In this document: positions 1 through 30,744 of the stretch, in pieces
Numbering within the stretch: position 1 is the first letter of the stretch
Layout: the number at the start of each line of letters is the position of its first letter
IMG/VR virus record: IMGVR_UViG_3300032333_000117
Coordinates: 1 to 30,744 of that record
Strand: one strand, 5' to 3'
Length of the DNA stretch: 30,744 nt
DNA from: a virus
The notes under the pieces: model-generated
What the model was told of the DNA's origin: nothing
What the model saw: the letters and a program-made list of their open reading frames with translations, nothing else
Database searches by the model: none
Made by a program: the position numbers and the translations under genes

Positions 1-989
1 GAACGTATCTTTCCTCGGTGGGGGCATTTCTCGCACGCAGAAGGGTTGTCCTTCTCGAACGTAATGCACAAGTGCGGCGCTGTTATGGACGCTGCTATCT
101 TGTCTGTCTCCACCGGGTCGTAACCAGAGTACCCCTTGGATATCAGGTGTACTGCTTTGTTACCTTCCTCACAGTGCTTGGCAATCGACAACGCGTGCAA
201 CCACTCCGGGTACGACAGCTCGTCTGGTTGCTCCACTGCCTTCTTGATCTGCGCGCATCCGCTTCCGCTCACCGTACGTTCTATCAACCTGCGGAACGAT
301 TTAGTGTAGTTACCAAGCGTCGCCTGCATGTCCTGCTGGTCTTCCGCAGAGTAGTCCCGCACCTGCACCACCGGGATGAGATACTCGGGAAACGCAGCGG
401 AGATAGACGCAAGCGAGTGCACAGTGCCTGTGTCCCTGAACACCTGTACTGCCAGCGGGGGATCGCCCTTGTAGTTGTGGGTGCCCGGGACTCGTAGTAT
501 GCGGGCGGCATCGGCGGTAACAGCCGGGTCGATCTGCAGCCCTTCCTGTATGCACGCAGCCTTGAGACGCTCTGCGACAGGTAACCATTCATCGTGGCCA
601 CACTCTCGGTCCAGCACCCAGTACACATGCACCCCACGCCCGGAGTTTACTATGATGCTAGGCTTGGGTAGACGCAGTGATCTGCAGAACTCCTGCAACG
701 CTTTGATCGCGTCCAGCTGTGTAGGGTAAGGCTTGGTCTCCCCGCAATCCAAGTCAAGGAACAATGACTTCAGAGAGACTACGTTATCTGCCTTGCGGGA
801 CGACTCGTCCGCGAAAGTAGCAAGTGCAAAGTACGCATCATAACCCTGCTGATCTAGGGCTTCGGCTGCGCTAATAAGTGTGTCGATCGTGGGGTAGAAC
901 CGTTGTATTGTGCGACCATTTTTTATTCCTACTGCGCAGTAGGTGCCGCTACATCCCAACAGTTCGCTGAGAAATTTTTTTGTGTCCAT
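1..989 (-). CDS. Archaeo-eukaryotic-type primase (AEP), C-terminal part cut by window edge
   Basis: An open frame runs from an ATG at 989 to the window edge with no stop (about 329 residues), so the C-terminus lies outside. The sequence shows the three AEP primase/polymerase motifs in order: FLDLDCG (acidic D79 and D81), SGRGVHVYW (H121) and RILRVPGTHN (about residues 163-172). Near the cut end is a cysteine pair in SACEKCPHRGK, a motif common after the catalytic domain of phage primases. AEP enzymes make primers for DNA replication; in phages they are often fused or linked to a helicase, which could lie beyond the edge. The ribosome-binding site at 989 is weak. It is the last gene of the leftward replication block and lies just past a terminator hairpin. 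Family call is by motif; exact phage subfamily is not determined. Confidence 0.8.
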   Translation of the reverse strand, partial: MDTKKFLSELLGCSGTYCAVGIKNGRTIQRFYPTIDTLISAAEALDQQGYDAYFALATFADESSRKADNVVSLKSLFLDLDCGETKPYPTQLDAIKALQEFCRSLRLPKPSIIVNSGRGVHVYWVLDRECGHDEWLPVAERLKAACIQEGLQIDPAVTADAARILRVPGTHNYKGDPPLAVQVFRDTGTVHSLASISAAFPEYLIPVVQVRDYSAEDQQDMQATLGNYTKSFRRLIERTVSGSGCAQIKKAVEQPDELSYPEWLHALSIAKHCEEGNKAVHLISKGYSGYDPVETDKIAASITAPHLCITFEKDNPSACEKCPHRGKIR

Positions 990-1016
990 AACTGCCGCAT
1001 CGTTTAAGAGATAGAA

Positions 1017-1036
1017 AGGGGGGCCAAGACCCCCCT
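1017..1036 (-). terminator. Hairpin terminator between ssDNA-binding-like gene and primase
   Basis: A 7-bp stem of AGGGGGG and CCCCCCT encloses a 6-nt loop, just downstream of the minus-strand stop at 1063. On the minus strand it is followed by TTTCTATCTCTT, a short U-rich tail. It looks like a rho-independent terminator or attenuator that would limit transcription into the primase gene. Confidence 0.6.
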
Positions 1037-1062
1037 AATAACTTGTGCAAGCTTTGCGACGA

Positions 1063-2001
1063 TTAGTCGTCGTCAAATTCGTTCAGTAAGCTTGCCAAGT
1101 CAGCCGAAGGCGCGGGAGCTGCCGGTTTCTTTTTGTTCTCACGCAGCTTGGGCTCAGGAGCTTGTTCTTCTGCATCATCGCCAGCTCCACTAAACATATC
1201 TTTCTCAGGCGCGGGGCTCGGCTTTGCAGGGGCTGCGTTCGCTTTCGGTAGTGCAGGGGCGTCGTCCTTATCCTTCGGCTTGACTACCAACTTGACGAGG
1301 CGCGCAGTTTCCGGGTCTTTCTGTGCGTTGATCGCCAGCATCAGCTCGGGCTCCTTAAGAGGACGAACCGGTTTGAACAACAACTTGGGAGTGCTGCTGT
1401 TGGTATCGAATCGGATTTCAGTAAGGACTGCGGCCAACGGAGTTTTGTTCTGGTTAAGGTAGCGAGCGTATGCCTGCATCGCCATGCGCTTCAGGTCGTC
1501 CCCAAAGATGCTGGTAGCGGGCAGGTCAAGCTGATACACCGTGTTGGATGTCACGTTACCGTCTTCATCCGCCAGCATTACTGCAACGCGTTGACGGAAT
1601 CGGCAAGCACGGGACTCGCCCTGTCCAGAGCCCTTGATGTTCTGTGGGCAGTCAAAGCATGCGGCGGACTGACGGTCTGACGCGATAACTTCCCCCGCAG
1701 GGCGCCCGGTTTGTGTGTCTGACGACCAGCAGGTCGGTGGGTTGGACTCGCCTGCAACGTACTGCCCGGCGAAGTACATACGTGAGATCGGAGCAGCCTT
1801 GACCACTACGGTCAGAATCTTGCGTTCCTCTAGTTCGGCAACTTCTTTGCCGTTTACTACTTTGCGGAATACACCGCCACGAATGCTGATACGCGAAGTG
1901 GAGTTAAACTCCCCACCAGTGAGATTTTTCTCAGGTTCAAGCTGTGCGAGCAGTTCATGATAGCTAGCGGGAAGGTTATTAAACAGCGATACATCGTTCA
2001 T
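1063..2001 (-). CDS. Putative phage ssDNA-binding protein with zinc-type cysteines and acidic tail
   Basis: This 312-residue protein belongs, by its central pattern, to a protein family common in tailed phages. It has a cysteine set at C91, C115, C118 and C133 within PPTCWSSD, CFDCPQNIKGSG and RACRF, which could bind one zinc ion. The C-terminal third is low in complexity (Pro, Ala, Lys, Glu) and ends LLNEFDDD. An acidic tail of this kind is a hallmark of single-strand binding proteins, where it docks partner enzymes. The position between the replication genes and the primase fits such a role. The function is inferred from the architecture and context; an OB fold cannot be confirmed by eye. 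A terminator follows at 1017-1036. Confidence 0.6.
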   Translation of the reverse strand: MNDVSLFNNLPASYHELLAQLEPEKNLTGGEFNSTSRISIRGGVFRKVVNGKEVAELEERKILTVVVKAAPISRMYFAGQYVAGESNPPTCWSSDTQTGRPAGEVIASDRQSAACFDCPQNIKGSGQGESRACRFRQRVAVMLADEDGNVTSNTVYQLDLPATSIFGDDLKRMAMQAYARYLNQNKTPLAAVLTEIRFDTNSSTPKLLFKPVRPLKEPELMLAINAQKDPETARLVKLVVKPKDKDDAPALPKANAAPAKPSPAPEKDMFSGAGDDAEEQAPEPKLRENKKKPAAPAPSADLASLLNEFDDD

Positions 2002-2026
2002 AAAAGGTCCTCAAGAGTTTTAGTGG

Positions 2027-2293
2027 TTATTCGCCGAAATCAAATTCGAGTTGCACGGGGGCGGGGTGGGAATCTACAACGTCCGCCCCGTCTTGTGCAA
2101 CACCAACTGAGCCCGTGTCGACGCCACGGAGTGCTTGTACTACATCTGCTAAATGAAACCGGTAGGTCTTCCCTACCTGAATATACGATGAGCGAGGGAT
2201 GTACCCACGCTTCACCCACTGCCTAACCGTAGATACTTTCACGTGTAGATGCGCGGCAAGGGCGTCAATAGGTACATAAGCGTCAAAGTGCAT
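2027..2293 (-). CDS. Small helix-turn-helix (MerR/excisionase-type) DNA-binding protein
   Basis: The 88-residue product begins with a winged-helix-like segment, VPIDALAAHLHVKVSTVRQWVKRGYIP, followed by GKTYRFHLADVVQAL. This is the pattern of the HTH_17/excisionase and MerR-like DNA-binding fold: helix, turn, recognition helix with VRQW, wing, and a final helix. Residues after about 57 look disordered and end acidic (ELEFDFGE-like). It overlaps the stop of the upstream gene by one base, so the two are probably translated together. No integrase is in the window, so calling it an excisionase is not justified. It could be a transcription regulator or a replication accessory protein. Confidence 0.7.
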   Translation of the reverse strand: MHFDAYVPIDALAAHLHVKVSTVRQWVKRGYIPRSSYIQVGKTYRFHLADVVQALRGVDTGSVGVAQDGADVVDSHPAPVQLEFDFGE

Positions 2294-2703
2294 TATTTCC
2301 TCCGTACGGTAATAGTGTATTCGCTTTCCACATTCAGCCCCGGGGGAAGCTTGTCGGGGTTCTCTTCCAAAAAAGTGCGCATGTTGGTCTGGTGAAGTCG
2401 CTTCTCCAGAAGGTCCAACGCGTTGTTGTCCACAATAAACTGGTTCATCGACGCCCAGTCCGAGGTCCAGTACTTGCGCTTGACCGACCGATAAAATGTA
2501 CCGGAGGATGTGCGGACAGACTCCGCTCCAGAAGCATTGCAGTGTTCAAGCAGAGCCGCCTTGATGATATCCATCTTGGTGGTTAGCTCTCCTTCTTTCT
2601 CATTGAACTCTTGCTGCAGTGCAGATTTCTTGTCTCTAAGCTTAACGTATACATCAACTAGCTTATCGAGGCCGACTAGGTCGGCTTCTGTTTCAGCATT
2701 CAT
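2293..2703 (-). CDS. Conserved phage protein of unknown function, N-terminal coiled coil
   Basis: This 136-residue protein has a predicted coiled coil over about residues 15-50 (LVDVYVKLRDKKSALQQEF and following heptads). A compact C-terminal part follows, with SGTFYRSVKRKYWTSDW and ESEYTITVRRK. Proteins of this shape are frequent next to phage replication genes, but I do not know an assigned function. It is the first gene after a recognisable promoter at 2739-2766, so it probably heads a short transcript with the HTH protein and the ssDNA-binding-like protein. Confidence 0.6.
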   Translation of the reverse strand: MNAETEADLVGLDKLVDVYVKLRDKKSALQQEFNEKEGELTTKMDIIKAALLEHCNASGAESVRTSSGTFYRSVKRKYWTSDWASMNQFIVDNNALDLLEKRLHQTNMRTFLEENPDKLPPGLNVESEYTITVRRK

Positions 2704-2738
2704 AGCGGTGTCCTTCTTTGTTTTTTAGGGGTTAGCAG

Positions 2739-2766
2739 TATATAGCGCGGTTAAATCAAGTTTCAA
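2739..2766 (-). promoter_or_regulatory. Sigma70-type promoter, leftward, before the 2703 gene
   Basis: On the minus strand a -35 box TTGAAA (2766-2761) and a -10 box TATATA (2744-2739) are separated by 16 bp. The element overlaps the 3' end of the SNF2 gene and lies about 36 bp before the ATG at 2703. Confidence 0.6.
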
Positions 2767-4297
2767 GCATTTCGTTATAGAATTCTACAATTTTAGAATG
2801 TACGTCCACTCGTTCGTCTAACATCTTGTACATCTTCTTCTCAACCGCTGAGCCTTGCAGTTGTATCACAGTGCAGCGGTTCTTTTGCCCAGAGCGGTGT
2901 ACGCGAGCGTTAGCTTGCGCGTATGTCTCCAGTGACGGTACAGGCCCCCACCATACGACGGTGTTAGCAGCGGTAAGCGTGACACCGTGTGCAGCGGCTT
3001 GCGGCTGTATGATAAGGACTCGTGGGTCTTCAGTGGTCTGGAAGCGGGAGAATATGTCCGTCCTCTGACGCACCGATACATCGCCTGCAATGACTGCGTT
3101 GGTGATCCCGTCCTTAGTCAGCGCCTCTGCCAGCATGGCTATCGCGTGTTTGAACGGCACAAACACCAGCACTTTATGGCTGGACTCATCGATAACTTCC
3201 CGCAGCACCTTGTACCGGTGCTTGATGTCGAACTCCACTATCTCTTTGGTGTCGGTGTACACAGCGCCTGAAGCTACTTGTAGTAACTTGTTCATAACGA
3301 TAGCGGCGTTCATCGCTGTAATTTGTTCGCCTGCTGCTATCGTGATCATCTGATCGCGGATCGCTTTGTAGTACTGCTTCTGCTGCGAGGTCATCTCCAC
3401 TTCACGCTTGGCATACGTAAGCTCTGGCAGGTCAAGGCACTGTTCTTTTGTATACCGGATCGCTGGCTGTAGTGCGTTGTACACAATAGTGGGGGCATTC
3501 GGACGAGGCGCCCACTTGAACTTAGTCACCTTGCACATGACCATCTCGCGGAACTCCGACATCGATCTCGGTACACCCATCGGGTTTATCAGCTTTGCCA
3601 GACCGTATGCATCCACAGGGGACTGTGCCGCTGGAGTCCCGGTCATCAACCACAACCAAGTCTCTGGGCGGATGATGTTACGCAAACTCTTCCACCGCTT
3701 GGATTGCGGGTTCTTGTAGTGGGTTCCTTCGTCCACGATGATGAGATCGAACTTCGCCATAGCAATGTGGTCTTCTACGATCTCGATACCGTCGTAGTTA
3801 ATTATCACAAACTCGGCACTACCTCTCATGATCTCGCGCCGCTTCTCCTTGCTGCCGTGTGCAATATCTACAGTACGGTGCATGGCGAACGTGAACAGGT
3901 CGGCGCGCCATGCCGAGTCCATAATCGACAGCGGGCATATGATCAGGACTCGTTTGACCTTCTTCTCCAGCATGAGGAAGTCTGCCGCCCATATCGCCGA
4001 TGCGGTCTTCCCAGTGCCTTGTTCGTTAAAACAAAACGCCCTACGGTGCATTGTCAGAAACGCTGCCGTGGTTTTCTGGTGGTCAAACGGCTTGTACTTG
4101 CCCGGCCAGTTGTACCTACCCACGATGGGCGACTGGATGTTTTTCATGTTCATGTTACGCAGTACCTGCGACTCATCCACGCCCCATTTGACCAGCACTT
4201 CGTTACTGCCCACTTGGCGACTTGTTGGTATCGCAGACGTGATTCTACTCGGGTCACGTACTCGGAAGAGTAGCCCCCGGTTGTCTACTATTTGCAT
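2756..4297 (-). CDS. SNF2/RAD54-type DEAD-box helicase or DNA translocase
   Basis: The 513-residue protein has the two RecA-like lobes of a superfamily 2 enzyme of the SNF2 group. Visible motifs are I, NEQGTGKTAS (GKT at residues 96-98); II, IIVDEGTHYKN (DEGTH at about 189-193, where SNF2 proteins have DEAH/DEGH); III, LMTGTPAAQSP; and VI, NARVHRSGQKNR near residue 475. The HRxGQ signature is typical of SNF2 ATPases. Such phage enzymes use ATP to move along DNA, remodel nucleoprotein or assist replication and repair. The ATG at 4297 follows an AGGAG ribosome-binding site. It sits with polymerase and nuclease genes in the leftward replication operon. The exact role is not known. Confidence 0.88.
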   Translation of the reverse strand: MQIVDNRGLLFRVRDPSRITSAIPTSRQVGSNEVLVKWGVDESQVLRNMNMKNIQSPIVGRYNWPGKYKPFDHQKTTAAFLTMHRRAFCFNEQGTGKTASAIWAADFLMLEKKVKRVLIICPLSIMDSAWRADLFTFAMHRTVDIAHGSKEKRREIMRGSAEFVIINYDGIEIVEDHIAMAKFDLIIVDEGTHYKNPQSKRWKSLRNIIRPETWLWLMTGTPAAQSPVDAYGLAKLINPMGVPRSMSEFREMVMCKVTKFKWAPRPNAPTIVYNALQPAIRYTKEQCLDLPELTYAKREVEMTSQQKQYYKAIRDQMITIAAGEQITAMNAAIVMNKLLQVASGAVYTDTKEIVEFDIKHRYKVLREVIDESSHKVLVFVPFKHAIAMLAEALTKDGITNAVIAGDVSVRQRTDIFSRFQTTEDPRVLIIQPQAAAHGVTLTAANTVVWWGPVPSLETYAQANARVHRSGQKNRCTVIQLQGSAVEKKMYKMLDERVDVHSKIVEFYNEMLET

Positions 4298-4300
4298 GCG

Positions 4301-4651
4301 TTACTCTCCTAGCGCCTCTAGTCTACGTATTTCTCGTTCTTCTTTCAGCGGCTTCAGCTTAAAAAAATGTATGTGTTCAGGATGCTTGGCGCAAAACTTC
4401 CGTGCGTAAAAAGCGATATGGTCGTTCGATATCTTGAACTCTCTACCAGTAGTCTCTATGGCCGTGTGCCACCGCACACGGTTCATAACTGCCCAATGAG
4501 AGTACCGAGGTCTACCAGAAGCAGCAGCTTCTAGCGAGAAACGTTCAAACGCCATCCACACACTCGGGTTCTTGTTATGCCAATCCCGCCATTCCGCTAT
4601 TCTCGCTTCGACCTTCTTTCTTAGCATGCTTAGTTTTACTTCGTCATGCAT
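4301..4651 (-). CDS. Conserved phage protein, unknown function
   Basis: A basic 116-residue protein with a recognisable core, RYSHWAVMNRVRWHTAIETTG then FKISNDHIAFYARKF. Similar sequences occur beside phage helicase and nuclease genes, but I know no assigned role. The N-terminal helix (RKKVEARIAEWRDWH) is amphipathic. The ATG at 4651 is preceded by GGAGGG at suitable spacing; an internal ATG at residue 9 is an alternative. It ends 4 bp before the SNF2 start, suggesting coupled translation. Confidence 0.6.
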   Translation of the reverse strand: MHDEVKLSMLRKKVEARIAEWRDWHNKNPSVWMAFERFSLEAAASGRPRYSHWAVMNRVRWHTAIETTGREFKISNDHIAFYARKFCAKHPEHIHFFKLKPLKEEREIRRLEALGE

Positions 4652-4654
4652 GCA

Positions 4655-4933
4655 TCATCCCTCCTTCTTCTTTTTGTAATTGCGGGACCGGTTCTTCTTC
4701 ACACTCTCGACCTTGTACCCGTCAGCGTTGGTGCCACCCTTGCTCAGGGGTTTGTTGTGGCTTACGTCCTTACCCTCTCTGCGGTCGGCTTTGCCGTTCC
4801 CGTTCGCGTCCTTGCCGGTCTTGTCTACAGCTCGGCGGGCTCTCTGTCGCTCCATGCGGTTCTCGTGTTCTCCACGTTCTTTCTGTTGTTCGTACTCTTT
4901 TTTATACGGTCTGGGTTTGTTCACGTACGGCAT
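4655..4933 (-). CDS. Small basic HNH-like nuclease candidate
   Basis: This 92-residue, very lysine- and arginine-rich protein contains GKDVSHNKPLSKGGTN (residues about 54-69) followed by NRSRNY. That resembles the core of HNH endonucleases in phages, where D-x-x-H-x-x-P-L-S-x-G-G-x-N provides the metal-binding His (H59) and the later Asn/Arg complete the finger. The usual zinc-binding CxxC pairs are absent, so this would be a short, cysteine-free type. The region RARRAVDKTGKDANGNGKAD before it is loop-like. It could act in packaging or in recombination, but it may be only a DNA-binding relic. It has a good AGGAG ribosome-binding site. Confidence 0.55.
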   Translation of the reverse strand: MPYVNKPRPYKKEYEQQKERGEHENRMERQRARRAVDKTGKDANGNGKADRREGKDVSHNKPLSKGGTNADGYKVESVKKNRSRNYKKKKEG

Positions 4934-4942
4934 ACTATTCTC

Positions 4943-5626
4943 CTATCTCTTTCCGTTATGCGGGCATTCAGTCACTACACAATGTGCTTTACACAGCCCA
5001 GTTGGTTTCGGGTTCCACACACCGTTGTTGTACGCTTTCTCCAGCGTGCCATACTCCTGCATCCATTTGCTCCACAACTCGGGCTTACGTTCTACGGTAT
5101 ACACTTCTGAAATAACTGCCGGACATACTACAAACAACAAACCACCTTTCACTAATTTGATCTCAGGGAAATGCGTGAACACGCACAGCGCCATCAACTC
5201 CAGCTGCCCCTTGTCTGCGTACTTGGTGTTGCGTCCGGTCTTATAGTCCAGCACCTTGGCAACACCGCGCTCTCTGTTCAGTATGATCAAATCAGCAATT
5301 CCTCTGTACCACACTTGCGGGTCGTAAAACCCGCACGGCTCTAGGTTAGTCGTGAGCCCCATCTTGTGCTCACATAGTTTCTCACCTGAAGTGCCTTTCA
5401 ACTTTTGTAAAGCTTCACTAGCGTAATCAAACCGGGGGTCCAGTTCACTCACTTCCCCCTTCATGTATAACTCAGCTGCCTTGTGGAACTCGTTACCGTA
5501 CAGTATTGCCTCGGTCGCGAAGTTCTCTTCGTAATCTTTCTTCACCTTGAGGTGGTAGTACTTTTTAGGGCACTGGATAAACGTCTTTATGCTACTGAAG
5601 GACCAGACTGGTCTTTTGCTTTCCAC
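4943..5626 (-). CDS. PD-(D/E)XK nuclease, Cas4/RecB-like with probable Fe-S cluster
   Basis: The 227-residue protein has the RecB/Cas4-type order: FIQCPKKYYHLK with C19, then GNEFHKAAE with H48, RGIADLIIL with D112, VLDYKTGR with D127 and K129, then QLELMAL with Q141. The C-terminal cysteines C212, C216 and C221 (LCKAHC...ECPHN) together with C19 match the four-cysteine iron-sulphur site of Cas4 and AddB nucleases. These enzymes resect DNA ends; in phages they serve recombination, replication or host DNA breakdown. The start lies 40 bp inside the polymerase gene, so the two are translationally linked. There is no CRISPR locus here, so a Cas4 name would mislead. Confidence 0.82.
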   Translation of the reverse strand: MESKRPVWSFSSIKTFIQCPKKYYHLKVKKDYEENFATEAILYGNEFHKAAELYMKGEVSELDPRFDYASEALQKLKGTSGEKLCEHKMGLTTNLEPCGFYDPQVWYRGIADLIILNRERGVAKVLDYKTGRNTKYADKGQLELMALCVFTHFPEIKLVKGGLLFVVCPAVISEVYTVERKPELWSKWMQEYGTLEKAYNNGVWNPKPTGLCKAHCVVTECPHNGKR

Positions 5627-7464
5627 TTAGTACAAGCTCCATAGTTCTTCCCGATTTCCACGTCACCACGCACTGGTAAACCTTTGGCCCAGTCCGGGGT
5701 GTACCGCATACAGGCGTCGATGTAGCGCGCAGCTTCCTCGACTTCGTCGTCGCGTACACAACATACCACAGAATCGTGCACTGTTAGGAGCACCCGGTAC
5801 TGCTTGGCTATCTCTAACATTTGTTCCGCTATTATACAGCGTGCTATTCCCTGACACACATTCTCAACTATTTTGCCCCCGTACAGGTTGACCGGCCCTT
5901 TACGTGTTTTGTAGGTGTAGTTGACGAACTCCCCCTGCAGCTTCGCCTCGAGCCCTTCGTACCGCATGAGCAGCCCGGAGGGGAGGATGATGCCTTGCTC
6001 CAACGTACTTATACGTAACACACCCTTGCGTCCAAACTCGTACGCTTCCCGCAGGTACAGGCCCTTGAGTGTGGTCTGTGCGTCCTGCCACAGCTTTGCC
6101 ACAGACTGGTTAGCGGAGCGGTATGTCGAGATGTACAGGGCGCTTTCATCGTCGGTTACATCCACACCGTACGTCTTCAGCTGCTCCTTAAACTTGTTGG
6201 CCCCCATGCCGTACCCTGCACCCAAGATTACGGTCTTGCCTATGACGCGTTGGGCGTCAGTGATCTGCTCAGGAAGTACTCGGAAAATCTTAGACGCCAT
6301 CTGCCGGTACACGTCTTCGCCTTTGGCAAACGCAGCCACCAAGTCGTTCTGCCCAGCCAGCCACGCAAGTACTCGCGCTTCGATCTGTGCGGAGTCAGCC
6401 TGAATAATTGTGTACCCTTCGGGCGCCACCAAGCACTTCTTCAAGACCTTGGCGTTCTTGCCGCGTGACGGCAGGTTCTGCAGGTTTATTTTATCGTACC
6501 CACCCCAGCGCCCCGTGTGCGCAGCGTAATACTTGATGGGAACTGGCATCGTTTTGCCGCGAGTGGCTATGTCCAAGAACCGCTCTGTACGTGTCTCTTC
6601 AAGCGTGCTCTTCACCCCAAGGCGAGCCCCCACCAACATCTGGACCTTGGCGTCCTCATGCTCCAACAACGACTTGAGCCCCTCGTCCGTCTTGGCAAAG
6701 GCCCATGTCTCCTTGCCAGTGCGGGCGCTGATCTTGGTCGGCGGTACTACTCCCGCACTGCGGAGCACTTCGGCAAACTTCGGGTTCGACATCAACCCAT
6801 CACGGTCTACCCCACATTCTTCGAGCAGCTTCTCCTTCTGGTCCTGCAACGCATCCAGATGTTCCTCCAACAAGTTCACATCCAACTCAAGCGCCGGGTG
6901 GGTGAACATGCGCAAGGTCATGTCTATTATCTTGAGCTCTTTCTTGGGGAACTTGTGCTTCTGCATGAATATCGTAAACAACTTGTGAGTGAGGTCCACG
7001 TCGTTCATGCAGTACTGAGCGTAGGTCTCAAGCTCCTCGGGGGAGAAGTCTTTCCGCCGCTTGCCTTTTGCATTGATGACCTCGTTGCCCTTCTCGCCTA
7101 TGCCGTACATGGTAGCCAGCGCAGCCAGCGATCCGCTCACCTCTAGTCCGTGCAATGCCCGTGCCATGCACAAGGTATCGAGGTACAGCTTGGGGTGGAT
7201 GTCGAACCGCCAAGCCAGCACTGCCCCATCGAACAGGGTGTTGTGCGCCAGCAGTGCCGAGGTTGCCCAGTTGTAGTTCGCGTGGAGGTACTGCTTCACC
7301 TCCCTGTGTTCGCCGCTCAGCCAGATGGTCTCTTCATCGTTGCGTTTTATCCCAACGAGGATTTCCTCGAAATCAGGACTGCGGACGTACTGCTCTGTGG
7401 TCAGCTTTTTGAAGCCGAACTGGTCTGTGTAGTACGTTTCAAAATCGACCGTTATTATGTCCAT
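5587..7464 (-). CDS. Family A DNA polymerase with 3'-5' exonuclease domain
   Basis: The 625-residue enzyme is shorter than bacterial Pol I and lacks a 5' nuclease, like T7-type phage polymerases. The proofreading exonuclease motifs are TVDFETYY (D7, E9), LLAHNTLFDGAVLAW and YCMNDVDLTHKLF. The polymerase motifs are A, IIQADSAQIEARVLAWLAG; B, RVIGKTVILGAGYGMG; and C, LLTVHDSVVC. All catalytic acidic residues are visible, so it should be active. It would replicate the phage genome together with the primase at the left edge and the ssDNA-binding-like protein. The ATG at 7464 follows GAGGG and lies 4 bp after the stop of the upstream small gene. The 3' end overlaps the nuclease gene. Confidence 0.95.
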   Translation of the reverse strand: MDIITVDFETYYTDQFGFKKLTTEQYVRSPDFEEILVGIKRNDEETIWLSGEHREVKQYLHANYNWATSALLAHNTLFDGAVLAWRFDIHPKLYLDTLCMARALHGLEVSGSLAALATMYGIGEKGNEVINAKGKRRKDFSPEELETYAQYCMNDVDLTHKLFTIFMQKHKFPKKELKIIDMTLRMFTHPALELDVNLLEEHLDALQDQKEKLLEECGVDRDGLMSNPKFAEVLRSAGVVPPTKISARTGKETWAFAKTDEGLKSLLEHEDAKVQMLVGARLGVKSTLEETRTERFLDIATRGKTMPVPIKYYAAHTGRWGGYDKINLQNLPSRGKNAKVLKKCLVAPEGYTIIQADSAQIEARVLAWLAGQNDLVAAFAKGEDVYRQMASKIFRVLPEQITDAQRVIGKTVILGAGYGMGANKFKEQLKTYGVDVTDDESALYISTYRSANQSVAKLWQDAQTTLKGLYLREAYEFGRKGVLRISTLEQGIILPSGLLMRYEGLEAKLQGEFVNYTYKTRKGPVNLYGGKIVENVCQGIARCIIAEQMLEIAKQYRVLLTVHDSVVCCVRDDEVEEAARYIDACMRYTPDWAKGLPVRGDVEIGKNYGACTKWKAKDQSGPSVA

Positions 7465-7467
7465 TAG

Positions 7468-7728
7468 TTATACGCCCTCACTCTCTTTCCTTGGGTTCCT
7501 GATTTTCTTCAGCCCGTTGGCCTGTGCTTTCATGTAGTACGGAAGCACACTACTCTTGATACCGCTCACGCCGATGGGCACTTCAGTTGCTTTGTTACCA
7601 GCAGCTTCCCACGCAGCGACATCTTCAGCAAGGCGTTGGCGCAACATATCTCTGCCTTCGTCCGTGCTATCTGCCAGCCTCCAAAACTTGCGGGCCTCAA
7701 TTTGTTTGTGACTTAGTATTCTTGGCAT
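7468..7728 (-). CDS. Small protein of unknown function before DNA polymerase
   Basis: The frame is open from 7755 (95 residues), but I prefer the internal ATG at 7728 (86 residues, MPRILSHKQIEARKFWRLAD). It has a modest GAG upstream and reduces overlap with the cysteine-rich gene to 32 bp. The product is mainly helical: a first half with REQ/DMLRQRLAEDVAAWEAAG-like character and a basic C-terminus (KKIRNPRKESEGV). I recognise no family. It ends 3 bp before the polymerase start, so it is part of the same operon. Confidence 0.55.
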   Translation of the reverse strand: MPRILSHKQIEARKFWRLADSTDEGRDMLRQRLAEDVAAWEAAGNKATEVPIGVSGIKSSVLPYYMKAQANGLKKIRNPRKESEGV

Positions 7729-7858
7729 CGGTATTCTCGTGGCAGTCTTTGTCATGCGCGCAGTTCAGACACAGCACGCCCTCGGTGTACACTGGGTTAC
7801 GGCAGATGGGGTTCTTGTTCTCTGTACCCCACGTGCCTTCTTCGCATTTGCAGCTCAT
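7697..7858 (-). CDS. 53-residue cysteine-rich (zinc-ribbon-like) protein
   Basis: A short frame starts at ATG 7858 and stops at 7697. The product has cysteines C3, C5, C19, C30, C33 and C39 with histidines at 35 and 40, in MSCKCEEGTWG, NPICRNPVYTEG and VLCLNCAHDKDCHE. This spacing suits a small treble-clef or rubredoxin-like zinc site. The ATG overlaps the stop of the upstream gene (ATGA), which implies translational coupling and supports the gene despite its weak own ribosome-binding site. Its 3' end runs into the start of the next gene. Function unknown; small zinc proteins in this position may bind nucleic acid or host proteins. Confidence 0.6.
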   Translation of the reverse strand: MSCKCEEGTWGTENKNPICRNPVYTEGVLCLNCAHDKDCHENTDAKNTKSQTN

Positions 7859-8025
7859 TTTTTCGGTGTCCTCTTGGTTTTGTTATGTGCCTCCAACGGG
7901 GTCAGTGCTTTCTGTGCCTTAATCAGCTCCTCAACCAGCAGGGCTTGCTCTCTTCTTAGTGTATCCACTTCGAGCTTTGCGCGGCGCAGCGCGGCCCACG
8001 GGTTTGTCAGTTCTCTCCAGTTCAT
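7855..8025 (-). CDS. 56-residue coiled-coil protein, unknown
   Basis: ATG at 8025 is preceded by AGAGGAGAC, a strong ribosome-binding site. The product is a nearly continuous amphipathic helix (LRRAKLEVDTLRREQALLVE) with a basic tail ending KRTPKK. The longer open frame reaching 8229 is not needed, since it would run over the upstream gene. It ends in the ATGA overlap with the cysteine-rich gene. No family recognised. Confidence 0.55.
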   Translation of the reverse strand: MNWRELTNPWAALRRAKLEVDTLRREQALLVEELIKAQKALTPLEAHNKTKRTPKK

Positions 8026-8078
8026 GCTTGTCTCCTCTGTGTTTAACGCGGTTCCAGCCAAGTATGTAGTTCGGACTC

Positions 8079-8243
8079 TTACCCTGCAGTAGCTCCCGGT
8101 CCTCTTTGTCTGGGGTGTTGCTGGGTCGTTTGCATTGCATCCATCTCTCTCCAGAAATCGGTGTCCACGGGTCGTGGCTTGTTGTTCAGTGGCGGCAGTG
8201 CTTTGAGGCGCTGCATGAAGTCGTTCCATTCGGGCTCAGTCAT
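8079..8243 (-). CDS. 54-residue small protein, unknown
   Basis: The frame begins MTEPEWNDFMQRLKALPPLN and stops with TAA at 8079. The ATG at 8243 has GGAGAGGAG directly upstream, and its A is shared with the stop of the preceding gene (TGATG). The last 18 residues (QHPRQRGPGATAG) look poor compared with the alternative frame over the same DNA, which reads on as a charged protein through 7931. A frameshift or a true overlapping gene is possible. Function unknown. Confidence 0.5.
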   Translation of the reverse strand: MTEPEWNDFMQRLKALPPLNNKPRPVDTDFWREMDAMQTTQQHPRQRGPGATAG

Positions 8244-8419
8244 CACTCCTCTCCTATATACCCATCCTGCATGTATTCAAACTTCAGTATCTCCAGTATG
8301 CCAAGCAGTTGCGCATATGAGATTCGCCCGTTGTACTGCCTGACTACTTCCCTGATCTCTTCTCTCAGTTTTCCCTCTGGAAGGAACGCTGCTCCCAGTA
8401 CCCGCACGTTATCATTCAT
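8243..8419 (-). CDS. 58-residue acidic small protein, unknown
   Basis: The product MNDNVRVLGAAFLPEGKLRE continues with EEIREVVRQYNGRISYAQLLGILEIL-type helices and ends YIGEE. It is predicted to be an all-helical, acidic protein. The start ATG at 8419 shares one base with the upstream stop (TGATG), and the end shares one base with the next start. These junctions are the main evidence that it is real. No family recognised. Confidence 0.55.
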   Translation of the reverse strand: MNDNVRVLGAAFLPEGKLREEIREVVRQYNGRISYAQLLGILEILKFEYMQDGYIGEE

Positions 8420-8577
8420 CACTCATCGCCCCTATCATTCTTGTGCTTCAGCGCTATCTCAATGTCCACCGCTACTGCGTAGACGCCTTCGTACAACCGC
8501 GAGTCGGTGATAGTGATGTTGGATTTGATGATGTCCTCAATTTCTTCTAGTGCCAGCCCAATAAACTGCTTACTCAC
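8419..8577 (-). CDS. 52-residue small protein with GTG start, unknown
   Basis: I place the start at GTG 8577 because GGGAGG lies seven bases before it, whereas the open frame back to 8661 has no ribosome-binding site and would lie inside the upstream gene. The product (SKQFIGLALEEIEDIIKSN, then a short beta-like ITITDSRLYEGVYAVAVDIEI) is acidic and ends KHKNDRGDE. It overlaps the upstream gene by 8 bp. No family recognised. Confidence 0.55.
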   Translation of the reverse strand: MSKQFIGLALEEIEDIIKSNITITDSRLYEGVYAVAVDIEIALKHKNDRGDE

Positions 8578-8791
8578 TTTGTGCCTCCCATGCGCCGACA
8601 ACCTCGGCAATCCTCGTTCTTGAATTGACCCCGACTTTGAACCCGCGCACATACGCCTCATTGACTAGCTGCTCAACGTCCCGGCGGTCCTCCTCCGCGC
8701 TGATATTTTTTGATTCGTCCCAGTGCCACCCAGCAGCAAGCACGATTTCTTTTACCCGCGCTCTGTCCAGCTTCGTTATGTCAATGAACAT
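8570..8791 (-). CDS. 73-residue small protein, unknown
   Basis: The product starts MFIDITKLDRARVKEIVLAAGW and continues with EEDRRDVEQLVNEAYVRGFKVG, predicted helical with two amphipathic segments. The start shares one base with the stop of the upstream gene. It is acidic and soluble, without cysteines. It lies in the tightly coupled small-gene array. No family recognised. Confidence 0.55.
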   Translation of the reverse strand: MFIDITKLDRARVKEIVLAAGWHWDESKNISAEEDRRDVEQLVNEAYVRGFKVGVNSRTRIAEVVGAWEAQSE

Positions 8792-9045
8792 CAGCGCGGC
8801 TCCTTGTTGTTTTGCAACGCGACTGGAATATAGTGCTCATTGCCCCGCCGCTCTCGATTTATTGGCGTAACGACTTTCCCGTCTGCGTGTGAGTGAGTCA
8901 ACATTTCTTCTATTAGTGTTGTCACTTGCGTCAGTTGATACCGCATCTGCAGCACTTCATTATAAAGCGCATAAATCTTTTCATCTGTGTTGCGCTCGCT
9001 CCAGTACTTGTCCCGCATTGCCATACCTAGTTTCTCCTCATTCAT
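8791..9045 (-). CDS. 84-residue small protein, unknown
   Basis: The product has an N-terminal helical section (EEKLGMAMRDKYWSERNTDE) followed by a leucine-rich heptad segment (IYALYNEVLQMRYQLTQVTT) that could form a coiled coil. The C-terminal part is polar. It overlaps the DUF3310 gene by 8 bp upstream and the next gene by one base. No function known. Confidence 0.55.
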   Translation of the reverse strand: MNEEKLGMAMRDKYWSERNTDEKIYALYNEVLQMRYQLTQVTTLIEEMLTHSHADGKVVTPINRERRGNEHYIPVALQNNKEPR

Positions 9046-9301
9046 CGCTCATCGCTCCCATCACCGCCTCAAGTATCGCGCTGTCTTTATCAGTCCACTC
9101 GTACTTCTCTTCGATCAGCAGCAGTACTGTGTGCAGTGACTTGTACAGGTCTTTTTTGCCTGCCTTGTCCCAGTGCCTTGTGATGTACTTGATCGCCGTA
9201 TGCTGGCACGCGTCCAACTCGTTCGCCATGCTGTACTGCATAGGCTGGATTTTCAGCTTTTTGTAGTGGCCACCGCCCACTTGCTTGTCATATGCTTTCA
9301 T
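9038..9301 (-). CDS. DUF3310 family protein
   Basis: The 87-residue sequence matches the DUF3310 pattern: QVGGGHYKKLKIQPMQY near the N-terminus, then ACQHTAIKYITRHWDKAGKKDLYKSL. The family is widespread in phages as a short stand-alone protein or as a domain of nucleotide-kinase-like proteins; its role is not settled. The end overlaps the next gene by 8 bp and its start touches the upstream gene's stop. The match is by eye but the motif is distinctive. Confidence 0.85.
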   Translation of the reverse strand: MKAYDKQVGGGHYKKLKIQPMQYSMANELDACQHTAIKYITRHWDKAGKKDLYKSLHTVLLLIEEKYEWTDKDSAILEAVMGAMSDE

Positions 9302-9459
9302 TAGTCTCCCTCGGGCAGCATCGCCCGCAGTTGTTCGATGTATGTTCTGTTTAACGCTTCAGACACAATATCAAGCGCCCAAATTGCCGCCTTTATCGCC
9401 TCCCTTGGAAGCTTTGCATTTGCAGCATGGATGCCAGTCCAGTACAGTTCAGCCTGCAT
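9301..9459 (-). CDS. 52-residue small protein, unknown
   Basis: I start at ATG 9459, preceded by GGAGGGCAACGACA; the longer frame to 9528 lacks such a site and lies within the upstream gene. The product MQAELYWTGIHAANAKLPRE continues as a helical protein with KAAIWALDIVSEALNRTYIE. It overlaps the upstream gene by 11 bp and touches the DUF3310 start. No family recognised. Confidence 0.55.
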   Translation of the reverse strand: MQAELYWTGIHAANAKLPREAIKAAIWALDIVSEALNRTYIEQLRAMLPEGD

Positions 9460-9655
9460 TGTCGTTGCCCTCCTTTTCCGCAGTGTTTCGCAGCCCGTGC
9501 GATTGCTCGTAATGCAACATAGACTCAATCATGTCAGCGGCTTCTTCGCACAGACACCAATAGTCGCCCACGTCTAGCCCTTGGTCAGCGTTAGCAGATT
9601 GACGCAAAAAGTCGATCATCTTGTACACTGTTTCTGTGTTATACCAAGTGTTCAC
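9449..9655 (-). CDS. 68-residue small protein, unknown
   Basis: The product MNTWYNTETVYKMIDFLRQS is followed by LDVGDYWCLCEEAADMIESM and a polar tail with several Asn and Glu. Two cysteines are two residues apart (CLC). It overlaps the upstream gene by 4 bp (ATGA-type) and the downstream gene by 11 bp. It looks like a typical soluble phage accessory protein, without known role. Confidence 0.55.
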   Translation of the reverse strand: MNTWYNTETVYKMIDFLRQSANADQGLDVGDYWCLCEEAADMIESMLHYEQSHGLRNTAEKEGNDNAG

Positions 9656-9951
9656 ACCCCGCCCTCCATCGCTGTCACTGCTGGTAACAGCAGCACTGCT
9701 GCGGGTACTCCTTCTTGGGCAAGGAATCTCAGCAGGCTCACAGGCTTATCCATAAGCTCTCCGGCTTCATCCCAAGCAACGAGTGCTGCGCAGGCGCCCT
9801 GACCTGCGCCCCAAGCTGCGTCCCAAGCTGCGCCCCAAGCTGCGTCCCCAGCTGCGCCACGACCTGCGCTCCACTTATCTGGGTTAGCTCTCACGTGTGC
9901 AAGCACTCGGTCTATGTGTGCTGCGTTGGGTAAGTTACTCCACTTGTTCAT
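9652..9951 (-). CDS. 99-residue protein with Ala-Ala-Trp repeat
   Basis: Residues 33-49 hold a four-residue repeat, AAGDAAWGAAWDAAWGA, encoded by 12-bp DNA units at about 9805-9855. Similar A-A-W-x repeats occur in other phage proteins of unknown function. The rest (LPNAAHIDRVLAHVRANPDKW, and a leucine- and proline-rich C-terminus) appears helical. Repeat number probably varies by slippage. The stop overlaps the next gene by 4 bp. The repeat may form one face of a helix with stacked tryptophans; that is inference. Confidence 0.6.
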   Translation of the reverse strand: MNKWSNLPNAAHIDRVLAHVRANPDKWSAGRGAAGDAAWGAAWDAAWGAGQGACAALVAWDEAGELMDKPVSLLRFLAQEGVPAAVLLLPAVTAMEGGV

Positions 9952-10145
9952 TCTCTACCTCCATTGCTTTGCTCATAGGCGCCCTCCTTCCACCAAGGGC
10001 AAGCCCACGTCATTGCGGTTGATCCAACAGTGAATATAAAGCAGATCGCCAAGGACTCCCCCCGCTGCGTAAGGTCAGTGCCTGCCAGCCAGAATGTAAA
10101 CGGCCAGAATGCTGCTGTCAGTAGTGTTACGATTATCTGTTTCAT
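9948..10145 (-). CDS. 65-residue membrane protein with two predicted helices
   Basis: I choose the ATG at 10145, preceded by AGGAGAAAGGGGT; the longer frame to 10166 has no site. The protein has two hydrophobic segments, IIVTLLTAAFWPFTFWLAG and LAICFIFTVGSTAMTWA, joined by a short polar loop. It is therefore a likely two-pass inner-membrane protein. Its role is unknown; it is not clearly a holin, since it sits in the early region far from lysis genes. Confidence 0.6.
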   Translation of the reverse strand: MKQIIVTLLTAAFWPFTFWLAGTDLTQRGESLAICFIFTVGSTAMTWACPWWKEGAYEQSNGGRE

Positions 10146-10411
10146 ACCCCTTTCTCCTGTTCGCATTTGGCGAGGGCTGCATTAACTGTTCGGATGGTCA
10201 CAGAGCAGAGCAGTTCCTCAGATGCGACAACTGTGCGCAAAGCCTCCGCAAGCTCCCCCGCCAGCGCCTTGTACCTGTCGCTCTGTTGCGCTTCAACCAA
10301 GTTGGCAAAGCGTTCCAACTCCTGCGGCGTCAACCCGGTCTCGTCATCGTAAGGGCCGCGAACAAAGACCCCAGCCTCTTTCGCAAGGCGTATAACGTCT
10401 TCTCTGTTCAT
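10142..10411 (-). CDS. 89-residue conserved phage protein, unknown
   Basis: The start MNREDVIRLAKEAGVFVRGP and the helix TPQELERFANLVEAQQSDRY resemble a small protein often seen in phage early regions. The second half is alanine- and leucine-rich and helical, with one cysteine near each end. It overlaps its neighbours by 4 bp on both sides (ATGA type), so it is translated with them. No function is known to me. Confidence 0.65.
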   Translation of the reverse strand: MNREDVIRLAKEAGVFVRGPYDDETGLTPQELERFANLVEAQQSDRYKALAGELAEALRTVVASEELLCSVTIRTVNAALAKCEQEKGV

Positions 10412-10578
10412 ACCTTCCCCCTCGGCTTATATCGAATTTTGTCCAGATCAACCGATCTAATGTAGGCATTAAACCTACCCAGTACTTCGCCTCGCGTGGC
10501 TCCAAACCACGTGAGCTTGACCAGTCCGTCATCGCTGGACAGCATCCAGAAATGTTCACTAACTTTTTTCAGTACCAT
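10408..10578 (-). CDS. 56-residue small protein, unknown
   Basis: ATG at 10578 shares one base with the upstream stop (TAATG), and the TGA at 10408 overlaps the next ATG by 4 bp. The product MVLKKVSEHFWMLSSDDGLV continues with KLTWFGATRGEVLGRFNAYI, then a basic tail. The alternating hydrophobic pattern suggests a small beta-containing fold. A longer frame over the same DNA (to 10344) is an off-frame shadow. No family recognised. Confidence 0.6.
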   Translation of the reverse strand: MVLKKVSEHFWMLSSDDGLVKLTWFGATRGEVLGRFNAYIRSVDLDKIRYKPRGKV

Positions 10579-10832
10579 TAGTTGATTCCTCTTGTAGGTT
10601 CTTCATCCATCACACGGAAAGTTTCTAGCACTAGAGCAGCGGTTGCCATCGCACGGCTGCGTTCCATCACGAGATACTGCGCCACTTGCCCGTCAGGCGT
10701 GGCTGTGCCTACTACACTGTGCGCTCGTTTAGTTGCCTTGGTCAGGAACTCGGCTTCTTCGAGCGCGAACTCCACTTCATCAAACACAGTGAAGGTCTCG
10801 TTGGGAACAAGAACGTTGCGGTCATCAGACAT
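10578..10832 (-). CDS. 84-residue acidic protein, unknown
   Basis: The product contains VFDEVEFALEEAEFLTKATK and QYLVMERSRAMATAALVLET, two long helices with an acidic face. It is soluble and without cysteines. It overlaps the upstream gene by 8 bp and touches the following ATG. The compact helical hairpin could be a small protein-binding module, but nothing in the sequence names a target. Confidence 0.55.
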   Translation of the reverse strand: MSDDRNVLVPNETFTVFDEVEFALEEAEFLTKATKRAHSVVGTATPDGQVAQYLVMERSRAMATAALVLETFRVMDEEPTRGIN

Positions 10833-11070
10833 ACGGGTTCCCCCAGTCTTTGTGGTTGCCGATTGATTCGTTTACGTGGTACCCGTCCATGTACTCACCC
10901 CACTCGGGGGTGTTGGGGACAAGTGATTCCCGCAGCCCGTTCACCAGCTTGTGGGGCACGCGGCCACGGCGGTAGTAGGAGTCCGCCATGCCACGGTCAT
11001 AGGGGCTACCGTGGTCAGTATCTATAAGTGCTCTGTGTGTAGCGGCTTCACTCAAATTATAAGTAGTCAT
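10825..11070 (-). CDS. 81-residue small phage protein, unknown
   Basis: The start is set at ATG 11070 because of a GAGGA site eight bases before it; the open frame back to 11187 has no site. The product carries SPYDRGMADSYYRRGRVPHK and LTP-like VPNTPEWGEYMDGYH, a pattern seen in short phage proteins that I cannot tie to a function. It is rich in Tyr, Arg and Asp. The 216 bp upstream contain no gene; a TTGACA hexamer at 11146-11151 lacks a good -10 partner. Confidence 0.6.
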   Translation of the reverse strand: MTTYNLSEAATHRALIDTDHGSPYDRGMADSYYRRGRVPHKLVNGLRESLVPNTPEWGEYMDGYHVNESIGNHKDWGNPYV

Positions 11071-11286
11071 ACAAATATCCTCAGCAAAATTATCAGCATG
11101 TAGTAGCGGTTTAGTTTTATGGAGTTTGGTCACATACTCCACGGATGTCAAGAAAAAGAAACCCGTGACGTGGGTTAGTCGGCGCATGCCTGTATGGTGA
11201 ACTGCAAGAGCAGTACAACGAGGGCTACATCATACGCTGCCGGTGTTTTTCGCTATGCCACCCACCGCCGGCTGGGGTGTAAGAGG

Positions 11287-11610
11287 TTAGACCTCTTCGT
11301 TATTCCGCTTGGCGTACGCCAACATGATAAGCGCGCCTACAGTAAGTGCATCGTCCTCGTTGACGACCCATGATGCACCGTGTGCAGCCTGTATGTCTTT
11401 CAATTCTTTGTCCTGCAATGCAGTCGTGGTGTTCTTCCCAGCCTTACATTCGATGGCAAAAAACATCCCTCGGTAACATCCGATGATGTCGGGTATGCCG
11501 GAACGCCCATACCCGTTGGCCACTGGGAAGAAGTAGTACACGTCAGAGCCCATGCGCTTCAGTGTCTCCACAACTTGTTTCTTCACTTTCCGTTCCGGTG
11601 TCATAGCCAT
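11287..11610 (-). CDS. VRR-NUC domain nuclease
   Basis: The 107-residue protein is a minimal VRR-NUC (PD-(D/E)XK) nuclease. Its catalytic signature is SGIPDIIGCYRGMFFAIECKAG: D41, E54 and K56, followed by Q66 in TALQDKEL. Stand-alone VRR-NUC proteins of this size are common in phages next to helicases and act as structure-selective DNA nucleases, by analogy with the FAN1 catalytic domain. It has a GAGGAG ribosome-binding site and ends a run of coupled genes. About 216 bp without a gene follow. Confidence 0.85.
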   Translation of the reverse strand: MAMTPERKVKKQVVETLKRMGSDVYYFFPVANGYGRSGIPDIIGCYRGMFFAIECKAGKNTTTALQDKELKDIQAAHGASWVVNEDDALTVGALIMLAYAKRNNEEV

Positions 11611-11614
11611 GCTG

Positions 11615-11878
11615 TCACTCCTCGTCGAAGACCCAAAATACTGTTCGTGATATCCGTCTACCCACGCCCGTCACATACTCGGTCGGTGGATCGTAGGAGC
11701 GGGTGTTCAGTACTGCCAGCTTGTTGATTACTTGTTCTGGTAAGCACTCCACCCGCATCACGCTTGTCTTGCCTTTCCCCACCATCCCTACCTCCACTAC
11801 TTCTACGTAGTCATCTGGTAGTGCAGTCACGCGAAGGAACGTGGTGTATTCCATCCCCGGCAGATCAAGCTGCGTCAT
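11615..11878 (-). CDS. 87-residue protein, unknown
   Basis: The product begins MTQLDLPGMEYTTFLRVTAL and is rich in alternating hydrophobic residues (VEVVEVGMVG, RTVFWVFDEE), which suggests a small beta-rich fold. It overlaps the upstream 389-residue gene by 4 bp and lies 4 bp before the VRR-NUC gene. No family recognised. It may be a partner of either neighbour. Confidence 0.55.
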   Translation of the reverse strand: MTQLDLPGMEYTTFLRVTALPDDYVEVVEVGMVGKGKTSVMRVECLPEQVINKLAVLNTRSYDPPTEYVTGVGRRISRTVFWVFDEE

Positions 11879-13044
11879 AAGAGCTGCCCCTCGAACACAC
11901 TCTTCAGTTCGTCCTCAGTAACAAGTACAGCGATACAGTCAATGCCGTCCCGTAGCAGTCCTTTGAAGTGTGGCACCACTGCTCCAACACCGGCTATGGT
12001 ACCAGACTGCCTGTTTATGGCGACAGTCTGCAGCCTCCCCACCACTGCCACCGGCAGGCAATCCAACGACTCGATCTGGCGCATGTAAAACTCGTTCCGC
12101 TTGTTGGTGTAGAAGACGCACCCGGTCGGCTCATCTCCGAACGAGGTTACCATCAAGACGTGCTCTGACACTGGGCTATCACGTTGTTGCTCTATCAGTT
12201 CGCGTTCGCTATTGCAGTACTCCTCCATCACCTTGCGTAGGGTGGGGTGCGTTACCTCCGCTGGGGTCTCCCCACGCATCAGGGCCACCAGTATATCGAG
12301 CAAGGGCAACTGCAACCCGGGCGTGATCAGGGTTTGGCTAGTTTCGTTCCGCAGTTTCCCAAACGCTGCTTTGAAATGCTGTTTCAGGGTACTCACTACA
12401 TGGTCGCTGTTGCGCGCTACAGTACATGCAGCGACATGAGTAGAAACAGGGTAAGCAGACTCCACGCAACGGATTGCAGAGGTCGCCGACTTGAACACAT
12501 TAGTTGCACGGGCATACAGATCGGCTATCGCCTTGGGCTTATGGTTCTTCAGTTTGCTTTTGGACATCGCCAGATGGGTAACGTAGTACACAAACTCGGT
12601 GCCTAAACTCTTGTGCTCTATCGTCACGAGTACCGAATAGTAAGGGTCACCCGGGCGGCGGAAACCTACCTGATCTACGCGGGGGTTCGTTTCCCAATCC
12701 ATCTGGACTTCGTTGTACCCCCTCCTACCAAGCCGGCAAATGCGCTGTTGCACGGGCTTTTTCCCACCGGGCGGCGCCATGATTGCGGAAAAGACCACCG
12801 GCTCCATGATGAAATTTGGCTTACTGCGCTTGTGTAGTTTGTTTATCGCATCTTGGAGCGGACGCAGGTAGCTGTAGTCCATCCTCTCAGGGCCCACCAG
12901 TGTCGCCATATCGGCCATTAGCTTTGTCTGCCGCGAGGGGGTGAGCATGTTCATGTCCCACGAGTTGTGTATGTACACTGTGTCCCTAGTGAGCACCTCG
13001 GCTCCCAGCGCGGCAACCATGTTTTGGAGATTCAAATTTGTCAT
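11875..13044 (-). CDS. 389-residue protein of unknown function, follows AAA-VWA genes
   Basis: I do not recognise this protein. Residues 1-70 hold MVAALGAEVLTRDTVYIHNS and a run of charged helices. The middle has a repeated hydrophobic/basic pattern (KSKLKNHKPKAIADLYARAT). The C-terminal third has VGRLQTVAINRQSGTIAGVG and ends with VLVTEDELKSVFEG. No Walker motif, zinc site or membrane segment is visible. The gene lies 40 bp after the VWA-type gene on the same strand and may belong to the same operon. A GAGAGAGAAACG site precedes the ATG. Confidence 0.65.
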   Translation of the reverse strand: MTNLNLQNMVAALGAEVLTRDTVYIHNSWDMNMLTPSRQTKLMADMATLVGPERMDYSYLRPLQDAINKLHKRSKPNFIMEPVVFSAIMAPPGGKKPVQQRICRLGRRGYNEVQMDWETNPRVDQVGFRRPGDPYYSVLVTIEHKSLGTEFVYYVTHLAMSKSKLKNHKPKAIADLYARATNVFKSATSAIRCVESAYPVSTHVAACTVARNSDHVVSTLKQHFKAAFGKLRNETSQTLITPGLQLPLLDILVALMRGETPAEVTHPTLRKVMEEYCNSERELIEQQRDSPVSEHVLMVTSFGDEPTGCVFYTNKRNEFYMRQIESLDCLPVAVVGRLQTVAINRQSGTIAGVGAVVPHFKGLLRDGIDCIAVLVTEDELKSVFEGQLL

Positions 13045-13084
13045 AGCGTTTCTCTCTCGTAGTTAAGTTACAGTTATTAGTCGT

Positions 13085-14302
13085 TCACATGCGGATGTGA
13101 ACAGTCTTGCCAACAGCCGGGCGAGCCGCCTTGTTGTTGAGCACACACCACAGCACGTCCATGTTCCAGTTCCCCCAGCCTCCGCCGAGGTGTCCATCAG
13201 TAAACACCACCGCTGCCGTAGCATCGATGTGGTTGGCGCGCAGGTAGTCCGTCACGCATTCCACGTTAGTGCCACCACCACCAGCGGGTTTGGTCGATGA
13301 TGCCAGTTCTGCCACGGGCATGTGGCCTTCGCCGTACACCTCAGCCGCACACACTCGCGTATCCCAGTACAACAAGTGCACACGAGTGACCATGACCGCC
13401 TCGAGCATGCCTATCACCTCTGACAAGAACTTGGTGAGATGTTCCTGCGCGATACTCATCGAAGTGTCCACTGCAATCACGATGTCCTCCATGCGCTCAC
13501 TGATACGCCCGGGGCGCAGTATGCCTGCGGCCATGCAGCGGCGGTTGAGTGTACGCCACGTAGCGTCCTCATCACCACGACATACGGTAGAGAAGAACTC
13601 ACGGGTGACCTCGCGCCAGTCCACCTCGACAGCAAGTAGCTCCTGTATCGCACGCCCACCTGTGCCCTTGCCCATCTTGGATGCGTTGATCACGCCCTGA
13701 CGCAGCGCCTCGTCAATGTCCTGCGCCAGCTGCTTCTGCTCATCCTTGCCCAAGTCCTGGGCACCAGCCCAGTCATGCGAGTCCATACCGTTGCTGGGTT
13801 GCGGCTGTTGCTGCTGTTGTTGCTGCTGTTGCTTCTGCTCATCACGCAGGATGTTGAACACCTGCGCCTCGTCCATGCCACGGAACCGGGTGTCGAGACA
13901 GCCCAGCGGCTTGCCGTCAGCCATCGGCATCTTCACAAACCCATCCGGGTTCTCGTCCACGATGGACAGGTTGATCACGTAGTCACACGCACGGTTGGCG
14001 AGGTCGGCATCGATGTCGTACATCCACTGGTAATGTATCAGGTGGCGGCGCACCTTGTGCTGGCTCTCGTGCAAGACTACGAACCGGAGGCAGGCGTCAT
14101 CGGCCAGCGTCTCGTCTACAAACTTCTTGCCATAGAACTCGTCACGCCCGTTGGTTGCTGCGGTGGGCAGGTCATCCTCGATCTTGCGTTCACCGATCAT
14201 GAACACACCGGCCATCACCGTGTATCGGTCATGGCTCATCAGTGCGTTGACTGCGCGCTCGAGACGCTGGGTGGTGGTCAGCGTAGGGTTGAATGAAAAC
14301 AT
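13085..14302 (-). CDS. DUF2201-type protein: HExxH metallopeptidase-like domain plus VWA domain
   Basis: The 405-residue protein has two parts. The N-terminal half shows VVLHESQHKVRRH with the HExxH zinc motif at residues 78-82, then DLANRACDYVINLSI, the pattern of the DUF2201 N-terminal metallopeptidase-like domain. A glutamine tract of about ten residues (from residue 156) links it to a C-terminal von Willebrand factor A domain, with the MIDAS motif DTSMS at 279-283 and GGGGTNVE, VVFTDGH later. Such proteins pair with MoxR-type AAA+ ATPases, as here, where the ATPase gene is immediately upstream. The pair is thought to act as a remodelling or metal-insertion chaperone; the phage substrate is unknown. 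Confidence 0.8.
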   Translation of the reverse strand: MFSFNPTLTTTQRLERAVNALMSHDRYTVMAGVFMIGERKIEDDLPTAATNGRDEFYGKKFVDETLADDACLRFVVLHESQHKVRRHLIHYQWMYDIDADLANRACDYVINLSIVDENPDGFVKMPMADGKPLGCLDTRFRGMDEAQVFNILRDEQKQQQQQQQQQPQPSNGMDSHDWAGAQDLGKDEQKQLAQDIDEALRQGVINASKMGKGTGGRAIQELLAVEVDWREVTREFFSTVCRGDEDATWRTLNRRCMAAGILRPGRISERMEDIVIAVDTSMSIAQEHLTKFLSEVIGMLEAVMVTRVHLLYWDTRVCAAEVYGEGHMPVAELASSTKPAGGGGTNVECVTDYLRANHIDATAAVVFTDGHLGGGWGNWNMDVLWCVLNNKAARPAVGKTVHIRM

Positions 14303-14334
14303 AGCAATGTCCTCGTGTTGTGGTTGTGGGTGGA

Positions 14335-15474
14335 TCAGTTGCCGAACAGGTGTGCGTTGTCACGTGCCCATGCCATGTACTCGGGGCAGCGGACGATCTG
14401 CTGCAGGCGTGGGTAGTCCTTCACCCGGGTGCCATTGCCGAACAGTCCCTGCGCCGGACGATCCAGACGCTGCAGGTAAGTCATCCACTGCGGTGCCCAT
14501 GAACGATCGACCGTGGCCAGTGCACGGAACACCAGCATGCAGACAGCTGACACTTTGTCAGGGATGCGTGCACCCATCGGGTCGTTGATGATCTCGTCCT
14601 TGCTGGGTATCTGCGTCATCAACGTGTTGTACGCCATCAGGTCCGATGCTGCACGGGGACCAACGGTGCCGGCCAGTGCTGCGCGCAGCATGTCGTCTGA
14701 GAACCTGCCACCTGCAGCAAGTACTGCGTCACGGTCATGCATGATGTCGCTGGCACCCTCGAGTGAACGCCCAGTAACAAATGCCACAGGCTTGCTGGCA
14801 GCACGTGGATCATAGATGTGCGGTGCCTCGCGCTCGGTGATGTCCGGGGACTCGAAGTCCATGAAGCTATAGAACAGCTGCGGCGTGTCCTTGGACCATG
14901 CCTGCACCGTGGGGTGAACACCTGCGGCGATCGACCAGCCCAGCCAGCCCAGCTGGTCGGACTTCTTCATGGTCACCACGGTGCAGCGGTTGCGGCCATG
15001 CGCTGGTAACAAGTCACCAAGACCCTCGGCCCCGAGGTTGGTAGTAGCGAACACCCGGGAGTCGGGGTGCAGCTGCATGTTGCCGTACTTGCGCTCATAC
15101 AGGACACGCAGCACAGCGTTGAACGCGGAGCGTGGCATCTTGCCGATCTCATCGAACATGAGGAGGACTGGCCCATCCAAGTGCAGGCCCAGCTCCTCAT
15201 GCGGCAGGGTAGTGAAGGTCATACCATCGGCGCTGTACTTGACCATGAAGAAGTCACCGCTGTCGGTCTTGGTGGTGCAGTCGATGTAGATGCTGGTGTA
15301 GTCGGCGAACTGCGGCATCGCCCCGATGATGTTCAGCAGGGCAGACTTGCCCCAGCCCATCTCGCCCTGCACGATGATGGTACGGTTGTGGCCGGTCGCT
15401 GCGATCAGGTCAGCGGTGTCGTCAATGTCCAGTGCAAACTGGTTGATCAGGTTGAATGCGGTACGTGCGGTCAT
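14335..15474 (-). CDS. MoxR/CobS-like AAA+ ATPase
   Basis: The 379-residue protein carries Walker A, QGEMGWGKSALL (residues 36-47), Walker B, VLLMFDEIGKM (103-113), and sensor 1, RVFATTNLGAEG (140-151). This arrangement is typical of the MoxR/CobS group of AAA+ ATPases, which form hexamers and work with VWA-domain partners. The next gene encodes that partner. The C-terminal 150 residues have a lid-like helical region with RSLEGASDIM. A separate promoter (15539-15566) and a stem-loop leader (15493-15508) with a GAGGAAGACGCT ribosome-binding site precede the start, so the pair may be made at a different level from the upstream genes. Confidence 0.88.
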   Translation of the reverse strand: MTARTAFNLINQFALDIDDTADLIAATGHNRTIIVQGEMGWGKSALLNIIGAMPQFADYTSIYIDCTTKTDSGDFFMVKYSADGMTFTTLPHEELGLHLDGPVLLMFDEIGKMPRSAFNAVLRVLYERKYGNMQLHPDSRVFATTNLGAEGLGDLLPAHGRNRCTVVTMKKSDQLGWLGWSIAAGVHPTVQAWSKDTPQLFYSFMDFESPDITEREAPHIYDPRAASKPVAFVTGRSLEGASDIMHDRDAVLAAGGRFSDDMLRAALAGTVGPRAASDLMAYNTLMTQIPSKDEIINDPMGARIPDKVSAVCMLVFRALATVDRSWAPQWMTYLQRLDRPAQGLFGNGTRVKDYPRLQQIVRCPEYMAWARDNAHLFGN

Positions 15475-15492
15475 AGCGTCTTCCTCTTTAGC

Positions 15493-15508
15493 TAGGGCCG
15501 TGGCCCTA
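15493..15508 (-). promoter_or_regulatory. Stem-loop in the leader of the AAA+ gene
   Basis: A TAGGGC/GCCCTA stem with a four-base loop lies about 20 bases before the ATG at 15474, immediately followed by a purine-rich ribosome-binding site, AGAGGAAGACGCT. The same layout, with unrelated stem sequence, recurs before three small genes at 20.3-20.8 kb. It may protect the 5' end after processing or modulate translation. Confidence 0.55.
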
Positions 15509-15538
15509 AGTTGTGGTTGGTTGTGTTACGTTTGGTGC

Positions 15539-15566
15539 ATTATACTGAAGTTTGTTATGGAGTCAA
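15539..15566 (-). promoter_or_regulatory. Consensus sigma70 promoter before the AAA+ gene
   Basis: The -35 box TTGACT (15566-15561) and a perfect -10 box TATAAT (15544-15539) are 16 bp apart on the minus strand. Start of transcription would be near 15532, giving a leader of about 60 bases with a stem-loop. It is the closest to consensus of the promoters in the window. Confidence 0.8.
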
Positions 15567-15576
15567 GGTTGTCGGT

Positions 15577-15903
15577 TTAGCGCAGCCGGTTAGCCCAGAA
15601 CTCCGCCGCTTGCTGTCGGGTCAGGGTCACGCCGAGCACCGAGCTGGTCACCTGTACGAGGATGTCCAGTGCTGTCATTGCTTCCTCTACTGCGTAGATG
15701 GACGGCGTGTACTCCTGCTCCACTGTGGGTACCGTGGGTATCGTGGGTTGTACTGCTGGCAACTCAAGCTCCAGCTGCTCTTCCTGCCTCACTTCTTGCT
15801 GTGCTGCTTTCCTCGCTGCTCGTGCAACGTCCCGGGATACGCGCATCTTCTCGAGACGTGCAGCCCGCTCCTCGGGGGGCAAGCTGCTCCAAAAGGGCTT
15901 CAT
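15577..15903 (-). CDS. Helical protein of unknown function between DUF3150 and AAA+ genes
   Basis: The frame is open back to 16026, but that start would overlap the DUF3150 gene by 62 bp. The ATG at 15903 (108 residues) has no ribosome-binding site. A clear one, TAAGGAG, lies after the DUF3150 stop and points to an ACG codon at 15954 with ideal spacing; a TTG at 15975 is also possible. The protein starts charged (KPFWSSLPPEERAARLEKMR), continues with an Arg/Ala-rich helix, a Pro/Val linker and a final helix set (LTRQQAAEFWANRL). No family recognised; position suggests it belongs to the AAA-VWA module. Confidence 0.5.
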   Translation of the reverse strand: MKPFWSSLPPEERAARLEKMRVSRDVARAARKAAQQEVRQEEQLELELPAVQPTIPTVPTVEQEYTPSIYAVEEAMTALDILVQVTSSVLGVTLTRQQAAEFWANRLR

Positions 15904-15964
15904 GTTCTGGCTGCATACAACGCGGAAGGTTTTGTTTTTGCGACCGTCTTTCGTGGGGCTCTCC

Positions 15965-16906
15965 TTACCAGCCAAGGCTGGGTATGTTGTTGATGATGTT
16001 GTCGATCTTCTGTTTCGTCTCAGCACGCAGGGTGTCGCTAGTCTTCAGCGCATCGTAGGTCACCCCAGTCAGCGCGTCCTTCAACTCGAGACGCACCCGC
16101 TCCATCTCGGTGTCCTGCGTCAGGTTGCATGTCCGCATGATCTCCACGATGTCCAGCACGTTCTGCACCAGCGTGCTCTGGAACCCGGACGGTTTGCCGT
16201 TGTCCTTGTCGGTCAGGCGCAGGCTCATGTTCTTGAGCGGGACCAGCAGTCGATCCCACACCCCACGCATCGCATCCTGCAGGCGGCTGCTCACGCTTGC
16301 CTCGTACATCTCGGCCAGCTCCTTGCGGATGTCCGCCTCGATCACACCCCGGAAGTCAGTCGGTTCGGGCATGGGCTCCATGAAGAACGACCAGCGGAAC
16401 TTACTGCGCAGGGTGGCCACTGAGGGATAGTCACCCTCGTCAAACGCATCGCCCAGCTCCAGCTGTGCACGTGCCACCTGTGCTGGGTAGTCTCGCAGGA
16501 ACGCCTCGCGGTGGTGCTCCAGCTGTGCAAAGTAACTGCGGACGGTGTTCATAACGTCTATGATGTACTCGTTCGGCATCATGTACCTGCCCCTGTCGTA
16601 GTCGGCAGTCTTGCTGCGGATGTACGCCCGCATCTCCCCCTCGATGCGCTTGCACTCGTGCAGGTTGGCACTGTCCACCAACTTCTTGGGCACCCGCAGG
16701 CGCCCTTTGTCGGCGTGCTTCACCTCGGCCAGCTCGGCGGCTAACTTCTTGTCGTTCACCTCGAGGGAGGGAACGCCTATGGACAGGGTGACCAGCTGGA
16801 TGCAGTCGGACACGCGCAGTGTCGGTTTGATGTCGGCCATGTGGGTGGCGTTGGTGTTGCTGGTGTTAGCCGATTGACTAACATTGTTGCTGGTGTATGC
16901 GTTCAT
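15965..16906 (-). CDS. DUF3150-like protein, partner of AAA+/VWA module
   Basis: The 313-residue protein has the features I associate with DUF3150: an N-terminal LVTLSIGVPSLEVNDKKLAAE, a middle DYDRGRYMMPNEYIIDVMN, then FLRDYPAQVARAQLELGDAF and DEGDYPSVATLRSKFRWSFF. The rest is helical, with two probable coiled coils. DUF3150 genes are often found beside CobS/MoxR-like ATPases and VWA proteins in mobile elements, exactly the situation here. Biochemical role unknown. The first 22 residues are a low-complexity Asn/Ser/Thr stretch whose DNA includes one copy of the 18-bp palindrome; an internal ATG at residue 23 (MADIKPTLRVSD) could be the true start. A promoter lies at 16985-17013. Confidence 0.7.
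   Translation of the reverse strand: MNAYTSNNVSQSANTSNTNATHMADIKPTLRVSDCIQLVTLSIGVPSLEVNDKKLAAELAEVKHADKGRLRVPKKLVDSANLHECKRIEGEMRAYIRSKTADYDRGRYMMPNEYIIDVMNTVRSYFAQLEHHREAFLRDYPAQVARAQLELGDAFDEGDYPSVATLRSKFRWSFFMEPMPEPTDFRGVIEADIRKELAEMYEASVSSRLQDAMRGVWDRLLVPLKNMSLRLTDKDNGKPSGFQSTLVQNVLDIVEIMRTCNLTQDTEMERVRLELKDALTGVTYDALKTSDTLRAETKQKIDNIINNIPSLGW
16865..16882. promoter_or_regulatory. Palindrome copy 1: GTTAGCCGATTGACTAAC
   Basis: It matches the intergenic copies at 15 of 18 positions but lies inside the first codons of the DUF3150 gene, about 100 bp downstream of its promoter. This fits a repressor site acting as a roadblock, or a site that shaped the low-complexity N-terminus. Confidence 0.6.
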
Positions 16907-16984
16907 GGTGTAGCCCTCTTGTGTTGGTGTTGTTGGTGTTGTTGGTGTTGCGTTGTACTGCGTTTCCCTGACTTCTTAGGAACC

Positions 16985-17013
16985 ATTTAACCACACTTGT
17001 GGGTGTAAGTCAA
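16985..17013 (-). promoter_or_regulatory. Sigma70-type promoter before the DUF3150 gene
   Basis: On the minus strand TTGACT (17013-17008) and TTAAAT (16990-16985) are 17 bp apart. The transcript would start near 16978 and have a leader of about 70 bases made of CAACAC-type repeats before the ATG at 16906. Confidence 0.7.
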
Positions 17014-17061
17014 GGTTTCTGCTTGTTCTATGCTGTTGTGTTATGTTTGCTTGTGTTTGCT

Positions 17062-17193
17062 TCACACCCTCCCTGTAGCGAATATGCTATCGCCCAATGT
17101 AAACAGGACGAACGTCAGTATGCCTATGGCAGCTGCGCCCAACACGCTCCCCACTGCCACCATTACTATCACTCCCCAGTTGTTGCCTTGCAT
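17062..17193 (-). CDS. 43-residue single-pass membrane protein
   Basis: ATG 17193 follows GAAGAGGAC. The product MQGNNWGVIVMVAVGSVLGA continues with AAIGILTFVLFTLGDS, one long hydrophobic segment with small residues (Gly, Ala) that favours helix packing, and a short tail. The start overlaps the upstream stop by one base. The open frame extends to 17280, but the part upstream of 17193 is polar and without a start signal. It may be an inner-membrane peptide acting on the host; its role is unknown. Confidence 0.6.
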   Translation of the reverse strand: MQGNNWGVIVMVAVGSVLGAAAIGILTFVLFTLGDSIFATGRV

Positions 17194-17456
17194 CACATAG
17201 TCCTCTTCGGGTTCAGCTGTGCCAGCTGTTGTGGGTCGGTTATCAGGATGTAATTGCTCTTGTTCATCGGCGCCACGCACCAGCTGGCTCGTTGCTGTAC
17301 TGCCTCGAAGTCGCCGCAGTCCTTGCAGGTCTCATACCCAAGGTCGGCCCTGCGCTTGTCGTACATGGTGCCACAGGACGCGCACTCCACGTGCTCGTCA
17401 GGATCAAGCCACCACTGTTCCTCGTTGATCGTCAGTCTGCTGTGTTCTGTTTTCAT
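17193..17456 (-). CDS. 87-residue zinc-ribbon phage protein
   Basis: ATG 17456 follows CAACGAGGAACCCAGC, a good ribosome-binding site. The protein has a CxxC...CxxC zinc ribbon: HVECASCGTMYDKRRADLGY then ETCKDCGDFEA. A conserved-looking tail, CVAPMNKSNYILITDPQQL, resembles the end of small phage proteins of unknown function. It may be a nucleic-acid or protein-binding adaptor. The stop touches the next start. Confidence 0.65.
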   Translation of the reverse strand: MKTEHSRLTINEEQWWLDPDEHVECASCGTMYDKRRADLGYETCKDCGDFEAVQQRASWCVAPMNKSNYILITDPQQLAQLNPKRTM

Positions 17457-17496
17457 GCTGGGTTCCTCGTTGGTTGTGGGTGTTGTGGGTTGTTCT

Positions 17497-18252
17497 TCAA
17501 AACTTACTAGCACGGCTGCCGTGTACCACGATCGCTATGTTCGGCTTGCCTGCAACCGATTCGCTCTTACCTCCGCACAGCATGCAGTCGGCGCAGGACA
17601 TGCCTTTGGAGTCGGACAGGCACTCGATCTCGTTGGGTCGGAGCTCGGTGATGTCGTGCACTATGCGGAAGGTCCGGGCCTTGTCGGCCCACAGGTTGAT
17701 TGATGTCTTCGCCGTTTCAGTACTCGCCATGCAGTACTGCAGCACCTCCGGGTCAAAATTCTTGTGGCGCATCTGGTGCGTGTAGCCGGTATGGCCGGAT
17801 GCAAAGGTCACAAGGTCACGCAGTACTCGTACTGGCACCGCCGCAGGATCGCCGTAGGCGCCCAGCCGGACCTTTCGGTTGCGCAATATCTTAGCCAGTA
17901 TTTGGTTGCGCAGTGGGGTGGCTGCAGGATGGGTCAGGTCCATGTATGCGCCTCGTTTGTATGCACGGTAGATTGATGTCGGTGCCTGTCCAAGGTTGAC
18001 GTAGCACGCGCCGCCGACCGACCACTTGTGTGGGCAGTTACCACAGATTGCGCTGTCCAGTTTTTTCTTGCTTGCATCCAGTGGGGACATGTCTTCCCGG
18101 ATGATCCATGTCTGGACCATGTCGCCGGTCTTGCGGTTGTTTGTTCGGGTAGTTAAAAGCATTATGATCGGCGCACCATCCAGCATGGATGGGCCTTTGT
18201 ACACGATGTAGCCGGTCGGGTTTTTCTTGCTGGTCTTGTTGGTCTTGCGCAT
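17497..18252 (-). CDS. Conserved phage/plasmid protein (DUF7227-like), unknown function
   Basis: The start is set at ATG 18252 because GAGGGCAAGGCA precedes it; the frame extends to 18300 through the 18-bp palindrome. The 251-residue protein shows KGPSMLDGAPIIMLLTTRTN, then SAICGNCPHKWSVGGACYVN (four cysteines counting the later ones), VRLGAYGDPAAVPVRVLRDL and SGHTGYTHQM. A later SCADCMLCGGK adds more cysteines. This pattern is widespread in phages and plasmids, often annotated as hypothetical; I recall it as DUF7227 but cannot check. The eight or so cysteines suggest metal or Fe-S binding. It is the first gene after the control region, read from promoter 18358-18386. Confidence 0.75.
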   Translation of the reverse strand: MRKTNKTSKKNPTGYIVYKGPSMLDGAPIIMLLTTRTNNRKTGDMVQTWIIREDMSPLDASKKKLDSAICGNCPHKWSVGGACYVNLGQAPTSIYRAYKRGAYMDLTHPAATPLRNQILAKILRNRKVRLGAYGDPAAVPVRVLRDLVTFASGHTGYTHQMRHKNFDPEVLQYCMASTETAKTSINLWADKARTFRIVHDITELRPNEIECLSDSKGMSCADCMLCGGKSESVAGKPNIAIVVHGSRASKF

Positions 18253-18280
18253 TGCCTTGCCCTCGTTGGTTGCGTTGTTT

Positions 18281-18298
18281 GTTAGGTAATGGACTAAC
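18281..18298. promoter_or_regulatory. Palindrome copy 2: GTTAGGTAATGGACTAAC
   Basis: It lies in the leader of the DUF7227-like gene, about 60 bp downstream of the -10 box at 18358-18363. A protein bound here would block the elongating or initiating polymerase. Confidence 0.7.
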
Positions 18299-18357
18299 AT
18301 TTGTGCATGATTGCTGCACTGTTGGTGCTGTTTTGCTTTCCCTCACCAACAGCCTAT

Positions 18358-18386
18358 AGTATACGACAAAACTGAACATAAGTCAA
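18358..18386 (-). promoter_or_regulatory. Sigma70-type promoter of the leftward block
   Basis: TTGACT (18386-18381) and TATACT (18363-18358) are 17 bp apart on the minus strand. Palindrome copies lie 15 bp upstream (18401-18418) and about 60 bp downstream (18281-18298), so this looks like a controlled early promoter. Confidence 0.8.
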
Positions 18387-18400
18387 GTAAACAGAAACAT

Positions 18401-18418
18401 GTTAGGTAATAGACTAAC
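18401..18418. promoter_or_regulatory. Palindrome copy 3: GTTAGGTAATAGACTAAC
   Basis: It lies 15 bp upstream of the -35 box of the promoter at 18358-18386. With copy 2 it brackets the promoter about 120 bp apart, a distance that would allow DNA looping. Confidence 0.7.
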
Positions 18419-18470
18419 AAAGGGAGATATAGGGAAAATGGTGGTGTAGGTAGTGTGCTGATTCGTTATG

Positions 18471-18484
18471 TGTACCTAGGTACA
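18471..18484. repeat. Perfect palindrome TGTACCTAGGTACA, copy 1
   Basis: A 14-bp perfect palindrome, repeated exactly at 18908-18921. Its core CCTAGG also occurs in TTTCCTAGGAAA at 18794-18805, so this six-base palindrome appears three times in about 450 bp. Confidence 0.7.
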
Positions 18485-18752
18485 GAAGTATTGGTGTTGG
18501 ATGTAGTTGTGTTTCGTGTGTAGGGGTCGGGGAATATCCCTATTTTCTGTGTGTACCTTTTTTTCGGCAAAATCGGGAAAATTGGAGGAAAAATCGGGAG
18601 AAACTTCAATGAATACAACCGTGTAACCAAGCACTTCTAAAACGTACTTTGTTTGTTGCTGTAAGTTGTTGATTATAAAGGCTTGTAACTTTTGTACTTT
18701 TGTACCTCGAAAAAAGAACCTCGGACCTTTTTGGGGGGTGGGGGGTGAGAAT

Positions 18753-18771
18753 GATAATGATTCGCATTCCC
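18753..18771. promoter_or_regulatory. Fur-box-like sequence
   Basis: GATAATGATTCGCATTCCC matches the 19-bp Fur consensus at 14 of 19 positions, with the left nine bases identical. It follows two G6 runs. No gene starts directly beside it, so any regulation by host iron status is speculative; it may also be chance in AT-rich DNA. Confidence 0.35.
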
Positions 18772-18824
18772 CTACTTACGTAGGTCGGCTGCATTTCCTA
18801 GGAAAAAAAGGTAACAAAGTACAC

Positions 18825-18881
18825 TTATTATTATTATTTATTATTATTATATATTATCTATTATTATTGTTTTTTATATTA
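18825..18881. other. 57-bp A/T tract, candidate DNA-unwinding element
   Basis: Only two G/C bases occur among 57, and much of it is a TTA-TTA triplet repeat. Such tracts melt easily and mark unwinding elements of origins. The tract is flanked by palindromes on both sides. Confidence 0.5.
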
Positions 18882-18907
18882 GCTACTAAACAGCACATCA
18901 GTACCTT

Positions 18908-18921
18908 TGTACCTAGGTACA
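18908..18921. repeat. Perfect palindrome TGTACCTAGGTACA, copy 2
   Basis: Exact copy of the 14-bp palindrome at 18471. It is preceded by GTACCTTTGTAC (18901-18912), whose reverse complement GTACAAAGGTAC lies at 18993-19004, forming an additional inverted pair about 80 bp apart. Confidence 0.7.
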
Positions 18922-19046
18922 CATAACAAAACGCAAATCCGCTCAATTCGTACCTTTTCGATCTCCACAAATGGCACAAAATAAATCAAAAAGTACAAAG
19001 GTACGCGGCCCGTACGGACCCCATTTGCACAATATTTACATACTTT

Positions 19047-19064
19047 GTTAGGTAATTGCCTAAC
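19047..19064. promoter_or_regulatory. Palindrome copy 4: GTTAGGTAATTGCCTAAC
   Basis: This copy has the most symmetrical sequence, with only one base pair breaking the dyad. Copy 5 lies exactly 90 bp to the right. Confidence 0.75.
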
Positions 19065-19087
19065 AATACCGCGCGTCGCCGATCGCC

Positions 19088-19114
19088 GCAGCACGCCGCG
19101 AGGGAACTGGTCTC
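19088..19114. repeat. 27-bp repeat, copy 1
   Basis: A 27-bp sequence starting GCAGCACGCCGCG and ending AACTGGTCTC is found again, identical, at 19219-19245 and, with a few changes, at 20149-20175. It is non-coding and lies to the right of an 18-bp palindrome. Confidence 0.75.
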
Positions 19115-19136
19115 GCCTCCCTCACAAATCAGCCTT

Positions 19137-19154
19137 GTTAGTCAATTGCCTAAC
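19137..19154. promoter_or_regulatory. Palindrome copy 5: GTTAGTCAATTGCCTAAC
   Basis: This copy differs from copy 4 in its left half (TC for GT) and lies between the two identical 27-bp repeats. Confidence 0.75.
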
Positions 19155-19218
19155 AAACCAGCACATCCTGCACGCCGAAGCTGGGCTTTGTGGGAATAAG
19201 TTATGGTGGGGCCGCCGG

Positions 19219-19245
19219 GCAGCACGCCGCGAGGGAACTGGTCTC
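19219..19245. repeat. 27-bp repeat, copy 2
   Basis: Identical to the copy at 19088-19114, in the same orientation, start-to-start distance 131 bp. Confidence 0.75.
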
Positions 19246-19330
19246 AAGGGGTGGGGGAGTTTGTTGGGGTGCGCCAGCTTGGCGCGAACCAGATGGGTGG
19301 TGCCTGAATCACTTTTCTCGGGGCGAAAAA

Positions 19331-19353
19331 AAGCCCCGCACATGGCGGGGCTT
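19331..19353 (-). terminator. Rho-independent terminator of the 163-residue gene
   Basis: AAGCCCCGC and GCGGGGCTT form a 9-bp stem with a five-base loop, and on the minus strand a T-run follows (positions 19332-19326). It lies 16 bp after the stop at 19369 and isolates this gene from the control region. Confidence 0.9.
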
Positions 19354-19368
19354 GGTAGAGCGGGTGGA

Positions 19369-19860
19369 TCACTTCAGCAGCTTGGCGATTTCTGCCAGCT
19401 TGGCCAGAACCGGAGTGACATCGAAATCCGGCGTCTCCATTTTCTGGATCATGTCCACCATGTCTGCCAGCTTGATGCTGACTCGAACACGTGGCGTGTT
19501 CTTTGTTGCCGGACCACGCGAGTCCGCCTCGATACGCTTGCGCAATGCAGCGCGGAGTTTGCCCAACAAGCTGCCACGCTGTTGCATCTGATAGCGGCGC
19601 TCGGCCTTCTTTTCCTCGCTCAGGTCGCGGGCCTGTGCATTCAGTACCGCCTGTGCAGCTTTCGGCATGCCGGCCTGAATGAAATTGAGCAGGCTGTCGT
19701 AGAACGTGCGGTCGCCATCCTTTGCAGGGGCTTCCATTGCTTCGGGCGTCACACCGTCTGCAATCAGGCCGTCAACTGCCAGCTTGGTGCGGGCTCCGAA
19801 GGCAACGCCAGCTTCGGCAAACTTGATGATGTTGGAACCGGTAGTGGTGGAGATTTTCAT
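19369..19860 (-). CDS. 163-residue helical protein, unknown function
   Basis: I start at ATG 19860 (MKISTTTGSNIIKFAEAGVA), with GGGA eight bases before; ATG 19872 has no site. The protein has a Lys/Arg-rich middle, ARDLSEEKKAERRYQMQQRG, that could bind nucleic acid, and a C-terminal MVDMIQKMETPDFDVTPVLA with short helices. I do not recognise a family. It has its own promoter (19922-19950) and a strong terminator (19331-19353), so it is a single-gene unit beside the control region; together with the repeats this makes a role in control or replication plausible, but unproven. Confidence 0.75.
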   Translation of the reverse strand: MKISTTTGSNIIKFAEAGVAFGARTKLAVDGLIADGVTPEAMEAPAKDGDRTFYDSLLNFIQAGMPKAAQAVLNAQARDLSEEKKAERRYQMQQRGSLLGKLRAALRKRIEADSRGPATKNTPRVRVSIKLADMVDMIQKMETPDFDVTPVLAKLAEIAKLLK

Positions 19861-19921
19861 AGCTATTCCCATGCACGGAAGGAGTCAGAGACGTTCAGGC
19901 CGTGCCCTCAACGTGGAAACA

Positions 19922-19950
19922 ATTACACCACAAGTTACCCAAGATTGCAA
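19922..19950 (-). promoter_or_regulatory. Promoter of the 163-residue gene
   Basis: TTGCAA (19950-19945) and TGTAAT (19927-19922) are 17 bp apart on the minus strand. The spacer TCTTGGGTAACTTGTGG is nearly identical to that of the promoter at 21072-21100 (TCTTGGGCACCTTGTGG), so the conserved element extends beyond the hexamers. Confidence 0.75.
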
Positions 19951-20008
19951 GCTCTTTTGTAAGTTATTGATTCGTTTAATGAATTTTCATGCTGTTTAGT
20001 GTGTTTTT

Positions 20009-20026
20009 GTTAGGTAATTGACTAAC
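20009..20026. promoter_or_regulatory. Palindrome copy 6: GTTAGGTAATTGACTAAC
   Basis: It lies about 60 bp upstream of the -35 box of the 19922-19950 promoter and 13 bp left of the 11-bp direct repeats. Confidence 0.75.
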
Positions 20027-20038
20027 AAGAGCCGAATC

Positions 20039-20093
20039 GTGGCGGGTGCGTGGCGGGTGCGTGGCGGGTGCGTGGCGGGTGCGTGGCGGGTGC
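20039..20093. repeat. Five perfect 11-bp direct repeats (iteron-like)
   Basis: The unit GTGGCGGGTGC is repeated five times without change. An 11-bp period is close to one helical turn, so a protein bound to each unit would sit on the same face. Iterons of this kind bind replication initiators; slippage of a GC-rich microsatellite is the alternative. No convincing gene crosses it. Confidence 0.9.
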
Positions 20094-20148
20094 GCAATGT
20101 GGCACGCCGAGGAAATTTGATGGAGATTTCGAGGTCGAAAAGCTCGGG

Positions 20149-20175
20149 GCAGCGCGCCGCGCGAGAACTGGTATC
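20149..20175. repeat. 27-bp repeat, degenerate copy 3
   Basis: It begins GCAGCGCGCCGCG and ends AACTGGTATC, matching the copies at 19088 and 19219 apart from a few substitutions. It borders the hairpin at 20177. Confidence 0.6.
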
Positions 20176-20176
20176 A

Positions 20177-20196
20177 AACCCACATCCTTGTGGGTT
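20177..20196 (-). terminator. Hairpin after the 31-residue gene
   Basis: AACCCACA and TGTGGGTT form an 8-bp stem with a four-base loop, just after the stop at 20201. On the minus strand it is followed by TGAT, so the U-tract is weak. It probably ends the short leftward transcript begun at 21072-21100. Confidence 0.55.
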
Positions 20197-20200
20197 CCGG

Positions 20201-20296
20201 TCAGAGCAAGAAGAGCAGGACCGTGATGATATACAGACAGGCGGCTGTTGCAATCGAGCCCAACACAATCCCTGCCCAATACAATACTACTTTCAT
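20201..20296 (-). CDS. 31-residue single-pass membrane peptide
   Basis: ATG 20296 is preceded by TGAGGAGATAGTT, one of the best ribosome-binding sites in the window. The product MKVVLYWAGIVLGSIATAAC continues with LYIITVLLFLL, almost entirely hydrophobic. It is therefore a probable single membrane span. It is the last of four small genes with a shared leader layout, and it is followed by a hairpin. Short peptides like this in early phage regions often modify host functions; its target is unknown. Confidence 0.65.
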   Translation of the reverse strand: MKVVLYWAGIVLGSIATAACLYIITVLLFLL

Positions 20297-20299
20297 AAC

Positions 20300-20320
20300 T
20301 ATCTCCTCAGTTTAAGTGGC
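20300..20320 (-). repeat. 21-bp repeated leader block, copy 1
   Basis: A 21-bp block containing CTCCTCAGTTTAAGTGG is identical at 20752-20772. On the minus strand it holds the stem edge, TTAAACT and the GAGGAGATA ribosome-binding site, so two genes share the same leader module. Confidence 0.8.
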
Positions 20321-20335
20321 GCCATCCGTGGCGCC
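20318..20335 (-). promoter_or_regulatory. Intercistronic stem-loop before the 31-residue gene
   Basis: GGCGCCA and TGGCGCC form a 7-bp stem with a TCCG loop (top-strand reading). No T-run follows; instead ACTTAAACTGAGGAGATAG leads into the next start. It looks like a processing or translation element rather than a terminator. Confidence 0.6.
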
Positions 20336-20339
20336 GTGG

Positions 20340-20540
20340 TTATCTGTGGAATGTTGCGAAGGTCGTTATATCTTGCCCTATTCTGGCACTGACGAAGTAA
20401 CCGCCAGTTATGTACCAGAGTCGGATAACTACCCGGTCCAGCCAGTACGTACTGGCCAAATCAACCAACATCAGCGACCGTTGAGACGGGTCGCGGTAGT
20501 GCCATTCGGCGTGTTCCTTCCATCCATCATTATCTTGCAT
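20340..20540 (-). CDS. 66-residue small early protein, unknown
   Basis: ATG 20540 follows GAGGAAGACGCT. The product MQDNDGWKEHAEWHYRDPSQ then RSLMLVDLASTYWLDRVVIR and WYITGGYFVSARIG is rich in aromatic residues and hydrophobic strands. It may be peripheral to the membrane, though no clear span is seen. It is one of four genes in the short unit from the promoter at 21072-21100. No family recognised. Confidence 0.65.
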   Translation of the reverse strand: MQDNDGWKEHAEWHYRDPSQRSLMLVDLASTYWLDRVVIRLWYITGGYFVSARIGQDITTFATFHR

Positions 20541-20558
20541 AGCGTCTTCCTCAGTGAT

Positions 20559-20574
20559 GGGCCATCCATGGCCC
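20559..20574 (-). promoter_or_regulatory. Intercistronic stem-loop before the 66-residue gene
   Basis: GGGCCA and TGGCCC pair around a TCCA loop, followed on the minus strand by TCACTGAGGAAGACGCT and the ATG at 20540. Same layout as the hairpins at 20318, 20770 and 15493. Confidence 0.6.
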
Positions 20575-20586
20575 GGGTTGTTATGG

Positions 20587-20748
20587 TTAGTGTCCTGCCT
20601 CGACCAACTCTTTCGCTAGTCCCAGCGCCTTTTGGTACGCTGTGTCTGCTTCCTTTTCCCTACCTACCATGAGCATCATGCCCATGAATTGGAGTTGGAA
20701 CAGCAGCTGCTCTGCTGTGGTCTTTTCTGTTGCTACGGTGTTGTTCAT
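20587..20748 (-). CDS. 53-residue small early protein, unknown
   Basis: ATG 20748 follows CTGAGGAGATAGAC. The product MNNTVATEKTTAEQLLFQLQ continues with a methionine-rich FMGMMLMVG and a charged helix, EKEADTAYQKALGLAKELVE. It is an amphipathic helical protein. The gene lies between two stem-loops, in the same unit as its neighbours. No family recognised. Confidence 0.6.
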   Translation of the reverse strand: MNNTVATEKTTAEQLLFQLQFMGMMLMVGREKEADTAYQKALGLAKELVEAGH

Positions 20749-20751
20749 GTC

Positions 20752-20772
20752 TATCTCCTCAGTTTAAGTGGC
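20752..20772 (-). repeat. 21-bp repeated leader block, copy 2
   Basis: Identical to 20300-20320; it contains the ribosome-binding site of the 53-residue gene and the edge of the hairpin at 20770. Confidence 0.8.
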
Positions 20773-20789
20773 CCCCCTTGCGGGGGGCC
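20770..20789 (-). promoter_or_regulatory. Strong GC stem-loop before the 53-residue gene
   Basis: GGCCCCCC and GGGGGGCC form an 8-bp stem with a TTGC loop. It is 7 bp after the stop at 20797, and without a T-run it leads into TTAAACTGAGGAGATAG. It is strong enough to stop exonucleases or partly terminate. Confidence 0.65.
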
Positions 20790-20796
20790 GGGTTGA

Positions 20797-21024
20797 TTAC
20801 TTGTTCAGGCAGGGGGCTTTTACTTCACGAACACCTTCTTCCTCAGAAGAGTAGTCACGAAGCAGGTCGAACCCACCCAGAAACCCACCGTACTCTTTCT
20901 GGAACAGCTCGAGGTTGCGCTCGTCAAGCTGGCATACTGCGCGGTGCAATGTACGGGCTGCATCGTGGAGTGACCAAACCCGGGTGTCCGAAAAGCCTTT
21001 GTTGCTGAAGTTGGAGCCTTGCAT
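20797..21024 (-). CDS. 75-residue early protein, unknown
   Basis: ATG 21024 follows CAACGAGGAAGACGTT; the longer frame to 21060 has no site. The product MQGSNFSNKGFSDTRVWSLH continues with DAARTLHRAVCQLDERNLEL and an acidic C-terminus, and looks soluble and helical. It is the first gene after the promoter at 21072-21100, so it is probably the most strongly expressed of the four. No family recognised. Confidence 0.65.
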   Translation of the reverse strand: MQGSNFSNKGFSDTRVWSLHDAARTLHRAVCQLDERNLELFQKEYGGFLGGFDLLRDYSSEEEGVREVKAPCLNK

Positions 21025-21071
21025 AACGTCTTCCTCGTTGCGGTTCAGGACCATTCCCAAACCGTGAAGCT

Positions 21072-21100
21072 ATTAGACCACAAGGTGCCCAAGAAGTCAA
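21072..21100 (-). promoter_or_regulatory. Leftward promoter of the four-gene early unit
   Basis: TTGACT (21100-21095) and TCTAAT (21077-21072) are 17 bp apart on the minus strand; the spacer TCTTGGGCACCTTGTGG recurs at 19928-19944 with two differences. It lies at the switch point between the leftward and rightward blocks. Confidence 0.8.
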
Positions 21101-21210
21101 GCGTTTTGTTTAGTTTTGTGCAGTATTGTTGAGCCTAGCTGTGTCGAATGCAGATGGGTTATGGGGCGACCCCACCATACCCGGTACCCCCCTTTGTGCG
21201 CGTTGGTTCC

Positions 21211-21996
21211 ATGGCCCGCTTAGTAATACTATTCCGCGCAAGCAAATCCCAAAAATCGCAAAAGCCGGCTAACGCGAAAAATTCCAGTCGGTCCAAAAAG
21301 TCCAGAAAGTCCAAAACCAGCAAGCCCCCCACCCCCAAACAAAACGCCCCCAGCCAGACCCCACCCCCCTCAATACAGCAAACACCCCCACTTGCAAATA
21401 AAGTACCCAGTACATACACTGCGCGCACCCAGTACCCAGTACTTGCGCTTATGATGAAAGAAATGCCTGACGGCACCTTAGACCTGCCAGACGAGATCAA
21501 CATCACCGATCTCCAACTGAACGCATCCAGCGCGTGTAGGAACCTCGACCTCCTTGATAAACACAACATGGAGCTGTCGGGAGGGTTCGAGAGTGGGGAC
21601 GACGACCCGTTTGCGGTCCCGCTCCCTCCACCCAAGCTACGCACCCCGTTGGCCAAAACCAAGACGACCGCGTCACTCCTGCAGATATACAACATTCTGC
21701 AGGAGTTCGGTGGCTCACTGAACGCTACCCCGGAAGAAGTCCGCAACACGGTGGTTAACAAGCTGCTCTTGGAGTTGGAGAACCCTGACCCGAAGATACG
21801 GCTGAAAGCTATCGAACTGCTCGGTACGGTACCCGGCGTAGACCTGTTTGGCACCAAACGAACCTTGGCAGAAGCCCCCAAAACCAACGCCCCCGCCAAA
21901 GATCAGCTGAAAGAGCGCCTCAAAAAGCTAAAAGAGAGCATGGAAGGGGTGTACGAGAGCCCTGTGGCCCCCGAAGAGGGGGATTCTGACGAGTGA
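21211..21996 (+). CDS. Putative terminase small subunit
   Basis: The frame is open from 21148, and no start has a good ribosome-binding site; I use ATG 21211 (MARLVILFRASKSQ) but a later start near 21451 (MMKEMPDGTLDLPDE) is possible. The first 75 residues are lysine-, serine- and proline-rich and disordered. The folded part has SLLQIYNILQEFGGSLNATP and DPKIRLKAIELLGTVPGVDL, which resembles the helical segment of small terminase subunits, and the C-terminus is a charged coiled coil. Position directly before TerL, with a 4-bp overlap, supports recognition of phage DNA for packaging. The N-terminal extension is unusual. Confidence 0.6.
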   Translation: MARLVILFRASKSQKSQKPANAKNSSRSKKSRKSKTSKPPTPKQNAPSQTPPPSIQQTPPLANKVPSTYTARTQYPVLALMMKEMPDGTLDLPDEINITDLQLNASSACRNLDLLDKHNMELSGGFESGDDDPFAVPLPPPKLRTPLAKTKTTASLLQIYNILQEFGGSLNATPEEVRNTVVNKLLLELENPDPKIRLKAIELLGTVPGVDLFGTKRTLAEAPKTNAPAKDQLKERLKKLKESMEGVYESPVAPEEGDSDE

Positions 21997-23666
21997 ACGC
22001 CGCGGTAAAGCCCAGAAAAGCCCCGTTCCCCTTCACTCCAGAGGAATTGAACCTCCTGCTGGACAATATCGACTCCTGTACCCCAAAAGAACAGTCAGAA
22101 TTGCTGAAATTGGTGGAACAATTCGAGGAACAGCAGCGGTTAGAGGCGTGTCGTACCGACTTGATTGAATTCTGCAAGACCATGCAGCCCGATTATAAGG
22201 TCGGTAAGCACCACCGGGCGTTGGCGGACATGCTGATGTCGCTGGAGCTGGGGGTTAACGGGAAAGAAGAGCAGGGGAAAGACCGTATTTGCGTCAATAT
22301 GCCCCCTCGTCACGGTAAATCACAGCTGATTTCCCTCTATTTTCCTGCGTGGTTCTTGGGGCGCAACCCCGACAAGAAGATACTCATGGTGTCCCACACC
22401 ACGGACTTGGCAGAAACTTTCGGTAGAAAGGTGAGGAACCTCGTCAGTACAACTGAGTACGCTGAGATATTCCCCGGCACGAAGCTGGCCATCGACAACA
22501 AGGCGGCACGCCGCTGGAACACAAGTGTCGGGGGCGAGTACTTCGCCTGTGGTGTGGGCTCCGCCTTGGCCGGACGAGGCGCCCACCTGCTGATTGTTGA
22601 CGACCCACATAACGAGCAGGACATCATCAATGGGAACCTTGACGTCTTTGACAAGGCGTATGAGTGGTTCACGTACGGTGCCCGTACCCGTCTGATGCCG
22701 AACGGGCGTGTGGCGATCTGCCAGACAAGGTGGCACATGGACGACCTGACTGGGCGTCTTGTCCGGGACATGGCACAGAACGAGCTGTCCGACAAATACG
22801 AGGTCGTGGAGTTCCCGGCGATCTTCGAGATTGAGCAAGAAATAGAAACCCCCCTGAACCCGGACGACCCAGACTCCCCAACGACCACAACAACCCGCAT
22901 CATCGAGAAAGCGCTCTGGCCGGAGTTCTACGACCTCCCTGCCCTGCACCGCACCAAAGCGTCCATGCCCCTGTTCCAGTGGAACGCGCAGTACCAGCAG
23001 AACCCGACAGCCGAAGAGGCGGCGGTGGTCAAGCGCGAGTGGTGGAACTTGTGGCCCCACGAGGACCCGCCCAAGTGTGAGTACCTGATCATGTCCTTGG
23101 ACGCCGCTGCTGAGACTGGCAACCGGGCGGACTACACGGCGATAACCGTGTGGGGGGTGTTCATGTACGAGGACACCATCCGCGACAACGCCGGGGACGT
23201 GATAGGAGTGCCGGGCACCTTTAATATTGTCCTGCTGGACTGCGTCCGCAAACGCCTCGAGTTCCCTGAGTTGAAGGACGAGTCGATGCAGCTGTATAGG
23301 CAGTGGGAGCCAGACGCGTTCATTGTGGAGAAGAAGGGCAGCGGCACACCGCTGTATCAGGAGTTACGTCGGTCAGGACTTCTTGTACAAGAGTACACCC
23401 CACATCGCGGTTCTGGTGATAAGATGGCAAGACTGAACTCAGTTGCTGATATTATCCGGTCTCGTATGGTGTGGGTCCCCCAGACACGCTGGGCGGAAGA
23501 GCTCGTGGAGGAGGTGGCGGGGTTCCCGTTCATGTCCCACGACGACTTGGTGGACTCCACTGTGATGGCCCTGATGCGGTTCAGGCAGGGAGGGTTCCTC
23601 CGACTGCCCAGTGACGAGCCTGAAGAGCCACAATACTACAAACGGCGGAGAGAAGGTTACTACTAA
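21993..23666 (+). CDS. terL: Terminase large subunit
   Basis: The 557-residue packaging motor starts with GTG overlapping the previous stop (GTGA). The ATPase domain has Walker A, NMPPRHGKSQLISL (about 102-115), and Walker B, HLLIVDDPHNEQD (about 198-210), followed by ICQTRWHMDDLTGRL. The C-terminal RNase-H-like nuclease shows MSLDAAAETGNRADYTAITV with its first Asp, FIVEKKGSGTPLYQEL and SHDDLVDSTVMALM with the late Asp pair. All expected parts are present. It cuts concatemers and drives DNA into the prohead through the portal encoded downstream. Confidence 0.95.
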   Translation: MNAAVKPRKAPFPFTPEELNLLLDNIDSCTPKEQSELLKLVEQFEEQQRLEACRTDLIEFCKTMQPDYKVGKHHRALADMLMSLELGVNGKEEQGKDRICVNMPPRHGKSQLISLYFPAWFLGRNPDKKILMVSHTTDLAETFGRKVRNLVSTTEYAEIFPGTKLAIDNKAARRWNTSVGGEYFACGVGSALAGRGAHLLIVDDPHNEQDIINGNLDVFDKAYEWFTYGARTRLMPNGRVAICQTRWHMDDLTGRLVRDMAQNELSDKYEVVEFPAIFEIEQEIETPLNPDDPDSPTTTTTRIIEKALWPEFYDLPALHRTKASMPLFQWNAQYQQNPTAEEAAVVKREWWNLWPHEDPPKCEYLIMSLDAAAETGNRADYTAITVWGVFMYEDTIRDNAGDVIGVPGTFNIVLLDCVRKRLEFPELKDESMQLYRQWEPDAFIVEKKGSGTPLYQELRRSGLLVQEYTPHRGSGDKMARLNSVADIIRSRMVWVPQTRWAEELVEEVAGFPFMSHDDLVDSTVMALMRFRQGGFLRLPSDEPEEPQYYKRRREGYY

Positions 23667-23878
23667 TGGCTGACCCCCTCGACTGGCTCCGCAGCAACAT
23701 GCCGAGCTTCACGCCCGAGGCGAAGGAGCTGGCCAAAGCAAGGTTGGAGGACTGCAAAGCTTGTCCTCAGTTAGTCAGGGCGACTGGGCAGTGCCGCGAG
23801 TGCGGCTGCATGATGCCGGTCAAGGTGTTTTTCCGTAATGCAAAGTGCCCACTGGGTAAGTGGGGAGAGGCGGAGTAA
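23666..23878 (+). CDS. 70-residue zinc-binding protein between terminase and portal
   Basis: Seven cysteines occur in KARLEDCKACPQLVRATGQC, RECGCMMPVKVFF and NAKCPLGKW, the pattern of a small zinc-ribbon protein often encoded next to phage terminases. The start shares one base with the terL stop (TAATG) and follows AGAAGG. It may help packaging or head assembly; role not known. Confidence 0.7.
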   Translation: MADPLDWLRSNMPSFTPEAKELAKARLEDCKACPQLVRATGQCRECGCMMPVKVFFRNAKCPLGKWGEAE

Positions 23879-23880
23879 AA

Positions 23881-26313
23881 ATGGCAATCGAAAAAGGTCT
23901 GTACGCCGCCCCGATGGGGTTGGAAAGCGAGCCCGGTGAGGCGCTCGAAATTGATATCGTGAACCCTGAGATGGTCACGTTGGCTGACGGTAGCGTGGAG
24001 ATCACGATAATGCCGGAGCTTGAGTCGGATGAGGCCGCTGGTGCGCCGTTCGATGCCAACCTCGCTGAGTACCTCGATGAAGGCGTGATGAGCAGCTTGG
24101 CATCCGACCTGTGTGGGCTGATCGACGCCGATCGCAACAGCCGTAAGGACTGGGCCGACACATTCGTCAAGGGCCTTGAGGTGCTGGGCTTCAAGTACGA
24201 GGACCGGACTGATCCGTGGCAGGGTGCATGCGGTGTGTACAGCACCGTGCTGGCTGAGGCGGCGATACGCTTCCAAGCAGAGACCATGAGCGAGACGTTC
24301 CCCGCAGCAGGCCCGGTGAAGACCAAGATTCTGGGCGAGGTTACCCGGGAGAAGGAAGATGCGGCGCTGCGTGTCAAAGGTGACATGAACTACGAGCTCA
24401 CCGATGTGATGGTGGAGTACCGCCCCGAGCATGAGCGCATGCTGTACACCCTCGGCCTTGCAGGTTCGGCGTTCAAGAAGATTTATTACGACCCTGCGAT
24501 TGGGCGCCAAGTGGCACTCTTTATCCCGCCGGAAGATGTCATCGTGCCTTACGGTGCGTCCCACATTGAGACTGCAGAGCGTGTGACCCACGTGATGCGC
24601 AAGACCAAGAACGAGATCAGGAAGCTGCAGCAGTCGGGCTTCTACATCGACGCAGACCTTGGCGAGCCCGTGCCCTACCACTCCGACATTGAGGAGAAGA
24701 AGGCAGAGGAGGGTGGGTACACCCTGACCGACGACGACCGCTACACCTTGTACGAGGTGCATGCTGAGCTCGTGATAGAGGGCTTGGATGAAGAGGATGA
24801 CGACGAGATCGCCAAGCCATACGTGATAACGATCGACCGTGGCACGAGCAAGGTGCTGGCGATACGCCGTAACTGGAACCCCGACGACATGCTGATGCTG
24901 AAGCGTCAGTACTTCGTGCACTACGTGTACGTGCCGGGGTTTGGGTTCTACGGTCTTGGTCTGATTCACATCGTGGGCGGCTACGCCCGCGCAGGCACTT
25001 CGCTGATCCGTCAATTAGTTGACGCCGGTACGCTGGCTAACTTGCCCGGTGGTCTCAAGACTCGTGGCTTGCGCATCAAAGGTGACGACACGCCCATCCC
25101 GCCGGGTGAGTTCCGCGACGTGGACGTGGCCAGCGGCAGTATCAAAGATAACATCATGACGCTGCCGTACAAGGAGCCTAGCCAGACCCTGCTGGCGTTG
25201 TTGAACCAGATCACCGAGGAAGGTCGCAGGCTCGGCGCCATCAGCGATATGAAAATCAGTGATATGAGCGCCAACGCGCCAGTGGGGACCACACTCGCCC
25301 TGCTGGAACGCACGTTGAAACCGATGGCGGCTGTACAGGCCCGTGTGCACTACGCGATGAAGCAGGAGTTCAAACTCTTGCGCGCTATCATTGCTGAGTA
25401 TGCTCCGACTGAGTACATGTACGTACCGGATCGTGGCGAGCCACGTGCGAGGCAGTCGGACTATGCGATGGTCGAGGTCATCCCGGTCAGCGACCCCAAC
25501 AGCAGCACCATGGCGCAGCGGGTAGTGCAGTATCAAGCGGTACTGCAGATGGCGCAGAACGCTCCGCAGATATACGACCTTCCTCAGCTGCATCGTCAGA
25601 TGATCGAGGTGCTGGGCATCAAGAACGCTGACAAGCTTGTCCCGACCAAGGACGACATCAAGCCATCCGATCCGGTCAGCGAGAACATGGCAGCGCTGGT
25701 GGGCAAACCCATCAAGGCGTTCATGTACCAAGACCACGACGCTCACATTGCGACTCACCAAGCGTTCATGCAAGACCCGCAGATTGCGGCGTTCATCGGG
25801 CAGAATCCGGCGGCGCAGCAGATCATGGGGGCCTTGAGTGCTCACATTGCCGAGCATATGGCGTTCGCTTACCGCAAACAGATCGAAGAGAAGCTGGGTG
25901 TCACGCTGGCCGAGCCGGGCAAGGAGATGCCGGAGGAAGCCGAGGTACTGCTGTCGCAGGTCATGTCGCAGGCAGGCATGCAGCTTACGCAACAGAAACA
26001 GGCGGCTGCAGCACAGCAGGCGGCTCAGCAGCAGATGCAGGACCCAGTCATTCAGATGCAGATGCAGGAGCTTCAGCTCAAGGGCGCAGAGCTCCAACGC
26101 AAAGCAGCGAAAGACGCAGCCGACAACGCCTTGGCGCAGGAGAAAGTGGACGTCGAGCGTCAGCGCATCGCCGCACAGACTTCCAGCGAGGCAGCGCGCA
26201 TTCAGTCACAGCAGCAACAGGCCGCGCAGAGAATGCAGCTTGATATAACCAAAGAGCTGCTCAGTGCAGCAGATAAACAAACGCGGGAGCGCGAGACTCC
26301 GCCGCAGAGGTAA
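23881..26313 (+). CDS. Portal protein (P22-like)
   Basis: ATG 23881 follows GGAGTAAAA; the seven residues before it in the open frame are not needed. The 810-residue product is long, as in P22-like and marine podovirus portals. The body contains TDPWQGACGVYSTVLAEAAI, EHERMLYTLGLAGSAFKKIY and PPEDVIVPYGA, the wing and clip regions of that family. The last 130 residues are a glutamine- and alanine-rich coiled coil (QKQAAAAQQAAQQQMQ and ERQRIAAQTSSEAAR), equivalent to the helical barrel that reaches into the capsid. It forms the dodecameric DNA gate and docks TerL. Confidence 0.9.
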   Translation: MAIEKGLYAAPMGLESEPGEALEIDIVNPEMVTLADGSVEITIMPELESDEAAGAPFDANLAEYLDEGVMSSLASDLCGLIDADRNSRKDWADTFVKGLEVLGFKYEDRTDPWQGACGVYSTVLAEAAIRFQAETMSETFPAAGPVKTKILGEVTREKEDAALRVKGDMNYELTDVMVEYRPEHERMLYTLGLAGSAFKKIYYDPAIGRQVALFIPPEDVIVPYGASHIETAERVTHVMRKTKNEIRKLQQSGFYIDADLGEPVPYHSDIEEKKAEEGGYTLTDDDRYTLYEVHAELVIEGLDEEDDDEIAKPYVITIDRGTSKVLAIRRNWNPDDMLMLKRQYFVHYVYVPGFGFYGLGLIHIVGGYARAGTSLIRQLVDAGTLANLPGGLKTRGLRIKGDDTPIPPGEFRDVDVASGSIKDNIMTLPYKEPSQTLLALLNQITEEGRRLGAISDMKISDMSANAPVGTTLALLERTLKPMAAVQARVHYAMKQEFKLLRAIIAEYAPTEYMYVPDRGEPRARQSDYAMVEVIPVSDPNSSTMAQRVVQYQAVLQMAQNAPQIYDLPQLHRQMIEVLGIKNADKLVPTKDDIKPSDPVSENMAALVGKPIKAFMYQDHDAHIATHQAFMQDPQIAAFIGQNPAAQQIMGALSAHIAEHMAFAYRKQIEEKLGVTLAEPGKEMPEEAEVLLSQVMSQAGMQLTQQKQAAAAQQAAQQQMQDPVIQMQMQELQLKGAELQRKAAKDAADNALAQEKVDVERQRIAAQTSSEAARIQSQQQQAAQRMQLDITKELLSAADKQTRERETPPQR

Positions 26314-26316
26314 GAC

Positions 26317-26514
26317 ATGGCCAAAACCGTCTTTGACGTGCTTGAAGAAAAGCTGGCTGCAGCGCAGCGAGCCTCAGAAGAATCCCTGACCGAAGGAGCT
26401 GCAAAAAGCTTCGACGAGTACAGGCATACGTGCGGAGTGATCCGGGGTCTAGCGACCGCACGGCGAGAAGTAGCAGACCTTGCGCGACACTATCGAGAGA
26501 ACGACGATGACTGA
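26317..26514 (+). CDS. 65-residue helical protein, unknown
   Basis: The product MAKTVFDVLEEKLAAAQRAS continues with CGVIRGLATARREVADLARH and ends acidic (YRENDDD). It is predicted to be two helices forming a hairpin. ATG 26317 follows GAGGTAAGAC, and the gene overlaps the next by 8 bp. Small proteins at this place, between portal and scaffold, are common in podoviruses without known function. Confidence 0.6.
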   Translation: MAKTVFDVLEEKLAAAQRASEESLTEGAAKSFDEYRHTCGVIRGLATARREVADLARHYRENDDD

Positions 26515-26938
26515 AGTATCGGAGAAAACGCCGGCTATGGTTGAGCTGGAGCAGAAGCGCGCCGCGCTGTATGCAGAGCAGGAAAGAGCCTTGGCTGAGT
26601 TGGAAGCAGCTATCCCCACCCCCACCGGATACCACCTACTGATCGCACTCCCTGAAGTTGAAGAGGAGTTTGACGGCGGTATCTTAAAAGCTACAAAGAC
26701 TATGCGAGAAGAACAGATTCTGTCGTCGATCGGTCTTGTGTTGGACATGGGTGACCAAGCCTACGCGGACCAGACCCGGTTCCCGACGGGCCCTTGGTGC
26801 AAAACTGGGGACTACGTGATGTTCCGTCCAAACAGTGGCACAAGGTTCCGCATTGGCGCTACTGAGTATCGACTGCTCAACGACGACTCCGTGCAGGCTA
26901 TCGTCCCCAACCCCCGTGCTATTGCACGTGCTATCTAA
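26507..26938 (+). CDS. GroES-like co-chaperonin domain protein
   Basis: ATG 26507 gives 143 residues. Residues 1-31 are a charged helix, then from about 34 TPTGYHLLIALPEVEEEFDG begins a GroES-like (Cpn10) fold: GGILKATKTMREEQILSSIG, then VLDMGDQA, GDYVMFRPN and a final strand YRLLNDDSVQAIVPNPRAI. The N-terminal helix replaces the usual short start. T4 gp31 is a precedent for a phage co-chaperonin that helps GroEL fold the capsid protein. The gene lies in the capsid operon, before scaffold and capsid, in line with such a role. A mobile loop can be placed only roughly around residues 52-62. Confidence 0.75.
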   Translation: MTEVSEKTPAMVELEQKRAALYAEQERALAELEAAIPTPTGYHLLIALPEVEEEFDGGILKATKTMREEQILSSIGLVLDMGDQAYADQTRFPTGPWCKTGDYVMFRPNSGTRFRIGATEYRLLNDDSVQAIVPNPRAIARAI

Positions 26939-26951
26939 GGAGTAACAGCGT

Positions 26952-27983
26952 ATGGCTAGACAAGAGGTGACATTCGAGTTCCCCCACGAGGCGGAAGACT
27001 CGAACAGGCAGGAGCAGATGGAGGAGCTCAAGATTGAGCTTGAGCCGCCAAAAGGCCGCAACGAAGTAACCAAGAAAGTAGAGAAGCCGGAGACCAAAGC
27101 TGGCGAGTTTGAAATCGAGGTTGAAGACGATACGCCGCCCAAAGATCGCAACCGTAAGAAATCTGACCCCCCGGCAGAAGTGTCTGACGACGAGCTTGCG
27201 GAGTACTCCGACAAGGTCAAGAAGCGTATCCAGCACTTCAGCAAAGGTTACCACGACGAGCGTAGGGCCAAAGAACAGGCGTTGCGTGAGCGTCAGGAGC
27301 TGGAAGCCTACGCCCGCAAGCTGGTGGAAGAGAACCAGCAGCTCAAGCAGACCACCGACCGTAGCCACAACACGCTCATTGAACAAGCCAAGCAGCAGGT
27401 GACGTTAGAGCTTGATGCAGCCAAGAAACGCTACAAAGAAGCTTATGAAGCTGGCGACGCTGACCAACTGTTGGCGGCGCAGGAAGCGTTGACCGCAGCT
27501 AAGATCAGAGGCGATAAAGTTGCGGGGTTGAAACCTAAGCCTTTACAAGACAAAGAGATTCCTGTACAACAAGCTCCAACGGCCCCTGTTCGACCCACGC
27601 AAGCTCCCACAGTTGACGAACGTGCAGAGAACTGGAGGCAGGAAAATTCGTGGTTTGGTGCTGATGACGAGATGACCGCATACGCACTGGGATACCATAG
27701 CAAGCTAGTGAAAGAGGGTGTAGACCCTCGATCAGACGAATACTACGAGAAGATCAACTCTCGTATGCGCAAATTGTTCCCAGAGTCGTTTGACGACGCT
27801 GAGGAAGAGCAGGAACCGCCCAAGGCTAAGGCCAAGGCACCTAATGTGGTTGCACCCGCTACGCGGAGCACGGCCCCTAGAAAGGTCACTTTAACGCAAA
27901 CACAGGTCGCCATAGCCAAACGGCTGGGTGTACCGCTCGAACTTTACGCCAAACAGGTTGCTGAACTGAGGAATACGAAATGA
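26952..27983 (+). CDS. Capsid scaffolding protein
   Basis: The 343-residue protein is very charged and helical, with long coiled coils (RRAKEQALRERQELEAYARK and QLKQTTDRSHNTLIEQAKQQ), an acidic N-terminal half and a proline-rich linker near residue 210. Composition, length and position between portal and capsid genes are those of phage scaffolding proteins, which are lost after capsid assembly. The C-terminus, TLTQTQVAIAKRLGVPLELY, forms a small helical domain that may bind the coat. ATG 26952 follows AAGGAG, 13 bp after the GroES-like stop. Confidence 0.8.
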   Translation: MARQEVTFEFPHEAEDSNRQEQMEELKIELEPPKGRNEVTKKVEKPETKAGEFEIEVEDDTPPKDRNRKKSDPPAEVSDDELAEYSDKVKKRIQHFSKGYHDERRAKEQALRERQELEAYARKLVEENQQLKQTTDRSHNTLIEQAKQQVTLELDAAKKRYKEAYEAGDADQLLAAQEALTAAKIRGDKVAGLKPKPLQDKEIPVQQAPTAPVRPTQAPTVDERAENWRQENSWFGADDEMTAYALGYHSKLVKEGVDPRSDEYYEKINSRMRKLFPESFDDAEEEQEPPKAKAKAPNVVAPATRSTAPRKVTLTQTQVAIAKRLGVPLELYAKQVAELRNTK

Positions 27984-28426
27984 CTGCAAACAGACTGAGC
28001 CGAGAACTGGAAACCCGGGAAACGACCACCCGCACGAAATCGTGGGTACGTCCCGAGCTCCTTCCGTCACCTACTCCGGAACCGGGGTTTGTGTATCACT
28101 GGGTGCGCCTTAGCACCCGTGGGACTGCTGATGCTACTAACGTATCCTCGAAACTGCGTGAGGGTTGGGAACCCGTAAGAGCTGTGGATCACCCCGAGAT
28201 TGTGCTGACAGGCGTCGAAAGCGAACGCTTCAAGGACAACATCGTTATGGGTGGACTGATGCTCTGCAAAGCCCCAGTTGAGATGGTTGAGGAGCGGAAC
28301 GAGTATTACCGCAGTATGGCGAAGAGCCAGATGGCCTCGGTCAACAACAACTTCATGCGCGAGAATGACCCTCGTATGCCGCTCTTCAACGAGCAGTCTA
28401 CTAAGGTAACTTTCGGAAAACGTTAA
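27980..28426 (+). CDS. 148-residue structural-region protein, unknown
   Basis: The product has an Arg/Thr-rich N-terminus, a beta-rich middle (GFVYHWVRLSTRGTADATNV and EGWEPVRAVDHPEIVLTGVE) and a helical MVEERNEYYRSMAKSQMASV, ending STKVTFGKR. Similar proteins lie just before capsid genes in other podoviruses, but I know no assigned role. The start overlaps the scaffold stop by 4 bp and has GAGGA upstream, so it is coupled to scaffold translation. Confidence 0.6.
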   Translation: MTANRLSRELETRETTTRTKSWVRPELLPSPTPEPGFVYHWVRLSTRGTADATNVSSKLREGWEPVRAVDHPEIVLTGVESERFKDNIVMGGLMLCKAPVEMVEERNEYYRSMAKSQMASVNNNFMRENDPRMPLFNEQSTKVTFGKR

Positions 28427-28442
28427 CTTTTAGGAGCTAAAA

Positions 28443-29054
28443 ATGGCTACCACCCAAACCCCCTACGGGCTTCGACCCGTTAAGCGCGTGGACGGCATGC
28501 CCTATGCGGGCGCCACTTCCACGTACTTGATTGACCCGGCTGGCTACGGCACCAACATCTTCTTCGGAAGCGTTGTGTACGTGAACGCCAACGGTTACAT
28601 CAACATCGTTACCGGTACCGGCGCTGACGCCACTACCAATGACTGGCCGACTGGTTCTACCAGCGTATCCGGTGGTCTTGGTGTGTTCGTTGGTTGCAAC
28701 TTTGTGAATGCTCAGGGTCAGCTGATCTTCAGTCAGTACTACCCCTCGGGCACCACTGGTGTGGTACAGGCACTTGTTGTAGATGATCCGATGGTCCTGT
28801 TCCAAGCCCAGTTGAGCAACACTGCAACTCAGGCTGCTGTTGGCGCGAACACGTTCTTTACTGTCGCCCAGAGCACCTCGACTGGCAGCACCTCGACCGG
28901 TAACTCTACCAGCTCGCTGAGTGCATCTACAGTTACTGTCCCCGCCGCCTTCCGTATCCTCGGTTTTGCTTCGCCCATCAGCGACGCTTACCCGGATGTA
29001 CTGGTTAAAATCAACCCCGGTTTCCACAGCATGTCTGTGAACACCGGTCTGTAA
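28443..29054 (+). CDS. Candidate capsid decoration or minor head protein
   Basis: The 203-residue protein is beta-rich, with many Gly, Thr and Ser, and few charges: TPYGLRPVKRVDGMPYAGAT, VVYVNANGYINIVTG and a Ser/Thr-rich loop TSTGSTSTGNSTSSLSAST near residue 145-165. There are two cysteine-poor repeats of SAY/YP type. The sequence, size and position immediately before the capsid gene suggest a head decoration or stabilising protein. A strong AGGAG ribosome-binding site points to high expression, as expected for a virion component. The call is by context, not by a known motif. Confidence 0.55.
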   Translation: MATTQTPYGLRPVKRVDGMPYAGATSTYLIDPAGYGTNIFFGSVVYVNANGYINIVTGTGADATTNDWPTGSTSVSGGLGVFVGCNFVNAQGQLIFSQYYPSGTTGVVQALVVDDPMVLFQAQLSNTATQAAVGANTFFTVAQSTSTGSTSTGNSTSSLSASTVTVPAAFRILGFASPISDAYPDVLVKINPGFHSMSVNTGL

Positions 29055-29067
29055 GGAGAACTGAGAC

Positions 29068-29985
29068 ATGGCTATTTCACGCGCTCAACTCCTCAAGGAA
29101 CTGCTCCCGGGCCTCAACGCCCTGTTCGGCCTTGAGTACGCTACATACCGCGAAGAACACAAAGAGATTTTCGAGACCGAAACCTCCGAGCGTTCCTTTG
29201 AAGAAGAAACCAAGTTGTCCGGCTTTGGCGCCGCCCCCGTGAAAAACGAGGGTTCTGCCATGGTTTACGACAACGCTCAGGAAGCTTGGACGGCGCGCTA
29301 TACGCACCAGACCATTGCTATGGGCTTCTCCCTGACCGAAGAGGCCATGGAAGACAACCTGTACGACAGTCTGTCGGCTCGCTACACCAAGGCACTGGCC
29401 CGTGGTATGGCTTATACCAAGCAGGTCAAGGCTGCAGCTGTCCTGAACCAAGGCTTCACCGGCTCGGGCAATCCGACCTACGGTGACGGTCAGGTTCTGT
29501 TCTCCACTGCGCACCCGCTGGTGTCCGGTGGTACCAACAGCAACCGCCCGACCACTGGCGCTGACCTTAACGAGACTTCCTTGGAAGCCGCCGTTATCCA
29601 GATCGCTGCTTGGACGGATGAACGTGGCCTGCTGATCGCAGCCAAGCCCCGCAAAATGATCGTGCCCCCGGCGCTGATGTTCGTTGCTACCCGTCTGCTC
29701 GAAACTGAGCTGCGTGTTGCCACCGCCGACAACGACTTGAACGCAATCAAGTCGAACGGTTCCATCCCCGAAGGTTATACAGTCAACCACTATCTGACTG
29801 ATAACAACGCTTGGTTCCTGACGACTGACGTGCCCAACGGTCTGAAGCACTTCGTTCGTACCCCGATGCAGACGGGTATGGATGCCGACTTCGACACCGG
29901 CAACGCTCGTTACAAGGCAAGGGAGAGATACAGTTTCGGGGTCTCTGATCCTCTCGGTATCTGGGGCTCCCCCGGCGCAAACTAA
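29068..29985 (+). CDS. Major capsid protein (HK97-fold type)
   Basis: The 305-residue protein begins MAISRAQLLKELLPGLNALF, then has an extended E-loop-like acidic stretch (FETETSERSFEEETKLSGFG), a spine-helix-like segment (LYDSLSARYTKALARGMAYT), the GQVLFSTAHPLVSGG turn, and PPALMFVATRLLETELRVA with a late beta-rich part (HFVRTPMQTGMDADF, YSFGVSDPLG). This order resembles Mu gpT-like coat proteins. It is the last gene before a strong terminator, with an optimal ribosome-binding site, as expected for the most abundant virion protein. No separate scaffold domain or N-terminal protease site is seen. Confidence 0.85.
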   Translation: MAISRAQLLKELLPGLNALFGLEYATYREEHKEIFETETSERSFEEETKLSGFGAAPVKNEGSAMVYDNAQEAWTARYTHQTIAMGFSLTEEAMEDNLYDSLSARYTKALARGMAYTKQVKAAAVLNQGFTGSGNPTYGDGQVLFSTAHPLVSGGTNSNRPTTGADLNETSLEAAVIQIAAWTDERGLLIAAKPRKMIVPPALMFVATRLLETELRVATADNDLNAIKSNGSIPEGYTVNHYLTDNNAWFLTTDVPNGLKHFVRTPMQTGMDADFDTGNARYKARERYSFGVSDPLGIWGSPGAN

Positions 29986-30013
29986 AGTTAAATCAGTCCC
30001 TTACGTGATGCTT

Positions 30014-30035
30014 AGGGCCCTTCGGGGCCCTTTTT
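30014..30035 (+). terminator. Strong rho-independent terminator after the capsid gene
   Basis: AGGGCCC and GGGCCCT pair around a UUCG tetraloop, followed by TTTTT. The UUCG loop with a GC stem is an extremely stable hairpin. It ends the capsid transcript 29 bp after the stop. Confidence 0.95.
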
Positions 30036-30057
30036 ATTCCTACTTGTGATATAAGGC

Positions 30058-30086
30058 TTGCTAAGCGGCTTTAACTAGCTTAGTAT
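30058..30086 (+). promoter_or_regulatory. Promoter of the GIY-YIG gene
   Basis: TTGCTA (30058-30063) and TAGTAT (30081-30086) are 17 bp apart on the plus strand, between the terminator and the gene. It is weaker than the leftward promoters. Confidence 0.5.
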
Positions 30087-30112
30087 TGCCTGTGTCGAAA
30101 CAGGAGGTATTT

Positions 30113-30744
30113 ATGGCAGTTATCTACCGCATCACCAACATGGCCAACGGCAAGTACTACATTGGGAGCGCGGAGTCCTTCGCCCGCCGTGAGTGGCAGC
30201 ATAAGTACGATTTACGTAAGGGCATCCACAAGAACCCGCGCCTCCAAGCTGCGTGGAACAAGTATGGGGCCGATATGTTCGTGTTCGAGGTAATCGAAGA
30301 AGTACCTGTGGAGCAGACCGCCTTTGACTGCGAAAACAAGTATCTTCACGAGCACGTCGGTAAGCCTGAGTGCTACAACGTGAACACCGACGCCATCGGG
30401 ATGCGCACAGGAATACCGCACAGAAAGGAGACTAAAGAGCTTATGTCGGCCAAAGTCCAAGCCGCACTAGCCGAAGGCCGAGGAGGTAAGTTCATCCCCT
30501 CTGAAGAGACCCGCCGCAAAATGTCCGAGGCGAACAAAGGTAACCGGGGCCCCAAGGGGCATATCCGCACCGCCGAGCACCGTCGCCGTCTCTCCGAGGC
30601 CAACAAAGGCAATCAAAACTGGCTCGGCAAGCGCCACTCCGACGAGTCCAAAGCTAAGATGAGCAAGCGCGTCCTTGAGGTAACCACCAACACAGAGTTT
30701 GCGAGTCTTACCGCTGTCCTGCAGCACTACAGCATGACGATGCC
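30113..30744 (+). CDS. GIY-YIG homing endonuclease, 3' end cut by window edge
   Basis: The frame is open from ATG 30113 (after CAGGAGGTATTT, an excellent site) to the edge, about 210 residues. The N-terminal nuclease has VIYRITNMANGKYYIGSAES (Y-I-Y and Y-I-G pairs), the catalytic Arg in FARREWQHKYD and the Glu in AFDCENKYLHEH. Next come three NUMOD3-type DNA-binding repeats: EETRRKMSEANKGN, AEHRRRLSEANKGN and SDESKAKMSKR. The truncated end EVTTNTEFASLTAVLQHYS begins a NUMOD1-like helix-turn-helix module. Such free-standing enzymes insert themselves into phage genomes; this one sits behind the capsid gene with its own promoter. Confidence 0.9.
   Translation, partial: MAVIYRITNMANGKYYIGSAESFARREWQHKYDLRKGIHKNPRLQAAWNKYGADMFVFEVIEEVPVEQTAFDCENKYLHEHVGKPECYNVNTDAIGMRTGIPHRKETKELMSAKVQAALAEGRGGKFIPSEETRRKMSEANKGNRGPKGHIRTAEHRRRLSEANKGNQNWLGKRHSDESKAKMSKRVLEVTTNTEFASLTAVLQHYSMTM

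Follow-up and report, generated by a model that had tools for sequence, protein, structure and literature searches.

What a MoxR-type AAA+ ATPase and a VWA-domain protein do in a phage, and which further genes work with them, is the question raised by the stretch of DNA analyzed here (the window, 30,744 nucleotides), a 30.7-kb linear virus record that is probably a fragment. The left 18 kb of the window encode, on the minus strand, an SNF2 helicase, a PD-(D/E)XK nuclease, and a family A DNA polymerase. The right part carries, on the plus strand, a terminase and a Mu gpT-like protein; the terminase is closest to those of phage 023Pt_psg01, Pelagibacter phages HTVC027P and HTVC023P, and cyanophage MinM2. 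A sequence-only reading had placed the locus in a phage early region, a label that is plausible, judging from the neighboring replication genes.

The VWA protein, the ATPase, a DUF3150-like protein, and a follower gene are collinear on the minus strand (Table 1), and an ORF check confirmed the places and strand of the ORFs named in that reading. The follower, which had been proposed as a probable member, is indeed a conserved gene with the same position in relatives, although it lies outside the interval originally delimited. ORF4, the “helical unknown” that had been counted in the unit, overlaps the DUF3150 gene by 62 nt and has zero homologues in 153 loci or in the phage collection. For lack of homologues it was rejected as a cassette member, and it probably stands outside the functional unit.

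Table 1. Features of the cassette and its surroundings in the window
Feature	Position	Strand	Remarks
Resolvase-like nuclease (Hjc, phrog_93), 107 aa	11287-11610		Conserved position after the cassette
87-aa protein	11615..11878	(-)	Family has a C-terminal motif (~49 residues) in common with the follower family
Follower protein, 389 aa	11875..13044	(-)	Conserved family outside Pfam and PHROGs
Zincin-type metallopeptidase and VWA protein, 405 aa	13085..14302	(-)	Pfam, PHROG, AF2 model
MIDAS DTSMS (DxSxS), residues 279-283	13454..13468	(-)	Further MIDAS residues T345 and D369
Predicted pore-inserting finger W..PNRR....G.Y.P, residues 247-266	13505..13564	(-)	Position compared with NorD (PMC9976466, PMC13036017)
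HESQHKVRRH (HExxHxxxxH), putative zinc site, residues 78-87	14042..14071	(-)	
MoxR/midasin-type AAA+ ATPase, 379 aa	14335..15474	(-)	phrog_1297, 9.8e-33
Walker B LLMFDE of ATPase	15148..15165	(-)	Alignment
Walker A GEMGWGKS of ATPase	15343..15366	(-)	Alignment
Palindrome TAGGGCCACGGCCCTA	15493..15508	(-)	Between promoter and ATPase start; single copy in the window
Sigma-70-like promoter, TTGACT-16-TATAAT	15539..15566	(-)	Before ATPase
ORF4, “helical unknown”	15577-16026	(-)	
DUF3150 protein, 313 aa	15965..16906	(-)	Inferred third core partner
Sigma-70-like promoter, TTGACT-17-TTAAAT	16984..17016	(-)	Before DUF3150
267-aa protein	17497-18300		C-terminal half of phrog_2554 matched, 1.4e-72

The ATPase and the VWA protein, encoded by adjacent genes on the same strand, match phrog_1297 and phrog_1314, respectively, near full length. 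The ATPase has intact Walker A and Walker B motifs, and its profile matches the solved structures of midasin (6e-39) and of MoxR (2r44; 1e-6), which, together with the PHROG match, supports its assignment as a MoxR/midasin-type AAA+ ATPase.

The VWA protein had been described as a two-domain HExxH-VWA protein, and that description holds: Pfam finds DUF2201_N (1e-15) and DUF2201 (1.2e-12), phrog_1314 is matched at 2.6e-75, and both the HExxHxxxxH site and the MIDAS are complete. In the putative zinc site, H78, E79, and H82 are present in 55 of 55 aligned proteins and H87 in 54 (the remaining one has D); D107 and N111 are likewise invariant. The AF2 model (pLDDT 87) places the HExxH in a helix with three strands before it, and the motif with its third ligand, which defines a zincin, is present in the metallopeptidase domain. 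The fold of this N-terminal domain was judged by profile; a structure search with the model of the VWA protein filled with VWA domains. The profile matches DUF2201_N in 53 of 53 members and M48 in 17 of 53, and its best solved match, short and with an E value of 0.0016 but with the HExxH helix aligned, is the MJ1213 protein (4qhf), a minigluzincin. A strand plus a helix with HExxH is common to the phage domain, the MJ1213 protein, and M48 peptidases, whereas the MJ1213 protein has no VWA fusion. The N-terminal domain therefore appears to be gluzincin-like, a putative peptidase. In phage rV5 (L190), the motif reads HGVGH, with the metal-ligand histidines kept and the catalytic Glu lost, and the L001 protein has a one-residue insert within the motif, so that some lineages may have lost cleavage, which cannot be essential everywhere. 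The rV5 reading frame is also split at its end in DQ832317. The DUF2201_N-VWA protein (phrog_1314), which occurs in many phage records, is often annotated as an HNH or homing endonuclease; for the window protein this label fails, as Pfam gives DUF2201_N, DUF2201, and VWA only and no HNH domain.

In the C-terminal part, the VWA fold is recovered with a Z score of 12.8 over 138 residues, and the MIDAS residues (DxSxS, T, D) are invariant. Between the two domains, ahead of the first VWA strand, lies a segment with an invariant P264 that we predict, from its position, to be a pore-inserting finger; the finger of NorD, one strand away from the MIDAS, enters the NorQ pore (PMC9976466, PMC13036017). 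Model confidence is low in this segment, which fits a finger that would be ordered only within the complex. NorQ-NorD, CbbQ-CbbO, and RavA-ViaA likewise combine a helix-2-insert AAA+ ATPase with a MIDAS-bearing VWA partner whose first VWA strand is preceded by a segment at the position of the finger. Unlike these pairs, the phage VWA protein has a metallopeptidase domain, and its cassette adds DUF3150 and the follower. Midasin (Rea1/MDN1), to which the AAA profile has its best solved match, also joins an AAA ring with a MIDAS but is a single giant chain acting on pre-ribosomes; to our knowledge, it has no metallopeptidase domain.

The DUF3150 assignment rests on relatives of the window protein. 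Taken alone, this protein matches Pfam DUF3150 (PF11348) with an E value of 0.006 and 16.4 bits, below the gathering cutoff of 24.9, but 20 of its 48 aligned relatives do match the family (best, 1.9e-7), and the MinM2 homologue, which adjoins a MoxR ATPase and a VWA protein in that phage, is annotated as DUF3150. By sequence, the window protein is a divergent DUF3150 relative and no formal member. Its AF2 model (pLDDT 87.6) consists of an N-terminal alpha/beta part followed by a long-helix bundle. Foldseek and VIA-align searches with the model returned only ties among helical bundles (best Z score, 9.8 over 97 residues), none of them informative, and no paper found in the literature search names DUF3150.

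Whether these genes form a unit can be judged from 154 loci, nonredundant by exact k-mers, that were found through cassette genes. All four families occur in 77 of the loci, with zero matches for decoy proteins, and the genes lie most often in the order DUF3150-AAA-VWA-follower (65 loci). Since loci fetched with one gene may miss others, co-occurrence was counted per query. Contigs fetched by DUF3150 contain VWA in 23 of 23 cases and AAA in 22 of 23, the lone exception being an 11,162-base locus (L031); AAA accompanies VWA in 75 of 80 VWA-fetched contigs, and VWA accompanies AAA in 73 of 80 AAA-fetched ones. The cassette genes thus do co-occur in the neighborhood survey that the sequence-only reading had suggested. 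Between AAA, VWA, and DUF3150, pairwise distances correlate at r values of 0.85 to 0.92 and, given the DNA polymerase (polA), still at 0.82 for AAA-VWA, 0.73 for AAA-DUF3150, and 0.76 for VWA-DUF3150, compared with 0 to 0.19 for a nuclease encoded a few genes away in the same polA-corrected test. For the follower, the values are 0.55 to 0.64. Such distance correlation can also mean co-transfer of linked genes. We infer that DUF3150 is a third co-evolving partner of the ATPase-VWA pair, which is new here; that two further families accompany this pair and co-evolve with it likewise looks new.

Searches of Pfam, PHROG, and PDB with the follower gave nothing convincing, but its profile matches a 299-aa family present in 87 loci (hhalign probability, 98.4%; E = 7.5e-15). 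Another family, of 322 aa (73 loci), sits between the VWA and follower families (e.g., L098, 11297-12178); as a follower relative, it was rejected (hhalign probability, 0.2).

The two dedicated promoters claimed for the cassette are present before DUF3150 and the ATPase and have AACCTTGACT in common, although the combined AACCTTGACT pattern was derived from the two sites themselves and its chance figure is not independent. Sigma-70-like promoters are over-represented at the same sites in relatives (23/105 before DUF3150 and 17/134 before the ATPase; controls, 1 and 2), with no such excess before their VWA or follower genes. Perfect palindromes (stem of at least 7) occur in the DUF3150 leaders of 33% and the ATPase leaders of 32% of the loci, against 1 to 3% in shuffles and 1.5% for DNA polymerase leaders. 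Palindrome families of at least 3 copies are found in 77 of 131 loci versus 0 in the Markov control, and 41% of the copies, versus 10% expected, lie no more than 80 nt before an ORF start. With arms of 6 to 11 bp, these palindromes are dispersed before cassette and other genes, the same within a genome and different between genomes; L064, L043, L170, L185, L143, and L068, among others, provide examples. RNA hairpins were rejected, as G-U mismatches (13) show no excess over A-C mismatches (12); given the lack of G-U bias, a DNA operator is the better guess, and the palindromes are possibly operators of a fast-evolving regulator.

The VWA protein is found in 646 phage records (tblastn). The ATPase belongs to the N4 gp24 family and the VWA protein to the N4 gp25 family, both of which are core genes of Schitoviridae (PMC7650795); in N4, the counterparts are middle genes (PMC4193335). 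The CRISPRi-ART paper gave no match for the cassette genes. As in the window, the N4 ATPase is followed by an HExxHxxxxH-VWA protein, and both are homologous to the window proteins along their length, at 20 to 23% identity, but N4 is without DUF3150 and has a dCTP deaminase in place of the follower. The ten other genomes tested (N4-like phages, rV5, jumbo phages, and phage G) have no DUF3150; since the N4-like and jumbo phages among them do without it, DUF3150 is not needed in all lineages. Tunturi_3 (L187) encodes a DUF3150 homologue, and these profiles found no AAA or VWA in its genome. The triad also occurs outside phages. Plasmids of Rhodovastum and Burkholderia carry contiguous AAA-DUF3150-VWA genes, the Burkholderia copy next to genes for type IV secretion, whereas a Simplicispira plasmid has the ATP-binding gene at a distance upstream of the others. 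Two of these plasmids, those of Burkholderia and Simplicispira, are typed conjugative.

We consider it reasonably probable that the cassette encodes a three-subunit phage MoxR-type AAA+/VWA machine with finger coupling, MIDAS client capture, remodeling and, in most lineages, cleavage. The ATPase would form a ring whose pore would receive the conserved finger of the VWA protein, by positional analogy with NorQD; the metal of the invariant MIDAS would grip an acidic residue of the client, and ATP turnover would pull or twist the client. In most lineages, the gluzincin-like N-terminal domain of the same protein, with its complete HExxHxxxxH, would then cut or trim it. DUF3150 would be a constant partner, most likely a scaffold or client selector, and the follower a phage-side accessory. 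The self-contained remodeling machine suggested earlier, now with DUF3150 as a third member, is well supported: its catalytic and MIDAS residues are conserved, and its genes keep their order and co-evolve. A cytoplasmic protein of replication, of the host, or of defense, met by phages and plasmids alike, is the probable client, rather than a part of the virion.

It is quite possible, although we lean against it, that the machine is a remodeling chaperone without proteolysis, its N-terminal metal site being structural or a metal donor, and its task being to load a phage or host enzyme with metal or to activate it, in the manner of NorQD and nitric oxide reductase. Remodeling or metal insertion is how the characterized MoxR-VWA pairs work (PMC9976466, PMC13036017), and the rV5 protein, with its ligands kept and its Glu lost, is what such a chaperone could look like. 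However, the catalytic Glu is retained in all 55 aligned proteins, diverse as they are (from phages such as N4, phage G, and jumbo phages), and also in the plasmid proteins aligned, which exceeds a purely structural need. Rather doubtful is a split ATP-dependent metalloprotease in which the MoxR ring feeds clients chosen by the MIDAS-VWA domain to the zincin on the same adaptor, with DUF3150 obligate and an intracellular target shared by lytic phages and plasmids. A machine for counter-defense or host takeover, disarming some host protein that acts on phages and plasmids alike, would fit the distribution common to the two, but a replication client would give the same distribution, and core status in Schitoviridae points to a general role. 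The cassette showed neither a PADLOC family nor a defense association; for the vWA-MoxR-VMAP conflict systems in particular, there was no PADLOC match and no such Pfam domain in the proteins scanned by Pfam. We regard this reading as unlikely.

A virion assembly factor that matures or remodels capsid or tail proteins is very unlikely: the pair does sit among structural genes in jumbo phage 121Q, and an ATPase that agrees in size and position, gp265c, by synteny the presumed counterpart of 121Q gp563, was detected in phAPEC6 virions (PMC7247149), but the VWA protein is missing from the examined part of that virion list, the neighbors in the window and in N4 are replication or nucleotide genes, the N4 genes are middle genes, and the triad resides on plasmids, two of them typed conjugative. 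(In phAPEC6, gp268c was ruled out as the VWA protein by gene order.) The plasmid copies mean that the client need not be a virion protein, and a machine serving virions only is unlikely to be kept by plasmids as well. The three-subunit machine that we favor retains the remodeling part of the sequence-only reading, the virion part of which is weakened by the plasmid triads; that reading had missed the N4 gp24-gp25 identity, the near-universal completeness of the HExxH site, and the nonconservation of ORF4.

The motor and its VWA partner were already known, without an assigned function, from phages such as N4. What the present analysis adds is that the N4 gp25 family, so often mislabeled, is a complete zincin-VWA protein and that DUF3150, as a co-evolving third subunit also found on plasmids, would provide concrete partners and mutants for a machine with relatives in more than 600 sequenced phages.

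Follow-up and report, generated by a model that had tools for sequence, protein, structure and literature searches.

Repeated palindromes of common layout and differing sequence in related uncultivated phages, with gene C as their probable regulator

The window considered here is the whole 30,744-nucleotide stretch of the IMG/VR virus record IMGVR_UViG_3300032333_000117. Six GTTAG-N8-CTAAC palindromes lie within 3.2 kb of it, among leftward genes that include those for a DUF3150-like protein, a phrog_2554 protein and a protein that we call C (Table 1). As the earlier note had described, all six are clustered and have exact arms, where 0.01 such palindromes are expected. In 100 dinucleotide-preserving shuffles of the window, the mean was 0.01 exact palindromes and the maximum 1, none of the shuffles reached six, and no exact copy beyond these six is present in the 30,744 bases. 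When two mismatches are tolerated, there are 15 matches in the window against 9.4 expected, a number reached in 5 of the 100 shuffles, so only the exact set of six stands out. The centre ATTG, which headed the earlier note, holds for four copies (18281 has ATGG and 18401 has ATAG). TT 5′ and AA 3′ flanks, ascribed there to most copies, are found in three (19047, 19137 and 20009) and missing from the other three, though all six extend to TGTTAG...CTAACA.

Palindromes 2 and 3, whose starts are 120 bp apart, lie one on each side of the leftward sigma-70-like promoter match at 18386-18358, in agreement with the earlier claim that two copies bracket it. The wider claim of sites near three leftward promoters holds in part. 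A scan of positions 15500-22000 gave four leftward matches (15566, 18386, 18860 and 20253), but inside the site cluster only that at 18386 scores at least 10/12, and both strands together have 5 matches in this region against 3.6 expected. Neither Rfam families nor tRNAs were found in the window, and a megablast of positions 16000-25000 against phages gave no match. A scan of viral_contigs gave no close relatives of the phrog_2554 protein (ORF 17497-18252) or of the gene C product, and a DUF3150 profile matched only three MAG contigs in genome_contigs.

Table 1. Features of the window discussed in the text (positions counted from the first base of the window).
Feature	Position	Strand	Description
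MoxR-type ATPase	14335..15474	-	phrog_1297 'ATPase'
DUF3150-like protein	15965..16906	-	PF11348 E 0.0057 (below its cut-off); 25.7% identity to MinM2 protein annotated DUF3150
Palindrome 1	16865..16882	none	exact match; in first codons of ORF 15965-16906 if its start is 16906; with ATG 16840 as the start, 24 bp upstream of it
phrog_2554 protein, function unassigned	17497..18252	-	E 1.4e-72; first gene after the bracketed promoter
Palindrome 2	18281..18298	none	5′ leader; called start (18252) of ORF 17497-18252 is 28 bp away
Sigma-70-like promoter	18358..18386	-	TTGACT-17-TATACT, consensus match 10/12; between palindromes 2 and 3
Palindrome 3	18401..18418	none	14 bp upstream of the leftward promoter, counted from its -35 hexamer
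Non-coding stretch	18420..19330	none	palindromes 4 and 5 and other repeats; AT-rich at 18501-19000 (GC 0.36)
Palindrome 4	19047..19064	none	in the non-coding stretch, past the terminator-like hairpin of gene C
Palindrome 5	19137..19154	none	same non-coding stretch as palindrome 4, 90 bp off
Intrinsic-terminator-like hairpin	19331..19353	-	after gene C; 9 pairs, 7 GC, T tail
Gene C	19369..19872	-	167 aa, predicted all-helical, AlphaFold2 pLDDT 81.9; candidate palindrome-binding regulator; possible later start 19860
Palindrome 6	20009..20026	none	about 136 bp upstream of the gene C ORF

Related phages have a common site layout and differing site sequences. At least three copies (3 to 17) of some palindrome with 6-bp arms are present in 75 of 165 sequences (the window, 160 IMG/VR loci and 4 phage-isolate pieces, L196-L199) and in 0 of 165 resampled controls. 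In most of those 75 sequences the palindrome differs from that of the window, and some of the 75 palindrome families are simple or terminator-like repeats. Positions were analysed for 222 sites of 35 loci, hand-chosen among those having C, MoxR and DUF3150. Outside called ORFs lie 164 of the 222 copies, against 27% of control positions (sites no more than 30 bases into an ORF were scored as outside, in controls also). Moreover, 69 of the 222 are found at 10-29 bp before a start codon, which is 11.2 and 13.4 times the control, and 90 have their next called start over 200 bp away. Among the 80 at 10-39 bp before a start (leader sites), 24 have a promoter match of at least 10/12 placed 29-84 bp upstream, where 1.0 is expected; the other 56 have none of that score within 120 bp upstream. 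A site is near the start of the MoxR-type ATPase gene in 22 of the 35 loci, and several relatives have one in or near the first codons of the DUF3150-like gene, as with palindrome 1. In relatives, the sites can extend across about 15-17 kb. The earlier note's refuting condition, a lack of arm conservation in related phages, is off the mark: the arms mostly change, but position and symmetry are retained.

At least five loci (L226, L230, L237, L275 and L279) have two palindrome sets together and one detectable C, and in L226 and L230 the two types alternate. A scan for GTTAGNNAATTGNCTAAC returned 111 stretches, with a single copy in most of them; we estimate that most are due to chance. Dispersed GTTAGCC...GGCTAAC-like palindromes in L029, L051, L061, L099, L100 and L107 were set aside. 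The cultured phage MinM2 (or Pag-Yong1) has an analogous repeat, GGTTCAGnCTGAACC.

According to the earlier note, no obvious repressor is encoded in the window. This probably fails, as gene C, between the sites at 19137 and 20009, is the best candidate for the binder. Gene C was found by iterated HMM in 57 loci, the window counted. A repeated palindrome is present in 52 of them, six with two copies only, and absent from five contigs of 5.0-8.2 kb (L130, L157, L169, L174 and L176). A copy lies at most 260 bp upstream of the C ORF in 39 of the 52 loci, that of L205 being a terminator-like repeat, and 13 have no copy just upstream of C. The C product had no family match when compared with Pfam, PHROGs, NCBIfam, PDB and BFVD, and no HTH was identified in it. 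Fold searches gave best E values of 2.5 and 3.2 with Foldseek, and best Z scores of 4.7 and 4.9 over partial helices with VIA-align; that no chain reached Z of at least 5 does not make the fold new. Single C members gave weak Pfam hints below the cut-off (HTH_Cmi2_C, E 6.8e-5, in L257; PSK_trans_fac, E 0.0017, in L206), and weak alignments of C to sigma factors had Z of 4.3, 3.3 and 3.0.

Two closely related phages differ both in C and in their palindromes. Where the 22 kb of L248 and L260 can be aligned, they are 91-98% identical, yet every palindrome and C differ. Compared with L260, L248 and L244 have 99-100% identity in MoxR and 96-97% in DUF3150, and only 16-18% in C. The palindrome GTTAGGG-N4-CCCTAAC occurs seven times in L248, six times in L244 and never in L260, while GTAGTCC-NN-GGACTAC occurs seven times in L260 and in neither of the others, the predicted operator pair being GTTAGGGAATTCCCTAAC for the L248-type C versus GGTAGTCCGTGGACTACC for the L260-type. 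Three sites, that in the MoxR leader and the two that follow it, have nearly identical flanks in L248 and L260 but different palindromes, over 18-20 bp. When the L248 record (21.9 kb) was compared with L300, which is the same phage as L260, 22 of 24 ORFs were matched, the unmatched ones being C and a glycosyltransferase absent in L300; three more ORFs are diverged (66.7, 77.0 and 88.7%) and the DUF3150 N-terminus differs as well. The switch of C and palindrome is one event in one lineage, seen over the 21.9 kb compared. As a prediction test, nine further loci with an L248-type C were inspected, and GTTAGGG sites were present in 9/9 and GTAGTCC sites in 0/9; these loci are relatives of L248, four have one site only and L312 has only the end of C. 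That C and the sites differ together in this close phage pair points to gene C as the probable regulator. The earlier reading of the sites as a regulon is supported both by this pair and by the strong enrichment of relatives' sites just before starts.

Against C, other genes of the locus track the palindrome better across loci. Before dereplication, 44 loci have C, MoxR and DUF3150; all 44 were used for identity comparison, 37 for distance correlation, 35 for window correlation and 36 for pairs by C distance. L205 has a terminator-like repeat as its automatic motif; it was included in the 37-locus correlation and the identity comparison and omitted from the site-position, window-correlation and C-distance-pair analyses. 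Over the 37 loci, motif distance correlates with DUF3150 at 0.53, with MoxR at 0.49 and with C at 0.28. Once MoxR is accounted for, the contribution of C is not significant (partial 0.11, p 0.13); those of MoxR and DUF3150 remain significant when C is accounted for. Best-window correlations were 0.54 for DUF3150, 0.49 for MoxR and 0.38 for C (35 loci). Saturation of the C distances (above 0.65 in 603 of 630 pairs) is a possible, but not a necessary, reason for the weaker correlation of C. Among dereplicated pairs with C distance below 0.5, motif distance is at most 0.12 in 8/8, in favour of C; against it, L226 and L235 have a common palindrome and C proteins only 23% identical. The C windows that track the motif best fall in a segment of residues 83-122 (L243 C), net positive in 34/34 members; the remainder of C is also often basic (23/34). 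MoxR and DUF3150 were rejected as binders, being 99-100% and 96-97% identical, respectively, between phages whose sites differ, and weak cross-matches of DUF3150 with the C-profile HMM failed profile comparison (hhalign probability 0.9%).

On balance, we favour the explanation that a regulator encoded by the phage, probably a dimer and most likely the gene C product, has the palindromes as its operators, and that C and palindrome have diversified. We infer that a C dimer would physically bind the palindromes. C, read leftward from behind palindrome 6, would be autoregulated. In the leaders of leftward genes, where the sites lie downstream of the promoter and ahead of the ribosome binding site, bound C would stop RNA polymerase, perhaps by roadblock repression, or its start, and early genes would be repressed. 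The layout would be kept among related phages while C and palindrome diversify, and operator codes would then differ by phage group. More tentatively, gene C could represent a new family of helical DNA-binding regulators with very fast specificity turnover, giving each lineage a private operator code and immunity-like incompatibility in virulent-looking phages, with operators changing in step with C.

Alternatively, control could take place on RNA, where leader hairpins before the ribosome binding site would be bound by a phage protein, C or another, for translation, processing or antitermination. Site spacing is indeed tighter to the start codon (10-29 bp enriched) than to the promoter (29-84 bp), and a hairpin of about -2 kcal/mol or lower (median -5.4) is predicted at 79 of the 80 leader sites. 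However, wobble is not enriched: sense-strand mismatches are 8 G.T versus 25 A.C (pooled p 0.005), or 4 versus 14 by locus (p 0.03), and hairpins of the sense strand are as stable as antisense ones (12 vs 12). Moreover, palindromes 3 to 5 are upstream of the promoter or past the terminator-like hairpin of C, so probably outside leaders, and we consider RNA-level control unlikely. Also improbable, and less likely than operators of C, is the earlier proposal of an origin or partition site set, in which a replication initiator or segregation protein would organise the phage DNA here. It may apply to the two sites in the non-coding, partly AT-rich stretch with other repeats, a possible origin, and to three non-coding sites of the relative G001 that are distant from starts, but it leaves unexplained both the start-codon enrichment and the wide spread of the sites.

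The palindromes might also be recombination or mobile-sequence boundaries, that is, joints for the exchange of gene cassettes or of the palindromes themselves, since most sites are intergenic, 18-20 bp are changed within nearly identical flanks at three sites of L248/L260, and two types alternate in L226/L230. We find this very unlikely, as the genes adjoining those three sites are not exchanged between L248 and L300, and the upstream promoters and start-codon spacing suggest expression control. MarR/SlyA-type operators have TTAG...CTAA arms, a likeness on which the earlier note relied. Here the arms vary from phage to phage, MarR PF01047 was found in 0/12 records (possibly fragments; the window is about half a genome), and the one match to MarR PF12802 in 13 records, in G005, is weak and below the cut-off; the MarR/SlyA assignment is not supported and MarR control is less likely than control by C. 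TetR_N PF00440 was found in 0/12 records, possibly fragments. Despite this similarity to some MarR operators, sites borrowed from a MarR/SlyA-type or other host regulator are highly improbable, because palindromes differ between closely related phages and the motif changes between most lineages.

Operators of lambdoid repressors are near-palindromic, of about 17 bp, few, placed at promoters and HTH-bound, and their specificity varies among related phages. The sites described here resemble them in being near-palindromes with specificity varying between related phages; HTH_3 gave nothing above cut-off in 12 records, with two weak partial matches. In the available text on Cluster A mycobacteriophages such as L5 and Bxb1 (PMC6550527), stoperators are many per genome and most are away from promoters, their consensus varies by subcluster, matching the cognate repressor, and a stoperator-type site before the repressor gene led to a proposal of autoregulation. 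Many repeated sites per genome are found here too. Stoperators are 13 bp long, asymmetric and for the most part point the same way, and their phages have integrase or parABS genes (PMC6550527, same text). Our sites, in contrast, are palindromes with a length of 15-20 bp, of which roughly a third lie 10-29 bp ahead of a start codon, and integrase PF00589 was found in 0/12 and resolvase PF00239 in 0/13 records, which may be incomplete. Cluster K mycobacteriophages carry SAS repeats at start codons of non-structural genes and inverted repeats whose consensus varies by subcluster; in the available text (PMC3203893), SAS is an asymmetric 13-mer, GGGATAGGAGCCC, over the ribosome binding site, with no binder known there, and ESAS has 17-bp arms and a variable spacer, mostly of 4-13 bp. 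As far as that text goes, our sites are like ESAS in being inverted repeats just upstream of starts, here with shorter arms; the SAS 13-mer has 0 matches in the window when at most 2 mismatches are allowed. No title or abstract start in the literature search, outside which most subscription papers lie, describes these palindromes.

In summary, we predict that many uncultivated phages carry a pair of regulator and operators in which the regulator has no recognised fold and the specificity would be readable from sequence. Some 40 natural pairs of C and palindrome, together with one phage pair that has few other differences over 22 kb, make a joint change of regulator and operator testable. In phages that show no signs of lysogeny, such a pair could also account for private regulation or for the exclusion of related phages.

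The six GTTAG-N8-CTAAC palindromes reported in the earlier note were found exactly where it had placed them in the window (starting at 16865, 18281, 18401, 19047, 19137 and 20009), and the 30,744-base IMG/VR virus record contains no further copy. The chance expectation is a mean of 0.01 copies (100 dinucleotide shuffles of the window). Phages 023Pt_psg01, HTVC027P and DSL-LC04, whose terminases share 41-42% identity with that of the window, are 58-62 kb long, so the record probably covers around half of a genome. According to the ORF list, genes up to about 21 kb point leftward, the terminase and structural genes rightward. The inverted repeat holding both TGTACCTAGGTACA copies encloses an AT-rich tract (18825-18881), and these elements together could form an origin. 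Several relatives carry, close to gene C, an element related to GCAGCACGCCGCGAGGGAACTGGTCTC in its 5' part, GGAACTGGT, often in two or three copies. The product encoded at 13085-14302, beside the MoxR-type ATPase gene, may be a von Willebrand A type protein, judging by how its sequence reads.

Features of the window
Feature	Position	Strand	Remark
Gene C ORF	19369-19872	minus	between palindromes 5 and 6
Second element GCAGCACGCCGCGAGGGAACTGGTCTC	19088-19114, 19219-19245, 20149-20175		two identical copies and one at 85%
Palindrome TGTACCTAGGTACA	18471-18484, 18908-18921		two identical copies, within inverted repeat (36-nt arms, 86%)
11-bp unit CGTGGCGGGTG	20038-20094		five tandem copies, adjoining palindrome 6
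Two 32-nt stretches	20292-20323, 20744-20775		91% identical, before small leftward ORFs
Family named HNH endonuclease by PHROG	13085-14302		

Related loci came from IMG/VR scans with the terminase (at least 80 loci) and with a MoxR profile (at least 80). The survey set of 165 sequences comprised the window, these 160 loci and four pieces of phage isolates (L196-L199). Some palindrome with 6-bp arms occurred three or more times in 75 of the 165, versus none of 165 first-order resamples (one each); 75 is an upper figure, since some families are terminator-like or simple repeats (e.g. the second families of L204 and L205). The isolate pieces yielded no such family. The relatives have a layout similar to that of the window and other palindromes, for example GTTAGTG-N3-CACTAAC, GTAGTG-N3-CACTAC, GTTATAGAATCTATAAC, GTTAGGGAATTCCCTAAC, GTTAGTC-N4-GACTAAC and GCGGACACGTGTCCGC; L191 shares the window arms (four copies of GTTAG-N8-CTAAC). 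Dispersed GTTAG...CTAAC palindromes, several to many, were also seen in viral contigs L029, L051, L061, L099, L100 and L107, with up to 14 in 11.9 kb of L051.

Placement was counted for 222 sites in 35 loci. Most are outside called ORFs (164; control 27%). For 69 sites a start codon follows at 10-29 bp, an enrichment of 11.2 and 13.4 times over control, and for 90 the next start is over 200 bp away. A promoter match of at least 10/12, its -10 ending 29-84 bp before the site, precedes 24 of the 80 sites at 10-39 bp, where shuffling expects 1.0. Many sites are thus located within a transcribed leader. Sites close to a gene start were found for C in 28 of 35 loci, for the DUF3150-like gene in 25 of 35 (frequently in or near its first codons, as in the window), for MoxR in 22 of 35 and for the vWA-like gene in 11 of 30. 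In five long relatives (records of about 60 kb; G004 and G006 counted across record ends, 681 bases of G002 left out) exact sites are confined to stretches of about 2.5 to 17 kb, on the side bearing C, DUF3150 and MoxR.

The sites may also act at the RNA level, and nearly all of the 80 leader sites have a predicted hairpin. However, mismatched palindrome pairs on the sense strand comprise 8 G.T versus 25 A.C, sense and antisense hairpins are equal in stability (12 versus 12), and in the window, palindromes 3 to 5 are located either upstream of the promoter or beyond the terminator-like hairpin after gene C. Taken together, these sequence features favour binding to DNA.

The C family was detected by iterated HMM in 57 loci including the window, with members 16-35% identical to the window protein (40-row alignment). 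A repeated palindrome is present in 52 of these loci, in 46 with at least three copies; 39 of the 52 have a copy in the 260 bp preceding the C ORF, and 13 lack one there. Among loci without detectable C, an ORF of 200-250 aa occupies its slot in, for example, L187, L208, L212, L229, L246 and L252. Searches of C against Pfam, PHROG and NCBIfam gave no match above cut-off or convincing. AlphaFold2 models of C from the window (pLDDT 81.9, pTM 0.59) and from L243 (pLDDT 94.0, pTM 0.69) are all-helical; Foldseek found no match for either in the PDB, nor for the window model in BFVD. Net charge is positive for one 40-residue segment in all 34 members examined, and for the remainder of the protein in 23 of them. 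C is probably a new family of regulators.

A natural experiment is provided by phage loci L248 and L244 versus L260, which are 99-100% identical in MoxR and 96-97% in DUF3150, but only 16-18% in C. GTTAGGG-N4-CCCTAAC occurs seven times in L248, six in L244 and never in the 34.6-kb L260 record; GTAGTCC-NN-GGACTAC occurs seven times in L260 and in neither of the others. In the MoxR leader and at the next two sites the palindrome differs between nearly identical flanks. Surroundings diverge more at the DUF3150 start, in the non-coding stretch and close to C, where site positions do not all coincide. A wider comparison used L300, a 60-kb record that matches L260 at 100% over 11.7 kb; L300 and L301 both come from the L260 phage and are not independent cases. 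Aligned parts of the entire 21.9-kb L248 record and L300 bases 20001-60000 are 91-98% identical, except 226 bases adjoining C (80%). Of 24 L248 ORFs of at least 70 aa, 22 have a match, 17 at 97% or more and three at 66.7, 77.0 and 88.7%. The others are C and a glycosyltransferase (PF11397), the latter missing at that place in L300. Consequently, within the region compared, C is the sole gene exchanged for a markedly different protein of the same family. As a prediction test, nine new loci found by L248-type C (L304-L312; C identity 56-67% in eight, L312 having only the end of C, at 84%) all carried GTTAGGG palindromes, a single site in four of them, and none carried GTAGTCC.

Across 37 loci, palindrome distances correlate more strongly with those of DUF3150 (0.53) and MoxR (0.49) than with those of C (0.28). 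Once MoxR is accounted for, a partial correlation of 0.11 (p 0.13) is left for C; C distances are saturated (mean p-distance 0.80). Motif distance is at most 0.12 in all 8 pairs with C distance below 0.5. Of the 4 pairs whose MoxR distance is below 0.1, 2 have clearly different motifs, both being the L260 event. L226 and L235 have a palindrome in common despite a C identity of only 23%, and at least five loci (L226, L230, L237, L275 and L279) carry two palindrome sets, with one C found in each. As such evidence is neutral or does not fit, we can only infer that C is the palindrome binder, although we regard this as quite likely. Both the GTTAGTC and GTTATGC types occur in L226 and L230, one directly upstream of MoxR in L226 and the other in L230. 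L237 and L275 combine TTAGTG arms with 3- or 4-bp centres, L243 being similar, and L279 has two types with different arms.

Among cultured phages, annotated MoxR, DUF3150 and VWA-like genes are present in Synechococcus phage MinM2 (OQ594354.1; L280 and L320), which shares length and match scores with Planktothrix phages Pag-Yong1 and Pra-JY27. Allowing one mismatch, MinM2 carries 33 copies of GGTTCAGnCTGAACC (25 in a 39.3-kb part, 8 in the other 25.7 kb), versus none in 50 resampled sequences. In the 39.3-kb part, at up to two mismatches, 14 of 26 sites lie 5-40 bp before a start, eight of them at 21-22 bp (49 annotated starts compared). C was undetected in that part; a 187-aa ORF (MM2_92) follows a site. 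Unlike in the five long relatives of the window, copies also lie in the structural half.

Tyrosine integrase was sought in 12 records and resolvase in 13, all of them possibly incomplete, and neither was found; genome contigs showed no clear prophage, only three MAG contigs matching. MAG contig CAIRQE010000106.1 (L319) carries seven GGGTAC-N2-GTACCC palindromes around a DUF3150-like gene.

None of the titles and abstract openings listed in literature searches described this palindrome system. It would work most like the stoperators of Cluster A mycobacteriophages (PMC6550527) and its placement resembles the start-associated SAS/ESAS repeats of Cluster K (PMC3203893), but by the features tested it is a member of neither. 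In summary, our results suggest a phage repressor-operator system of a new variety.
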